Below are positions 1 to 64,000 of a stretch of 64,000 nucleotides of DNA, piece after piece. The notes beneath the pieces were generated by a model that was not told the DNA's origin, did not search any database, and saw only the letters and a list, made by a program, of their open reading frames with translations. Location: contig JABLUY010000035.1 of NCBI GenBank assembly GCA_013306675.1, forward strand, positions 1 to 64,000, read 5' to 3'. Made by a program: the position numbers and the translations under genes. Within the stretch, counting starts at the first letter, position 1, and each line of letters begins with the position of its first letter. This stretch comes from Thraustochytrium sp. TN22 (Eukaryota; Sar; Bigyra; Thraustochytrida; Thraustochytriidae).

Positions 1-146
1 GCGCGGAGAGCCGCCCCGCGAGGCGGCCCCGCGCGCGGCGGCGGCGGCCGCGGCCGCGGCGGCGGCGGGCGAGGCGGCCCGGGCGGGAGCCGACGTGGGC
101 GGCGGCGACGAGGACGAGGACGGGGAGGAGGACGGCGCGGGGCAGC
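1..146. other. GC-rich 5' flank of the Myb gene
   Basis: Almost pure G+C with GCG/CGG runs. No supported coding region or recognisable site. It is probably the promoter or 5' UTR of the plus-strand gene starting at 147. Confidence 0.4.
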
Positions 147-2237
147 ATGAACAGGCGGCCGCGCGTGCCCTTCACGGACCAGGAGATCGCCAACCTGGTG
201 GACGGCGTGGCGAAGTTCAAGGATGCGCGGCAGAAGTGGCGCAAGATCCTGAGCGCGTACGAGTTCAACGCGCGGCGCACGTCCGTGGACCTCAAGGACA
301 AGTGGCGAAACATCGTGCGCGTGGACCCGTCCAAGACGGAGCGCGACGAGGTGTTCGGGCACACCAAGATCCAGTGGTCCGACACCGAGGTGTACTACCT
401 GCGGCGAGGGTACAACGAGCTCGGCCGGGAGAAGAACCCATGGGCTCGCATCCTGCAGCGGTACAAGAGTAAGTTCCACGAGGTGCGCACGAGCGTGCAC
501 CTCAAGGACAAGTGGCGTAACCTAGCGCGCGACTCGGCGCGCGACTCGGCGCGCGACGCGCGGTCGGCCGAGGCGGACCGCATGCGGAACGCGCGCAACG
601 CGCACCTCCAGGGGATGGACCTCTCCGGCGCGCAGGCCGGCTTCCACGCGGACGAGTTCGCGGAGCACTTGCGGCAGGTGGAGATCGACCGCGAGGCGAT
701 GGAGGCCGAGCAGGAGGCGCGCGCCGCCGTCGACTTCGGCGACCGCGAGGACGTGGAGATGCAGGAGCGCGAGCTCACCGCCGAGGAGGAGCAGCGCCTG
801 CGCGAGCAGGACGAGGCCATGCGCGAGCACCAAAAGGCCGTGGAGGCCACACAGCTCGAGGAGCAGCGCCGCTTGCAGACTGTGCACGAGGATGTCGACG
901 AGGAGATGGACGAAGACGAAGCGCACCATCTGCAGGCCGTCGAGGCCGCTGCAGCGGCCGCAGGCGTACCCATGGACGCGGCCGGCGCCACTGTCGTGGA
1001 CGCTCACGCGCACATCACCCACCAGGACGGCATGGACACCACGGATGCGGAGCTTGCGGAGCTGCGCGCGGCCCAGGAGCAGGACGCCGCCGTCGCCTCG
1101 TCTGCGTTGGCTGGCGAGGCTGGCGCGCCAGTGGTCGAAGAGGTCCACGCCGACGCCGTCCAGGATATCCACGCGCACGCCGAGGCGGACGCGGATGCGG
1201 ATGCCGAGGCCGAGGCCTTGCATCGCGCGCACGAGGAGGGCCACCTGGACGAGCACGCCCACGAGGACCACGACTTGGAGCACGCGCACCACGAACACGT
1301 CATGGACCACGACGAGGCCGCTGCCCACCACGAAGTCGTCCAGGAGGCGGACGACGATGCCGACGCGGCGCACGAGGCTGCGCTGCGTGAGCACGAGGCC
1401 ATGGTGCAGGCCACGGCCGACGATGAGGCGGCGGCCGCCGCCGCGGACGCCGCGGACGCCAACCAGGTGCACGATCACCAAGTGCACATGGACGACGTGG
1501 AGCAGGACCACGGCGCTGATCACGCTATCGAAGCCGTGGAGCACGCCGATGAGGACGAGGAGGAGCTCGAACGCCAGCATCAGGCTCACCTGGCCATGCT
1601 GCAGGAGCACGAGGCCCAGGCGAACCAGGACTTGGGAGCTGCTGCGCCGGGCGGCGAGGACGTCCCTGAAGGCATTCACGACGACGGCCACGTCGATGAG
1701 GGTACCGAGCTTGTCGCACAAGACGGGGTGGACACCGTCACGGGAGGAGGTGAGCATATCGCCCAGGACGCAGAGGCCGATGCCCAGGGGGGTGTTGGCC
1801 TCGCTGACGCGGACGGTGCGGTGGACGGCGTCGGCATCGACCAAGGCTACGCGGACGATGCACAGCTGGCTCAGCACGCCCATGACGTTCAAGAGGAGGA
1901 GCAACAGCAGCAACAGCAAGAGGAGGAAGAAGAAGAGGAGGAGGAAGAGGAGGACGACGACGACGACGATGATGATGATGACGACGACGACGACGACGAT
2001 GAGGATGATGATGATGATGATGATGATGACAACGATGACGACAACAACGACAACAACAACAACGACGACAACAACAACAACGACAACAACGGAGGAAATG
2101 GTGACCGCAGTAGCCCCACGCCCGTGGCTGACGCCGAGCCCGTCCCCACCGCCAACGCGGAGGGAGGCTCCGAGGCGGCCGGGGGCGAAGAAGGCACCGC
2201 CGCCAATGTAAATGATTCCAACGGTGCAGAAACCTAA
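147..2237 (+). CDS. Two-repeat Myb/telobox-like DNA-binding protein with acidic tail
   Basis: 696 aa. Two Myb/SANT repeats lie at about residues 8-56 and 74-128. Each ends in a telobox-like helix (VDLKDKWRN and VHLKDKWRN), the third-helix signature of TRF-type and plant TRB or single-Myb telomere-binding proteins. Residues about 140-580 are charged, rich in Glu, His, Ala and Asp, and probably helical or coiled. From about 588 the protein becomes Gln/Glu, then a long Asp run, then Asp/Asn. It is probably nuclear; double-stranded telomeric or promoter binding is inferred from the telobox only. The start is the first ATG before the Myb repeat. It ends tail-to-tail with the EF-hand gene, about 130 bp apart. 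The family call is firm, the specific target unknown. Confidence 0.75.
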   Translation: MNRRPRVPFTDQEIANLVDGVAKFKDARQKWRKILSAYEFNARRTSVDLKDKWRNIVRVDPSKTERDEVFGHTKIQWSDTEVYYLRRGYNELGREKNPWARILQRYKSKFHEVRTSVHLKDKWRNLARDSARDSARDARSAEADRMRNARNAHLQGMDLSGAQAGFHADEFAEHLRQVEIDREAMEAEQEARAAVDFGDREDVEMQERELTAEEEQRLREQDEAMREHQKAVEATQLEEQRRLQTVHEDVDEEMDEDEAHHLQAVEAAAAAAGVPMDAAGATVVDAHAHITHQDGMDTTDAELAELRAAQEQDAAVASSALAGEAGAPVVEEVHADAVQDIHAHAEADADADAEAEALHRAHEEGHLDEHAHEDHDLEHAHHEHVMDHDEAAAHHEVVQEADDDADAAHEAALREHEAMVQATADDEAAAAAADAADANQVHDHQVHMDDVEQDHGADHAIEAVEHADEDEEELERQHQAHLAMLQEHEAQANQDLGAAAPGGEDVPEGIHDDGHVDEGTELVAQDGVDTVTGGGEHIAQDAEADAQGGVGLADADGAVDGVGIDQGYADDAQLAQHAHDVQEEEQQQQQQEEEEEEEEEEEDDDDDDDDDDDDDDDDEDDDDDDDDDNDDDNNDNNNNDDNNNNDNNGGNGDRSSPTPVADAEPVPTANAEGGSEAAGGEEGTAANVNDSNGAET

Positions 2238-2364
2238 GGCGTGACCCTTCGCGCCAACATTGTCCATGTGCTTCCCCTTTGCCCCCTCTCTTCACACCGC
2301 AGCATCTCATCAGCGAGCGAGCAAGACAAGACAAGAGGAAAGAAATGTGTGTTCATTAGCTGTT

Positions 2365-3816
2365 TCAGACGAGTCCGTACTTTGCCTCAGCGTCCGCGTC
2401 CTCCGCGTCCTCGGCGCGCTGCAAAACGTCTGCCACCGCCTCGTCCTCCGCAGGCAAAAGGCCGCGCAGCCAGTCTGGGAAGCGGCTGAGCTCCTTGCGC
2501 CGCAAGGCGCGCTCGCTCGCGATGCGATTGAGCGCAACGTGGGAGCCTTGCAACGTGCGCTCTGATTCGACGTCGATCGGGCCCTCGGCCTGAGCGCGAT
2601 TCAGCGAGAGGAAGAGCTCTTCCTGGTCGTCCTGCGCGAGCAAGGCCATGGAGGCGCGCAGGCCCACGGAGGCCTGCTTGCGGTTCGTGATGGGCGACCG
2701 GCGCACCCTCGGCAGCACGAGGCTGCGTTGCGGCCACGGCTTGGAGGCCGCGTCGGCCCCGGTCTGACTCTCGTCAGCGGCAGTGGAAACCTGCGGCCTC
2801 GGGCGGCGCCACGGCAGCGCGTGCGTGCGTACGAAGTGCGGCTGCGACCGCGCGGCGCTGCTGGGCGGCCGGTCGGCGCGGTGCGGGTCAGCAGCCTCGC
2901 GCAGCGCCCGGGAGAGGGCGGCATCGCGCTCCTCCGGCGAGCTAAAGAGCAGCTCGCGAATGGCCTCGAATTGCTCGCGCCCGAAGCGCACTTTGTACCG
3001 CGAGGCGCAGCCCATGACAGCGCGGCTGAGCAGCTTGCGCCGCTCCAGCACGACCGCGGACAGGAGCGACATGGTGGCGAGTTCGTCACGGCGCAACGTC
3101 GCGTAGATCGCGAGGATGCCGGTCGCCTGCGCCGCCTGCAGCGCGGCGCGGCGCTCGCACTCCGGTATCAGGCGCGGGCCATGACCGGAACGGTGCTGGC
3201 GCAGCTGCCGGAGGCGGTCGAGGCGGCCCGATGACTTGATCGTGATGAGCTCCAAGAACTCGTCAAAGTCCACCTCGCCCGAGTTGTCCTCGTCGATCAC
3301 ATCGAAAATCTCCACGCACTCCTCGACGGACTCCGCCAGCCCGGTCGTGAGCAGCGGCTCGGCCAGCTCCAGCAGCGAGATGGTGCCCGAGCCATCCGCA
3401 TCGACCTTGTCAAACCACGACCGCAGGCTCTCGATCTGCGCCGGCGTCAAGTGCGCGCCCACGTTCAGGTCACGGGCCAGCGCCCACTCTGCCTGCTCTA
3501 GCCGCCGCCCGTGCCGCTCATTCTCCACAGCGAGCCGCCTGCTCTCTCGCGCCTCGCGCTGCAGCTCTCGCATGAACGGGTGCTCCCACCAGCGCGCTGG
3601 CGGCGCGGCCAGCGCCGTCGCGGCGCCCGGCATTGAGTTGAGCCCACTGGCAGGCAGAAGCGTGGCTTGCGCGAGCGCTTCCTGGCAAGGGCCGAACACG
3701 CAGGCCGCGTGAGACGCCAAAGACGAGGCCGACTTTGAGTCCGAGTCCGGGTCCGAGTTAGAGTTCGAGGCGAGTTCGAGCCTCCGGGTCGTGCGCGAGC
3801 TTGTACTCTTGTACAT
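2365..3816 (-). CDS. EF-hand calcium-binding protein
   Basis: 483 aa. Two adjacent canonical EF-hand loops are visible, at residues 139-150 (DADGSGTISLLE) and 175-186 (DEDNSGEVDFDE), with acidic residues at the calcium-coordinating positions. A basic, Glu-rich helical segment (about 84-116) precedes them, and a long Arg/Ala-rich region without recognised domain follows. There is no clear signal peptide or membrane segment. It is likely a cytosolic or cytoskeletal calcium sensor; the rest of the chain matches no family I can name. The start is the first ATG of the open frame; a Met at residue 62 is an alternative. Confidence 0.65.
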   Translation of the reverse strand: MYKSTSSRTTRRLELASNSNSDPDSDSKSASSLASHAACVFGPCQEALAQATLLPASGLNSMPGAATALAAPPARWWEHPFMRELQREARESRRLAVENERHGRRLEQAEWALARDLNVGAHLTPAQIESLRSWFDKVDADGSGTISLLELAEPLLTTGLAESVEECVEIFDVIDEDNSGEVDFDEFLELITIKSSGRLDRLRQLRQHRSGHGPRLIPECERRAALQAAQATGILAIYATLRRDELATMSLLSAVVLERRKLLSRAVMGCASRYKVRFGREQFEAIRELLFSSPEERDAALSRALREAADPHRADRPPSSAARSQPHFVRTHALPWRRPRPQVSTAADESQTGADAASKPWPQRSLVLPRVRRSPITNRKQASVGLRASMALLAQDDQEELFLSLNRAQAEGPIDVESERTLQGSHVALNRIASERALRRKELSRFPDWLRGLLPAEDEAVADVLQRAEDAEDADAEAKYGLV

Positions 3817-4226
3817 TAGGTGATGTGTGTGCTTACTTAGACGGTGTGTACCCGTACGCGTGCCGCGGCCGCCTGGTCTTGGCCACTGGCCGGCACTGGC
3901 CGCCGCTGCTGCCGCTGCCGTAGCGGTAAACTGCGGACGGCGATCGGTCGTGGTGCAGCTCTGCAGCAGGTGGATCTCTGCAGGATGTCAACAGAGGGAG
4001 GTGGTGGATGCGTGGCTTGTTTCGGACGCCCGACTCGCGAGTGCGGAGGTTGCTGCGGAGCGCCTGCGGAGGCGTTCTGGCTCTTCGCTCTTTGCTTTCC
4101 GATCCGACGACCACGGGCAGGTGAGGAAGCATTGACGCGGCCAAGGCGATGCAAGAAAAGACAGTTTACAACAGGAGGCTTGCATTATTTTGTTTCTCGC
4201 TCCAGCTGACTACCGGTACCACCAAC
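3817..4226. other. Intergenic: EF-hand promoter and POP5 3' flank
   Basis: Several short overlapping open frames of about 100 codons occur on both strands, but none resembles a known family and they overlap each other. I see no supported gene or RNA here. Confidence 0.4.
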
Positions 4227-5062
4227 CTAACTTAGATTGGCAGCCAAAGACGCCCACGCTGAGTCAGGTACCGCCGCAAAGGCGGGAACGCGCGCGCGCG
4301 CCTTATCAAGTGCAGAGCGCAGCAGCCGCATGCTCCCGGCGACCTGAACGAGGTCGATTTCGACGGCACGGCGACCGCCGACGTTGCGAAGGTCCGCCAA
4401 AAGCTCGCGGCACTTCGCTAGGTCTTCACGGCGGACGCGAAGAATTATGAGGCCGGAGCGAGCGTCCACGAGGCGAACTGTGAGAATGCCATTCAGCACG
4501 AGTTAGTGCACGCAAGAGCGCAAGCGGCAGCGCAGCGTAACCTACCTTGCAAGGAGGTGCCGAGTGTGGCGGCGCCAAAGTCGCCAAACTCCACTCGGAC
4601 ACGAGTGACCAGTGCCTTGTACATTTGCGTTGTGGAGAGGCCGTCCAGGCCCGGAATAGGCTTGCACTTATGCCAGGCCTCCTCATCCATTGGCCTGGGT
4701 CGCTTGCCCAAGGCTCTGGGGCTGTCGCGCTTGGCGCTTGCCTTGCGCGAGGTTTGCTCTTCGATGCCCTCCGCATCGGCGTCGCTGGTCTCTCTGCCAG
4801 GGATGCCGCTCTCCTCCGCTGCCTCCTCCTCTTCCTCCTCCTCCTCCTGCTCCTTCAGCTCCAGCTCTTCCTCTGCGTCCCTCGCGGCTGCGGCGCCCTT
4901 GGTGTCGTCCTCGCGCGAGGCGCGCTCATGATTGGTGGCGGCCCTGGGCGCCGCGTCCGCGGCGTCTCCGCCCGCCTCTGCGCGGCGCCGCTTGGCGGCG
5001 GGCGCGCTGTGTCCAGGCTGCCGCGCCGCCAGCACCAGGTAGCGCACGCGCAGGCGTACCAT
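4227..5062 (-). CDS. POP5: RNase P/MRP subunit POP5, two exons, with acidic insert
   Basis: Exon 1 is 5062..4546 and exon 2 is 4477..4227, joined across a 68-nt intron with GTAGGT donor, CTAAC branch site and TTCTCACAG acceptor (phase 1). The product is about 255 aa. It opens MVRLRVRYLVL as POP5 does (human MVRFKHRYLL). The splice restores the conserved beta strand (LQVRLVDARSGLIILRVRR), followed by the typical GSMR-like turn and helix. POP5 is a protein subunit of the tRNA- and rRNA-processing ribonucleoproteins RNase P and MRP, in nucleus and nucleolus. Between the first strand and the rest of the fold sits a lineage-specific insert of about 110 residues, basic then poly-Glu. The start has a good CCGCCATGG context. 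Confidence 0.85.
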
Positions 5063-5177
5063 GGCGGTGGTCGGCGGTCGGCGCGCAGCTCGGCTGGAAG
5101 CGGGTCTGCGGCGGCAGACATTTGCAAGGAGAACAACCAAGAGGGACAAAGGACCTTGCATGCATTGACAATTTTGC

Positions 5178-5470
5178 TTGCATGCACTGCGGCCCAAAGT
5201 ATCAGCTGATGTACTGGTTGAGGACGGCGAGGAACTTCGACGTCATCCTTGAGCTGGAGAGCCTCGAGCTCCTCGAGTGTGGCATCGCCGTCCTCGACCT
5301 TCTTGCCATTGCATGCGCTGCGGCCCAAAGTATCAGCTGATGTACTGGTTGAGGACGGCGAGGAACTTCTCCTGCTTGGCAGAGGTGGGCGGGAGCTCGA
5401 CGTCATCCTTGAGCTGGAGAGCCTCGAGTTCCTCGAGTGTGGCATCGCCGTCCTCGATCTTCTTGCCAAT
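5178..5470. repeat. Partial tandem duplication of the xylose isomerase 3' end
   Basis: Two direct copies with a period of 131 bp: 5178-5308 and 5309-about 5470. The right copy is the real 3' end of the xylose isomerase gene including its stop. The left copy lies downstream of the gene, repeats the same coding bases, and lacks 29 nt present at 5370-5398. Apart from that gap and a few substitutions the copies match, so the event looks fairly recent. Confidence 0.9.
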
Positions 5471-6664
5471 GCCCGAGTCCCAGCCGGCGTAGCGGTCCTG
5501 GAGCATTTGGGTGAGGCGGCCCTCGGAGACGATACGCGCGGCATTGCGCAGGCCCTTGGCGAGAGCGTCGATGGAGGCAACATGGGCGATGAAGAGGTCC
5601 TCCGGGTCAGTGCTTTCACGGCGCACCTTTGCGTCGAAGTTGAGGCCGCCCTGCGTGAAGCCGCCCATCTCGATGATGGCGCGGCAGAGCACGGTGGCGC
5701 GCGTCTGGTCAAGGATGAATTCGTCCGTGTCCCAGCCGAGGCTCTCAGAGCCCGTGTTGGCGTCGATGCTGCCGAGCATGCCGAGCTTGGAGGCCATGAG
5801 GACGTCGTGCTCGAACTCGTGGCCGGCCAGCTGCGTGTGGTTGGGCTCGACGTTGAGGCGCACCTCGTCCTGGAGACCGTGCTCGCGCAAGAACCCGATG
5901 ACCGTCTGCACGTCGTAGTCGTACTGGTGCTTCATGGGCTCGCGCGGCTTGGGCTCGACGAGGATCTGGCCGCCGAAGCCGATCTTCTTCTTGTACGCGA
6001 CGGCCATTTTGAGCATCTGCGCGTAGTGGCCCATCTCGCGAACCATGTCGGTGTTGATGATGTGCATGTAGCCCTCGCGGCCGCCCCAAAACACAAAGCC
6101 CTCGCCGCCAAGCTTGTGCGTGACGTCGATGGCTTTCTTCACCTGCGCCGCGGCGCGCACGAAGACGCGCGGGTCCGGGTTGGTGGAGCCGCCGTTCATG
6201 TAACGCGGGTTCGTGAACAGGTTGGCCGTGCCCCAGAGCAGCTTGACACCAGTCTCTCGCTGCAGCTCCAGCATGCGGTCCGTGACCTTGTCCAGGTTCA
6301 CGTTCGTCTCGGCCAGCGTCGCGCCCTCGGGCGCCACGTCCACGTCGTGGAAGGTGTAGAACTCGACGCCCAGCTTGACAAAGAGCTCAAAGGCCGCCTC
6401 CACGCGCCGCAGCGCGTTCTCCAGCGAGTCAGACCCGTCGTCGCCCTCGAAGCGCTTCGTGATGGTGGGCTTGCCGAAGGGGTCCGACCCGTTCCCGCGG
6501 AACGTGTGCCAGAAGCACACCGAGAAACGCAGCCACTCCTTCATCTTCTTGCCCATGATGACCGCCTCCGGGTCATACCACCGGTACGCCAGCACGTCCT
6601 GGCACTCCGGCCCCTTGTACTCCACCTTGCCCACGCCCGGGAAGAACTCCATCCTCGCGCTCAT
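5333..6664 (-). CDS. xylA: Xylose isomerase (class II)
   Basis: 443 aa, close to the 437-440 aa usual for class II enzymes such as that of Piromyces. It interconverts D-xylose and D-xylulose, feeding the pentose phosphate pathway through xylulokinase. Family signatures run the whole length: YTFHDVDVAPEG (catalytic His/Asp), VFWGGREGY, ILVEPKP (metal-binding Glu), AGHEFEHD, and GSIDANTGSESLGWDTDEF near the second metal site, then the C-terminal YAGWDSGIGK. No targeting peptide is evident, so it is probably cytosolic. I chose the ATG at 6664 (MSARMEFF); the next Met four residues on is possible. The frame upstream is Arg-rich and looks like 5' UTR. A duplicated scrap of its 3' end lies just downstream. 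Confidence 0.95.
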   Translation of the reverse strand: MSARMEFFPGVGKVEYKGPECQDVLAYRWYDPEAVIMGKKMKEWLRFSVCFWHTFRGNGSDPFGKPTITKRFEGDDGSDSLENALRRVEAAFELFVKLGVEFYTFHDVDVAPEGATLAETNVNLDKVTDRMLELQRETGVKLLWGTANLFTNPRYMNGGSTNPDPRVFVRAAAQVKKAIDVTHKLGGEGFVFWGGREGYMHIINTDMVREMGHYAQMLKMAVAYKKKIGFGGQILVEPKPREPMKHQYDYDVQTVIGFLREHGLQDEVRLNVEPNHTQLAGHEFEHDVLMASKLGMLGSIDANTGSESLGWDTDEFILDQTRATVLCRAIIEMGGFTQGGLNFDAKVRRESTDPEDLFIAHVASIDALAKGLRNAARIVSEGRLTQMLQDRYAGWDSGIGKKIEDGDATLEELEALQLKDDVELPPTSAKQEKFLAVLNQYIS

Positions 6665-7446
6665 CCACGATCGGGACGCGACGCGAGCGGCCGCAGCGAC
6701 GCGAGGAGGCCCGCGGCGCGGCGAGACGAGGCAAGATGAGACGAGACGACCTGCGCTGCCGAGCGTGCGCTGTCGCTGCTGAGCGCCGCTGATTGAGGCT
6801 TTTGCGCTCGATCGCAGCGAGTCCCGGCCCAATCTGGGGCCGGTCTGGGGCCGCCGGGATCCGGACGAGGCCCGCCGCTCGTGACGGGTGACCGGCGGCC
6901 GTCCGAAGTCGCAGCGGACCCGGCGCCGCTCCAACTTGACTCGGACTCGAAGTTCGGCCCGCCCGGCGAGTCCGCCGCCGAGGAAGACCATCCCGTTTCA
7001 ATCAAATTGGTGCAAACGGACGAGGTGTCCAGGTGCGAACCTCGCAGAGCGTCGGAGGCTCGACGTTGTCGTCGAGCGCGGATGTTGAGACGCAGTAAGA
7101 TAGCTTTGGTGTCAGGGACGTCGGTAGATCCTCTCGACGAAGGTGGCTTGCTTGCTCTCCATGACACGGGGCTTCGTGTTTACTCTGAGATGGCGATGGC
7201 CTTGCCACGACACTCCAATTGTCGAGCGAAGCCTGGCCTGGAGCGCGACACGTTGTCAAGCATAGCTTGGCCCGAAAGTCATCCTCGAACGTCGCCGGTG
7301 ACACTCACGTCGAGAAGGAGGGACAGCTACATTCGCCACTAATCTACTACGTGAGGGAGAAAGGGAGGGAGGGAGAGAGAGGGAGAAAGAAGGTGGCCGA
7401 CGCATGCGCAAGGGTTGCTCCGTCCTGGACATGGCCGCGTCAACGA
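6665..7446. other. Intergenic between xylose isomerase and CDP-alcohol transferase
   Basis: About 780 bp holding the xylose isomerase promoter and the 3' flank of the next minus-strand gene. A purine-only GGGAGA tract covers about 7352-7393. No supported gene. Confidence 0.4.
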
Positions 7447-8766
7447 TCATGCGATAGGGACGATGCGACCACCGTGGAAATGCGCAGGGTCAGGGTCAGC
7501 TGCGGCAAAGGTGCTGGACGCAGGCACGGCGACGATGTTGATGCGAAAGCGCTTCATGAAGGCATCGTCGGCCAAGGCGTGTGGAGGGGGCAGGTGGCCG
7601 GGCAAGAGGACAGCGTCAACAGGCGCGAGCAAACGGAGCGCAGCGGTGACGTCGGCTTCGGGGCGTGCAAGCTCGGGCTGGTCGTCACGCACGCCGACGA
7701 TGAGCTTGGTGCCGAGCGCCTTGCTGCGCTCGAGGAAGTCAATGGTCTCGGCCGAGAGCGGCGCATTAGGGACCTCGGCGTAAACCACGCGCTGGCCGAT
7801 CTTCTGCATGACGCTACCGACCGCAAGCGGGACGGAGGCGCAGAGCAGCGCGGTGCCGAGCGTCTGTGTGAGCGGCACCATGACCATGGCGGTGCCGAGC
7901 ATGGCGACGAACTGCTTGGTCTTGCCCACGATGCCAGCCACCACGGCGGACGAGGGCTTGGTCGAGGCGGCGGCCGGGGCGGCCGGGGCGGCCGGGGCGG
8001 CGGCGACCGGCGCGTCGGACGCAGGCGGCAAGGCGACCGGCGGCTTGGCCGGGCCGTCGTCAAGCCAGGTGGCCGCGTTGGGCTCGGCGAAGTAGGCCTT
8101 GGTCCGCACGTAGGAGCTGTACACCTCGACGGAGGCGTGCGCCAGGAGCGCCGACTGCAGCACGAGGTGGTCGCCGAAGTGCTGGAAGAGGCAGAGCCAA
8201 ACCGGGATGGCAAAGGCCTTGTCGGCGATGGCGTCAAAGTAGGCGCCCCAGGTCTCCTTGAGGCGCACGGCGCGTGCGCTGGGCAGCAGCGGCAGTAGGG
8301 AGCCGTCCGGCCCGGCGGGCGGCGCCGCGAGCTTGGCGTCGCGGCGGGCGGCCTGCTCGGCGCGCGCCACGGCGCCGTCCACGTAGTCGAAGGTGACGTT
8401 GACTACGACGCAGAGCGCCGGCAGCACGGTGTGGCCCGTCGAGAAGAGGTACAGCGTGGGCAGCAGCAGCGTCGTCCTGGCCGCCGTGATGCGGTCCGCC
8501 GTGACGCCGGCCCTGCGCAGCGCCGCGCTGCGCTCGCCCTGGAGCAGCTGCGCGGCGCGCGCGTTCAGCCACGCGTACAGCTCCTTGTTCGCCCTGACCA
8601 CTGCCCACTGGCCGGCGCCGCTTCCCTCTCCCTTGGCGCCGGCCGCCGCGCTGCTCCCGCCGCTCGTAGCCCTCGTGGACGTCCACCGCGCCGCCGCCGC
8701 CCAGCGCGCCAGCCCGGGCGCCCCTCGTCTCGCCGCGGGCCGCAGCGTCGCCGCGGCCGCCAGCAT
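7447..8766 (-). CDS. Mitochondrial CDP-alcohol phosphatidyltransferase fused to cytidylyltransferase-like domain
   Basis: 439 aa. The first 35 residues are Ala/Arg-rich with no acids, a typical mitochondrial presequence. The middle carries the CDP-alcohol phosphatidyltransferase motif D-x2-DG-x2-AR...G-x3-D-x3-D (DYVDGAVAR, then GAYFDAIAD after an unusually long insert) with several hydrophobic segments. These integral membrane enzymes transfer a phospho-alcohol from a CDP-activated donor; in mitochondria the usual members make phosphatidylglycerophosphate or cardiolipin. An Ala/Pro linker leads to a C-terminal segment (about 330-420) resembling a nucleotidyltransferase half (IDFLERSKALGTKLIVGV) but without the HxGH signature. 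Head-to-head with the FUN14 gene. Substrate uncertain. Confidence 0.75.
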   Translation of the reverse strand: MLAAAATLRPAARRGAPGLARWAAAARWTSTRATSGGSSAAAGAKGEGSGAGQWAVVRANKELYAWLNARAAQLLQGERSAALRRAGVTADRITAARTTLLLPTLYLFSTGHTVLPALCVVVNVTFDYVDGAVARAEQAARRDAKLAAPPAGPDGSLLPLLPSARAVRLKETWGAYFDAIADKAFAIPVWLCLFQHFGDHLVLQSALLAHASVEVYSSYVRTKAYFAEPNAATWLDDGPAKPPVALPPASDAPVAAAPAAPAAPAAASTKPSSAVVAGIVGKTKQFVAMLGTAMVMVPLTQTLGTALLCASVPLAVGSVMQKIGQRVVYAEVPNAPLSAETIDFLERSKALGTKLIVGVRDDQPELARPEADVTAALRLLAPVDAVLLPGHLPPPHALADDAFMKRFRINIVAVPASSTFAAADPDPAHFHGGRIVPIA

Positions 8767-9267
8767 CGTCTCGCGCGGGCGGGCCAGGGCAGGGCGGATG
8801 GCCCGTGCAGGGGGGCGCGCTCTCCGGGCGCCTGCGCCGCCGCGCCGCGCGAGCCTCCGCGCGCGGCCGGCCGGCCTTGCGCGGCTGCCGCCGCCGCGCT
8901 GCAGCCTGCGCAGAGCGCCGCCCCGGAACCGCCGAAACCGCAACGGGCGAGTCGCGGTTTCGAGGCCCAGGCGCCGCGCCTCGTCGAAACGGCGCGCGGC
9001 GCAACGCGCGTAACGGCGGCAGGCCCCGGGAAGGACTTGAAGGCCCTTTCGCGAAGTGTCGGAGGCCGCGCGCAAGGCCGCTATGCGCGCGCGCAAGCGC
9101 GCGTCGGAGGCGCGCAAGTGGGGCGGTTTCGCGCGCCCAGGAGGACTCGGAGAAGCGCGCGGCGCGCGTCGACTCCAGCCAGCCTGCCGGCGCGGCAGGC
9201 AGAGCGAGTTTGAGGAACCGGCGCGAGCGAGCGGCGGCGGAGGGCAGGCGGGCGAGCGCGGAGCGCG
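8767..9267. promoter_or_regulatory. Divergent promoter region between two mitochondrial-membrane genes
   Basis: 501 bp of very GC-rich DNA between the divergent starts at 8766 (minus) and 9268 (plus). Both products are predicted mitochondrial membrane proteins, so shared control is plausible. No specific element was recognised. Confidence 0.45.
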
Positions 9268-10017
9268 ATGGCGGAGGAGGCGCGGCGGCGCGTCAAGGCG
9301 CTGGTGGAGGAGGACGACATGTTCACGCGGCTGGTGCCGGCCGGCTCGCAGATGGGCGTGGGCGCCGTGGCCGGGCTCACGTCGGGCTTCGCGCTGCGCC
9401 AGGGCGGCAAGGTGGCGGCCGCTGTGCTGGGCAGCGGGTTCGTGCTGGTGCAGAGCCTCGCGTACATGGGCTATATTGACGTGAACTGGCGCAAGGTGGA
9501 GCGCGACTACTACGGCGTGCTGGATATGAACGGCGACGGAAAGATCACCGGCGAGGACTTCAAGATCATGCTCAACAACACGCAGGAGCTGCTCAAGTTC
9601 AACATGCCAGCCGGCACCGGCTTCACCGCCGGCTTCGCCTACGGCTTTACCAACTCCATGCGCCTCGCGGTTCTCGGGCCGCTCGCCTACGGCGGCGCCA
9701 CCAGCGCCGCGCTGGGCGGCATCCCCAGCGACCTCTTCAGCAAGACCTCGCTCGACCAGGGCACAGACCACCTGCGCCGCCTCGGGACGCGCCTTGGGGT
9801 GCCCGTGCCGCCGGCGCTGCCCAAGGTTGACCCGCGCATCACTATTGCCGAGACGCTCAACGCGCGTTCCATCGAGGAGCTTCGCCAGATCGAGTGGGAG
9901 CTCAAGAACGACATCAAGATCTCCACCGACATGCTCGGCCTCCCCGTGCAGGACGTGCCCAAGGACGAGCTTCTCGACATTGTCGAGTCCTCCAAGAAGA
10001 TCGTCAAGGGCTACTAA
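9268..10017 (+). CDS. FUN14-domain protein with EF-hand insert
   Basis: 249 aa. The FUN14 fold spans about residues 27-150: a glycine-rich first helix (GAVAGLTSGFALRQGGKVAA), a second hydrophobic helix, then the characteristic GYIDVNWRKVERDY. An EF-hand loop (DMNGDGKITGED, about residues 87-98) sits before the third glycine-rich helix, an arrangement not found in mammalian FUNDC1. FUN14 proteins are outer mitochondrial membrane proteins and, in animals and fungi, mitophagy or contact-site factors. The N-terminus carries EEDD followed by FTRL (residues 19-22), which fits an LC3/Atg8-interacting motif. The C-terminal 80 residues are soluble and unrecognised. Calcium-tuned mitochondrial quality control is inference. 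Confidence 0.85.
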   Translation: MAEEARRRVKALVEEDDMFTRLVPAGSQMGVGAVAGLTSGFALRQGGKVAAAVLGSGFVLVQSLAYMGYIDVNWRKVERDYYGVLDMNGDGKITGEDFKIMLNNTQELLKFNMPAGTGFTAGFAYGFTNSMRLAVLGPLAYGGATSAALGGIPSDLFSKTSLDQGTDHLRRLGTRLGVPVPPALPKVDPRITIAETLNARSIEELRQIEWELKNDIKISTDMLGLPVQDVPKDELLDIVESSKKIVKGY

Positions 10018-10613
10018 CCGAAAGAGCGAATCTGACGTGGGCTCTGTGCTTCAAGCCAATCAAGAGGGAGCTCCTGTCTCTGGCCATCCAAGACATCCAA
10101 GACGGACGAGCGAGTAGTTGGCTGCTCATGTGCATTGTAGTAGACATCCTGAGAGAGAGTGACATCTTTTTGGTCGACCGGCCTTGGCCCCACTGGCGGC
10201 CATGCGCACAAGAAAAGACGAAGCCAAACGCACTAAATCCTCCCGCACTTTTCCTCCCGAGGAATCGCCACGCGCTGCGACAGCAGCAGCCTGCTGAGCA
10301 GGCAGGCCATTGCTGGTCACACGTTGGACGCGGGCGCGGATCACATGAGCCACAGCGGCGCGGGAGCCTAGGCCGCTGCTGGCACTGTACTCAGCCTACT
10401 ACTGCATGGTATGCCAGCCAGCGCATGCCAGCACATGCCTGCTAGCGCATGCCTGCCAGCGCCATGCCAGCCGCCGGATCACTTTTTTTTTTTTGTCGCA
10501 CACACCGGGTCCGCGTGCTCAGGAGACTGGTTCGCAAAAAAATTCCCCTTTCAGGTCAAGGTGCGAGAGCTGCGGCCACCAGGGGCAATTGCACGCGCGG
10601 GAGGAGCGGCGCG
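10018..10613. other. Intergenic with degenerate GCATGCC repeats and a poly-T run
   Basis: About 600 bp. Short imperfect repeats of GCCAGCGCATGCC occupy about 10411-10470, followed by a T-rich run near 10482-10494. No supported gene; this is the presumed promoter of the next plus-strand gene. Confidence 0.45.
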
Positions 10614-12377
10614 ATGATGCGCGGCGGCGCGATGCATGCGCCGAGCCTAGATGCGCTGCGCATGCTGACGCTGCATCGGCCGCAGGCGCTCTTCCCAGCC
10701 AAACTGTGGAGACTGCTGGGGCGCGAGGCGGAGGCAAGCCAGCTGCCGACGACGCGCCTGCGCAGGCTGTACCTGACGCTGTGCATCTTCGCGGGGTGGA
10801 ACCGGGGCGGTACAGACGTGCGGCGCTTCTTGGTGCGCGTGTGCGGGCTCGATGTGCTCTCGCTGGACAGTCTTGCGCTACGCCTCTTCCCGACCGTCGA
10901 GGTGGTCGAGGTGGTCGAGGTGCAATTCGCCGGCCGCAGCGGCAAGCTTGCCCGCGGCTCGCAGCGCATGAATGCATCCATCGAGGGGATTCTGGTCAAG
11001 GCCAGGAACCCACCCATGGAGCCTTTCATGGTCTTTGAGGGGTTTCCCCGGAGCGGGCCTTGCCGCGACGTTGTGCGCCGTCTGGGCAAGGGCGACGAGA
11101 TCGTCATTGAGCACTTTGGCGTGCTTGAGGGCGTGCGCACCGAGGTCGCCTACATTAACACGATCGACGATCGGCGTGCTGCCGTCGTCGCGCGCGAGGA
11201 CGACCGCTATCTGCGTGTCCTGGATGAAGCGCGGGACCGTGCCACGGACGCAGTCCAAAAGGCGCAGGAGGTGGTGCAGAAGCGCATCTATTGCATCAGC
11301 TTTCTCAAATTCATGCGCACGGCGCTCCAATTCGTCACTCTGCCCCGTGAAGAAGTCGCGCGCTTCGCCGTCGGCTCGTTTTACCGGGCCGGCGACAGAA
11401 AGGCCTTCTTGCACCGACTGCACGGCGGGTGCACGCAAGGGAGCGGCTACGCGCTCCTCGAGGCCTGGATGGCCGATCGCTTGGACACAGACGAGGAGAA
11501 CAGCATCGTCCGCTACATCCTGCACTACCCTATCTTTCTCGTGCCGCTGCTGCTCGTGCAAAAGGCCATGCGGCGCCACATTTTCGGGAACCAGCTGCCC
11601 GAGGACGACGCACAGCCGGTCACCATGCTCGACGCCTGGCGGCATTCGTCGCGCCAACTTATCCTTGACACGCTCAACGGCCTCGGCGTGCGCCGCGCCG
11701 CCACGCGCAAGCAAGGCGCGAACCAGGCCGAGCAGGAGGAGAACGAGAAAAAGAACTCCGTCCACGCGTACGTCATGCAGAGACCTACGCGGGCTCGCCA
11801 TCAGGACAGCGACGCTTCGCTCCGCGCGTCCGCGCATCACCGCAGCGACTCGCAGGAGCGAAGTCGCGACTTTCGTCGTACGGTGTCGTCGCGTCAGCTG
11901 AGCACGAGGCTCCTGCAGCTCGGTCTGGAGCTCGGGGACCACGGCCCGAGCGAGGCGTGCCCAGGTTGCGCCAAGGTCGGGCACATGCAGGCGTCCGGGA
12001 TCTGCCTGGCCTGCGAGACCAAAGTGCGCAAAGAGCTCGCGCGCCGCGGCGGCTACCACTACGCGCGCGGGGTCGTCGAGAAGGCCAGTGGACTCTCGTT
12101 CCAGGACATGGCGCTGCCCACGGGGGCTGTGTATGTGGAGGAGTTCGATGAGCGTGCGGATCGCACCTTCTTTTTCGACGTGGCGATGGGCGAGTCAACC
12201 TGGACGCTGCCCGCGAACCGCGACCCGATGGCGCGCGTGCACCGCCTCTCCAAGCGCGAGCAGCGCATCCTCAAGTCCAGGCGCCGCCCGGAGTGGAAGC
12301 GCTCGCTCGTGGGGAACGAGCGCCGCGAATCACAAGATGGCCCTGCGCGCGCGACGGCCCACTCCGGCGGCGCATGA
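10614..12377 (+). CDS. Unrecognised protein with CxxC zinc ribbon and WW-like motif
   Basis: 587 aa from the ATG at 10614 (MMRGGAMHAP); the frame is open further upstream but that part looks like 5' flank. The first 370 residues are mixed alpha/beta and helical with no family I recognise. A basic, Ser-rich linker follows. Two CxxC pairs (CPGC and CLAC, 12 residues between the pairs) near residues 456-475 form a probable zinc ribbon. A WW-like stretch near 510-540 (FFFDVAMGESTWTLP) keeps the second Trp and Pro but not the first Trp. The C-terminus is basic. This combination suggests a nuclear adaptor binding proline-rich partners, but that is speculative. Ends 72 bp from the convergent deubiquitinase gene. 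Confidence 0.55.
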   Translation: MMRGGAMHAPSLDALRMLTLHRPQALFPAKLWRLLGREAEASQLPTTRLRRLYLTLCIFAGWNRGGTDVRRFLVRVCGLDVLSLDSLALRLFPTVEVVEVVEVQFAGRSGKLARGSQRMNASIEGILVKARNPPMEPFMVFEGFPRSGPCRDVVRRLGKGDEIVIEHFGVLEGVRTEVAYINTIDDRRAAVVAREDDRYLRVLDEARDRATDAVQKAQEVVQKRIYCISFLKFMRTALQFVTLPREEVARFAVGSFYRAGDRKAFLHRLHGGCTQGSGYALLEAWMADRLDTDEENSIVRYILHYPIFLVPLLLVQKAMRRHIFGNQLPEDDAQPVTMLDAWRHSSRQLILDTLNGLGVRRAATRKQGANQAEQEENEKKNSVHAYVMQRPTRARHQDSDASLRASAHHRSDSQERSRDFRRTVSSRQLSTRLLQLGLELGDHGPSEACPGCAKVGHMQASGICLACETKVRKELARRGGYHYARGVVEKASGLSFQDMALPTGAVYVEEFDERADRTFFFDVAMGESTWTLPANRDPMARVHRLSKREQRILKSRRRPEWKRSLVGNERRESQDGPARATAHSGGA

Positions 12378-12449
12378 ATGAATACTGATAAGACAACACC
12401 ATGGCCACTACGTGCGTTGACACTACGAAGTTGGCTAGCCAACCAGCCT

Positions 12450-15146
12450 CTAGCGGCCGCCCTTGCGCCGCTTCTCTTGCTCGCGCTGCTTGGCCTGTTG
12501 CGCCTTCTGAAAGGCGTTGCCCTGCGTGCGCTTGCGGCCCACGGGCTTGGTCGCGAGCTTCGGGGCAGCTGCCTTGACCTTCTTCGTCTTGCCGCGGTCC
12601 AGTGCCGCGTCCCAGGCGTCATACGAGCTCGCCTTGCGCTTTTGGCCCATGACCTGCCGCGTGGCTTTGGCACTTTGCTCCACACGCGCGTTCCACGCGA
12701 GCTTGCTGCCGCGCGTCTTGGCGCGCGCCGAGTGCCGCGCATTCGCTTCGAGCACCACCACCTCGTCGCCCCCGTGGCCGCGGCGCTTTCCAGGCCGAGT
12801 CGCCTTGCCGGAAGCCAGAACCGATGTCGTCTTGGCGGTCGGCGTTGTCAGCGGGGCTCGCGCAGGCCCGCGCGCGCTCACCTTGGGCCAGGCCTCCTCC
12901 CCGTCCCCGTCCCCGTCCTCGTCCTCGTCCTCGTCCTCCGCGTCCTTTGATGGCGTCTGGTCCACGGCGCCGGCCTGGGTCTCTACCTCCGTTGATGACG
13001 TCTGGGCAATGGTTCTATCCTTGTTCTCTTCTTCCTGTGGAGGAGATGATGCCTGGTCGACGGCGCCGTCCTTTTCGAAAGCCGTCTCCGACTCCTCTGC
13101 GGCGGCCCGAGCCTCGATGCTACTCATCGAGGCGCTGCGCAGCTTTGCCTTGCGCAGCGTGGGCGCGAGGTGGTGCTCGAGGAAAATTTGCCGTGTTACG
13201 CGGCCCGTCCGCGCCGGCTGTCGCAAGAAGCATTGGCTCAAGTACTGCGCCGCCTGCGGCGACGCCTGGGCCGCCGACTCGCCAGCGGCGTCCGCGCCCT
13301 GCGGAGCCTCGGCAGACCCTGCCTCGGGCTCGAGGAAGGAGCCAAAGAGATCCGTGCGCACCTCGGCGTCGCCAGCGGGCGCCGCAGGGGTGTTCGCCGT
13401 GGCCGAAGAAGCCGCGAAGGCCGACGCGAAGGAGGCCAGGCCCTCGGAGCGCGCAACCTGAGCTCCCACATCGTCCGTATCGTCCGAGGCACCCCCCGGG
13501 CGCGCGATCGGAGTACCCACGTCATCGTCACCATCGCCGGCCGCCATAGCCGTCTGGGTACCGTGCTCGTCTTGCTGTTGCTGCTGCTGTACTGCTTGTT
13601 GCTGCTTGAACTGCTGCTGACTGGGGGAGGCGACACGCGAGTAAAAGAGCAGGTACGCCTGCTGCGCCTGGACGGTGGAGAAGCTGACCTGGCGCACGAC
13701 GTCGTCGTCCATCTGGTACCAGAGGCCATTTGCAGCTTTGAGAAAGGCGATGTAGTGGCCGCTGGTGACGCTGGGTCCGCGGTGTACGACGAGGCCGCAG
13801 AGCGAAAAGACCTCAGACGCAGGCTCGGCGTCGCCAGCGCCCATGACGAGGTCCGTGAGGTCGAGCTCGCGGTCGAAGCTCACAGGCTTGCTAACCTTGC
13901 GGCCGCTGGATCCAAAGCCGAAGCGCTTGAGGTGCAGAACGAGCTGGTTGGGCGAGCGACGGATGTTGAACTGCTTGGTAGCCTTGGACGGCTTGTGACA
14001 GACCGGGCAGGTCCAACGGTTGTCTTGATCGAGGCGCTCGGAGGCCAGGAAGCGGCGCACGGCGTCGTGTACAGACTTGACGCGCGCGTGCGAGACGTCC
14101 AGGGAGAGATCCATAAAGGGCTCGAACGCCAGCGTATCGGCGGCGCAGGCCGCGCGGCCGCACGAGAGGCGCGACTCGAGCACGCCGCCGAAGAGGCGCA
14201 TGACGGCGGTCGAGCGCAGACGTCGGTCGGCGCTCAGCTCCGACAGCCCCGCGGCGAGCGCGCAGGACTCTTGCATGTTGGCCAGCAGCACGCGCAGAAA
14301 CTCGTGCGCGTCCTGCTGGCGGCCCACTCGCATGTTCTTGCTCAGCTTGCGCAGGTTGCGCACGAAGAAGTCGGGCGAGGCCGCGGGCCGCCGCCCGCGC
14401 GTCTGGACGGCGCCTTGCTGCGTGATGGCGTGTATGGCGCGCATGTGCTGCGTCAGCACGGTGAGCGCGCAGTAGCGGTCGATGCGGCCCTGCCGCTCCG
14501 CCTGCTCCTGCGCAAGCCGGCCCACGCGCAGCAGATTCACCGGGTCGTCCTCGTCTTTGACCAGCGCGATCTGCGCCAGCGCCGGCAGGTACGTCAGGCA
14601 CTGCAGGACGGCGTTCAGAAAGCAGGTGTTGCCGAGGTTGTGGAAGCCTGGTCCCACCGAGGCTGCGCGCGTCCAGCTCAGCAGACCGGCCCAGCCCTGG
14701 TCGGCCGCCGGGAAGAGCGGCGGCCCGTCCTGGAGCGCGCTCTGCTCCCAGCGCTGGAACTCGCGCGTCGCGCGCGTCTCGCTGTCCAGGTCGTCCGCGT
14801 CGCCAGCCGCCGCCGCGTCCCCGTTCGTGCCCTTGGACCCGGCCGAGTCCGGGCCGCCTTGAGCGCTGGGCGGCGCCTTGCTCGTGCGCACGAAGTGCAC
14901 CTCGTAGCCGGCCTTGCGCAGCGCCGCGAAGCCCGGCGGCTCGCCCTTGTCCCGCCTCCGCGGCGCTCGCGTCTCGCCCTCGCTGTCGCTGTCATTCCCG
15001 CGCTCCTCCCGGGCTTGCTCCTCCTCCTCCTCCTCCTCCTCGTGCGCGCCCAGGTTTTCCCTCGCGGCGCGCGCCTTGCCCTGCACGAACGCGATGCGCC
15101 GCTCCGCCGTGGCGGTGGCGCCGCCGGCGAGCTGCGCCACGAGCAT
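12450..15146 (-). CDS. USP36-like ubiquitin-specific protease (nucleolar deubiquitinase)
   Basis: 898 aa. The USP catalytic domain covers about residues 164-500: Cys box LGNTCFLNAVLQCL (Cys175), QQDAHEFLRVLL (QQD box), zinc-finger-like CxxC pairs, FDRELDLT, and the His box TSGHYIAFL (His464) followed by WYQMDDD. It removes ubiquitin from substrates. The acidic N-terminus, long Ala/Ser/Gln middle and basic tail resemble USP36/USP42. The motif YDAWDAALDRGKTKKVK near the end matches the conserved WDxxxDRGKxKK element of USP36, a nucleolar enzyme that stabilises rRNA-processing factors. The start ATG at 15146 was chosen because the open frame further upstream is Arg/Ala repeat-like. Confidence 0.88.
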   Translation of the reverse strand: MLVAQLAGGATATAERRIAFVQGKARAARENLGAHEEEEEEEEQAREERGNDSDSEGETRAPRRRDKGEPPGFAALRKAGYEVHFVRTSKAPPSAQGGPDSAGSKGTNGDAAAAGDADDLDSETRATREFQRWEQSALQDGPPLFPAADQGWAGLLSWTRAASVGPGFHNLGNTCFLNAVLQCLTYLPALAQIALVKDEDDPVNLLRVGRLAQEQAERQGRIDRYCALTVLTQHMRAIHAITQQGAVQTRGRRPAASPDFFVRNLRKLSKNMRVGRQQDAHEFLRVLLANMQESCALAAGLSELSADRRLRSTAVMRLFGGVLESRLSCGRAACAADTLAFEPFMDLSLDVSHARVKSVHDAVRRFLASERLDQDNRWTCPVCHKPSKATKQFNIRRSPNQLVLHLKRFGFGSSGRKVSKPVSFDRELDLTDLVMGAGDAEPASEVFSLCGLVVHRGPSVTSGHYIAFLKAANGLWYQMDDDVVRQVSFSTVQAQQAYLLFYSRVASPSQQQFKQQQAVQQQQQQDEHGTQTAMAAGDGDDDVGTPIARPGGASDDTDDVGAQVARSEGLASFASAFAASSATANTPAAPAGDAEVRTDLFGSFLEPEAGSAEAPQGADAAGESAAQASPQAAQYLSQCFLRQPARTGRVTRQIFLEHHLAPTLRKAKLRSASMSSIEARAAAEESETAFEKDGAVDQASSPPQEEENKDRTIAQTSSTEVETQAGAVDQTPSKDAEDEDEDEDGDGDGEEAWPKVSARGPARAPLTTPTAKTTSVLASGKATRPGKRRGHGGDEVVVLEANARHSARAKTRGSKLAWNARVEQSAKATRQVMGQKRKASSYDAWDAALDRGKTKKVKAAAPKLATKPVGRKRTQGNAFQKAQQAKQREQEKRRKGGR

Positions 15147-15798
15147 GCCTGGCGCCTTGTCCGCGCGCGCCGCGCCGCGCCGATCTGGTGGCTGCGCGCG
15201 CCGCCCGCGCCGCGCCGCGGCGGCCGCGGCCCGGCGCCCCGCGCGGCCTGCGCGGCTCGGCGCCGCCCTCGCGCGCCGCCGCGCGCCGCCCGCCCGCGCG
15301 CCGCGCGCCGCCCTCGGCGTCCGAGTCTGCGCGCGCGCGCGCGCCGCCGCCGCCGCGCGCCGGCCCCGCTCGGCCTCCGGGCCCGGCTGGTTCGCCTTTT
15401 GGGCCACACCACTTGTGTACCAGTGGCGCCTCGGGCTGGCCGCGCTCGTCATGGTCGAGGACGAGGAGCTGCACGGCCAGAGCGTCGCCGCGGCGGACAC
15501 CACCGAGCGGGCGGCGAGAGGTCGCGCCAAGGGGCGGAGGCAATGTGAGATGCGGCAGCCTGGGGTGATGGACGTGCGCACGTGCGCACGCCCGATGCGC
15601 GGCGTGAGGATGCGTGGACGCGCCAGCTTCGTGTCGGCGTCGCGCGGCGCTCTTTGGGGGGGGGGCGGTAGTGTGTACTGCAGTGCATTGCATGATCATG
15701 GAATCTTGATTGTTGGCTGCGTCATGATGATCAAATCATCACGGCACGGGTGAATACTAAATGCTCTCGATGTCTCGCTTGAAAGAGAACACGTGCAG
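15147..15798. other. Intergenic: USP promoter and 3' flank of the next gene
   Basis: About 650 bp, extremely GC-rich near the USP start and AT-richer toward 15700-15780. Long readings here are GC-bias artefacts. No supported gene. Confidence 0.4.
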
Positions 15799-18099
15799 TC
15801 ATCGCGAGGTAGAAGAGGAGGAGGAGGCCGTCGAGGCGCGGCCGAATTCGGTCTCGAGCAGCGCGCTGTAGAGCGTCGTGCGCCAGGCGCCAACGTCAGA
15901 CTTGAAGGTGGCGAAGGCGTCCTGCGTGTGCTTGCGGTCGCGCTCGAAGTTGAGATTGGTGCAGGTGAACTGCTTGGAGCGCAGCTCGAGGTCCTCGCGT
16001 GCCTCGGCCAGCAGGGCGTCGGAGATGTCGAGCCCGGCTTCGATGCGCACCGAGAGCGTCCAGAGCGCCTTGCTGGAGGCCGGCGACATGACCGAGTACC
16101 GCTCAATCTCGGCAGGATCCATGTCGGCCGGGTAGCCATCGGCGCCGAGCGTGCCGCTGCGACCGTTCTCGCGCGCAATGTCGGCGAGCATGGGCACTGT
16201 GGCGGTGCCGACGCGGGGCCGCAGGACAGGGTCGCCGTTGGCGAAGGCGAGCGAGGGGCACTGCTTGCAGATCTCCTCGCTGAGCAGGCCGTCCTGCGCA
16301 ACCTTGGCGAGCGTGACGGCGGCGCGGGTGGCCTGCTTCTTGAGCACCCAGACCAAGACGCCGACCTTGACGCGGTCGCGCTTGAGCTGCTTGACGGTGT
16401 AGATTTCAAAGTCCGAGGAGCGGAGTGGCCGCATGGACCGCACCTCGAGCCCCTTTTCATACTTGAGCATGTTGAAGCGCACCCAGGCCAGAAAGCGGTA
16501 GATGGCCGCCTTGACGCCCTCGGCGTCCTCCGGGAGCAGGTGGCCCTGGCGGTCGAGCGGAAGGCCTGAAGCGCGAAAGCAGACGCAGATGGCCTTCTTT
16601 CGATCGTGGTTCTCCGGGCGTGTCCTGTGCACGGGCGGCAGGTCCTCGGCAGGGACCTGGCTCGTTGGCGTAAACGTGCCCGGGATGCGCACAGTGCGCT
16701 GTGGGGGCGGCTTGAGGAAGAAGTACGCGTAGTCCTTATCCTCGGGATAGATGGAGGGCCGCGCCACGCCGCTGCTGCGCGAGACGGCGACGAGCGCTTC
16801 CGAGACTCCGCTGGGGCGGCGCTGCTGGCTCACGGGACGGCGCGCGCCGGGGCTCGCGTCACCTCGCCCCTTTTTCTCCTCCTCCTCGTCCTCGTCCTCC
16901 TCTTCGGGAAAGATCTCGAACTCCTCACTGTCCTCGGGGTGCTTGAGCAGGCGCGACACGGAGAGCCCCTCGTCCGCGTCGCCTACCTCGTCCGCGCCGA
17001 GCTCCATGAGCGTCTTGGCGCGCGTCCTGGCAGCCCTCTTGGGCCCGAGCGAGGGTGGGAGCGGCGGGATGGTCTCGATCCAGACCTGTGCAGCGCCGTA
17101 CGGGCCCTTGCGGTAGCGCTGCGCGCGCGCCCGCTCTGCTGCGAGAAAGTCCTCGAGCTGCGCGGCCTGCTTCTCCTCCGCAGCTTGCGCGTCGCGCGCA
17201 GCCTGTGTGAGAATGAGCGCCAGCACGCGCTCGGCGCGCTTGGCAAGCAGGTCGCGCTTTTTGGCTTGCGCGAGCCGGCGCTCCTCCTGCTTGCTCTCCC
17301 AGGCGGCCTCCATGCCGTGCACCGCGTCACGGTCCGCGTCCGTGAGCCGCATGACGGCGTCCATGTCGATGGGCGCCGGCCGTCTCTGGATCTGCGTCGT
17401 GGCATGCACGTAGGTTTCCGAAACCTGCGCGCTCTGCATGACGGAGCCGCCCACCATCTCGCGCAGCGCGCGGAGGTGTGACTCGCTCTCGCAGACTTTG
17501 ACGGACGCTGCTGGCTGCGCCGCGAAGGCCAGCGTCGGTCGCGCCTGTGCAGCCGCTGCCACCGGCTTGTGCAAGAGTTGACGAACGAGGATGTCGTGCT
17601 GCTCTGCCTCGGCGCGATGAATGTCCTGCGATGAGAGCATGGAGAGGAAGGGAGGGGGCGGCACGCTTCTCGGCGAGGAGGTCTTGTTGGCGCCAGGCCG
17701 CGGCCGCGAGGCGCGGGACAGCGTGCGCGACGCCAACAGGCGGTTCACCACGTCTGTGGTGGGCACACGCGCCGGCGGATGGTCGCTCTCCTCCTGCTGC
17801 TTGAGCTCCTGCTGTCTGATCTCGCGCAGCGCGTTGGCCTGCGCCCTGACGCGGTCGTCGGCGTCCTGCGAGTCATCCCAACCACCAAGGTGTCCTCTGC
17901 TCTTGACCGCGCGCCTCGATCGCGCGATGGACCGCCACGAGGGCACTTCGTCCGCCGGCGGCAGCTCCTGGCTTGCCCCGCCGAGCTCCACGCTCGCGTC
18001 GACCACGAGGTCCGCCATGTCCCCGCTGCGCCCCAACATGGCCGCAAGCGAGCGGGTGAGCGAGCGAGCGAGCGAGTAGGTCGCGCGAGCGTCCTCCAA
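15799..18099 (-). CDS. Unrecognised 766-aa protein with coiled-coil and acidic segments
   Basis: 766 aa, one exon. I do not recognise a family. Visible features: a basic, Ser/Arg-rich N-terminus; an Ala/Glu/Arg/Lys-rich probable coiled coil at about 260-330 (repeated AQAKKRDLLAKR-like heptads); a conserved-looking VWIETIPPLPPSLGP; an Asp/Glu run near 405-420; and a compact C-terminal half of mixed secondary structure (about 450-750) with aromatic- and Cys-containing strands such as KAICVCFRASGLPL and KVGVLVWVLKK that looks like a folded domain. No membrane segment or signal peptide. The long open frame with even codon use supports a real gene. The start at 18099 is the first ATG; Met21 is an alternative. 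Confidence 0.6.
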   Translation of the reverse strand: MEDARATYSLARSLTRSLAAMLGRSGDMADLVVDASVELGGASQELPPADEVPSWRSIARSRRAVKSRGHLGGWDDSQDADDRVRAQANALREIRQQELKQQEESDHPPARVPTTDVVNRLLASRTLSRASRPRPGANKTSSPRSVPPPPFLSMLSSQDIHRAEAEQHDILVRQLLHKPVAAAAQARPTLAFAAQPAASVKVCESESHLRALREMVGGSVMQSAQVSETYVHATTQIQRRPAPIDMDAVMRLTDADRDAVHGMEAAWESKQEERRLAQAKKRDLLAKRAERVLALILTQAARDAQAAEEKQAAQLEDFLAAERARAQRYRKGPYGAAQVWIETIPPLPPSLGPKRAARTRAKTLMELGADEVGDADEGLSVSRLLKHPEDSEEFEIFPEEEDEDEEEEKKGRGDASPGARRPVSQQRRPSGVSEALVAVSRSSGVARPSIYPEDKDYAYFFLKPPPQRTVRIPGTFTPTSQVPAEDLPPVHRTRPENHDRKKAICVCFRASGLPLDRQGHLLPEDAEGVKAAIYRFLAWVRFNMLKYEKGLEVRSMRPLRSSDFEIYTVKQLKRDRVKVGVLVWVLKKQATRAAVTLAKVAQDGLLSEEICKQCPSLAFANGDPVLRPRVGTATVPMLADIARENGRSGTLGADGYPADMDPAEIERYSVMSPASSKALWTLSVRIEAGLDISDALLAEAREDLELRSKQFTCTNLNFERDRKHTQDAFATFKSDVGAWRTTLYSALLETEFGRASTASSSSSTSR

Positions 18100-18535
18100 C
18101 TACCGCGCGCGTGCCACAGGCAAGCGCGAGCCTGAGCAAGCGGCGCGTGCCCGAAGAAAATGCAAAGTCATGCCGCTGATGGTGCCTGTGATGATGAATG
18201 CCGTTGAGGTGTGCACTTACTGTGAGGACCCCCCCAAGGGTGACTTGGAAAGGTTCGATTTCAAAGTTCATTCACCCCTGGCGGTAGGCGCTGACTGTGA
18301 GTGGGCCAGGCCACTAGAACGATGCATTCGGGCTTCCAAGGCAGGTGTTCGAAGAAATCTGACAGTGAGCTCGCTCACGGACAAATGGTTTGCTGCAGAA
18401 ATGTGGGCGTGAAGGTGGACCCAGCGAGGGTCAGACTTAGAGGATGAATGAATCAAAGGAAACTCAGCTACGGATAGTACTTGGTAGGATAAATTTGCGT
18501 TGGCAGCCAGACGCTTGCATTCTTAGGTAGGTCAG
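18100..18535. other. Intergenic, no gene seen
   Basis: About 430 bp of lower GC than the flanks. Only short overlapping open frames; no recognisable RNA or protein. It holds the DnaJ gene 3' flank and the promoter of the minus-strand gene to its left. Confidence 0.4.
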
Positions 18536-18686
18536 TTAGGCCTGAGTCTGCAGGATCTTCTGCACAAAGTCAGCCTTCTCGAGGCAACCGGCATAGTCGA
18601 CGTTGCGGGCCTGAAGGACGGCCTTGAGCTGGCCGGGCTTCATCGCCTCGAGCTGCTCACGAGTGTACACCTGAACGGGCTGCTGC

Positions 18687-18717
<31 letters not shown>

Positions 18718-20785
18718 GCTGCGGCTGCGAAGCAGCGCCAGGGGTGGCGCCAGCGGCACCAGCGGCGCCCTGGCCCTGCTTCTCCTTCTCCTGGGCCTTT
18801 TGGTAGGCCTCCGCGTTCTTCGCGGCGTCCATCTGCTCCTTCATCTGAGCCTGAAAGGCACCGAGGCCTTCCTCGGCGGTGAGGCCGCACGCCTGGAAAG
18901 CGCGGCCCATGACTTCAAGGCCGCGCGCACGCAACACGCGGTCATCGAACGAGGCGGACGCGTCCTTGAAGATCTTGCGGCACGACTTGCGCAGCGTGCC
19001 CTCAATGTCGACGACGCTGATGTTCCATAGCGTCTCGATCATGCCCATGAAGGACTCCGCCATACCCTCCTCATCCATCTCTTCCTCATTCTCCTCAGCC
19101 TCGGCGCTCTTCTCCTTTTCATCCTCCGTCTTGGGCGCGTCAGTCTTGGGAGGGTCCGCGGCCTTGTCGGGCGATGACTCCGACGCAGCTTCGGTCTTGG
19201 GCGCTTCGGTCTTGGCCTCGGGGGGCTTGGTCTCGGCACCGGCCGCAGCACCAGCACCGGCAGCAGCACCGGCAGCAGCACCGGCCGCAGCGGGCCCAGC
19301 AGTCGCAGAAGCCTCCGCATCAGGAGACGCCGGAGGGACCTCGATGCCTTGGGTCTGCTTGGCGCGCTCCTTCTTCTCCATCTTTTTGGCAACCTTGTAG
19401 GTCTTGTATGCGGAGCGAGCAACGCGATATTTGGTGGCCATGACGTGGCCGCGGCGCTTGACCTCGGTAAAGCCCAAGCCAGCGCCGATGCTGTGCTTGA
19501 AGCCGAGGAACTTTTCGGCCTGCTCCACATAGACGTAGCCGATGACACTGAGAAGGGTGCCGCCAAACGGGCTGGCAGAGAGCTCCTTGGCCTCCTCGGC
19601 GATCTTGGCGCGGAACTTGGGCGCCTCGGGATTGGTTGCGGCCTCCTCGACGTACTCCTGGAGCGTCTTGGCCAGGTTGACGGCGGTCTGCACGACGCGC
19701 TTGCGCTGGCGGTACTCCATGGCCGGGTTCTCCTCGAAGAGCGCCTGCATGGCGGCCTCCTCTTCCTCGCCGCTCATGTCCTGGCCCATGGACATCATGG
19801 TGGCCAGCTGCAGCTCGCCGACGTAAAAGTCGAACTTCTCGCTGCCGAAGATCATCATGAAGAAAGCGGCCGAGTCCATCACCGGGACGTCCTCGACGCC
19901 GTCCTTGCCGTGCTTGTCGTACTTTTCGCGCAGCGCCGGGTCCGAGAGAACCTGGTAGGCCGCGCCGACCTCCTGGAAGCGCTCGTGCGCCTTGGGGTCG
20001 TTCGGGTTCTTGTCCGGGTGCAGCTTGCGCGCCTTGAGGTAGTAGGCCTTCTTGATCATGCCGGGCGTGGCATTCGGCTCGATGCCCAGCAGGTCGTAGT
20101 AGGTGCGGTCCTTGACGTTCTTGGGCGGCAGCTTGGGCTCCTCCTCCGCCTCGGCCTTGGCCTCGCCGCTGCCCTCGGCACCGGCCTCGCCGGCCTTCGT
20201 GGAGCCCTCCTCGGCCTTCTTGGAGCCCGGCAGCGGATCCTCCTCGCCCGCCTGTTTCCTGCGGATGAACTCCTCCTCGGTCTCGTTCAGCACGCGCTCC
20301 GACTCCTCGGTAAGGTCGTAGCGGTACCACTCGCGCTTGACCGGGTCCCACTCCTTGCCCTCCTTGGCCTCGATAATGGCCTGCGGCGTGTTGAAGACGC
20401 CGCGGCCGATCTGGTACGCGCCCGTGAGCACGCCGCCCACCGGCAGCGTCACGCCGGCCACGGCGCCCATGGCCAGGCCCTTGGCGAAGCCGGACGCGCC
20501 GCCCTCGCGGGCGCCCAGCACCGGCATGCTCACGGCGGCCGCGACGCCGGCCAGCACGCCCTTGCCGACGTTCTTGAGCCCGCTCGAAAACCCAGCCGCC
20601 ATGTCCTTGGGCTTGCGCGTCGAGAAGATCTCCATGCCCTCGTCATCCTCCTCCGCCACCACCAGCTTCGTCTGCGCGTTCTCGTCCGCCAGCGCCAGCT
20701 GCGTCGACGTCGCCTCTCCCCGCTGCTCCTGCTTCTCCCTGCCGCCGCCCGCCGCCGCGCCCGCGCCCGCGCCCGCGCCGCTCAT
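18536..20785 (-). CDS. DnaJ protein with DnaJ-X domain and MANF/SAP-like C-terminus
   Basis: 749 aa. A glycine/alanine-rich hydrophobic region (about 62-130, repeated GxxxG-type turns) is followed by a J domain at about 226-292 with the Hsp70-activating HPD at 256-258. The DnaJ-X domain found after J domains in plant, fungal and protist proteins (such as yeast Caj1/Djp1) spans about 295-490. The middle is acidic and Ala/Pro/Lys-rich. The end carries a polyQ run and a helix-turn-helix of MANF-C/SAP type (LKAVLQARNVDYAGCLEK). J proteins of this type help Hsp70s at organelle or ER membranes; the exact site is unknown. The ATG at 20785 (MSGAGAGAGA) was chosen over an Arg-rich upstream extension. 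Confidence 0.85.
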
Positions 20786-20989
20786 CGCGCCGACCCGCGC
20801 GTCTCCGCCACTGACGCGCTCTCGCCGAGCGCGCCAAGCGCGCCCCGCCGCCCCGCCGCCCCGCCGCCGCCGCCGACCGCCCGCGCGCGCCCCGCCGCGC
20901 GGCGCCTCCGCCGCCCGCCTGCCCTCCGGCGGCCGCCGCCCGCGCCGCCGCGCCGCCCGCCCGCGCGCCGAGCCGCCGCGCAGCAAGTT

Positions 20990-21650
20990 CTTCAAGTTCT
21001 GCCCGCCCGCCGCCGCCGCCACGCGGCCGCGGTCCCCCCTTGGGGCGCTTCTTGGGGCGCTTCTTTTTCCGGGACCTCATTGTCAAGCGCGGGCTCGCCG
21101 CCGCCTGCGCAGCGCACAAGCTCCAGAACCAGCTCGACGACGAGCTCCAGGAGGCCTCGGCTGCAGCCCGGAGGCGAGCCCGAGTCGGCCTGCACACAGC
21201 CTGCAAGAGGGCCTAAGTCTTCGAGGCTGGCTGACTCGTGTGAGCAGCCGGCCGGCAAGGGGAACGTGAGCCACCAAGTGAAGGCACAGGTGCCAATCGT
21301 GCAGCGGAAGAGGCCTACGAATCGTTGGGATTGCTTTCTGGGTGCGGCTGGGAGCATTGGGGAGCAAGGAATGCGTGCAGGGAGGCAGAGGCTGACGGAC
21401 GAGATGCAAGCAGCAGGCGAGCTGCCTGAGACTGCTGGCCCAGGCAGCATGGTCTGCGCCTGGAGAACGTTGGGACTTCGTGCTGTACGGTAGGTTTTCT
21501 TCTTGTGGTGACCAGAAAAGAGAATGAGGAGAACGGAGCGGAGACGATACTGCGGAAACTGCGCTGGCGAGTCAGTATTCAGCTGGACCACTTGACTCGA
21601 AGGATCTTTGAGAGCGATCCTGCTGGCGCTGCTGGCGATGGTGCAGATGA
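20990..21650. repeat. DnaJ 5' flank, homologous to the spacers of the ROCO array
   Basis: This 0.66-kb flank is similar over most of its length to about 25340-26115 and to the matching part of the next spacer (about 30865-31625). Shared landmarks include CTTCTTGGGGCG, CTGCAGCCCGGA and CGAATCGTTGGGAT. It is the left-hand copy of a segmental repeat unit. No gene is supported inside. Confidence 0.8.
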
Positions 21651-24377
21651 TCACTCCATCCGGGCAGGAGGAGCTGTCGCAGGTGCCTCGCAGAGGCTTG
21701 GGCCACGGCCAACGTGGTCGTCGACGACGATCTGGATGAGGACGAGGATGAAGACGAGGACGAGATTGAAGACGAGCACGAAGCAGACGCGGCGACGGCC
21801 GTTGGCTACCATTGTCGCCGTCGAGGATGATGATGGGGCAGCCTCGCCCAGCATCTGCTTGATCCTGTGCCCCAGCCTGTCGATGCGATCGCTGAGATTG
21901 TCGTCTGGGCCGTGCAGCCGTGTGAAGAGCTGGTCGCCGTCAACAAGGAAGCCAAACTCGCCCACCCACTTTTCGGTGTCGCTCACCTCCTCCTCCATGG
22001 TTGCATAGCAGATGCGGCCACGGTGACGGCGCGAGAGGTATCGAAATTCGAAACGGCAGTTCTCCTTGACACCGTCATTCGAGTTCACCTTGTCCATGTA
22101 AGCCTTGGAGACGAACACAACGGACGCCTTGGACCGGTCGATGCCCTGAGCCATGCTCCGTGTCACGTTGCCACGGACTCGTTCTTCGTCGAGCCAAGAC
22201 GAGATACCGTGTCGCTCCTGCAGCTCGTGCTTGACGCGGCGCACGACGTTGTGAATTGCGTTGCCGGCTCCCCAGTTGTGGGATAGAAAGACGTCAAAGT
22301 GAGCGGCCTGCTTGATGACTGCGCGCTTGGCATCTACAAAGGCGGCAAAGGAGGCCAGAGGAAGTGCGCTCCCGTGAACGCTCGCGACTGACGAGCGGTC
22401 TGCCTGGATCGCCTCGAGGATGTCGACCGCGGAGGCGCACGACTCGTCCGCGTCCGTGCAATCCGAGCTAAGGAAGAGCACCGGCTGGAGTTTGTTCCTC
22501 ATGAAGGCGTCGCTGATATCCTGCAAGGCGTTCGCGAGCAGATGGAAGCGGTCCGAAATGTCTCTGACCGCGCCCTGGGACGGCTTCTGAGCGCGCAGGT
22601 AGACCCGCGCGTGGTCGTCGTGGAGACTGTATGTCACGAGGAAGTTAACACCGTCGAAATTGACATAGCAGAGATCCTGGAAGACCTCGCATAGTATCAC
22701 CTTGTAGTCGCTCAGCACACAGGCCAGAAGACGCTGAAAGACACCGGTCCCGGCGAAAGCCAGCCTGACAAACGCGAGGCTGCCGTCTTGGAAGTCGTTG
22801 ACCAGCTTCAAGCGGCGCTGGTCTGATACCGCCGGAAGCAGACTTGGAACAAGGAGCAAGCCGAGCATGCCCGGCGTCTCACTTGCAAGTCGCGCCTCGA
22901 GCATGAAGTCCCGCATGTACGCGACCTCCATGCTGTTGTCCCCCCAGAGAAACTTTAGAAGGGGCAGCGACGCCTTGCCCGCTTTTCGGAGCTCCCCGAA
23001 GTCTTTCCTGAGCCCGCGACTGCTGAGAGCCGGGTCGTGCAGGATGCTCAATCTGTGCTGCTCGCCCGCAATCACGCGCGACAACTTGTCCAGAAGCCAC
23101 TGAGGCTGAAGGACAACGGTGCCCGCAAGGGCTTCGGTTCCCTGGGAGTAGACGACCATGCCCATCTCGTGGAAGAAGAGGAGGAAGTCATTCACTTCAT
23201 CCTCGTTGATGCCGTGCTCAGCAGCAAGCTCCCGTACCTCACTGAGACGGACAAATGGTGTCTCGTCGGCGCGTCTCAGCAGCTCATCGAGCACCTTGAG
23301 CCACCGGAGAGACACATGTCGGGATACAGATTCGAGCTTTGAAGCTGAGGTCTCCAGCGCTTTGCGAAGCGGCGCAGCACGTTCGGGTTGCTCAGAACTG
23401 TTGTCGACAGGAAAGAAGCTCAGCGCGGCTTCCGTGTTGGTCGTGATCGGTACGTCGTGGATGCTGAGCTCGTCCTCGAGAATTCTGTCCACGTGGTGCA
23501 GGTCGGAGTCTGGTTCCAAATGAGTGCCAACCAGCAGCAGCGAGGCCTTGGGCTGGTCGCCGCGAAAGCTCTCTTCCCCAACATGCAGGAGAATTGAGTC
23601 TCGCCAGAACCGCATGTAGCGCAGCGCTTCCGGACGCGATGCCTCGTCGAGAAGCTCTTTGATGTTGAAGACCAGCACGTAGATGCCCGTGCAAGTCAGG
23701 AAGATGTGGTGCAGGGTGTAGAAGACTTCCTGTCCGGCATAGTCCCAGATGGTAAAAGTGATGGAGGATCCTTGCGCTGTCATTGCATCGAAATCGGAGC
23801 TCTCGGTGATGCGACGTGCGATCTCAGCGTCGCGGGCGTTTGGCGCAATCCAACCAGGAGGCTCGACGGCCGAGTCAATGTTACGGGCCGCGGCTTGGAT
23901 GGCGCTCTGGTCGAGGCCACTGCTGATCGCGGTTTGCGGCTTCCAGTCCTTTGTTTCCGTGCGGGAAAGGGCAACGCCGATAGTTGAAGCCTGGCCTCGC
24001 TTTGGTGGGCGGCCAAGGAGTGAGTCCACCGTGGAGGTCTTGCCTGCCGCACCCTGGCCAACAAACATGAGCTTGCATCGCGCGTATTCTGCCCCGTCGC
24101 CAACGCGAAGGGCAGCCAGTAAACACCGATTCGGTAGAGAGACTTCGGTTTTCCACAGGTGGTAAGCAGCATTTACCTTAAGAGAGTCTTCGGTACCAGG
24201 GGCTGTCATTGACAAGAATCCCATTAATGCAAAAAAGTTAGTCTCGACGGGCAAGGATCCGTGTCTGCCAGTGAAAGTAATCTTCGAGATGCCTTCAAAT
24301 GGTGAGAGTGGCCCGGCCAAATTTGTGAATGGTGAGCCTGAGATGATTTCCTCCTCCGCTTCGATTGCCTCCTCCAT
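21651..24377 (-). CDS. ROC-COR-TIR protein, copy 1 (no N-terminal TIR; hydrophobic C-terminal tail)
   Basis: 908 aa from the ATG at 24377 (ACAATGG context); an in-frame Arg-rich extension to 24539 is less likely. A unique N-terminus of about 85 residues replaces the TIR domain of its paralogues. The ROC GTPase has the P-loop GQGAAGKT at 107-114, IWDYAGQEVFY (switch II, DxxGQ) and LLVGTHLE at the base-recognition site. A COR region follows. The C-terminal TIR domain begins VFLSHNWGAG and has SSWLDEE and a conserved Glu in NCRFEFRYL. Where the paralogues run into poly-Ser, a frame difference gives a 20-residue hydrophobic stretch (FVLVFNLVLVFILVL), a possible tail anchor. Likely a signalling GTPase of innate-immunity or cell-death type; substrates unknown. 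Confidence 0.85.
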   Translation of the reverse strand: MEEAIEAEEEIISGSPFTNLAGPLSPFEGISKITFTGRHGSLPVETNFFALMGFLSMTAPGTEDSLKVNAAYHLWKTEVSLPNRCLLAALRVGDGAEYARCKLMFVGQGAAGKTSTVDSLLGRPPKRGQASTIGVALSRTETKDWKPQTAISSGLDQSAIQAAARNIDSAVEPPGWIAPNARDAEIARRITESSDFDAMTAQGSSITFTIWDYAGQEVFYTLHHIFLTCTGIYVLVFNIKELLDEASRPEALRYMRFWRDSILLHVGEESFRGDQPKASLLLVGTHLEPDSDLHHVDRILEDELSIHDVPITTNTEAALSFFPVDNSSEQPERAAPLRKALETSASKLESVSRHVSLRWLKVLDELLRRADETPFVRLSEVRELAAEHGINEDEVNDFLLFFHEMGMVVYSQGTEALAGTVVLQPQWLLDKLSRVIAGEQHRLSILHDPALSSRGLRKDFGELRKAGKASLPLLKFLWGDNSMEVAYMRDFMLEARLASETPGMLGLLLVPSLLPAVSDQRRLKLVNDFQDGSLAFVRLAFAGTGVFQRLLACVLSDYKVILCEVFQDLCYVNFDGVNFLVTYSLHDDHARVYLRAQKPSQGAVRDISDRFHLLANALQDISDAFMRNKLQPVLFLSSDCTDADESCASAVDILEAIQADRSSVASVHGSALPLASFAAFVDAKRAVIKQAAHFDVFLSHNWGAGNAIHNVVRRVKHELQERHGISSWLDEERVRGNVTRSMAQGIDRSKASVVFVSKAYMDKVNSNDGVKENCRFEFRYLSRRHRGRICYATMEEEVSDTEKWVGEFGFLVDGDQLFTRLHGPDDNLSDRIDRLGHRIKQMLGEAAPSSSSTATMVANGRRRVCFVLVFNLVLVFILVLIQIVVDDHVGRGPSLCEAPATAPPARME

Positions 24378-24914
24378 TGTAGCTACTTCTAGAAAGGAAC
24401 GAGTCTGCGAGCGCGTAGGTTCGCCGCCCTCACCTGCTGCGAGGACGGCCTGGTCGGTGCCGCCGCCCGCCGCCGAGAGCCCTGCGCGGGTCGAGGTGCG
24501 CCGGCGCGGCCGCGCCCCGCGCCGCGCGCGCCGCGCCATCGTTGAGGTTCTGCTCCCGCTCCTCGCCCCCCGTCAGCAGGCTCTTCTTCGCCATGACTAT
24601 CTTCCTTGCCCACGGCGCCTCCACCGCCGCGCAGAGCAAGTGAGCGCGGGGCGCAGCGGGACAGGCGTACGCACGCGTGCTTGGGGACGCGCCGCGCCGC
24701 CAGCGCCGCGCGGTGCGAGGGTTGGGCGGCGGCCTGCTCTCCGGGGTCGCGGACGGCGCCCGAGCTGCGCATGGAGCAGGTGCTCCTGGAGCTGCTCTTG
24801 GAGGCGCTCTCGAACGAGGAGCGGCGTTAGGAGCCGCAGCAGAGCGCGGCAGAGCGCGGAGGCCGGCACGGAGGAGCACCGGTCGTCGCACTTGTCGTCG
24901 TCGTCGTGCCGAGG
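24378..24914. promoter_or_regulatory. Divergent promoter region, unit A
   Basis: Lies between ROCO copy 1 (minus) and the truncated TPR gene (plus). From about 24640 rightward it matches the corresponding regions of units B and C almost base for base; the part next to ROCO copy 1 is unique, consistent with replacement of the N-terminal TIR coding sequence. Confidence 0.5.
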
Positions 24915-25305
24915 ATGTCCAGCGCGGAGGAGCTGCGCGAGGAGGGCAACCGGCTGTTCGCGGCGGGCGAGGTGTTAGAGGCGGTGGCGTGGTACCGCGC
25001 GAGCCTGGAGGTGGACAGGGTTGTCTGCCAAGACGCTGGGCAACCTGAGCCTGGCGCTGCTCAAGACGGGCGACGCGGAGGAAGCCTTGGAGGCGTGCAT
25101 CGCGGCGGAGCGCAACAACGTCAAGGCGTACGACCGCAAGGCGAGCGAGGAGCAGGCGCTAGGGCGGCTGTGGAAGGCGCGTCAGACGCTGGCGGAGGCC
25201 TGGCGCGCGTTCTCGAATGACGGCAACATCAAGCCGTATCTAGCGAAGCGGTGCAAGGACCTGTTTGCGGGGTGCGTCACGTCGGACACGGAGCTGCGGC
25301 GGCGG
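24915..25305 (+). pseudogene. Truncated TPR gene fragment, unit A
   Basis: From the ATG at 24915 it matches the 5' part of the intact TPR gene at 35922. Relative to it, a one-base insertion near 25018 (GACAGGGTTG instead of GACGGGTCG) shifts the frame within the second repeat. Homology to the TPR gene ends at about 25300, and the DNA continues into sequence resembling the DnaJ 5' flank. The downstream two-thirds of the gene are absent. Unlikely to make a working protein. Confidence 0.8.
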
Positions 25306-26771
25306 AGGTGCCGCGCGGCCTGGGCGCACTTCGGCGCCCGCGTCGCGCATCAGTTTCTTCTCTTCGGCCCGCCCGCCGATGCCGCTGCGCGACCGCTCCG
25401 CGCTTCTTGGGGCGATTCATCTTTCCAGCCAAAGTTCGGGCTCAGCCGCCTGCACAAGAATCAACTTGACGAACCTTGAGGAGGCTTGAGCTGCAGCCCG
25501 GATGCAAGCACGAGCCAGCGTGCAGCCTGCAAGCTGACCCGACTCGTCGGAGCTGACTCGTCTGAGCAGTCGGCGCGCAGCGGGGACTTGAGCCATGAAG
25601 CGATGGCACCGGTACTACTCCTGCAGCGAAAGACGCCTCCGAATCGTTGGGATCGTTTTGGGGGTCCGGCTGGGAGCCTTGGTGCGCAAGCAATGCGTGT
25701 AGGGAGGCAGGGGGCTGATGGACGAGATTCAAGCAGCAGGCGAGCTGCCAGATGCAGCTGGGCCTGAGCCCGCAGGCAACATGGTCGGCGGCTGCAGAAA
25801 CTTGAGACTTGGTGCTGTCCGGTATGTCTTTTCTTGTAGTGCTCGCGGACAAGATGCCCACGTAGGATCACAGGTACACTGCAGGGGGAAGAGAAGTTGG
25901 GATGAAGAGAACGGAGCGAAGACGATACTGCGGAATGTGCGCAAGCTGCCAGTGATTGTCTTTCAGAAAGACCACGCGACTTTTAAAGGATCCTGAATGC
26001 GAAGCGCAAATACGAAGACCTGCTCTGCGCTGCTGGCGATGATGCATACGATGACTCCATCCGGGTCGCAGGAGCCGCCGTAGGTACCTCACAGAGTCTG
26101 CGTCTGAGGCCACGGCCAAGGCACCGCCCAACAATGAGATAGTGCGGCCGGTCCCTGCTGCGGTCTCGCCCATTTCAGAGCGAACATTCTGAGCTTGGAT
26201 GTCAATGCGCTGGTTCGAACTCATTGTCCGAACGGCATAGGTACAGGTGAGCAGGTACGTTTCCGGCGATGGAACGCCTCCGCGCTATTCGCCGCCACCT
26301 TGAGTGCGTAGCAGATGCGGTCACGGCATTCGCGTGGGATGCAACGAAGCAAAGGTTCTTGACGTAAAAGTCTTTGTTTTGAGTCTGCCTCACGCCTTTT
26401 GGGTTTGTCACCTTGGCGGTTCTCGCTGTGTGTCAAGGACCTTTCGCTTCCGTTGAACAAGAACTATGTGTCCAATCAACTTCTGGCCGCGCTCGAGCTG
26501 AGCTCAGTCGCATGGAATAACACCGCGGTGCGGCTTGCAAGTCGAGAGCAGGAGAACCTGACAAGCAAGCGACTTTCAGCGAGAAAACTGAAGCTCAACA
26601 AGCAGTTGCGTTGTTCGCACAACTGCCCGCAGAGCTGCAAACGAAACGGCGCAGGAACGACTGGATCAAGAGCAAGTTGAGCAGAAATGTGAGCAGAAAT
26701 GTCTGATGCGAGAGCTAAGGGTTAGTGCGTGCTCGCTTGCTGGGCCGTGAAGCCGGCGCGGTCGTCGACGA
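25306..26771. repeat. Spacer of segmental unit B
   Basis: The first 0.8 kb resembles the DnaJ 5' flank at 20990-21650. The rest, about 26120-26755, is absent from unit A but shared with unit C. It is less GC-rich than the genes and contains a decayed TIR remnant. A short reading near 26500-26700 ending in LPAELQTKRRRNDWIKSK is shared with unit C but frameshifted between copies, so I do not call it a gene. Confidence 0.75.
26205..26370 (-). pseudogene. Decayed TIR-coding remnant in spacer B
   Basis: Aligned by eye with the 3' end of the ROCO-TIR genes (about 26905-27075), this strip keeps landmarks in the same order and nearly the same spacing: ATGCGCT, GTGAGCAGGT for GTGAAGAGCT, then TAGCAGATGCGG.CACGG. 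On the minus strand it reads RDRICYA where live copies read RGRICYA. Frames are interrupted. It looks like the relic of an older TIR gene of the same family. Confidence 0.55.
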
Positions 26772-29700
26772 CTATGTGGATGAAGACGAGGATGAAGATG
26801 AGGACGAAGCAGACGCGGCAACGGCCATGGTCGCTCCCACAGCCGCCGTCGAAGATGATGACGGGCCAGCCTTGCCAAGCATCTGGTGAATCTTGTGCGC
26901 CAGACTGCCGATGCGCTCGCTTAGCTTGTCGTCTGGGCCGTGCAGCGAGGTGAAGAGCTGGTCGCCGTCAACGAGGAAACCAAACTCGCCCACCCACTTT
27001 TCGGTGTCGCTCACCTCCTCCTCCATGGTTGCATAGCAGATGCGGCCACGGTGGCGGCGCGAGAGGTATCGAAATTCGAGGCGGCAGTTCTCCTTGACAC
27101 CGTCATTCGAGTTCACCTTGTCCATGTAAGCCTTGGAGACGAACACAACGGACGCCTTGGACTGGTCGATGCCCTGAGCCATGCTCCGCGTCGCGTTGCC
27201 ACGAATTCGTTCTTCGTCGAGCCAGGACGAGATACCGTGCCGCTCCTGGAGCTCGTGCTTGACGCGGCGCACGACGTTGTGAATTGCGTTGCCTGCGCCC
27301 CAGTTGTGGGATAGAAAGACGTCAAAGTGAGCGGCCTGCTTGATGACTGCGCGCTTGGCATCTACAAAGGCAGCAAAGGAGGCCAGAGGAAGTGCGCTCC
27401 CGTGAATGCTCGCGACTGACGAGCGGTCTGCCTTGATCGCCTTGACGACGTCGACCGCGGACGCGCATGCCTCATCTGCGTCCGTGCCGTCGGAGCTAAG
27501 GAAGAGCACCGGCTTGAGCTTGTTCCTCATGAAGGCGTCGCTGATGTCCTGCAAGGCGTTCGCGAGCAGATGGAAGCGGTCCGAAATGTCTCCGACCGCA
27601 CTCTGGCATGGCTTCTGAGCGCGAAGGTAGACTCGCGCGTGGTCGCCATTGAGACTGTATGTCACGAGGAAGTTATCACCGTCGAAATTGACAAAGCAGA
27701 GATCCTGGAAGACTTCGCAGAGCGAGACCTGGTATTCGCTAAGCACGAACGCGAGCAGTCGCTGAAAGACACCGGTCCCGGCGAAAGATAACCTGACGAA
27801 GGCGAGGCTGCCACCCTGGAAGTCCTCTTGGAGCTTCAGACGGCGCTGTCTCGGAACGGACTGGAGGAGACTCGGAATCAGGAGAAGCGATGCCGTGCCG
27901 GGAAGCTCGCTCGCAAGAAAGGCCTCCAGCATGAAGTCGCGCATATACTTGACGACATGGCACGTGTCCTCGACCTCCAAGTCACCTCCAGCCCAGAGAA
28001 ACTCCAGAAGCGGCAGCGACGCCTTGCCATCTCTCCGAAGCTCTCCAAACGCCCTGTTGAGTCCACGCTGCCTGAGAGCAGGGTCGTGTATAATGCTGCG
28101 CATGTGATCCTCGTGCGCGATCACGCGCGACAGCCTTTTCAGCAGCCACTGGGGATCCAGGCACACAGAGTCCGCAAGGGCTTCCGTTCCTTGCATGTAG
28201 ACGACCATGCCCATCTCGTGAAAGAAGAGGAGGAAGTCAATCACTTCATCCTCGTTGACGCCGTGCTCAGCAGCAAGCTTGCGTACCTCACTCACGCGGA
28301 CAAACGGCGTCACGTCGGCGCGTTTCAGCAGCTCATCGAGCGCCTTGAGCCACCGGAGCGAGATGGGCCGGGATACAGATTCGAGCTTCGAAGCTGAGTC
28401 TTCCAGCGCTTTGCGAAGCGGTGCAGCACGTTCTAGGTCCACGTCCAGATTGTTGACAGGGAAGAAGCTCAGCAGATCTTTCCTGTTCGTCGTGATGGGC
28501 AGCTCATAAATGCGCAGCTCCTCGTCTAGAAGGGCGTCCACCTCACGGAGGTCAAGGTCTGGCTCCAAGTGAGTGCCGACCAGAAGTAGCGAGGCCTTGG
28601 GCTGGTCGCCGCAAAAGCTCTCTTCCCCGACGTGCAGGAGAATCGAGTCACGCCAGAACCGCATGTAGCGCAGCGCTTCCGGACGTGATACCTCGTCGAG
28701 GAGCTCCTTCATGTTAAAGACCAGCACGTAGATACCGGTACGGGTCAGGAAGATGTGGTGCAGGGTATAGAAGACTTCCTGCCCGGCATAGTCCCAGATG
28801 GTAAAGGTGATGGAGCTCCCACGCTCTGTGCTCGTTGCAAAGTCAGAGGACTCGGCGATGCGCCGTGCAGTCTCCGCGTCCCGTGCTTCGTGGCGCGCAG
28901 GGGTCGAGTGCGCAAGCAAGGCCGGCATGGTATTTTCGCTTGGTGCGGGCCCAAGATGTGGCTCGCTGGGCACCTGCACGTCATCAGGGCCGTCCTCAGA
29001 CAGTAGGCGTTTATGTGCGGCGTGGACAGCCTTCTGGTCGAGACCACTGCTGATCGCGGTTTGCGGCTTCCAGTCCTCTGTGTCTGTACGTAACAGATCA
29101 ATGCCAGGAGTCGAGGCTTGCTTACGCTTTGGTGGCTGGCGAAGCAATGAGTCCACCGTGGAGGTCTTGCCGGCGGCGCCCTGGCCAATGAGCATGAGCT
29201 TGCACCGAGCGTACTCCGTCTCGTCGCCCGAGCGGAGGGCAGCCCGTAGGGCGCCTTCCCAGTCCACCTCGGAAGCAAGACCGGAGAGGTGGGATCCTTC
29301 CCCTTGATGCGTCTCATCGCCCGCGCGGAGGGCAGCCCGAAGGGTGCCTTCCCAGTCTACTTGGGAAGCAACACCGGAGAGGTGGACTCCTCCCCCCTGA
29401 TCGTTCGCGCGGATTGGAACCGGAGAGGTGCGTTCATAGTCCATTTGGGAGGCAACTCCCGAGAGGTGGGATCCTTCACCATGATGAGGTGGGTCCGCCT
29501 CGATCTGTACCATTTGGCTAATGTGTCGAGCAAGGCGCGCAACCTCGTCTGCTTCGCCGCGTAACATGCGGACAAACAATCGATCTCCGGCGAGAGAGAA
29601 GCCAAATACGCCTTTCCACGCAGATGTATTAGCCATGTCAGCCTCGAGCACGCACAGCAACATGCGCGCCGCCTTATGGCGTTTGCGAATATATCTGAAC

Positions 29701-30032
29701 TCGTCGCGGGTGTTGCTGTCGACATCTTCCGGTGCGTTGACCTTGTCCATGTACTCGCGCGTCACGAAGATGACGCTTGCCCTGGACTTGTCGATGCCCT
29801 CCGCCATGGCAGTCATTAAATCGCCGCTCAGCTGTTCCTCGTCTAGCCAGCAGCGTATGCCGTGCTCGACTCGAAGCATCCTAGCGACCTCCCTCACGAT
29901 GCCGTGCGTCTCATTGTTCGGGCCCCAGGCGTGCGAGAGGAACACATCAAACGGCCTCGAGTCAACGGCGCGCCATCCGCCGCCGCCACCGGGTGCGCCA
30001 TCGGGTGCCCCCCCCGCGCCGACCACCTTCAT
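26772..30032 (-). CDS. TIR-ROC-COR-TIR protein, copy 2
   Basis: 1086 aa from the ATG at 30032. Order: Gly-rich start; TIR-1 (about 28-155; VFLSHAWGP, CWLDEE, conserved Glu111 in NTRDEFRYI); linker repeats of about 30 residues (186-275); ROC GTPase with P-loop GQGAAGKT at 283-290, IWDYAGQEVFY and LLVGTHLE; COR domain; TIR-2 (about 900-1030; VFLSHNWGAG, SSWLDEE); and a short poly-Ser tail. TIR domains act as assembly modules or NAD-cleaving enzymes, and ROC-COR pairs as dimerising GTPase switches. Two TIRs flanking ROC-COR suggest nucleotide-gated oligomerisation. Cytosolic by appearance. Much of ROC-COR is nearly identical to copy 3. Relative to copy 3 it ends early through a TAG in place of TCG. 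Confidence 0.9.
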   Translation of the reverse strand: MKVVGAGGAPDGAPGGGGGWRAVDSRPFDVFLSHAWGPNNETHGIVREVARMLRVEHGIRCWLDEEQLSGDLMTAMAEGIDKSRASVIFVTREYMDKVNAPEDVDSNTRDEFRYIRKRHKAARMLLCVLEADMANTSAWKGVFGFSLAGDRLFVRMLRGEADEVARLARHISQMVQIEADPPHHGEGSHLSGVASQMDYERTSPVPIRANDQGGGVHLSGVASQVDWEGTLRAALRAGDETHQGEGSHLSGLASEVDWEGALRAALRSGDETEYARCKLMLIGQGAAGKTSTVDSLLRQPPKRKQASTPGIDLLRTDTEDWKPQTAISSGLDQKAVHAAHKRLLSEDGPDDVQVPSEPHLGPAPSENTMPALLAHSTPARHEARDAETARRIAESSDFATSTERGSSITFTIWDYAGQEVFYTLHHIFLTRTGIYVLVFNMKELLDEVSRPEALRYMRFWRDSILLHVGEESFCGDQPKASLLLVGTHLEPDLDLREVDALLDEELRIYELPITTNRKDLLSFFPVNNLDVDLERAAPLRKALEDSASKLESVSRPISLRWLKALDELLKRADVTPFVRVSEVRKLAAEHGVNEDEVIDFLLFFHEMGMVVYMQGTEALADSVCLDPQWLLKRLSRVIAHEDHMRSIIHDPALRQRGLNRAFGELRRDGKASLPLLEFLWAGGDLEVEDTCHVVKYMRDFMLEAFLASELPGTASLLLIPSLLQSVPRQRRLKLQEDFQGGSLAFVRLSFAGTGVFQRLLAFVLSEYQVSLCEVFQDLCFVNFDGDNFLVTYSLNGDHARVYLRAQKPCQSAVGDISDRFHLLANALQDISDAFMRNKLKPVLFLSSDGTDADEACASAVDVVKAIKADRSSVASIHGSALPLASFAAFVDAKRAVIKQAAHFDVFLSHNWGAGNAIHNVVRRVKHELQERHGISSWLDEERIRGNATRSMAQGIDQSKASVVFVSKAYMDKVNSNDGVKENCRLEFRYLSRRHRGRICYATMEEEVSDTEKWVGEFGFLVDGDQLFTSLHGPDDKLSERIGSLAHKIHQMLGKAGPSSSSTAAVGATMAVAASASSSSSSSSSST
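29208..29477 (-). repeat. Linker repeats between TIR-1 and ROC, copy 2
   Basis: Three direct repeats of about 90 bp coding for HLSGVASQVDWEG...ALRAG-DET units of 29-31 residues. The last unit runs directly into the ROC P-loop strand, so the repeats appear derived from the segment that normally precedes ROC. Confidence 0.85.
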
Positions 30033-30433
30033 CGCGCAACGCGGCGTTGCGCTTCTGCCTGCTTCCCTCGCTCGCCGTCGCCCGCATGCCAAGGATACAG
30101 CCGCTCTGTCAACCCGTTCTGGCCATCCCAGCCCAAGCCTTTCCGGCGCACGCGCCGCAGCGAGCGGACGCGTGGCCGGGCGGGCGTTCGCACGCGTGCT
30201 TGGGGACGCGCCGCGCTGCCAGCGCCGCGCGGCGCTAGGGGTGGGCGGCGGCCTGCTCTCCGGGGTCGCGGACGGCGCCCGAGCTGCGCGTGGAGCAGGT
30301 GCTCCTGGAGCTGCTCCTGGAGGCGCTCTCGAACGAGGAGCGGCCTTAGGAGCCGCAGCAGAGCGCGGCAGAGCGCGGAGGCCGGCACGGAGGAGCACCG
30401 GTCGTCGCACTTGTCGTCGTCGTCGTGCCGAGG
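30033..30433. promoter_or_regulatory. Divergent promoter region, unit B
   Basis: 400 bp between ROCO copy 2 and the truncated TPR gene. Very similar to the regions at 24640-24914 and 35508-35921. It includes GTCGTCGTCGTC runs just before the TPR start. No defined element was recognised. Confidence 0.5.
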
Positions 30434-30825
30434 ATGTCCAGCGCGGAGGAGCTGCGCGAGGAGGGCAACCGGCTGTTCGCGGCGGGCGAGGTCTTAGAGG
30501 CGGTGGCGCGGTACCGCGCGAGCCTAGAGGTGGGCAGGGTTGTCTGCCAAGACGCTGGGCAACCTGAGCCTGGCGCTGCTCTCGACGGGCGACGCGGAGA
30601 AAGCCTTGGAGGCGCCGATCAAGTGCATCGCGGCGGAGCGCACCGTCAAGGCGTACGACCGCAAGGCGAGCGAGGAGCAGGCGCTAGGGCGGCTGTGGAA
30701 GGCGCGTCAGATGCCGGCGGAGGCCTTGCGCGCGTTTCCGAATGACGGCAACATCAAGCCGTATCTAGCGAAGCGGTGCAAGGACCTGTTTGCGGGGTGC
30801 AGCACGTCGGACACGGAGCAGCGGC
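30434..30825 (+). pseudogene. Truncated TPR gene fragment, unit B
   Basis: Same structure as the fragment at 24915: matches the first third of the TPR gene at 35922, carries the same one-base insertion (near 30536), and ends at the same junction into DnaJ-flank-like DNA. It also differs by small in-frame changes (a short insertion coding PIK and loss of one codon nearby). The shared insertion implies that both fragments descend from one broken ancestor. Confidence 0.8.
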
Positions 30826-32165
30826 GGCGGTGGTGCCGCGCGGCCTGGGCGCACTTCGGCGCCCGCGTCGCGCATCAGTTTCTTCTCTTCGGCCCGCCCG
30901 CCGATGCCGCTGCGCGACCGCTCCGCGCTTCTTGGGGCGATTCATCTTTCCAGCCAAAGTTCGGGCTCAGCCGCCTGCACAAGAATCAACTTGACGACCT
31001 TGAGGAGGCTTGAGCTGCAGCCCGAAGGCAAGCACGAGCCAGCGTGCAGCCTGCAAGCTGGCCCGACTTGTCGGAGCTGACTCGTCTGAGCAGTCGGCGG
31101 GCAGCGGGAACTTGAGCCACGAAGCGACGGCACCGGTGCTAAGCCTGCAGCGAAAGAGGCCTCCGAATCGTTGGAATTGTTTGGGGGGTTCGGCTGGGAG
31201 CATTGGGGAGCAAGCAATGTGTGGAGGGAGGCAGGGGGCTGATGGAAGAGATCAAGCAGCATGAGAGCTGCCAGAGGCAGCTGGGCATGGTCCCGCAGGC
31301 AACATGGTCGGCGGCTGCAGAAACTTGAGACTTGGTGCTGTCTGGTATGTCTTTTCTTGTAGTGCTCGCGGACACGGTGCCCACGGAGGATCGCAGGCAC
31401 AGAGAAAAGAGAAGTTGGGATGAAGAGAACGGAGCAGAGACGATACTGAGGAATGTGCGCAAGCTGATTGTCAATCAGTTGGGCCACGCGATTTGAAGGA
31501 TTCTGAATGCGAAGCGCAAATGCGAATACCTGCTCCCTGCGCTGCTGGCGACTCCATCCGGGTCACAGCAAGCGTCGTAGGTACGTCGCAGAGGCTGCGT
31601 CTGAGGCCACGGCCGATGGACCGCCCGACAGTGAGATGGTACGGCCGGTCCCTGCTGCGCTGGTTCGAAGCCATTGTCCGAACGGCAGAGGTGCAGGTGA
31701 GCAGGTACGTTTCTGGCGATGGAAAGCCTCCGCGTTTTTCGCCACCACCTTGAGTGCGTAGCAGATGCGGTCACGGCATTCGCGTGGGATGTAATGAAGC
31801 AAAGGTCATTGACGTAATAGTCCTTGTATTGAGTCTGCCTCACGCCTTTTGGGTTTGTCACCGTGGCGGTTCTCGCTGTCTGTCAAGGATTTGTCGCTTC
31901 CGTTGAAGAAGAACCGTACGTCCAATCAAGTTCTGGCCGCATGCGAGCTGAGCTCAGTCGCATGGAATAACACCGCGGTGCGGCTTGCAAGTCGAGAGCA
32001 GGAGAACCTGACAAGCAAGCGACTTTCAGCGAGAAAACTGAAGCTCGACAAGGCAACTGTGTTGTTCGCACACCTGCCCGCAGAGCTGCAAACGAAGCGG
32101 CGCAGGAACGCCTGGATCAAGAGCAAGTTGAGCAGAAATGTGAGCAGAAATGTCTGATGCGAGAG
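30826..32165. repeat. Spacer of segmental unit C
   Basis: Homologous along its length to 25306-26771, with small deletions. Contains a decayed TIR remnant and the same short reading (LPAELQTKRRRNAWIKSK) near 32070-32130. No gene supported. Confidence 0.75.
31658..31820 (-). pseudogene. Decayed TIR-coding remnant in spacer C
   Basis: Counterpart of the relic at 26205-26370, with the same order of landmarks and the same RDRICYA reading on the minus strand. Highly similar to that copy, so it was duplicated along with the spacer after decay had begun. Confidence 0.55.
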
Positions 32166-35100
32166 CTAAGGGTTAGTGCGTGCTCGCTTGCTGGGCCGTG
32201 AAGCCGGCGCGGTCGTCGACGACGATGTGGATGAGGACGAGGATGAAGATGAGGACGAAGCAGACGCGGCAACGGCCATGGTCGCTCCCACAACCGCCGT
32301 CGAAGATGATGACGGGCCAGCCTTGCCAAGCATCTGGTGGATCTTGTGCGCCAGCCTGTCGATGCGCTCGCTGAGCTTGTCGTCTGGGCCGTGCAGCCGG
32401 GTGAAGAGCTGGTCGCCGTCAACGAGGAAACCAAACTCGCCCACCCACTTTTCGGTGTCGCTCACCTCCTCCTCCATGGTTGCATAGGAGACGCGGCCAC
32501 GGTGGCGGCGCGAGAGGTATCGAAACTCGAGACGGCAGTTCTCTTTGACACCGTCAATTGAGTTCACCTTGTCCATGTAAGCCATGGAGACGAACACAAC
32601 GGACGCCTTGGACCGGTCGATGCCCTGAGCCATGCTCCGCGTCACGTTGCCACGGACTCGTTCTTCGTCGAGCCAGGACGAGATACCGTGCCGCTCCTGG
32701 AGCTCGTGCTTGACGCGGCACACGACGTTGTGAATTGCGTTGCCGGCGCCCCAGTTGTGGGATAGAAAGACGTCAAAGTGAGCGGCCTGCTTGATGACGG
32801 CGCGCTTGGCATCTACAAAGGCAACAAAGGAGGCCAGAGGAAGTGCGCTCCCGTGAACGCTCGCGACTGACGAGCGGTCTGCCTGGATCGCCTCGACGAT
32901 GTCGACCGCGGACGCGCATGCCTCATCTGCGTCCGTGCCGTCGGAGCTAAGGAAGAGCACCGGCTTGAGCTTGTTCCTCATGAAGGCGTCGCTGATGTCC
33001 TGCAAGGCGTTCGCGAGCAGATGGAAGCGGTCCGAAATGTCTCCGACCGCACTCTGGCATGGCTTCTGAGCGCGAAGGTAGACTCGCGCGTGGTCGCCAT
33101 TGAGACTGTATGTCACGAGGAAGTTATCACCGTCGAAATTGACAAAGCAGAGATCCTGGAAGACTTCGCAGAGCGAGACCTGGTATTCGCTAAGCACGAA
33201 CGCGAGCAGTCGCTGAAAGACACCGGTCCCGGCGAAAGATAACCTGACGAAGGCGAGGCTGCCACCCTGGAAGTCCTCTTGGAGCTTCAGACGGCGCTGT
33301 CTCGGAACGGACTGGAGGAGACTCGGAATCAGGAGAAGCGATGCCGTGCCGGGAAGCTCGCTCGCAAGAAAGGCCTCCAGCATGAAGTCGCGCATATACT
33401 TGACGACATGGCACGTGTCCTCGACCTCCAAGTCACCTCCAGCCCAGAGAAACTCCAGAAGCGGCAGCGACGCCTTGCCATCTCTCCGAAGCTCTCCAAA
33501 CGCCCTGTTGAGTCCACGCTGCCTGAGAGCAGGGTCGTGTATAATGCTGCGCATGTGATCCTCGTGCGCGATCACGCGCGACAGCCTTTTCAGCAGCCAC
33601 TGGGGATCCAGGCACACAGAGTCCGCAAGGGCTTCCGTTCCTTGCATGTAGACGACCATGCCCATCTCGTGGAAGAAGAGGAGGAAGTCATTCACTTCAT
33701 CCTCGTTGACACCGTGCTCAGCAGCAAGCTTGCGTACCTCACTCACGCCGACAAACGGCGTCACGTCGGCGCGTTTCAGCAGCTGATCGAGCGCCTTGAG
33801 CCACCGGAGCGAGATGTGCCGGGATACAGATTCGAGCTTCGAAGCTGAGTCTTCCAGCGCTTTGCGAAGCGGTGCAGCACGTTCTAGGTCCACGTCCAGA
33901 TTGTTGACAGGGAAGAAGCTCAGCTGATCTTTCCTGTTCGTCGTGATGGGCAGCTCGTAAATGCGGAGCTCCTCGTCTAGAAGGGCGTCCACCTCACGGG
34001 GGTCAAGGTCTGGCTCCAAGTGAGTTCCGACCAGAAGTAGCGAGGCCTTGGGCTGGTCGCCGCAAAAGCTCTCTTCCCCGACGTGCAGGAGAATCGAGTC
34101 ACGCCAGAACCGCATGTAGCGCAGCGCTTCCGGACGTGATGCCTCGTCGAGGAGCTCCTTCATGTTGAAGACCAGCACATAGATGCCGGTACGGGTCAGG
34201 AAGATGTGGTGCAGGGTATAGAAGACTTCCTGCCCGGCATAATCCCAGATGGTAAAGGTGATGGAGCTCCCACGCTCTGTGCTCGTTGCGAAGTCAGAGG
34301 ATTCGGCGATGCGCCGTGCAGTCTCCGCGTCCCGTGCTTCGTGAAGCGCAGGGGCTGAGTGCGCAAGCACGGCCGTCATGGCATTTCCGGTTGGTGAGGG
34401 CCCAAGATGTGGCTCGCTGGGCACCTGCACGTCATCAGGGCCGTCCTCAGACGATTGTAGGCGTTTATGTGCGGCGTGGACAGCCTTCTGGTCGAGACCA
34501 CTGCTGATTGCGGTTTGCGGCTTCCAGTCCTCTGTGTCTGTACGAAACAAGCCAATGCCAGTTGTCGAGGCTTGGTCACGCTTTGGTGGCTGGCGAAGCA
34601 ATGAGTCCACCGTGGAGGTCTTGCCCGCGGCGCCCTGGCCAATGAGCATGAGCTTGCACCGAGCGTAATCCGTCTCGTCGCCCGAGCGGAGGGCAGCCCG
34701 TAGGGCGCCTTCCCAGTCCACTTCGGAAGCAACACCGGAGAGGTGGGATCCTCCCCCCTGATGCGTCTCATCGACCGAGCGGATGGCAGCCCGATGGGCC
34801 CGGACGCGTTCCCAGTCCACTTCGGAAGCAACACCGGAGAGGTGGGATCCTCTCCCCTGATGCGTCTCATTGACCGAGCGGATGGCAGCCCGAAGGGCCC
34901 GGACGCCTTCCCAGTCCATTTTGGAAGCAACACCGGAGAGGTGGGATCCTTTCTGACAATGACGTAACGTTGATATCTTGCGAATGCGCGCAGCAAGGCG
35001 CGCAACCTCCTTGTCTGCTCCGCCACGTAACATTTTGGTGCACAAATAATGGCCGCCCCAAGAGAAGCCAAATCGGCCTTTCCACCGTGACGGAGATAAA

Positions 35101-35507
35101 TCAGCAATTCCAATTCCAGCCTCGAGCAGGCACGCGACGATGCCAAAGTACCCATGGTGATTGCGAATATAAGCGAACTCGTCGCGGGTGTAGCTGTCGG
35201 CATCGCCCGGCCTGTTGGCTTTGTCAATGTACTCGCGCGTCACGAAGATGACGCTTACGCTGGAGTTCTCGATGCCCTTCGTCATGACAGTCACGTCATC
35301 GCCTCTCAAAGCGTCGTCTAGCCAGCAGCGTATGCCGTGCACGGTTTCGAGCTTCCTAGCGACCTTTTTCACGATGCGGTTCGTCTCACCGTTCGGGCCC
35401 CAGGTGTACGAGAGGAAGGCATCAAACAGCTTCGAGTCAACGGCGCGCCCTCCGCCGCCGCCGCCGGGTGCGCCATCGGGTGCTCCCCCCGCGCCGACCT
35501 TCTTCAT
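32166..35507 (-). CDS. TIR-ROC-COR-TIR protein, copy 3 (basic C-terminal tail)
   Basis: 1113 aa from the ATG at 35507. Same architecture as copy 2: a more diverged TIR-1 (AFLSYTWGP, CWLDD, Glu in YTRDEFAYI), three linker repeats of up to 33 residues (186-275), ROC P-loop GQGAAGKT at 290-297, IWDYAGQEVFY, LLVGTHLE, COR, and TIR-2 with NCRLEFRYL. It is the longest copy: the poly-Ser tract continues into TTAPASRPSKRARTNP, a basic cluster that could act as a nuclear localisation signal. ROC, COR and most of TIR-2 are nearly identical to copy 2, whereas TIR-1 differs strongly, so the N-terminal domain is the variable part. Divergent from the only whole TPR gene of the array. Confidence 0.9.
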   Translation of the reverse strand: MKKVGAGGAPDGAPGGGGGGRAVDSKLFDAFLSYTWGPNGETNRIVKKVARKLETVHGIRCWLDDALRGDDVTVMTKGIENSSVSVIFVTREYIDKANRPGDADSYTRDEFAYIRNHHGYFGIVACLLEAGIGIADLSPSRWKGRFGFSWGGHYLCTKMLRGGADKEVARLAARIRKISTLRHCQKGSHLSGVASKMDWEGVRALRAAIRSVNETHQGRGSHLSGVASEVDWERVRAHRAAIRSVDETHQGGGSHLSGVASEVDWEGALRAALRSGDETDYARCKLMLIGQGAAGKTSTVDSLLRQPPKRDQASTTGIGLFRTDTEDWKPQTAISSGLDQKAVHAAHKRLQSSEDGPDDVQVPSEPHLGPSPTGNAMTAVLAHSAPALHEARDAETARRIAESSDFATSTERGSSITFTIWDYAGQEVFYTLHHIFLTRTGIYVLVFNMKELLDEASRPEALRYMRFWRDSILLHVGEESFCGDQPKASLLLVGTHLEPDLDPREVDALLDEELRIYELPITTNRKDQLSFFPVNNLDVDLERAAPLRKALEDSASKLESVSRHISLRWLKALDQLLKRADVTPFVGVSEVRKLAAEHGVNEDEVNDFLLFFHEMGMVVYMQGTEALADSVCLDPQWLLKRLSRVIAHEDHMRSIIHDPALRQRGLNRAFGELRRDGKASLPLLEFLWAGGDLEVEDTCHVVKYMRDFMLEAFLASELPGTASLLLIPSLLQSVPRQRRLKLQEDFQGGSLAFVRLSFAGTGVFQRLLAFVLSEYQVSLCEVFQDLCFVNFDGDNFLVTYSLNGDHARVYLRAQKPCQSAVGDISDRFHLLANALQDISDAFMRNKLKPVLFLSSDGTDADEACASAVDIVEAIQADRSSVASVHGSALPLASFVAFVDAKRAVIKQAAHFDVFLSHNWGAGNAIHNVVCRVKHELQERHGISSWLDEERVRGNVTRSMAQGIDRSKASVVFVSMAYMDKVNSIDGVKENCRLEFRYLSRRHRGRVSYATMEEEVSDTEKWVGEFGFLVDGDQLFTRLHGPDDKLSERIDRLAHKIHQMLGKAGPSSSSTAVVGATMAVAASASSSSSSSSSSTSSSTTAPASRPSKRARTNP
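34683..34952 (-). repeat. Linker repeats between TIR-1 and ROC, copy 3
   Basis: Direct repeats of about 99 bp (33 codons, GSHLSGVASEVDWER-type), the last merging into ROC. Within this copy the repeats are closer to each other than to those of copy 2, suggesting independent expansion or homogenisation. Confidence 0.85.
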
Positions 35508-35921
35508 CGCGCAACGCGGCGTTGCGCTTCTGCCCGCTTCCCTCGCTCGCCGCTTTCGACGGCATGCCGTGACCAGGGACCAGAAGGATACAGCCGCTCT
35601 GACCTTCTGGCCATCTCAGCCCAAGCTTTTCCCGCGCACGCGCCGCAGCGAGCAGACGCGGGCCAGGGCGGGCGTTTGCACGCGTGCTCGGTGACGCGCT
35701 GCGTCGCCAGCGCCGTGTGGCGCGAGGCGTGGGCGGCGGCCTGCTCTCCGGGGTTGCGGACGGCGCCCGAGCTGCGCGTGGAGCAGGTGCTCCTGGAGCT
35801 GCTCTTGGAGGCGCTCTCGAACGAGGATCGGCGTTAGGAGCCGCAGCAGAGCGCGGCAGAGCGCGGAGGCCGGCGCAGAGGAGCACCGGTCGTCGCAGTC
35901 GTCGTCGTCGTGGTGCCGAGG
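35508..35921. promoter_or_regulatory. Divergent promoter region, unit C
   Basis: About 410 bp between ROCO copy 3 and the whole TPR gene, homologous to the regions of units A and B. Probably the one arrangement that still drives both an intact TPR gene and an intact ROCO gene. Confidence 0.5.
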
Positions 35922-36746
35922 ATGTCCCGCGCGGAGGAGCTGCGCGAGGAGGGTAACCGGCTGTTCGCGGCGGGCGAGGTGTCGGATGCGGTGGCGCGGT
36001 ACCGCGCGAGCCTGGAGGTGGACGGGTCGTCTGCGAAGACGCTGGGCAACCTGAGCCTGGCGTTGCTCAAGGCGGGCGACGCGGAGGAGGCCTTGGAGGC
36101 GGCGGTCAAGAGCATCGCGGCGGAGCGCAACTACGTCAAGGCGTACGACCGCAAGGCGAGCGCGGAGCAGGCGCTAGGGCGGCTGTGGAAGGCGCGCCAG
36201 ACGCTGGCGGAGGCCTTGCGCGTGTTCTCGAATGATGGCAGCGTCAAGCCGTATCTAGCGAAGCGGTACAAGGAGCTGTGCGCGGAGTGCAGCGCGTCGG
36301 ACGCGGAGGCGCCGGTGGAGTCTGCGGAGCACTTTGCGGAGATTTGCAAGCACATGCCGGAGGCGGGCCCGATGCCGGTGTCCAAGCTGCGTTTGGCGAC
36401 AATGGCAACGTTTTGGAACGAGGCGGCCAAGGGCGACCGGCTGGCGCTTTTCGTGCGATTCTTGCAGGTGCTGACGGGCGCGCAGGATCCGATCGCGGGC
36501 GCGGACCTGCCGGAGGACCGGCTGACGCCGTTGCCGATGGAGAACTACGCGGACATCACGGTGCCTGCAACGTATGTGTCGTTCTTCGCGGGGCTGGACC
36601 GCGCCGGCAAGGTGGACCTCTTCGAGAAGATGTACGCCATTTGCACGGACCTTGAGAAGAGTCTCATTGCGCGCGATCTGACCGAGTACTTTCCGCGCCC
36701 TGCGGGCACGCCCAGCGCTGTCGCCGAGCCTGCGAGCGAGAGCTGA
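35922..36746 (+). CDS. TPR protein (intact copy of the array)
   Basis: 274 aa. Three tetratricopeptide repeats fill about residues 1-115 (AEELREEGNRLFAAGEVSDA, then KTLGNLSLALLKAGDAEEAL, then NYVKAYDRKASAEQALGRLW), an arrangement like Hsp70/Hsp90 co-chaperones. Residues 120-274 form an unrecognised helical domain (KLRLATMATFWNEAAKGDRL...TDLEKSLIARDLTEYFP). The ATG at 35922 follows GTC-rich leader DNA. Its first third is duplicated as broken fragments at 24915 and 30434, but the C-terminal part occurs only here. Its constant divergent pairing with the TIR-ROCO genes hints at shared function, for example chaperoning the large GTPase as SGT1/Hsp90 does for plant NLRs; that is inference. Confidence 0.8.
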   Translation: MSRAEELREEGNRLFAAGEVSDAVARYRASLEVDGSSAKTLGNLSLALLKAGDAEEALEAAVKSIAAERNYVKAYDRKASAEQALGRLWKARQTLAEALRVFSNDGSVKPYLAKRYKELCAECSASDAEAPVESAEHFAEICKHMPEAGPMPVSKLRLATMATFWNEAAKGDRLALFVRFLQVLTGAQDPIAGADLPEDRLTPLPMENYADITVPATYVSFFAGLDRAGKVDLFEKMYAICTDLEKSLIARDLTEYFPRPAGTPSAVAEPASES

Positions 36747-37080
36747 TGAGATGAGTGAATAAAGGCAATGAACATGACAACAACGTAAGCCAGCCAGTCG
36801 GCCAACCAGCGGGCGGCCGCGTGCCTTGAGGCTTGCGCTTCGCAGCTGGCTGGCTGCCCGGACACTGCACGGCACGATGGAGAACCTGCCTGTCTGAGGT
36901 TGCGGTTGCGTCCTGAGCCTCGTGGCGGAGCCTCAACAGTTCTTAGGTGTGGCGGAGCACTGCAAAGCAAAGCCAAAAGCTGCTGCGTCACAGTCCAGGT
37001 TCACGCGCGCGCGCGGCAGGCGAGGCAGGCAGGTCGTGCAGCTGCGCTAGGCAGCGGCGGCCCGCTCGCACAGCTCAGAG
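36747..37080. other. Intergenic, no gene seen
   Basis: About 330 bp between two plus-strand genes. Holds the TPR gene 3' flank (an AATAAAGG stretch near 36758 could be a polyadenylation signal) and the promoter of the HAD gene. Confidence 0.4.
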
Positions 37081-37894
37081 ATGGCGGACCCTGGCAGGAC
37101 GGCGGTGGCCCTGGCAGCCATGGGGGCAGCGCTGGTGGCGGTGCGCATGCGCGCGGCGCGGCGACGCGTGCGGCGCGCCAAGCCGCGCGTGGCGCTGGAC
37201 CTGGACGAGGTGGTACGTTCCTGCGCGGCGCGGCGAGATTGAGCTGGAGTCTGACGCAAGGGAGGTTTGTGCGCGGCGATCGGACGTGCAGCTGGGCGCC
37301 TTTCTGCCGGCGCTGATCCGGTACCACAACGACAAGTACGGGACGGAGCTGAAGCTGGACGACTTCTTCTCGTACCGGTTCTGCGAGGTGTGGGGCGGGA
37401 CGAACGAGGAGACGCTGGACAAGATCTTCGACTTCTTCGAGACGGACTACTTCAAGGAGCTCAAGCCTGTGTCGGGCGCGCCGGAGGTGCTGCGTGAGAT
37501 GTCAGACCGGCTGGACTTTGTGGTGGTGACGAGCCGGCAGCACGAGATCACGGAGGAGACGCGCGCGTGGCTGCGCCGGCACTTTGCGGGCGTGATCAGC
37601 CGCGCCGAGTTCGGCAACCACTGGGCCAAGGACGCGCCGGAGCCGGACGAGGACCATTCGAGCAAGCGCAGCAAGGAGGACATGTGCCGCGAGGTGGGCG
37701 CGCGCCTGCTCATCGACGACAACCTCTCGTACGTGACCGAGGTGAGCCGCACTCTCGGCATCCCGTGCGTGCTCTTCGGCGAGTACGCTTGGAACCGCTG
37801 CTCCGACGCCGACCTGCCGTCGCGCGTCACGCGCCTCCCGGACTGGTCCGCCGTGCGCAACTATCTGCGCGACTTTGCGGAGCGCGAAGGCTGA
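37081..37894 (+). CDS. HAD-superfamily phosphatase, 5'-nucleotidase-like, two exons, membrane-anchored
   Basis: Exon 1 is 37081..37212 and exon 2 is 37292..37894, joined across a 79-nt intron (GTACGT donor, GTGCAG acceptor, phase 0). The product is 244 aa. The splice rebuilds HAD motif I as ALDLDEVLGAFLPAL (Asp40 nucleophile, Asp42 acid/base); the intron cuts directly after DLDEV. Motif II is VVVTSR (Thr124/Ser125), the Lys of motif III lies in the SKRSKEDMC stretch, and motif IV is LLIDDN (Asp186/187). The fold is closest to deoxyribonucleotidase-type HADs. A hydrophobic N-terminal helix followed by Arg-rich residues (about 7-33) looks like a signal anchor. Substrate unknown. Confidence 0.75.
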
Positions 37895-39972
37895 GAAAGT
37901 GGTAGTCAAGCCCTGGAGTGGTGGAGTAAAAGTAACTTGCTAGCAGACTCGAGCCAAGGAGCGGGCCTTGTTGTGGTCAAAAGACTTGCCATGGCCTGAA
38001 CAGCCAGTCAGTCGCTATTTTTTGCCACGCTGGTGGTCACCCTGCAGCCAAGCGACGCCTTCATGTTCAAGTTCTCGCCGGAACGTGGCATGAGGCCGCT
38101 CCGAGTCCGAGTCGCTCCCCGAGTCGTCCGTGGCCGACCGTGACCGTGACCGTGACTCGGCGACAGCTCACGTCTGCCTGTCAGTGACGACTCACATCTC
38201 TCCGATCACTGCACGACTTGGAACCCAGCGGTGCCGCAGGCCGCGGGCTTGTTGAAAGCGTCGCGCCGGCGACCGCGGCACGCTGCCTGCGCCGCGGCAA
38301 GTCGCCTCCCTCTTCGCAGGCGAGTCTCACTGCCATGACCACTTGCGCGCGCCCCTACGCGTGAGCACCTGCGCGCGTCCTCCGAGTCTCGGCAAGCGGC
38401 CGGGGCCGCAGCACACGGGCAAGCTCGAGCGAGCGCAGAGGATCAAACGCACGATTCATGCGGTGCTTCGCAAAGCAGGTGCTTCGCCGCCCGCGACGGA
38501 GCTCTGAAGTCGCGCAGCCTGTCACTGTCAGTGCAGTGGTGGCGAGCAAGAACTCATCCCGTCAGCCAGGCTGCCAGTGCCGGGCGGTGCCGCCCCCGCA
38601 GCGCCCCCCCTGCAGCCCCCTGCTGACTGTAACTCGGCCACCCAATGCCGCCCACACAAAAGAACGGAGCGCGCAGCAGAGCCCTCCAACCGACGAATCA
38701 AGCGCCCGCAGCCAGAAGAGGCCCGACTGGAGCCGCGGCAGAAAGTCTCGCCGCCTCCCGCAGCGTCCCGCCGCCCGTGTGGCCGCTGCGCATTTTACCG
38801 GCGGCATCCTGCCGCTCGCGGCGCCCGCCCACCTGCAGCGCGCGGCGCCAGTGGCCGCTCGCGCTCGGCAGGCGTCGGCGGCGCGGCCGCGGCGCCCTTG
38901 TCCTCGCCCGGCAGGCAGGTCTTCGTGCAGTGCCGGCGTGCGGGCAGGTCAACGAAAGCCTCTCCTCTCCGAATCCTTGGCGCGGCGCGCTCGGGGCGGC
39001 TCCAGCTAGGCAGGCAGGCAGCTCTGGCAGGAAGGCGCGGAGACGGCGAAAAACCAAGCGGCCAGCCAGCTGTGGCAGCTGCGCAGCGCAATGCAACCCT
39101 CAGCGTGTCATGAGCACACAGACGCCCCCACGCCCCCCGCTGCAGATACCTGCCACCTCCCCCCACACTGTCGACCCGCAGCCCGTCGCTAACCATGCTG
39201 GAGCGCCAAATCGCCGCCGGCTTGCCATCGTGGTGAGCACCCGCCGCGCCGCCTTCCTCGCGCCGCTGGCGGCCGGCGCCGGCCGCCTGCGCGCGCGCTT
39301 CTTCCCCCCCTCGGCGGGCTCGCCGGCGCCGCGCCGCGCGCCCGCGCCCGCGCGCTCCGTCCCGCCCGCCTGCGGCCGGGGAAGCCCGGCTCAAGGCCCT
39401 GGCCGCCCGCCTGCCTGCCTGGCAGTCCTGGCAGTGCCTGCAGCAGCGCGCCGGCCTGGCCCGGCCCGGGCCTGCGCTGCGGCGGCGGCGGGAGGCAAGC
39501 AAGCTGCACTGCCGCAGCGGAGCAAGCGAGCAAGCAAGCGAAAGCTGCCGACCTGCGACAGCGCGCCGCGGCGGCAAGCGCGCGGCGCGCTGCCTGCCCT
39601 GCAGAGGCCGCAGCGGCGGCGCCGGTCGCCTCGCGTGCGCGCTGCGACCCGACCGCCGCGCCGCGCCTCGTCTCGTCTCGTCCGTCTCGTCGCGTCGCGT
39701 CTCGTCTCGGCTCGTCCCGCGCGCGGCGCGGCGCGGCGCAGAGCGGGGCGGAGCGGGGCGGCAGCGGCGGTGCGGGCGCGCGCGCGGCGGGCGGGCGCGG
39801 CCTGCGCGCCTGACCTGGCCGGCCGCGGCGGCAGGCTGCAGGCGGGCAGGCGGGCAGGCCGGCAGGCATCCATTCCACTCCATCCATCCAGCCAGGCGCG
39901 CGGGCCGCCGGCGCGGCGCGGCGGGGCGAGGCGCGCGGGAGGCGCGCGGGAGGGGCGAAGGGGCCCGCGCGG
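37895..39972. other. 2.1-kb gene-poor stretch upstream of the polyQ regulator
   Basis: Long readings exist on both strands, but they are Arg/Ala/Pro-rich artefacts of GC bias, overlap each other and match nothing. A GACCGTGACC micro-repeat lies near 38133-38160. Probably a long promoter and 5' UTR of the gene at 39973. Confidence 0.45.
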
Positions 39973-40239
39973 ATGGCGAGCCGCGGGCCCGGGCGCAAGC
40001 GGCCGGCGCCGGTGCAGCGGCATGAGGCGGAGACGATGGAGGACGAGGAGGAGGACCAGGGGGAGGACGCCGCGTCCTCGTCGCTCGTCGCGGCTGCCTC
40101 GCCGCAGCAGCGGCGACAACGACAACGGCAGTACCAGCCCGAGCCTGCTGGCAAACTAAGACCGTCGGCATCGTCGACATCGAGATCGACTGACCCTTCC
40201 GCAAGCGCGCGCGGGACGTCACATTCGGCAGCACAGGCC

Positions 40240-40283
<44 letters not shown>

Positions 40284-42594
40284 ACAGCAGCAACAGCAAC
40301 AGCAGCATTACCCATACCAGGCTATCCCAGGTGGCGGTCCGATGCAGCGCGCGTACTCATTCCCGAACATGAGCATGTACGGCGCCGCCTCAGACGGCCA
40401 GATGCAACAGATGCAGCAGATGCAGCAACAGCAACAGCAGCAGATGCAAGTGCAAATGCAGGGCGCACAGGGGTTCTACCAACCCTTTCATCCCGGTTCA
40501 CAGGCCAGTGCGCATCAGCAGTACCTGCAATTCCAGCAACTACAGCATGAAGAAGCCGTGCGATGGCACCAGCAGCAGATTCACCTCCGTCAGCAGCAAC
40601 TACAGCACCAGCAGCACCAGCAGCACCAGATCCACTTCCAAATTCAGCAGCAACAACAACAACAACAACAGTACATACAGCAGCAGCAGCGGCAGCAGCA
40701 GCAGCAGCCGCAGCAGCAAGGGCAAAGCTGGTACGGCACGGGAATCGCGAACTCGCAGTTGGGCGCCGGATACGCCCAGAACCAATCGGGCTTCTGGAGC
40801 GCTGGCGGCGAAAGCCCGTTGGGCCAAGGCGTGTCGGAACGCGAGGCGCCAACGGCTGAGGCGAGCGACGCAGGAGCCCTGGAGGAGCTGCGCAACAAGA
40901 TACAGGCGCTGGAGCTGCGCAACAGGGTGCTCCGCAGTGTGCTGCAGATTCAGGGCATGCATGGGTCCAAGGAGGCCGGCGCGGCCGCAGCCGCGGCGGA
41001 CGAGGAACACAGTCTTGATCAGCTACGGCAGGTGCTCAAGCAGGGCGATCACGACGACGCCTCGGCGCGCCGCGCCGTGCAGAGCGCATGGAACTCGAGC
41101 GAGACCTTTGGCGTTCAGAGCCAGGTGGAGACACGCGCGCGGCTCTTCATGTTGGAGACGTCCAAGAACGCGCTGCGCCGCCTGGACGGCCTGCTGGAGC
41201 TGCTCGTTCCCATCGAGGCCAGCGGGACGTGCGCGCTCGCCATGTCCGTAGACCTGAGCGAGGCGCAGCTGCGCGAGTGCGCCGCCAGCGCGCCCAGGCT
41301 GCGCTCCCTGCGCGCCTCGTTGTCCGGCCTCGCGCACGATACGCGCGGGCTGGCCGTGGCCTACGAGCAGAGCCTGAACGCTTTCGCTCAGTTCATGACC
41401 ACTGTCAAGACGGTCGTGCTGCCGCGCCAGCTTGCCAGGACCATCGAGGTCACGCGCATGAAGACCTTCCCGCGGCTCGCGCTCGACAACCTGTGGCGAC
41501 CCACGCTGGAGTCCGTTACCCGCGCGGCGCGCGCCTCGCCCGTGCGCGCGCCGCCCACGGCCAGCGCCGTCCCGGTCGCGCCCTTTGCCGCCTCGGAATC
41601 TGAACATTACCTGGCCGAGGTGCGCTTCGTGGCGCTGCGCGAGTGCTGCCAGCTGCTTTGCGAGGGCGGCTCGCCCTCAGCTGCTCTCTTCACCACGGAC
41701 GTCGATCTCTTCTGCAAAGACGAGAAGGACGGCACGCAGACCGCCAGCGGCCCGGCCGAGGTCGCCCGCTTCCTCGCCGCCATGCGCGGCGGCGTCACAG
41801 GCAGTACGGCCGACGTACGCCTCGCCGGCGACTTTGCCAACTTCACTGCGTCGTGGGGCACCGTGGCCGCCGTCTTTGACTGCTCCTTTTGGCCCGAGAC
41901 GCGCCAAATCTGCCACGTCCGCGTGCGGCTCCAGCGCCGCCGCCCGGCCGGCGTTCTGTCGCCCGCAACGGGCGGGGCGCTACCGCTGCGTGAGGCCGTG
42001 CGCGGCACAGGCGCCCCTGCGTCTTCGTCCTCGTCCTCGTCCTCGCCACCGTCCACCTCGGCCACGGCGTCCGCACACTCTGGCTCGCGCTCCACGCCCA
42101 CAACCAACTCGGCGCCATCCTCGCGGTCATCGACTGCTTCATCCTCGCCCGCCGTGCAAGACGCTGGCGCGACCGGCGCTCGCGCGGCGCCAAGGGGCAG
42201 GGGCTCCGAGCCAACGTTGCGCAAGAACCTTTTTCGCGAGCGGCGAAATATAATGCGGCACGTGGAGGGCCTTCTCCGCTCGGAACCAAGCTTCGTCCAG
42301 CACTTGGACCCCAACATTCTCGTGCTCGACGAGACCCTGGGCCAGGAGTTTCGCACGGCAGATGCCTTTCTCACCTTCTTGGCGCGCGGCTTACGCCAGA
42401 AGCTCGCCTCGTTCTCCGTGCACGACGTGGAGGTCGCAAATGACGCGCGTTGCACAACCACCTTTAGGGTGGAAGCTGTGCTCGTCCAGCCTGCGCAGGA
42501 GCGCCAGCGATTCCTCGGCAGAGTGGAGGTCGTCTGGGCCGAGTCCGCGCTACGCATCCTCCAGCTCTACATTGCCATCACGCCGGAAACCTGA
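39973..42594 (+). CDS. PolyQ-rich putative transcriptional regulator
   Basis: 873 aa. The N-terminal third is dominated by Gln tracts (CAG/CAA runs at about 40230-40310 and 40400-40720) with Met, His and Tyr. A short leucine-zipper-like coiled coil follows (LEELRNKIQALELRNRVLRS, near residue 305), without a preceding basic region. The central region (about 340-520) is helical and unrecognised. Two compact alpha/beta segments (about 530-660 and 740-870) look like NTF2/SnoaL-type folds, each with an acidic strand and a closing RVRLQ or YIAITPET strand, as in some stramenopile bZIP proteins. This is a weak structural guess. A serine/threonine linker separates them. Nuclear regulator is inferred from composition. 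Confidence 0.6.
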
Positions 42595-43036
42595 AACGCC
42601 GACTCCAGCATCGCACCCCCGAGTTTGTCGTATGTTTCAGCAAAAGGTGAGAGTCCGACTCGTCCTACGATTACCGTGTGGACCAAGCATACGGCACGTA
42701 CTGACCCGCAGACGCGGATGGGCTTCGTACACCCACACACAATTACGGCTCTCCGTCGTCTACACTCTCGCCACGTACCCGCACTGGTGTCGCGTCGCGC
42801 CTCTGTCTCGCACTCACGTTTTCCGCTCCCAAGAAGCCAACACGCATGTTGAGCGCTGCTGGGGCCAGCAGAGACTCTCGTGATTTTTTTCCTCCGTGTT
42901 GATACACAAGCGAATTGAACTGTCCCTTGGTCCTATTTTCTTCTTCTTTTCGTTCGATTGGCCTTTCTTATGCTCTCTCTCGCTCACATTCATGCTGCCG
43001 CATGGTCGGTCGCTCCCGCGCTGCTCTGCCCACAGG
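42595..43036. other. Tail-to-tail intergenic region
   Basis: 440 bp between two convergent genes, distinctly less GC-rich than its flanks, with T-rich runs near 42885-42960. No gene seen. Confidence 0.4.
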
Positions 43037-44461
43037 CTACGCGGCGCCGTCGCGCAAGAAATCTAACAACCGCGCCTTGAGCTCCGCCTTGCGGCCCTTG
43101 GTGTCGAAACCGTACAACTTCAGCTCCTCCTTGAGCTGCTTCACCGTCATGCCATCTATCCGTGCCTCCACCTGCCGCTGTTCCTCCTCGTCGTCCTCGC
43201 CGTCGTTGGCTTCATCCATCGCTGCGTCTACCTTGGACTCTGGTGCTGAACTTGCTGCGGGCGCAGGACTTTTCGTGTCCGAGGACGCCGCCGGCGACGC
43301 AGAGGCGTCGGCGTCGGCGTCGGCGTCGGCGTTTGCCTCGGCAGTCTCCGGAGAGGCCTCCTTGTCGGCTGGAGGCAGCGCAGCAGCATCTGACTCTGGA
43401 GAAGCACCTTTCATTTCCTCCTCCTTCCCGCCAGGGGTGGCGACCGCCTCCGCAGAGGCATCCTTCATTTCCTCGTCCTCCTCGTCCTCCTCCTCCTTGT
43501 CGGCAGGGGGAGGAGGGGATTCAGCCGCTGCTTCCACCTCGTCCTCTTTGTTTGCCGGGGTCTCCGCGGATTGCCGCTCATCTTCCTCTGCATCGGCACC
43601 AGCATCAGCGTCAGCATCGACATCAGCATCAGCATCGACATCAGCATCACCATCAGCAGCCGGGGTATTCTTCGGCTCTTCCTCCTCCTGCTCCTTCATT
43701 TGTTCGTCCTCGTGCGCCTCGCCATGTTCTCGTTGCGCGGCCTCGACACTGGATTCAATGGCACGCAGCGTGGTGTCGTCGTCCGGGACAATGCCAGCGC
43801 GCAACATGCGTTCGATGCGGTCCATCTCCTCCTGCGTGGACGCCTGCTCGAGGGCAGCCGCAAGTGTGCGACGCTGCGCGTCCGAAAGCGCGACCTTTTC
43901 TGTGCTGGCAGCGTCTTGCGCCATGGCGGCGCCCTGCTGCTGCACCTTGGTCACGTAGGACCTGCCCTTCTCGGTGGCAAACATGAGTGCGGCATCCTCG
44001 CGCTCAGACGCACGCACGCGGTCATGGTCGAGAATGGTGAGCGAGGGTATCTTGTGAATGACGTAGAGGCGGTAGTGCGGCTGGCTGCACACCGGATTGT
44101 CCACGAGGTTGAGGACGTCGAGCTGCGTGAATAGCGCGAGCTTGTCCACCTCCGAAAGCAGACTGATGCGGTTGTTGGCCAGCACGAGCACGCGCAGATC
44201 CGGGACCGACTCATGCAGGCCGTCGCGGAAGCGGCTCACGCGGTTGTTGCTGAGCAGCAGCCACTTGAGGCGCCGCAGCCGCGGCAGGTTCTCCACCGTC
44301 TCGATCTCGTTGTCCGTTAGGTCCAGGACGTCCACCTGGTCCAGCATGGCGCCCACATTCTCGATCGCCGGGATCTTGAGCCCGCGCAGGTCCAGCTCGC
44401 GCTCCTGCAGCGGGTTGATGAACACGCGCGCGCTTCGAATCACCTCCGCCGTCAGTCGCAT
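43037..44461 (-). CDS. SNRPA1: U2 snRNP A' (Lea1/SNRPA1) with acidic extension and C-terminal SAP domain
   Basis: 474 aa. The first 165 residues are a textbook U2A' leucine-rich-repeat domain: MRLTAEVIRSA, ELDLRGLKIPAIENVGAMLD, DLTDNEI, LLLSNNRVSRF, and the cap HYRLYVIHKIPSLTILDHD. U2A' pairs with U2B'' on U2 snRNA and helps branch-site recognition. Next comes a helical segment matching the family's tail (SDAQRRTLAAALEQASTQEE). A very long acidic Glu/Asp/Ala region (about 250-425) is not part of the usual 255-aa protein. The end is a SAP motif (MTVKQLKEELKLYGFDTKGR), normally a DNA/RNA-binding helix pair. The start ATG at 44461 matches the family N-terminus. Confidence 0.92.
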   Translation of the reverse strand: MRLTAEVIRSARVFINPLQERELDLRGLKIPAIENVGAMLDQVDVLDLTDNEIETVENLPRLRRLKWLLLSNNRVSRFRDGLHESVPDLRVLVLANNRISLLSEVDKLALFTQLDVLNLVDNPVCSQPHYRLYVIHKIPSLTILDHDRVRASEREDAALMFATEKGRSYVTKVQQQGAAMAQDAASTEKVALSDAQRRTLAAALEQASTQEEMDRIERMLRAGIVPDDDTTLRAIESSVEAAQREHGEAHEDEQMKEQEEEEPKNTPAADGDADVDADADVDADADAGADAEEDERQSAETPANKEDEVEAAAESPPPPADKEEEDEEDEEMKDASAEAVATPGGKEEEMKGASPESDAAALPPADKEASPETAEANADADADADASASPAASSDTKSPAPAASSAPESKVDAAMDEANDGEDDEEEQRQVEARIDGMTVKQLKEELKLYGFDTKGRKAELKARLLDFLRDGAA

Positions 44462-44711
44462 TCTCGCGCGCGCGCGTGCGGCCCGGACGCCACGTCTAGC
44501 GCCGGCGACCGCCCGCCGCGCGCCGCGCCACCCGCCGCGCGCCGCCGCCCGCCCGCGCGCCGCCGCCGCGCACCGCCACCCGCGCGCGCCGCCGGTTTTT
44601 GCCTGGCTGCAGTGGCTGGCGAGACTTAGCGCCGCCACCGAAGACGAGGACGAGGACATGGACGAGGACAGGGACGACGACGAGGACGAGGACGAGGACA
44701 AGGACAAGGAT

Positions 44712-44744
<33 letters not shown>

Positions 44745-45745
44745 AACGAGAACAGCGACAAGGAGACGGTCCAAGGCGAAGACGGGAGGATGGGCCCGGG
44801 GTGAAGACGAGAACCAGGAGATTTGCGATCATCAGCCTGGGTGGCGGTGACCACCCTGAGCAGGAGTGACAGAGGCCGCCGCCTTCGAGCGTAGGCTCTT
44901 GCATAGCCTAGTGGAGCTCTGTGGGGCGCGCGCGAGAGAGAGAGCGCCGGCTAACAAGCTGCGCTCATGCTGACCTCTGACGAACAAAGTTAGCTAGTAG
45001 CTAGCTCTAAGTAGTGTTCCCTGCAGCCAGCGCCCTCACCACCCTTTGGCGAGGCGATTCGCCCGCCAGTGGCAGCTCTCTTCACTCTTCACTTCCCCCA
45101 TCCTGTGTCCCACCGGCACTCCACGACAATCGCTGATCTGACGTGCTCTGACATCCCCATGATCCCTGTTCGCCTCCGTGCGAACTGCCTGCCAGTGTGA
45201 GAGAGGCAGCAATCAGCTGTCGCGCTTCCTGGGCGTCCAAGCGCAAGCGCGCGCAAGCCTTGCCCTGCAAATTCTCCTCGCCGTCACTCAGCGTCACGGC
45301 CAGCCAGCCGACGGCGTCGCGCCCGCCCCGCCCGCCCCGCCCGCCCCGCGCGCTGGCCGCCCGCCGCCGGCCGCGCCCGCGCTCGCCCCTCCGAGACCGG
45401 CAGCAGCAGCGTAAGCAGCACCTCCAGGGACGCCTCGGGCGCCTCGCCCGCGAGCCTCACCGCCGGGCCGCAGAGGCGCGGCGGCGCGCGCGGCGCGGCA
45501 GACCTGCAGCCGCGCGGCGCGGCGCGGCGCGGCGCGGCGGCGGCGGCGGCGGCGGCCGCGGCGCGGCGCGGCGTGGCGCGGCGCGGCGAGGCTGGCAGGT
45601 TTTGCCCGCGGCCCGGCGAGGTGGAGCACAACTTGAAGTTGAACTTCGAGCTCGAGGCGGACGCCGGCGCGGACGCGGAGGACGGGCGGCGCGGCGAGGC
45701 GAGGCGCGGCGAGGCGAGGCGAGGCGAGGCGGCGCGCGCAGCGGC
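44462..45745. other. Intergenic with GAGGAC repeat and GC-rich leader
   Basis: 1.3 kb between divergent genes. A GACGAGGAC-type hexamer repeat covers about 44638-44765. CTAGCTAG-type palindromic words occur at 44990-45010. CGGCG and GGCGA repeats fill 45510-45600 and 45676-45732, the likely leader of the cardiolipin synthase gene. No gene supported. Confidence 0.5.
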
Positions 45746-47746
45746 ATGCGGCGCGCGCTGGTGCGGCCGCTGGTGGCGGTGGCGGCGCGCGGCGGGCTGG
45801 GCGGGCCAGGGCGAGTGGCGGCGGCGACGCGCGGCGCGCGCGCGTGGTGCGGGCAGGCGTCGCTGGCGCCGGCACCCTTGGTGAGCGAGGCGCAAAAGTT
45901 CGAGGCGCGGCCGGCACGCAAGCTGGCGTGCGGGAATGTGGTGCAGGCGCTGCACGACGGCGAGGAGGGCTTCCCGGCGCTGCACGCGGCCATCGAGGGC
46001 GCGCGTGAGGAGATCCTCTTTGAGATGTACTGGATCGAGTCCGACAAGGCCGGGTGGGGCGTGGCGCGCAGGCTCATGGACGCGGCGCGGCGCGGCGTGA
46101 GCGTGCGCGTCGTGTACGACGGCTTCGGCTGCATGGACGCGGACAAGAACATGTTCCGCGAGATGCGCGAGGCCGGCTGCGAGGTGCTCGAGTTCAACCC
46201 AATTTCGCCGTGGCAGCGGCGCTTTCGCATGGACCGCATCATCCGGCGCGACCACCGCAAGATGATCGTGGTGGACCGTGAGGTGGCCTTCACGGGGGGC
46301 ATGAACATTTGCGACTTTTGGCTGCCGCGCGAGGAGGGCGGCGGCGCATGGCGCGACGTCGTGGTGCGCATCGAGGGCCCGGTCGTGCCGGCGTTCGCGG
46401 GCATCTTTGAGCGACTCGTTGACCCGCTGCGCCAGGGCCACGACGACCGGGGCCCGGCGCTGGACGAGGAGTATTCATCCACGGCGCAGACTGCCGCCAT
46501 TCGCCCCAGCTTTTTGCGCGTGCTACTGGGCTGGCGAGCTTCGGCGACGCGCGGGCCCATGCAGGAGCTGCGCGACGAAATCGCTGCTTCGGTCGACAAG
46601 GGCCGCGAGACCATGACGCGCACGCTGCTGCGCCGCCTCAAGGGTCTGCCCGAGGACACGCTCATGCTCTTCCCCTTTGGTGTGCGAGAGCGCAACGCCG
46701 TGTCGACGCCCTCGGACGCCTGGTGGTCCGCGCAGGGCCGCCTGCTGGTGTCGGCGCCGGGTGCGCTGGGGCGCGCGGCCAACGCCGCCGTCGTCGCCGC
46801 GGGTACCTCGGCGGCCGCGCCCTCCTCACTCGCTGCGTCGGCGGTCAGCGCCGCGGGCACGGCCGCCACGGCCACCACTGCGGCTGCCGCAGCCTCCTCG
46901 GCAGCGATTCTGGCAGCCATGGGGCCTAGCAACGGCATGGCGACCACGCCGAGCCGCGCGTCGAGCGGGTCTCACTTTGGCAGCGGGACTGCAAGCACCC
47001 GCCGTGACGAGGACGCCGCAAACGATGTGAGCGACTGGAGCGATCCTAGCAGCAGCAGCAGCAGCAGTGGCGGCGGCGGCCGCGACGGCGGCAGCGCCAG
47101 CGCCAGCGCCAGCCGCGGCGACGGGCGGGACGGCTATCTGCGGCCGCGCGACCTCTTCTTCGACGAGGTGCAGTCGCGCTGGCAGAAGCTGGGCTCCAAC
47201 GTGCAGGTGATCACGAACGACGCCATGAGCGAACGCAACACGATCCGCCGCGGCTACCTGCGTGCGATTCAGAACGCCAAGCGTCAAATCACCATCGTCA
47301 ACTCGTACTTTCTGCCGTGCACCAGCATCCGCCGCGAGTTGTACCGCGCGGCGGAGCGCGGCGTCGAGGTGCGCATCGTCGTCCCGGGCGAGAAGACCGA
47401 CCTGCAGTCCGTGCGCCTCGCGACGCACGCCATGTACGAACGCATGCTCTCCAAGGGCGTGCAGCTCTATGAGTACATGCCTTCTGTGCTGCACAGCAAG
47501 GTCTGCGTCATTGACGGCGAGGTCGCCACCGTCGGCACCTATAACCTCGACTACCGCTCCTGGTACTACAACCTTGAGCTCGTCACCGTCATTCACGACC
47601 GTGGTTTCGCCACTGACCTCCTGGCGCGCATCCAGTACGACATTGACCATGCGTGCGTCAAGGTCGAGCACGCCACCTGGCTCTCGCGTTCGCGCCTTAA
47701 GCGCCTCGCCGAGTCCTTCTTTTACACCTTTCGCCATCACATGTAA
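45746..47746 (+). CDS. PLD-type cardiolipin synthase, mitochondrial
   Basis: 666 aa. The first 45 residues are Arg/Ala/Gly-rich with no acids, a mitochondrial presequence. Two HKD phospholipase-D motifs are intact: RDHRKMIVVD (His170, Lys172, Asp177), followed by FTGGMNICDFW, and LHSKVCVIDGE (His583, Lys585, Asp590), followed by VGTYNLDYRS. Spacing and flanks fit bacterial-type cardiolipin synthases, which condense two phosphatidylglycerols or PG with CDP-DAG. Between the HKD halves lies a long Ala/Ser/Gly low-complexity insert (about 350-460). The ATG at 45746 starts the presequence; the longer upstream frame is Arg-rich leader. Its last codons are repeated downstream. PLD-type CLS is the less common class in eukaryotes. 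Confidence 0.88.
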   Translation: MRRALVRPLVAVAARGGLGGPGRVAAATRGARAWCGQASLAPAPLVSEAQKFEARPARKLACGNVVQALHDGEEGFPALHAAIEGAREEILFEMYWIESDKAGWGVARRLMDAARRGVSVRVVYDGFGCMDADKNMFREMREAGCEVLEFNPISPWQRRFRMDRIIRRDHRKMIVVDREVAFTGGMNICDFWLPREEGGGAWRDVVVRIEGPVVPAFAGIFERLVDPLRQGHDDRGPALDEEYSSTAQTAAIRPSFLRVLLGWRASATRGPMQELRDEIAASVDKGRETMTRTLLRRLKGLPEDTLMLFPFGVRERNAVSTPSDAWWSAQGRLLVSAPGALGRAANAAVVAAGTSAAAPSSLAASAVSAAGTAATATTAAAAASSAAILAAMGPSNGMATTPSRASSGSHFGSGTASTRRDEDAANDVSDWSDPSSSSSSSGGGGRDGGSASASASRGDGRDGYLRPRDLFFDEVQSRWQKLGSNVQVITNDAMSERNTIRRGYLRAIQNAKRQITIVNSYFLPCTSIRRELYRAAERGVEVRIVVPGEKTDLQSVRLATHAMYERMLSKGVQLYEYMPSVLHSKVCVIDGEVATVGTYNLDYRSWYYNLELVTVIHDRGFATDLLARIQYDIDHACVKVEHATWLSRSRLKRLAESFFYTFRHHM

Positions 47747-48037
47747 GCTTAGTAGACGTAGAGAGAATAAACCAAGCACGACGTTGAGAGATGGAGCCGA
47801 AGATGAGGCCGAGCAAATCGAGTGATGACGAGCGAAGCAAGTCATGACGAGCGAGGCAAGCGACGACGAGCGCATCACGAGTCCTTCTTTTACACCTTTC
47901 GCCATCACATGTAAGCGTAGAGAGAACAAACCAAGCACGACGTTGAGAGATGGAGCCGAAGATGAGGCCGAGCAAATCGAGTGATGACGAGCGAAGCAAG
48001 TCATGACGAGCGAGGCAAGCGACGACGAGCGCATCAA
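47711..48037. repeat. Tandem duplication of the cardiolipin synthase 3' end
   Basis: Direct repeat with a period of 168 bp: 47711-47878 (last codons, stop and 3' flank) and 47879-48037 (the same, less 9 bp just after the stop). The second copy repeats the coding bases for ESFFYTFRHHM and the stop. Outside the 9-bp gap the copies are almost identical. Each also contains a smaller GACGAGCGA(A/G)GCAAG micro-repeat. Confidence 0.92.
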
Positions 48038-48430
48038 GTCTTTACGACCAACGCAACGGAGTGGTATCAGGTGCCAGCCACCCCAGCCAGTGGTGGCTGG
48101 CACCTGGAGAAAGTGAACCAAATACGCTGAATCTCTAGCCAGCCAGCTAGCAATTGCTGAGTGGAAGGATGCACTTGCTTGTTGTAAATAGCTTTGCAAA
48201 AGAACGGGCGTTCGAGTCCGAGTCGCGCTTCTGCGAGTGGTGCAATGTGACTGCCCGTGAAGTGCGCACTGGCAGCCCACGTGGACTCGGACACTGCAGC
48301 CAGCCCGGTCAGCAGGCAGGGCAGAGCAAACAAGCACTCCTGAGAGGCGCGGCGAGCGCGCCGGCGAGCGCGCTTGCGAAGGTGGCAAGCGCGGTCGAGC
48401 CGCACGGGGAGAGCGACGCAAGGTGGCGCT

Positions 48431-48490
48431 CGGCAACGCCCGGCGACGCCCGGCAACGCCCGGCAACGCCCGGCAACGCCCGGCAACGCA
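48431..48490. repeat. 10-bp minisatellite (CGGCAACGCC)
   Basis: Six tandem 10-bp units, one with A to G and the last with a changed end, stopping 5 bp before the start codon of the next gene. The intergenic DNA around it (48038-48495) shows nothing else. Confidence 0.9.
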
Positions 48491-48495
48491 AGGCG

Positions 48496-49044
48496 ATGAG
48501 CGCCGTGGACACGGCACAAGGCGCGAACGTTGGCCCGGCCAGGGACGGGCTCACGGCGGCGCTCGGCGCGGTGGCGGTCCGGGAGATGACTGTCGCGGCT
48601 GAGGACGTGGCTGCGCTGCGCGGTCTGCGTGCCAAGAATCACTACTGCTCGGTGCTGACCGTGTCGCGGCGTGGGGATCGTGAGGGCTTTCGGCAGCGCG
48701 TCGAGCTGGCCGCCGCGCAGCATGCCATTGACCGCGCCGAGGACTGGTTCCTGGTGGAACTTGACCACATGCTGCTCTTTGACGATGGCCGCCCGGCCGT
48801 CTTTGTGCTTGAGGGTGCGCAGGCGTCACCCATGTGGATGCACGTGGACGCCTACATTGAGGACGCGCAGCCGGTCTTTGAGAGCTTGCCAGAGAAGCCA
48901 CCAAGAGCCACCTCGGCCCCTGCTGAAGGTGCGCAGGAAAAGGACGCCCGCACCGCGCGTTTGCAAGAGGCTGTGCGCCAGCTCGCCGTGCAGCTCGAAA
49001 CGTTACACGAGCTCAACACGCGCAAGCGAGAGCTCTTCTCGTGA
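48496..49044 (+). CDS. Small unrecognised protein with C-terminal coiled coil
   Basis: 182 aa from the ATG at 48496. The frame is open upstream to 48154, but that part includes the 10-bp minisatellite and is probably leader. A compact domain at about 15-125 contains strands such as NHYCSVLTVSRRG, DWFLVELDHMLLFDDG and PAVFVLEGAQASPMWMHVDAYI. A short Pro/Ala linker leads to an amphipathic helix (TARLQEAVRQLAVQLETLHE) that should form a coiled coil. No family recognised. The regular alpha/beta pattern and ordinary codon use support a real gene. Confidence 0.6.
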   Translation: MSAVDTAQGANVGPARDGLTAALGAVAVREMTVAAEDVAALRGLRAKNHYCSVLTVSRRGDREGFRQRVELAAAQHAIDRAEDWFLVELDHMLLFDDGRPAVFVLEGAQASPMWMHVDAYIEDAQPVFESLPEKPPRATSAPAEGAQEKDARTARLQEAVRQLAVQLETLHELNTRKRELFS

Positions 49045-49208
49045 GAGCCTGAATTGGGACCTGAATGTAAGCTAATATATTGGAGCGTCGGCGGGCATGC
49101 ACGTGGTTGACAGTCACAACTTGGTAGTATGGTTGGCTGCACATTTACTTGACGTTTACATGCTTGCAGGCGCATGACACCTGAACAGTGCGAGGAGCTC
49201 CTTGCTCG

Positions 49209-49209
<1 letters not shown>

Positions 49210-49252
<43 letters not shown>

Positions 49253-49273
49253 CGGTGTCTGTTTTTCTCTCTG

Positions 49274-49304
<31 letters not shown>

Positions 49305-49310
49305 GTGTCC
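49210..49310. repeat. CT dinucleotide microsatellite
   Basis: Nearly pure (CT)n in two blocks, about 49210-49249 and 49265-49310, in the 3' flank of MZT1. The rest of 49045-49333 shows no gene. Confidence 0.95.
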
Positions 49311-49333
49311 AAGTACTCTCGTTCAACACGTCC

Positions 49334-49683
49334 TCAGCGGGCCTGGGCCTGAGCAGCGTCGGCGTCGCGTTGCATACTGGCGGCCTCACGTCGCAGCTCC
49401 TTGACCACCATAGCGAGCGCCTCCGGATTGACGCCGTTCTCGCAGAGACCGACGAGGATGGCGAGCGTCTCGCGGTCCAGGCCCGTGTTGAGCAGGTTGG
49501 ACAGCTCCAGCAGGACTGCGAGGCGGCGGTTAGCATCGTGGGGGTCATCAACATGGCGGCAGCGCAGCGGGCCGGCGCGGCGCAAGGCCAAGCGCGCGGA
49601 GGCGCAGGCGCCCGCCCGCGCGCGCGCGCGGCGTACTTACCATCCAGCGTCTGCTGCGCGCCGCGCAGCTTGTCGGCGTCCAT
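49334..49683 (-). CDS. MZT1: MOZART1, mitotic-spindle organising protein 1, two exons
   Basis: Exon 1 is 49683..49641 and exon 2 is 49515..49334, joined across a 125-nt intron with GTAAGT donor, CTAAC branch site and CTCGCAG acceptor (phase 1). The product is 74 aa, the usual MZT1 size. The splice yields [19 protein letters not shown], which aligns directly with human TMDVLLEISRILNTGLD; then [18 protein letters not shown] matches LCEQGINPEALSSVIKEL. MZT1 binds GCP N-termini and is needed to recruit and activate the gamma-tubulin complex at microtubule-organising centres. It shares a 171-bp divergent promoter with the glutathione peroxidase gene. The unspliced reading alone would miss the true N-terminus. 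Confidence 0.92.
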
Positions 49684-49854
49684 GGTGGCGTGGCGGGCGG
49701 GCGATGGTTTGGGGGGGAATGGTGAACTGCTGCTGGCCAGCAGCCGCCGCAGCCAGGACGCCAAAGCGCCATCTATCCGTCAGACTCCGCTCGCAGCAGC
49801 GCGAGCCCGAGCCTTTGCGGCGCGCGGCCCCGCGGAGCGAGAGCAGCGGCCGCC
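49684..49854. promoter_or_regulatory. Short bidirectional promoter, MZT1 / glutathione peroxidase
   Basis: 171 bp separate the two divergent start codons, so core elements and both 5' UTRs must fit here. No TATA-like box was evident. Confidence 0.5.
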
Positions 49855-50439
49855 ATGACACGCCTCGTCCGCGTTCCCGCGCTGGCGCTGGCGCTCCTGC
49901 TGGCGCTGGTGGCGGCGGCCGAGGGCGCGGCGAGCAAGCTGGCCGAGGTGCAGGGCGTGCGGTACCTGGACGACGGGCAGGAGGTGGACTTCGCGGCGCT
50001 GGAGGGCCGGCCAGTGCTGGTGGCGAACGTGGCGTCGCGCTGCGGGTACACGGCGCAAGGCTACCGTGAGCTGCGGCAGGTGGCGGCGCGGTACGGCGAG
50101 GACCTGGTGGTGCTTGGCGCCCCTTGCGCGCAGTTTGGCAACCAGGAGTTCGCGGAGGGCAGCCGCATCCTAGACTTTGCGGCGTCACAAGAGGCGAACT
50201 TCCGCTTGCTCGAGCGCATGGACGTGAATGGGGCGCAGCAGAGCGAGCTCTTCACGTTGCTGAAGGGGGACGGGGGCGACGTGCGCTGGAATTTCGAGTA
50301 CTTTCTAGTGGATGCCGCCGGGACGCCCGTACGACGCTGGCGCACTGGGACGTCGCTGCTCTCTGCAGAGGTGTTGGCGGCGCTGGACGAGGTCGTCGCG
50401 GCCGCCAAGGACGCGCCGGGGCCGCGCGAGGAGCTGTAG
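49855..50439 (+). CDS. Glutathione peroxidase-like thiol peroxidase with signal peptide
   Basis: 194 aa. An N-terminal hydrophobic stretch (VPALALALLLALVAAAEG) is a typical signal peptide, so it probably acts in the secretory pathway or outside the cell. The GPx fold follows: VLVANVASRCGYTAQGY with catalytic Cys63 (cysteine, not selenocysteine), APCAQFGNQEF with Gln97, and DVRWNFEYFLVD supplying the Trp/Asn of the catalytic tetrad. It reduces hydroperoxides with thioredoxin or glutathione. A second Cys (Cys91) sits in the PC-x-QF motif; the usual thioredoxin-type resolving Cys is not obvious. CCGCCATGA start context. Divergent from MZT1. Confidence 0.9.
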   Translation: MTRLVRVPALALALLLALVAAAEGAASKLAEVQGVRYLDDGQEVDFAALEGRPVLVANVASRCGYTAQGYRELRQVAARYGEDLVVLGAPCAQFGNQEFAEGSRILDFAASQEANFRLLERMDVNGAQQSELFTLLKGDGGDVRWNFEYFLVDAAGTPVRRWRTGTSLLSAEVLAALDEVVAAAKDAPGPREEL

Positions 50440-52195
50440 GAATTTCAGTGTCAAGCCGCATCATGACCTGCCTGCGCCAAGCTCGCCGCGAACAAGTCAC
50501 AAAGATCGTTTGCTTGCTGACTGGCTGGCTTGCTTGCTTGCTTTCATGAGCGCGCGCCAAATCGTCGCATTTCTCAAGCTCGTAGGGTGTGGCTCGGCCG
50601 TAGCATGCTGCTCTTGCCTCGTAACAAGGGTGACGAACAGAAAATGTCCGTGCGGCGCGGCCCGAGCGGCGAGCAGGTCAAGTTGCGCGCAGCTCGTGGC
50701 CAGATTAGCAAAGTTTTGCCAAGCTCAGAGATGGCGCGGCGCGGCACTGGGTGCGCAGCACCTCGTCGCGCCAGGCCATTGCTCCCTTTGCGCCGTGCAT
50801 TCATCCGTGTCCGTGGACCCGGGCCTCGCGTCACCTCGGGGTCAAACTCGGACGAGCTTTAATTAATGACGCCACTGGCAGCCGCCATGGCCGCAGGCCG
50901 ATTCAAGAACGATTAAGATTTTAATTAACACCGAGTTTGTTTGTCCCGAGATCGATTGCCGCCACTGCGGCCGCACACACTGGCCAGGCAAAACTCGCGC
51001 AAGGAGGTCGAGAGTTTATGATTCGCGGTCCGCCAGCGCCCGCTCGCCGATGGCGGTCCATTGGCGGCCTCGCACGTGAGAGCAAGGGCTGGGCTGGCAC
51101 GTGGAAAAGTCTTCCTCTTGCCAGCGCATCCCGGACCCGCGGGCCGCTAGCCCAGCATTGGGCAGCGGTGGGCAGTGGCTGTTTGTTTGCTGGCTCATCA
51201 GCAGTGCAGTCGGCACGTTTCGCCACTGGCACCCCACTTGCCAGCCAGATAACGCAGCACAACGCAGAAGGCGTGCAGGAAATTGCACCCTGCGTTGCGT
51301 TGCTGCGCGTTGTTCATCCTAGGACCTGGCCGTCTTCAGGCCACGGCGGCAGTCTGGCTAGCTAGCCAGCTAGCTAACTGTGAAGCAGCTGGCACTGCGA
51401 CACGGCCATCACGCCAGGCTTGCAGGCCGCTCCCACCGGCCGCAGCGCCGCTGCAGCGGCAGCGCGAGGGCAGCGCAGCGAGCAGCTGCCAGTGGCCAGC
51501 CGAATCCCTTGAGCAGCGCAGGAGCGGACCATCGCGCCGCCTATGCGTCCGAGCTTCTGCCATCCTCGCGAGCCTCAGCCCCGAACGTCCGCCACGCCGG
51601 CCGGCACCATGGCGTCTGTCGCCGCCTTGAGCGCGCGACGGCGCGGGCCGTCGCCATCGCGCGGCCCGCACGCCACCTCCGTTGCGGTCCCGTCGTCAGT
51701 ACGAGCCGCCTCTACTAGTAGGTCTATAGCCAGGCCGCGGCCTCGGCAGCCCCACGCCAGCCTTCAAGTCCGCCGAGTCGGAGTCGGCGTCGGAGTCGCC
51801 GCAGTTAGGCGCGCCGCCCGCAGCCCGCGCTTCTCAGCCGCACCCTGCAGTGCAGGGCACCGCAGGCCGCGAGAGCTGAGCCTTGTGATGATCGCCCCAC
51901 GCCTTGGCCGCCAGCCGCACGGGGGTGTAAGCGCGTACGGGCCGGAGGGGAAACCTGGCTGCGGCGCCTTACTTACGCTATGCCTCGGCGCGGCGGTGGC
52001 CGGCCGGCCGGTCGGTCCGCCGTCAGTTGCGGGTTCCGCATGCCATGCCGCCGTAGCCGCATACCTCGCACTTCCCGGTGCCCCCGCAGCTGGCGTCTCG
52101 CGGGGGAGGGCCGCTGGCGGCACGCGGCCAAGGGCGGCGGGCACCCGCTCGCCAGGGTCGGCCCGGCGGCCAAGCCAGGCCAAGCCAGGCCAGGC

Positions 52196-52245
52196 CAGGC
52201 GAGGCGAGGCCAGGCGAGGCGAGGCGAGGCGAGGCGAGGCGAGCG
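52196..52245. repeat. GGCGA/GGCCA pentamer repeat
   Basis: About ten tandem pentamers (GGCGA, some GGCCA). The same unit recurs at 45676-45732, 53890-53970 and, on the other strand, 60488-60507. Confidence 0.9.
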
Positions 52246-52833
52246 CGATGAAAGGGCGCGACAGGCGGGCGAGCGAGGGACGGTGCGCGACGGGCGCGCT
52301 GTGCAGCCACAGGTGCGCAGCCGTTTGCCGCCCCCGCCACCACGCGATGCGCGAGCGTGGGCAAATCAACGGGCTGGTGGACTGAGGTGGTGTAGGCTAG
52401 CTGCTAAGCTGCGGCCGCATCGACTCGCATCTGGAAGTAGCCCCGACTGAGATCATGATGCGCTTCTAAGCTTGCTGGCCTCGATGTGCGAAGCTAAGCA
52501 TCTACGAGCGAGAGGGCCATTGGCGCGAGTTTGGCTGCTTGTCTGACTGCATGCCCGGCCCCCTGGCTGGCTGGCTGCTGCCTGGGTGCTGCCTGGGTGC
52601 TGCCTGGGTGCTTGTCGTTACTTGCCTTCTTACTTGCCTTCTTACCCTGAAATGAAATGCGCTTCAAGCGCCGCCCGCGTTGCGCAAGTCGACATTTGCG
52701 CCTCGATCCGAAGCGCGACGCCGCGTGGCGTGCAAGCCTTAGCTTCCAAGCTGCTGCCAGCTTGGTCACCGTGGTTGTACGTAGGGGAAAGGGACGCGGC
52801 GGCTAAGTAAGCAAGCTCGAACAGACCAGCCAA

Positions 52834-52874
52834 GGCTCGGCTCGGCTCGGCTCGGCTCGGCTCGGCTCGGCTCG
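52834..52874. repeat. CGGCT pentamer repeat
   Basis: Eight tandem CGGCT units within the gene-poor stretch, followed by looser copies (GGTTCGGCTC) near 52900. Confidence 0.9.
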
Positions 52875-53653
52875 AGACTTGGCTAGGGAGTAGGGACGGC
52901 TCGGTTCGGCTCTTCCGTCCGCCACGGCGGGCAGCTCTCAGGCTCCAACTTGCTCGCGTGCAGTAGCAAGCAACCAACTGGAGCCCGCTGCGCAAGGCTC
53001 AAGCTGGCACTGGTAGAGCTGGCTGGGCTGGCCAGTGGCGGGCCCCAGCTGGTCCGCAACTCCTTTCAGTTGCCAGCTTACAAGCTGACAGTGAGCGCGC
53101 CGTGAGCTTTTCAAGCAGGCCGGGCCAGGCAGGCAGGCAGGCAGACCTCGGCAGACCCTCGGTTGCGCGCTGCCCGGCCGCGGTCCTCCTGAGCGCAGCG
53201 CGGCGCCCAGCGGCGGTGAGCCGAGTGCTGCGGCGTCGAGCATCGAAGCGGACCTCGGGGAGAGCGAGCGACTCGGAGCTGAGGGGCGCACCGAGAGGGC
53301 AGAGGCATCCACCATCCCTGGCTGCGTGCTCCATCCCGACCTCACTCCCGCATCCTCGGTGGCTGGCGTCGAGCTTGCGCGCGCGCACGCAGCGCAGCGC
53401 AGCGCTCGCGACGCGACGCGACGCGACGCAGCGGCGCGCAGACCGCCAGCCGAGCAGGGCGAGGTCCTGTCCTCCGCGCAGCGGCAGCTCCGCGCTCGCG
53501 CCGGCAGCCCAGGCCTAGCGCGGCGAGCGCCGCATTCTGTCCTGCCCGCCCGGCGCCCGGCCAGCGCTTCGCCTCGCTGCGGTGCGCCGCGCTGCGCCGC
53601 GCTGCACGTCGCGAGCGCTCGCAGCCCGCCTGCGTGCGCGGCGCGCGCGCGGG

Positions 53654-53677
53654 CACGTACGTACGTACGTACGTACG
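53654..53677. repeat. ACGT tetramer repeat (self-complementary)
   Basis: Six tandem CGTA/ACGT units, a perfect palindrome able to form a cruciform. Confidence 0.9.
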
Positions 53678-53889
53678 CCGCCGGCGCGGCGGCCTGCCGG
53701 CGTCGCGCGGCCGCCGCGCGAGGCCGGCCTCGCTAGAGCTGCGCGCGGCGAGACAACGCCTGGCGTCGACCGGTTCACGGGCGCGCCCGCGAAGGCGAGG
53801 CCCCGCGCGGCCGGACCAGGGCTGAGCGCGCGCGCACGGTGACCAGGCCCAAATCAGAGCGCGCCGGACCGGCGGCGGCTGCGCGCGCC

Positions 53890-53970
53890 AAGGCGAGGCG
53901 AGGCGAGGCGAGGCGCGGCGAGGCGAGGCGGGGCGAGGCGAGGCGAGGCGGGGCGAGGCGAGGCGGCCGG
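53890..53970. repeat. GGCGA pentamer repeat
   Basis: Roughly sixteen near-perfect tandem pentamers with a few GGCGC or GGCGG units, the longest of several GGCGA arrays in the window. Confidence 0.9.
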
Positions 53971-55790
53971 CCTCGGCGCGGCGGAGCTGGGCGGCCGAGC
54001 GTGAGAGCCTGGCTCTGTCCGTCAAGACTGTCCGTAGGTACTAGGTGGGAGCTGGGTGCGGCGAGCGCAGGGCCGCTCTCTCTCTCCGGCCAGGTGCGCT
54101 CGTGTCGACTCCCGTCAAGCGAGCGAGCAAGCAAAGCTTGGAGCTTGGCCAGCGTGGGCCAGGCACGGGGGCCAGGCGAAGCGAAGCTCGAAGCTCGAAC
54201 TTCTCTCGAAGCTCGCGCCGCCGTGCCGCGTCCTGCTGGGCCGGGACGCGAGCCCGACACTGGACGCCACGGACCAAGCCTGCCTGCGGCACGCGCCAGG
54301 TCTTCTTGGTCTTGCGTAGCGCGAGCGCAGCGACGGCGGCAGGAGGCGAAAGGCCGAAGGTGGAAAAGACGCGAGTAACTAGACCTGGCCTGTCGTGCAA
54401 CCCTCTCAGCTCGCGCCGGCAGGTAGGCAGGCACGTCGAGCCAGGGCCTGCGGCGGAGTCCGCGAATTGGCTCGCGGGCCTGGCTAGCTAGCTAGCTCGC
54501 TGGCTAGAGCTTTGCGGAGGTCTTTGCGCAGCGTGTCGCAGGCAAGCAAGCAAGCAGGCGTGGCGGCGTGGCGGCCGCGTACGAGCGCGCGACGCGCAAA
54601 AAGGAGGCCGACGCGAACAGGAGCGGCGAGAGCGTCCCTGGCCAGCGAGCGTGCGTGCAGGAGTGGGGGTGCAACGCGATACAGCTTCGGCAGTCCCACG
54701 TCGCGGTACCCCGCGGCAGCCCGCGATAGCGGAGGAGGAGGTGACACAAGCCGCCACTGCACTGCACGGGAGGAAGTTGGCTAGTTCGACGGCAGGTAGT
54801 AGGACTGCAGCTGCTGCAGCGGGGGGTATTCCGGGGCGGGCTGTTGCTCGAGCACCTCGCTCGCGGTCTCGAGCGATCCATCCGTCGCCGCCGGGAAGGC
54901 TGGCAGTGGACCTGCATTGCAGTCCGCTACACTGCAGTCCCGCAACTGACAGGAGGGCGTCGTCATCGCCCGCCACCTTCATTCGGCCCAACGAAGCTGG
55001 CAAGCTAGCTAGCTGGTTGGCAAAACCAAAAGTCGCGGCCGCCCGCCCGCCGCTGCCGCTTCGAGGCGCACGGCCCGGCCGCGCGCAGCTCGTTGCTGCG
55101 CCGGCCGGGGGACGCGACAGGTGCCAAGCGGGTCGGGCGGCCGACCGACGGCGCGTGGCGTGCCCGAGAATCTGCCGCCCGAGACCTCGCAACAAGGCAA
55201 AAAGGCAAGACAGAAGACGAGACGAGCACGGGCTTGCGGGAGACGGACGCCGTCGCGCTGTGGCCGGGGTCTGGCCGAGGCTGTGACGAAGGAATTTTGG
55301 GCCGAGGCTTCTCGCATCCATCAGCCAGAGGCTTGGCGGCGCGGCCACAAGCGTCGCAGCCAGCAGACTTTTCCAGCTTTGCTTCAGACGGACAAGCGCG
55401 ACAAGCTCGAGCGCCGAGGTTCTCGAGTTGCGCAAGGGCTCGCAGTACGAACTGCCCGTTGCGCGCGCCTCAAGGCTCACTCGACGAGTGCACTAGTGCA
55501 GATTGCAACCCGGGTCCGGAAGGAACCTGGAGAGGCGAGAAAGCAAGTAAGCAAGCAAGCGAGAGAGAGAGAGAGAGTGGCGAGCGTGCCAGCGAGCGAA
55601 CAAGATTGCCAAGGAGCAGCTCGGTGAAAGAGATCGGCAGAGTCCTATCACCCCAGCGGCTCCCGGCAGCGGCGAGTGCAACAGACCCGGCAGCGGGAAG
55701 CCGCAGCTGCGGCGCAGCAGCAGCAGCAGCAGCGCTCGACCTCGGTCACGCTCACGCTCACGCATACGCATACGCACTTAGCTCTCTGCG

Positions 55791-57623
55791 GTGCAGCCGC
55801 GCCGCGGTATGTTGCTGGACTACAAGCCAGGTGAACGCGGGCAGGAGTGGCGGCTTCGTGATCTACAGGACGGAGGCGGCCACGGCCATCATCAACAACA
55901 GCTTTTACTCATTGGCAGCAAGTCACACAACAAGCAGCACCAACTCCGAGGAGAAGAACGAGGGCAGCAAGACCAGCTTCTGCTTCGGCACCCAGAGACC
56001 GCCGAGCGTCGCTTGCGCTTCTTGCGGGCTGTGCAAGCCGCAATGGACACACCGAGCGCCGCTGCCGCCTCTGACGAGGACGCCGAGGCCGCGGACGCCG
56101 CTACGCTTACCTCGCGGCGCCGCGCCCGCCCCGCCGGCAGGGACGGTGAGCACACCACCATCGCTGGCAACAATACCGGCCGTCAGAGCAAGATGCGCAA
56201 GACTGAGGCAAGCCCGCACCTGCAGCAGCACCAGCAACAGCAGGAAACGGACGAGCAGGCCGTCGCACAAATGCAAACTTCGCAAACGCGGGCCTCTGTC
56301 CGCAGTCACTCGACGACTGCCGGCACGCGCGCTGAGGGCGCCGCCACAAAGGCGTCGGGCGCGACTTCCGAAAGCGCCTCACCACCGGGTGGCAAGACCT
56401 CGATACAAAAAATGGCGGAACCCGATGCGGCACCTGCACCCGCAGCTGCACCAGGTGTCGCCGAGGACCTGCACCACCGCACGCGGTCCGCCTCATCTGG
56501 ATCGGCGGACTCCGCTTCGCTCCCGGGTGGTGTGGACGCCGGTTCGCTCAAGCGCACCGTACTCGGCAAGCGCTGCCGCCACCAGGGTTGCCAAAAGTTC
56601 TACCGCAGCGGCTCGCGCTACTGCGTCGCGCACGGCGGCGGCCGCCGCTGCGCCGTTGACAACTGCGAAAAGTCCGCGCAAGGTGCCACGCTCTACTGCT
56701 CCGCGCACGGCGGCGGCAAGCGCTGCCAGTTCCCGGACTGCTCCAAAGGCGCGCGCGGCCGCAGCCTCTATTGCATCGCACACGGTGCACAGCTCTCGCG
56801 CTTGCGCGCAGGTGAACAGGGTCCCGCCCAGCAGCCATCGCAGCACTTGCACCAGCCTCACTTCCTCGGGCCTGCACCAGCACCTGCGCCGGCGCTCACG
56901 CCAACGCCCGTACCCGGATCAGTCGCCGGCGCCCCCGGCCCGCTCGTACAGGTCGCGTCTTCCTCCTCCTCGTCTTCGTCGTCTTCGACATCCGCCTCAT
57001 CCTCGTCATCCGCCGAGGCGCCGCTCGCGGCGGCCTGGCCCCATTTGCACACGCTGCTTACACGAAGGGTTCCGGACGCCGCGTCCGCATTGGCTCGCCA
57101 CCAGCAGCTCGCCGCCGCCGCCGCCGCCGCCGCGCCACACAATAGCGCGGCCCAGGCGGCCGCGGCCATGGCCGCTGCTGCTGCGGCGGCGGCAGCCATG
57201 GCCGTGGCAACAAAGGACCCGTCCGCCGCACCTGCCACGCCAACGATATCCTCCTTCCACATGCCCCAACCTGCACCTGGCAGTCATCTCGCGCTCGAGC
57301 CGGCGACCCTTGAGGGTCTCCGCTCCGCCACCATTTTGCACTCTCCTCCAAACCAGCACCACCAGCACCACCAGCGGCATGATTACCACCGCCAACAAGA
57401 GCAACAGCAGCAGCAGCAGCAACAGCAACATAACCAACAGTATCGCCAGCAGCATCGCGCGTCGTCCGTGGACCATAATCAGTCCATGCACGACCTCGTT
57501 CGCCAGCAGTTGCTAGAGAGCATGCTCTTCGTCCCAGATGACGACGCCCTCCAGGCCGCTGCCGCTGCGCAGGCCCGTGGCCAACCGAAGCGCCGTGACC
57601 CTGGTGACTCGAGGGGACCCTGA
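55791..57623 (+). CDS. PolyQ protein with three WRKY19-type zinc knuckles
   Basis: 610 aa in the open frame; the first 84 residues are Q-rich and may be leader, with Met85 (ATG at 56043) an alternative start. Three perfect C-x4-C-x10-C-x2-H units lie at about residues 262-327, separated by GGGRR/GGGKR, each with an aromatic before the last Cys (RYC, LYC, LYC). Such tandem knuckles occur in plant WRKY19-like and many oomycete proteins and are thought to bind nucleic acid or proteins. Around them are Ser-, Ala- and Gln-rich low-complexity regions (poly-Ala near 440-470, poly-Gln near 535-550). Probably a nuclear regulator. Preceded by 5 kb without genes. Confidence 0.75.
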   Translation: MQPRRGMLLDYKPGERGQEWRLRDLQDGGGHGHHQQQLLLIGSKSHNKQHQLRGEERGQQDQLLLRHPETAERRLRFLRAVQAAMDTPSAAAASDEDAEAADAATLTSRRRARPAGRDGEHTTIAGNNTGRQSKMRKTEASPHLQQHQQQQETDEQAVAQMQTSQTRASVRSHSTTAGTRAEGAATKASGATSESASPPGGKTSIQKMAEPDAAPAPAAAPGVAEDLHHRTRSASSGSADSASLPGGVDAGSLKRTVLGKRCRHQGCQKFYRSGSRYCVAHGGGRRCAVDNCEKSAQGATLYCSAHGGGKRCQFPDCSKGARGRSLYCIAHGAQLSRLRAGEQGPAQQPSQHLHQPHFLGPAPAPAPALTPTPVPGSVAGAPGPLVQVASSSSSSSSSSTSASSSSSAEAPLAAAWPHLHTLLTRRVPDAASALARHQQLAAAAAAAAPHNSAAQAAAAMAAAAAAAAAMAVATKDPSAAPATPTISSFHMPQPAPGSHLALEPATLEGLRSATILHSPPNQHHQHHQRHDYHRQQEQQQQQQQQQHNQQYRQQHRASSVDHNQSMHDLVRQQLLESMLFVPDDDALQAAAAAQARGQPKRRDPGDSRGP

Positions 57624-58091
57624 CCCGACCCTTTTCCGGCGGCCTGATGAGCCTGAAGCCAGCCGGTCTAGCAGCCAGCTATACCCGCTCGTAACTGTAG
57701 TACTTTAGACCATTCCGAGGTTTCGTTGCGACCTCGCATCGCAGTTTCTCTTCTCATCTCACGGTCTCGCCAGGGCTCTTGCAGGCGATCATTCTTCTCG
57801 TTCATTTGCATCCTGGTACCCGTACCACGGTAGAAACCTTCCCGAGGTCAGCGGAAGCCTCGCAGCTCTCCTCGCCGAGGCTCGCCGGGCCCTGGCAGCG
57901 CTCTGCGCAGCCCTGTGCAGCTCCTGGGCGAGGTTCAAGTTCTGCACCGCCGGAGAAACCGGTACCACGTCCGGTTTTGCCGGCCGCGCCGCGCCGCGGC
58001 AGAGCGGCGCCGCGCAGACCGCGCGGAGCAAGGGGTCAGGTTCGCGTGGCGCGGACGACGCGGGCGCGCGCGCGGCGCGCCGCCAGGCAGC
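57624..58091. other. Intergenic, no gene seen
   Basis: About 470 bp between two plus-strand genes: 3' flank of the zinc-knuckle gene and promoter of Kish. Readings over 58000-58090 are GC artefacts. Confidence 0.4.
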
Positions 58092-58547
58092 ATGGTACGT
58101 GGGCTCGCGCCTCCTTGGCGCTGCGCCGCTCCCTGCGCCGTCCACAGGCGCGGGGCTCGCCGGCACGGCCTCAACTTGCCAGGCGGGCAGGCCGCCAGGC
58201 AGGCCATGGGAGGCCAACGGCGCGTAGCGAAGCTTGGTCGCTCTCGCCTTGACTCACGCGCGGCGCGCGCGCTCGCACGCCAAGCTGGTGGGTCGACTGA
58301 CGTCTCTCTCCACGACGCTGCGCAGGCTGCCATCTTTAATTTCTCGAGCTGGCTCACGGTGCTGCTCCTCTTCGTGTGCGCGTGCGCCTTCTTGCACCGG
58401 CGGGTGGGGCCGTACAAGATGGGCGACCCGGCCACGCAGGGCGTCTTCGGGCTCTGGTGGAAGGCTGCAAGAATAGGCGAGCGCCTCAGCCCCTGGGTGG
58501 CCGTCGGCTGCATCTTTATGGCTTTGCACACATTGTTTTTGCAGTAG
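58092..58547 (+). CDS. TMEM167: Kish (TMEM167) secretory-pathway membrane protein, two exons
   Basis: Exon 1 is only the ATG at 58092..58094; a 231-nt intron (GTACGT donor, CTGAC branch site, GCGCAG acceptor) leads to exon 2 at 58326..58547. The product is 74 aa and starts MAAIFNFSSWLTVLLLFVCA, matching human Kish-A MSAIFNFQSLLTVILLLICT; FGLWWKAARIGERLSPWVAV matches GIFWKCARIGERKSPYVAVC. Two membrane helices; Kish is a Golgi protein needed for constitutive secretion. The exon boundary immediately after the initiator codon explains why no ATG-initiated reading gives the correct N-terminus. Alternative: the longer upstream open frame, which is Arg/Ala junk and unlikely. Confidence 0.92.
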   Translation: MVRGLAPPWRCAAPCAVHRRGARRHGLNLPGGQAARQAMGGQRRVAKLGRSRLDSRAARALARQAGGSTDVSLHDAAQAAIFNFSSWLTVLLLFVCACAFLHRRVGPYKMGDPATQGVFGLWWKAARIGERLSPWVAVGCIFMALHTLFLQ

Positions 58548-58707
58548 AGTTAAGCAGCAAGAGTCGTATCTCACGTCCTTGAGACGACTGTGCCGTTTCC
58601 TACGTGCCGCGATCCGCCTCGTCCTCGCCACGCTGGCTTGCCCTGTCGAAGCTGCACTTCGCCGTGTTCCAACGAAGAAGCTGCCTCGCTCGACTCTGCG
58701 AAATGTC

Positions 58708-60662
58708 TCACATGTTTCGATCCACGTCCGCCGGCCCGTGCAAGTACGTGCACACGAAAACCTGGGGCGGTGCGTCCGCCGTCAGCGCGTCCAAAGAGAA
58801 CTGCACCGCGCGACTGCGCCAGAGCACGAGCCGGTCTGCGATGGGAGCCACTGCGCCGGTCGTGCCAAGGCGGAGTCGCCCGCCGTGCACCTCGTCCCAG
58901 TCCGTGGTTGCACAGTATGCCGCGGAGATCTTGAAGCCGTTGTCCTGTGCGCCAAAGGCGCCGTCGTGCCGCGCCGCCAGCCCGCCAAAGCCGCCCTCTC
59001 CGCGCGCCAGCCCGGGCGTCTCATCTCGCTCCTCCGCCTCGGCCACAAGACGGTCCGGGTCGCCCACAATGTACACGAGAACGCGGCCGGCGACCGACTT
59101 GCGCAAGTGCAGGTAGTCTGCCTTGCGGTTGAGCTCATACGGCAACGCCAAGAGCCGGCGGACCACATCGTGCAGGGCGACAAAGTTCTCCTCCAGGTCC
59201 GCGAGCTCGATCCAGCACGACCATGGGCCGCGATAGTCCACGGGTCGCGCGGCCCTGGTGCCACCCTCGCCGCCGCGCCCGGCCCGGGCAAGCTCAGCCT
59301 TGGACTGGCTCGCCAGATCGCGCGGCTCAAAGTGTCCGGACGTGTACAGGTCCGCCACGTCTGCGCGCACGAGCGAGACCCAGGACTCCGACTCCTCGGC
59401 GCTCCCGCCTCCGAGCAGGCCGTCCACGAGACCCACGCCACGCGCGCCATCCCCCAGCGCCCGCAGCGCGGCCTCGTCCACCTGCTCCAGAGGCTGCCCG
59501 TCCGCGCCTGCCTCCGCCTCGCCCTCGCCGCCCGGCGCCGCCTCCAAGGCGTCCGTCTGCGCCAGCAGCGCGTTCTGCTGACGATTCACTTCGTGCACCA
59601 TGTCCACGATCTGGTGCGCAAACGCCTCGTTGAGCACCTGCGGCCGCAGCATGCGTTCCGTGTCGGCATCCATGAACTGTCCCTCCTTGGCTGCCTTGGC
59701 CTTGACATTGCTCGACACCGAGTCAGCCTTGGCTTCAATCCGCGGGAAGAGGGCCACCAAGGCGTCAAAGTACGCCTCGTTCGCAACCAGCTCCTGGAAG
59801 CTCTGCGGCATGCGCGCCGCCGCCTCCTTGGGCAGTGGCGACTTCCCGTACACGATCTGCCGGAAGTGCGAGGCGTTCTGCATGCGTGAGAACAGCCCGT
59901 CCAGCAGGCCGTCGCTCGACTGCGCCCCGGCCCCGCGAAGCTTCTCGCGGAGCCGCTCCAGATTGCGACGTGCCTTGCGCGCCGCCGCCTCCTCCTCGCT
60001 CGCCGGCGCGCCCTCCCGATCAGGATACAGCTGCGGCACCACACCACGCCGCTTCGCTTCCGCGGCCGCCCGCTTCTGCAGCGACTCGAACGTGGTACTG
60101 CTGCCGCCCGCCGCCAGCGCCGTCTTGTACACCATCGCCGCCTCGCGCGCGCGTCCCAGCTTGCTCAGCGCCTGGCCCTTGCGAAAGTACGCCTGCAGCG
60201 GTCACAGTCCCGTCAGCGGAGCGCAGCGCCAAGGACTCACGCACGTACGCTCCTTGGAGCACCTACCTTCTCCCACGTCGGGTCCACCCCGAGCGCCGCG
60301 TCCGCGTCCTGCACAGCCGCCTCGAAGTCGTTCATCAAGAACCAGGTCGTCGCGCGGTTCGTGTACAGCGCGCAGCGGAGCTGGCGAAGCGATGAGCCGT
60401 GCGGTCAGTCTTCTGCTGTCTGGACTCTCTGCCTCGCTCGCCTGCACCTCGTGGCAGGACAGGCTTGCCTTTTGGCTGGTCGTGCCGCGCCTCGCCTCGC
60501 CTCGCCTGACCGGCACCTACTCACCTGGCCTACCTTGCCGCTGGTCTCGGCATGCTGCGCGACCGCATCGAGCGCCAGCGAGTACGCTTCGGCCGCCTGG
60601 CGCCACTCGCGCGCCTTGAACGCATCGTTGCCGCGCGCTTTGAGCGCCTCCGCCTCCTCCAT
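58708..60662 (-). CDS. TPR protein with degenerate prolyl-4-hydroxylase-like domain, three exons
   Basis: Exons: 60662..60525 (or ..60534), 60380..60267, 60192..58708; about 575-578 aa. Intron 1 has two overlapping donors in phase 0 (AAG/GTAGGC and CAG/GTGAGT); intron 2 is 74 nt with GTAGGT and CTGCAG. Spliced, exons 1-3 give three classic TPRs (EALKARGNDAFKAREWRQAA; LYTNRATTWFLMNDFEAAVQ; AYFRKGQALSKLGRAREAAM). A charged helical middle follows, then a domain resembling 2-oxoglutarate/Fe(II) hydroxylases (RLLALPYELNRKADYLHLRK; HGGRLRL; PIADRLVLWRS). The HxD pair and the distal His are not where expected, so it may not bind iron. Likely cytosolic scaffold or pseudo-enzyme. Confidence 0.75.
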
Positions 60663-60905
60663 GGCTGCCGCGCGCTGCTTGCTGGGCGAGTGCGCCGTTC
60701 GGTTTTTGCCGTTCGTCAATCCTCTTGATGAGTCAGGGCAGGGCACTGCAGTGCCAGTGATCGTCACTTACGAAACGAGGAGTCGAGGACAAGGACTCAG
60801 ACGATGACCGGCCACCGGAGCGGGCGGGCTGTCTGCCCTCGCGTAACTACAATACCTTGTTCGCATCTTCACAACGCGGAACAACAACAAAAGAGGCTTC
60901 TGGCT

Positions 60906-60927
60906 GGTACCATGGTACCATGGTACC
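60906..60927. repeat. GGTACCAT palindromic micro-repeat
   Basis: GGTACC occurs three times at 8-bp spacing, separated by AT, forming a perfect palindrome of about 22 bp just beyond the PX-VPS9 stop codon. Could act as a cruciform or be a chance repeat. Confidence 0.85.
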
Positions 60928-60936
60928 ACGTTTACA

Positions 60937-62697
60937 TCAAAAGTCTGCCGTGGCCAGAAAGTGCAGCCCACTCTCCAAGACAGTGAGCCAGTACTTGACC
61001 TCGGTCTCCATAAGAGCATCGCTGGCGAGTGCGGTCATGAGAGCGCGAGTGGCGCACGGATGCCGCAGACGAGAGCAGGCAAGCACGTAGAAAAAGGTGG
61101 GGACCAAGTCGTCCGCGCCGAGCACCTGGCCCAGAGCCGAGGTCTCCTCGCCGCCTTCCTTGAGCTCCTCGTGCTCGCGGGCCCGATCCGGCACCGCGGC
61201 GGAGGCGATGCCACGGTGAATGAGCTCCACGCAGTCCATGAGCGTGTCGATGCGCATACTCGGCAGATTGTGCTCCGCGTCCTCGAGCTGGTTGATGACG
61301 GCCACGGCGTTCTCCCAGCCCCAGGCGAACGACTCGCCATCGCCGACGCTACTCGCGGCACACGTGCCAGGCGCAAAGGCCGGGTGCACACGAGCGCCAA
61401 AGAGCGCAGGCGGAATGCCGCGGCCGCGGTACGTCATCTGCAGCTCGTCCATGCGCTCGCGCACTGCAAGATCCGATCCTCCAGCCACGATTGAGGCTGC
61501 CAGCTCCAGCCGCTCAACGAGCCCCTGGTGCCGCTCCAGCAGCGAGGCCTCCAAGATGCGGTGCGTCATGTCCCGGCAGAAGCTCGCGTCGAAACCCACG
61601 TCCACGCCCATCGTCGCGCAGTCCGGATTGGATTCGAGCAGCCTCGTCGTGAGCCTGGTCTGAAAGCCCTGCACGCGGGCCAATAACTCCTCAGCCTTGG
61701 CCTCTCCGGGATGCGCCTTCGCGCCCGAGCCACGAAAGAAGCCCCGCAGGTACGTGCGTGGTCGCTTCACGGGCAACGCCCCGGCTTCAGCGCTCTCGGC
61801 CTGCGAAAGCAGCTGGCGCTCCGGGTAGAGCTGCAGCATCTTGCTTGCGAAGCGGTCCACGTGGCCCTGTTGCGTGGCAACCAGCTGGCTCAGCGCCATG
61901 CACACGCGCTCCGTTGGGTTCTGAAGCGAGAATACACGCAGCTTCGCCGACATGGCGCGCTTGCGCCGCGCCTCCTGGTCTGGCAGCCGCGCCACGCGCG
62001 GCTGAGACGCCACCACGTGCCGCATGAGCGCTTGCGCCTTGAGCATGCGCTCGTCTGCGTTCGCTAGCGCCCCCGACGTCGTGCTCTGCACCATGAAGCT
62101 GCCGACGAAAAGTCGGCTGCGCACAGCGGGCCGCTGCGCATGCAGGTGATTCTCGGCCTCTAGCAGCTGCGCCAGCGCCGCGCCCAGCGCGACCGCGCTC
62201 TCCCCGTACTCCTTGCTCTGGGCGGCGACCAGGCAGTCGCGCAAGTACGCCTCAATCGCCTGTCGCCGCTGCTCAATCAGTGCGCTTGACAGCGTCGCCT
62301 TGGACGAGAACCTGCTGGGGAACTTGCTCAGACCGCGGGCCGCCGGTCCCAGGAGCCGTGCCTCATGAGCGAACTTGCGCAGCTCGCGGAATCTCCGCTG
62401 CACGGTCCACCCGTGACCGTCCTCGCACTCCACCTGCACGTAGTACATGGCGAACGGCCTCTGCGCCTTGTCGTGCAGGTCAACCTTGATGCTTGTGCCA
62501 GGCACTGACACCTGTAGCATCCGCTCGAAGGCGCGGAGCGAGCGACGCGGTCTCGGCGGCACCCTCGGCCGCAGTCGGCCAGGGCCATCAGCCTGCCACG
62601 CGGCCCGGTACGTGCGCGGCGGCATAGGCGGTGCCGCCATGGCGCCCGGTGTTGTTGCCAAGGTCGAGCGCGCAACTTGCTTGACTAAGTGCTCCAC
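60937..62697 (-). CDS. PX-VPS9 domain protein, putative Rab5-family GEF
   Basis: 586 aa. A PX phosphoinositide-binding domain spans about residues 60-165: strand MLQVSVPGTSIKVD, WTVQRRFRELRKFAHEARLL (the basic lipid-contact motif), then LSKFPSRF and IEQRRQAIEAYL. A helical middle (about 200-430) follows. The C-terminal VPS9 domain (about 430-586) contains LGADDLVPTFFYVLACS and ends ETEVKYWLTVLESGLHFL, matching the D-x2-P and Y-x-LT signatures of Rab5/Vps21 exchange factors. Expected role: recruitment to PI3P endosomes and activation of Rab5-type GTPases. The start at 62697 is the first ATG; Met20 is possible. Confidence 0.88.
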   Translation of the reverse strand: MEHLVKQVARSTLATTPGAMAAPPMPPRTYRAAWQADGPGRLRPRVPPRPRRSLRAFERMLQVSVPGTSIKVDLHDKAQRPFAMYYVQVECEDGHGWTVQRRFRELRKFAHEARLLGPAARGLSKFPSRFSSKATLSSALIEQRRQAIEAYLRDCLVAAQSKEYGESAVALGAALAQLLEAENHLHAQRPAVRSRLFVGSFMVQSTTSGALANADERMLKAQALMRHVVASQPRVARLPDQEARRKRAMSAKLRVFSLQNPTERVCMALSQLVATQQGHVDRFASKMLQLYPERQLLSQAESAEAGALPVKRPRTYLRGFFRGSGAKAHPGEAKAEELLARVQGFQTRLTTRLLESNPDCATMGVDVGFDASFCRDMTHRILEASLLERHQGLVERLELAASIVAGGSDLAVRERMDELQMTYRGRGIPPALFGARVHPAFAPGTCAASSVGDGESFAWGWENAVAVINQLEDAEHNLPSMRIDTLMDCVELIHRGIASAAVPDRAREHEELKEGGEETSALGQVLGADDLVPTFFYVLACSRLRHPCATRALMTALASDALMETEVKYWLTVLESGLHFLATADF

Positions 62698-63028
62698 TCC
62701 AACTGTGACGAGGAGGTCTTGGGCCCTGTCTTTTCGCGCGCGACCGCTCGCTTGCTCACCGTCTGCGCGTCAAAAGAAAAAGCGAACCATTCACACATGC
62801 GCACTGGTGATGGCAGGGAGGGGTCCGTTGAAGTGTGCACTACCGTCTTTGCAGTGAAGTGCCGAAATGCAGTGCAGTGCCAGTGCAACTTGTCATTCGT
62901 GACATCTTCTACAATGCGGCCGCGGGCAGTGGCAGGTTTGCAATCAGCAGCAGAGAGCAGCTGGTCCGTCAGGTCCATCTGGTCCGCGGCGCGCTCGCGC
63001 GCGCACAGACCTGTTGACGCACAGCGCC
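62698..63028. promoter_or_regulatory. Divergent promoter region
   Basis: 331 bp between the divergent starts of the PX-VPS9 gene (minus) and the last gene (plus). Contains GTGCAGTGC-type words near 62860-62885. No element identified. Confidence 0.4.
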
Positions 63029-64000
63029 ATGACACACGATCACGAGGGCCTGCAGGCGCTGCGGCAGCTGGCGGCTGTTCTGGACCTGCGTGCGCTGGAG
63101 AATGACGAGGCCGCCGGCGCCGCGCGCGACACGGCAGAGGAGACTACGGACTCGGAGGCGGACGAGGCGCTGCGTTCCGGCGGCCCGCGCGCAGGCACGC
63201 TCAACCTGCCGCTGCTCTTCAAGCTGCTGCGCAGCCGGGACCCTGAAGTGCTGCGTTTCTTGAATCACAGCCCGTGGCTGCGCCCGCTTTGCGTCCTTGA
63301 GGTGGTCACCGATGGCCTCATCATGGATCTTGTGTACGTTGTGCTTTTACTTGATCGCCTGCGCCTTCCTTTGCGCCCTCAACTTCACTTTCGCTCTCGC
63401 CACGCCTGACTGACTGACTGACTGACGTGCGTATCGCAGTGCCGAGGCGACGGATCGCCTGGACGTGGCTCGTTTCGCGGCGCTCTGGACCAAGCACCGC
63501 CCTGTGCCTGCCCGTGCTGCCGTGGCCAAGACGCGCGTCGCGCTGCGCGACATCTACAATGCGGTCGTCGCCTTCGAACAGGAGCGCGCCAAGGGCACAC
63601 CGGCGCCAGAGCGTGAGGAGAAGACTATCGAAGGCGAGACCGAGGAGCGTAAGGCAGCCGAGGACGCCGAGGACGCCGAGGACGCCGAGTCTAAAAAAGG
63701 CGACCCGGAACAGGAAAAGGGTGTCTCTTCGCCTCATGGCATTCTCGCGGAATCCGTGCTGGACGCGCTCGAGGAGCGCCTCGAGGTGCGCGCTATCTGC
63801 TCCACGTGCAATTGGTTCCTCCGCGTCGCGGCTGGGAATGCGCTCGCCGACATGTGCTGCATTGAGGACGCCAGGCTTGATTTCGAGTCTTTCGTGGACC
63901 TCCTGGAAACCTGCAAGACCATCGAAGACCACATCGGGAACGAGCCAGCTACCATCTCGCCCGTGCTTCTCGAGGTACTGTTGACGCGCACCAAGGCGCG
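63029..64000 (+). CDS. Unrecognised helical protein, two exons, 3' end outside the window
   Basis: Exon 1 is 63029..63333 (MTHDHEGLQALRQLAAVLDL...), then a 106-nt intron (GTACGT donor, TATCGCAG acceptor, phase 2), then exon 2 from 63440 open to the window end. About 288 codons are visible. The spliced reading joins LIMDLV to AEATDRLDVARFAALWTKHR. The protein is predominantly helical, with an acidic run of repeated AED (near residue 175) and a second helical block (LEERLEVRAICSTCNWFLRV). It might be an armadillo-like scaffold, but I recognise no family. The intron ends with five tandem TGAC units supplying repeated CTGAC branch-site matches. Confidence 0.65.

Follow-up and report, generated by a model that had tools for sequence, protein, structure and literature searches.

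ROCO proteins serve varied functions, and TIR domains of other organisms are able to degrade NAD as part of immune and cell-death responses. Bacterial Roco proteins (3dpu, 6hlu) and LRRK2 share the tandem of Roc and COR domains with the genes described here, and the ROCO proteins named in the parts of a recent survey on which we draw include LRRK2 and DAPK1 (PMC11378527). According to the same parts, brown algae encode LRR-ROCO proteins that are candidate immune receptors, unicellular species of the SAR group have four or fewer ROCOs, and ROCO diversity is suggested to be linked to multicellularity (PMC11378527). A TPR-ROCO-TIR protein of the red alga Chondrus crispus, also covered there, likewise combines Roc-COR and TIR in one protein; its TPR lies within the protein, whereas in our array the TPR gene is separate and TIRs are possible at both ends (PMC11378527). 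None of the titles and abstracts listed by our searches of open-licence papers concerned TIR-Roc-COR-TIR proteins.

The window analyzed here is a stretch of 64,000 nucleotides from Thraustochytrium sp. TN22 with a GC content of 66%; for two thraustochytrids of similar genome size, the sections of the reports used give 57% (CCAP_4062/3; PMC5854782) and 47.5% (Botryochytrium S-28; PMC10101102). Zf_WRKY19 is present in the window, two FabA domains share one 1719-aa frame, and no chlorophyll-binding match was found in the genome. Such markers suggest a thraustochytrid-like, probably single-celled marine stramenopile; a comparison by rRNA gave no match. Three ROCO genes lie in tandem on the minus strand of the window. 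Copy 1 (21651..24539) encodes Roc-COR-TIR without an N-terminal TIR, with P-loop codons at ~24033-24062 and an inner ATG at 24377 as possible start; its N-terminal 96 aa (24090-24377) have no match elsewhere in the genome. Copy 2 (26772..30032; 1086 aa from the ATG at 30032, the earliest plausible one in an open frame of 26772-30410; P-loop at ~29160-29189) and copy 3 (32166..35507; 1113 aa; P-loop at ~34614-34643) encode TIR-Roc-COR-TIR. All three reading frames are uninterrupted over their full length. With Pfam, copies 1, 2, and 3 score 52.9, 55.2, and 54.9 bits for Roc (cut-off 27), 49.2, 46.1, and 46.9 bits for the COR-A domain directly after it (cut-off 35.3), and 41.9, 84.1, and 69.2 bits for TIR_2 (cut-off 28). 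Copy 1 has a single TIR stretch, and copies 2 and 3 have two each: C-terminal TIRs, located by Pfam and pattern search, occupy 21804..22313, 26832..27341, and 32283..32792 in the three copies (all on the minus strand), and the N-terminal TIRs of copies 2 and 3 (29457..29966 and 34932..35441, minus strand) reach 47.6 and 37.2 bits with TIR_2 as isolated domains (cut-off 28). Between N-terminal TIR and Roc, copies 2 and 3 have linkers of three tandem repeats each (29205..29474, ~28-31 aa per repeat, and 34659..34949, ~33 aa per repeat; both minus strand). An earlier note on this DNA had read these genes from the sequence as three minus-strand frames with intact P-loops and C-terminal TIRs, two of them with an additional N-terminal TIR, and had proposed a Pfam search for TIR/TIR_2, Roc, and COR; this description holds, with all three domains above cut-off in every copy.

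By their Roc and COR domains the array proteins belong to the ROCO family, and hallmarks of NLRs were not found in them: neither an NB-ARC/NACHT-type NTPase (Pfam, E 0.1) nor any repeat-sensor family (Pfam) was found in the three proteins, and an AAA_16 match in copy 3 is weak (14.4 bits; cut-off 32.6). The LRR pattern does not occur on either strand of 21001-38000, so that the array has no obvious sensor nearby. Compared with bacterial Roco proteins, LRRK2, and the brown-algal LRR-ROCO proteins, the array is distinguished by its C-terminal TIR and a G4 motif ending in Glu, and no LRR or kinase was found in it. Among PDB sequences, copy 2 matches 3dpu, 6hlu, and LRRK2 entries best. P-loop and DxxG are intact and present, respectively, in all copies, which carry a long insert between the P-loop and DYAGQE (~105-132 residues from motif to motif, compared to roughly 56 in the alignment of 3dpu). 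The G4 motif reads THLE in all three copies, and its last residue is Asp in 26 of 26 other family members. This Asp determines guanine specificity, though not everyone would treat it as defining for ROCO proteins, and its replacement leaves the preference of the array for GTP unsure.

The array arose when a unit of ~4.4-5.5 kb that reaches from the vicinity of a DnaJ-X gene (identified by Pfam in frame 18536-21022) to inside a TPR gene was duplicated repeatedly. Its copies share 83.5-90.7% DNA identity over 2.1-6.2 kb, so that chance resemblance is no issue, and they have been patchily homogenized among themselves. A degraded copy of the intergenic segment with which the unit begins lies on the left, where the DnaJ-X frame has its 5' end (20940..21712, no strand assigned); this copy is 68.6% identical to 25311-26119 and, over 20940-21510, 73.0% identical to 30836-31364. 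The sole intact TPR gene (35922..36746, plus strand; ORF open from 35910) is divergent from ROCO copy 3 and matches TPR models below or near their own cut-offs (best E 8.9e-6). Copies 1 and 2 are instead accompanied by frameshifted fragments of the 5' part of the TPR gene (24915..25300 and 30434..30825, both plus strand) that match over ~134 initial codons, have a one-base frameshift in common, and lack the 3' half. A duplicated unit ending inside the TPR gene explains both fragments and their common frameshift. The pairing of every ROCO copy with a TPR gene does not survive this result, and the co-chaperone idea of the earlier note is not supported: an intact TPR gene stands at one of three copies, the other two are broken fragments left by the duplication breakpoint, and we have therefore rejected a TPR partnership.

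Substitution patterns differ along the proteins. In comparisons with copy 1, dN/dS is 0.26-0.29 for Roc, COR, and the C-terminal TIR and, together with a value of 0.33 (0.17-0.68) for Roc between copies 2 and 3, this places the core under purifying selection; COR (1.41; 0.37-4.22) and C-terminal TIR (0.41; 0.16-1.23) of copies 2 and 3 are too similar in sequence to judge. Purifying selection was undetectable on the N-terminal TIRs of these two copies (dN/dS 1.39; 0.94-2.15). Positive selection there was considered as well and is not demonstrated, since 1 falls within this interval and conserved sites have been lost in copy 3, whose N-terminal TIR keeps 51 of 73 family-conserved positions (65 of 73 in copy 2). 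GC3 is 0.713 in each array copy, compared to 0.771-0.887 for five other genes of the window and 0.743-0.906 for 13 members of the family outside the array. The lack of detectable constraint on the N-terminal TIRs, the low GC3, and the TPR gene broken at two of three copies would all be expected if the array were in part the decaying surplus of recent duplication with relaxed constraint on its N-terminal TIRs. We find this possible yet rather doubtful for the array as a whole, given three frames open throughout and the constraint on Roc between copies 2 and 3, and it would be compatible with working array proteins, as the N-terminal TIR of copy 3 may decay while the rest functions.

The Glu motif highlighted by the earlier note is present in all five array TIRs and is not special to them. 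This residue (E89) and the following Phe, as well as D42, are invariant across the 30 TIRs of alignment A3 (chosen from 46, with the most divergent excluded), and in a loose pattern search, 47 of 49 TIRs of the genome have E-F or E-L in the region where it is expected, the misses being L009 and L034. In an HMM alignment, H12, D42, and E89 align with H8, D33, and E74 of Cat1 (9mud), a CRISPR-associated TIR NADase in which these residues line the NADase site and D33A and E74A mutants are non-toxic in cells, according to the part of the report used here (PMC12162218). The placement proposed for the Glu is borne out to the extent that it aligns with an active-site residue, which makes it a putative catalytic Glu at the level of sequence. 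Cat1, in the same part of that report, has a CARF sensor and forms filaments (PMC12162218), while the array has Roc-COR and a predicted NADase activity. The TIRs might alternatively be scaffolds that relay a signal by surface assembly, with the Glu conserved because the fold or a different ligand requires it. SEFIR entries (e.g., 5y8f) are the best matches of the TIR profile in the PDB, outscoring Cat1, and PADLOC bSEFIR matches both array N-terminal TIRs (9.3e-9 and 1.5e-5); these bacterial defense proteins are without Roc-COR, and their alignments end before the Glu. Tyr replaces H12 in the N-terminal TIRs of copy 3 and of a ROCO gene elsewhere in the genome (L042), and a chain with a pair of TIRs would be well suited to scaffolding. 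We nevertheless regard a scaffold as unlikely, since invariant Glu and Asp in the 30 chosen TIRs are more than a pure surface role needs, and the alignment with the active-site residues of Cat1 points the same way.

The array is a local expansion inside a larger ROCO family with 41 loci in the 37.9 Mb genome (our grouping of 65 matches). Alignment A1 covers 29 of them, leaving aside L052, whose frame was missed by the motif search, and 11 without extracted locus; of the 29 members scanned, 26 have a TIR. LRRs precede Roc in members L049 and L061, and LRR patterns occur in 1 (stricter) or 7 (looser) of 27 family loci, recalling the LRR-ROCO proteins of brown algae, likewise a large family in the parts of the survey used. 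Searches of bacterial and archaeal genomes and viral contigs with A1, A2, and A3, each relying on at most two short patterns together with a tblastn filter, confirmed no relatives, a weak negative. TIRs bracketing a GTPase are no general plan of the family: among the frames examined, a TIR lies ahead of Roc in three (array copies 2 and 3 and L042), with the proviso that loci carry ~1.5 kb of flank and upstream exons with a TIR could escape. The N-terminal TIR of L042, which was one seed of our own TIR model, scores 25.5 bits with Pfam alone (E 2e-5), under the cut-off of 28. In trees of 47 of 49 TIRs, and then of 32 of those 47 with divergent rows removed, the array N-terminal TIRs fall among C-terminal TIRs of other ROCO genes. 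A single origin of the N-terminal TIRs of L042 and the array was rejected (p 1.6e-5, for a group named after the first tree had been seen), so that N-terminal TIRs were gained at least twice. A clade of array N- and C-terminal TIRs was not rejected by the AU test (p 0.22), so that the source of the array N-terminal TIR could be the C-terminal TIR of the array itself or that of another ROCO gene.

Across the genome we found 123 TIR_2 matches (114 above cut-off) and 21 ORFs with a TIR directly ahead of NPHP3_N, a STAND-type NTPase, though this model also matches 9 of 14 prokaryote controls and the count alone is not NLR-specific. Like the array proteins, these TIR-STAND proteins join a TIR of the same superfamily to a nucleotide switch, with a STAND ATPase behind an N-terminal TIR in place of the Roc GTPase. 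This abundance of NLR-like TIR proteins in the genome fits the defense or death module that the earlier note saw in the array, without demonstrating that role. Given the varied functions of ROCO proteins elsewhere, the ROCO-TIR proteins could also serve another signal such as feeding, development, or self-recognition; we consider this quite improbable because the size of the family, its tandem duplications, its rapid change, and the presence of TIR-STAND genes alongside it would rather be the pattern of an immune repertoire.

On balance, we slightly favor the view that the array encodes NLR-like, GTPase-gated TIR effectors made by tandem duplication of a ROCO unit. The Roc-COR dimer would be rearranged by a signal or by the exchange of nucleotide on Roc, thereby bringing the C-terminal TIRs together, and the assembled TIRs may then cleave NAD+ or form a TIR product that leads to defense or death of the cell. 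The N-terminal TIR would be a later addition and would more probably serve as a modifier or as another surface for assembly than as the principal effector. Much more tentatively, in this probably single-celled stramenopile, Roc-COR GTPases might act beside STAND ATPases as switches of an extensive innate immune repertoire, with TIR domains passing from one switch type to the other: the N-terminal TIR of L042 would come from the TIR-STAND-type gene that it adjoins, that of the array would be a gain of its own of the ROCO type, and a diversifying N-terminal TIR would be coupled to a homogenized C-terminal TIR effector. If the organism is single-celled, as suggested by its markers, its 41 ROCO loci would mean that the link between ROCO diversity and multicellularity, as put in the parts of the survey used here, is not general (PMC11378527), and this protist would offer a system in which to study the evolution, TIR swapping, and working of GTPase-gated TIR receptors.

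Three long open frames on the minus strand make up the array, namely ROCO copy 1 (21651-24539), copy 2 (26772-30410, with its first plausible ATG at 30032) and copy 3 (32166-35507), and we confirmed that these are real ROCO genes, as proposed in the earlier note, with Roc, COR-A and TIR_2 all above curated Pfam cut-offs in every copy. In Pfam, copy 1 shows a single TIR stretch and copies 2 and 3 show two each; the N-terminal TIRs (N-TIRs) of copies 2 and 3, scored in isolation, reach 47.6 and 37.2 bits (cut-off 28). The N-terminal 96 aa of copy 1 are unmatched elsewhere in the genome. The top PDB sequence matches of the copy 2 protein are LRRK2 entries and the bacterial Roco proteins 3dpu and 6hlu (labelled "Rab family protein" in the match table). 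The spacing from P-loop to WDYAGQ is 105 residues in copy 1, 131 in copy 2 and 132 in copy 3, compared to roughly 56 in the 3dpu alignment. The linker of copies 2 and 3 is built from three repeats in tandem, each about 28-33 aa long. All three copies share THLE, the final position of which is Asp in all 26 other family members, and DYAGQ instead of the DYGGQ of other members. GC3 is 0.713 in each array gene (21651-35507), compared to 0.771-0.887 in five other genes of the window and 0.743-0.906 in 13 other family members. Elsewhere, the window encodes a protein with three Zf_WRKY19 zinc-finger stretches (55791-57623), and contig C415 of this genome carries two FabA domains (118719-120677) within one 1719-aa frame, an arrangement known from PUFA synthase subunits; no chlorophyll-binding match was found. 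Taken together, these markers point to a probable thraustochytrid-type stramenopile that does not photosynthesise.

Self-comparison revealed a single repeated unit (24656-30830 versus 30175-36318, 90.7% identity) that extends from a worn-start region across intergenic DNA and one ROCO gene and ends about 134 codons into the divergent TPR gene. The worn start itself (20940-21712) is located at the 5' end of the DnaJ-X frame, whose real gene start may differ. A tandem duplication ending inside the TPR gene would leave this gene whole only at the right-hand end of the array, with truncated remnants at the inner junctions, and the observed layout matches this expectation: the intact TPR gene (35922-36746) is divergent from copy 3, and the two remnants, at about 24915-25300 and 30434-30825, have no 3' half and carry one frameshift common to both. 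The earlier suggestion that each copy is paired with a TPR gene is rejected; the repeated pairing is a by-product of the unit's right-hand breakpoint, which falls inside this gene. No close TPR homologue was found elsewhere (best 34% identical).

Identity between the copies is patchy, with C-terminal TIRs (C-TIRs) 89-97% identical in all pairs (150-column steps). Copies 1 and 2 differ by dS 0.66 in Roc and 0.50 in COR but only 0.16 in the C-TIR, and copies 2 and 3 by 0.24 in the N-TIR and 0.30 in the linker with a nearly identical COR (dS 0.008), a pattern from which we infer homogenisation by gene conversion. Between copies 2 and 3, dN/dS is 1.39 for the N-TIR (bootstrap 0.94-2.15), 0.77 for the linker (0.42-1.47), 0.33 for Roc (0.17-0.68), 0.41 for the C-TIR (0.16-1.23) and 1.41 for COR (0.37-4.22), the latter resting on 2 synonymous and 9 other changes. 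The N-TIR of copy 2 keeps 65 of the 73 positions conserved at ≥80% among 17 family C-TIRs, and that of copy 3 keeps 51. Together with the N-TIR ratio, this favours relaxed constraint on the copy 3 N-TIR over proven positive selection.

A published survey describes N-terminal TIRs among ROCO domains of other organisms, TPR-ROCO-TIR in Chondrus, and at most four ROCOs for relatives within SAR, Schizochytrium aggregatum among them (PMC11378527). Searching the 37.9 Mb genome (453 contigs) with the copy 3 protein gave 65 matching pieces, manually grouped into 41 loci including the array. All 29 members scanned have Roc and COR-A, 26 have TIR_2 and two LRR_6, and an LRR-like pattern occurs on the sense strand at 7/27 paralogue loci (at locus L046 it lies downstream of the gene); none of the 27 has it on the antisense strand. 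The Roc-COR tree of the 29 members, midpoint-rooted for drawing, separates a group of 12 from one of 17, and the array is a deep branch of the larger group.

Outside the array, locus L042 on contig C215 is a second case of a TIR ahead of Roc. This N-TIR scores weakly in Pfam (25.5 bits) and clusters with the TIR of the adjoining TIR-NPHP3_N gene (99/100 and 100/100 in two trees), which is its closest relative; that TIR-NPHP3_N gene begins right after the TIR-Roc-COR-TIR gene (4342-5526 of the locus; C215:35299-36330). The array N-TIRs are placed among ROCO C-TIRs, beside L022 weakly (88/60) in one tree and not in the second; an origin from the array's own C-TIR withstands the AU test (p 0.22). 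A single origin of the L042 and array N-TIRs is rejected (p 1.6e-5), so the plan with a TIR at both ends evolved two or more times.

Genome-wide, TIR_2 has 123 matches (114 above cut-off) and NPHP3_N 46, of which 22 in 21 ORFs have a TIR directly upstream in the same frame, three of these TIRs scoring under cut-off. The NPHP3_N model also matches 9 of 14 prokaryote control genomes (5/14 above cut-off), so only the TIR fusion was counted as NLR-like. Among ten other TIR frames, NPHP3_N occurs in two, ankyrin repeats in two, the Mind bomb SH3 repeat in two and LRR_6 in one; the proteins of loci L017 and L032 are ankyrin-repeat proteins with a C-terminal TIR. On contig C242 (29549-32329), two TIR and two NPHP3_N matches alternate in one 2048-aa frame, and on C160 (192-5666) a TIR match recurs every 1043 bases with TGA within four, indicating a tandem array with broken copies.

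Five columns are invariant across 30 chosen TIRs (of 46, mostly the less divergent ones), including D42, F90 and E89, the Glu highlighted previously. In a profile alignment H12, D42 and E89 fall on H8, D33 and E74 of Cat1 (numbered along the printed alignment), residues that line its NADase site; D33A and E74A are defective in cellular toxicity, and purified D33A loses activity only in part (PMC12162218). Tyr replaces H12 in two of the 30, the N-TIRs of copy 3 and L042. SEFIR entries outscore Cat1 against the TIR profile, but their alignment stops short of the Glu; in PADLOC, the bSEFIR model hits the N-TIR of copy 2 as well as that of copy 3. Homology and genome context make an NLR-like role for the array proteins plausible.
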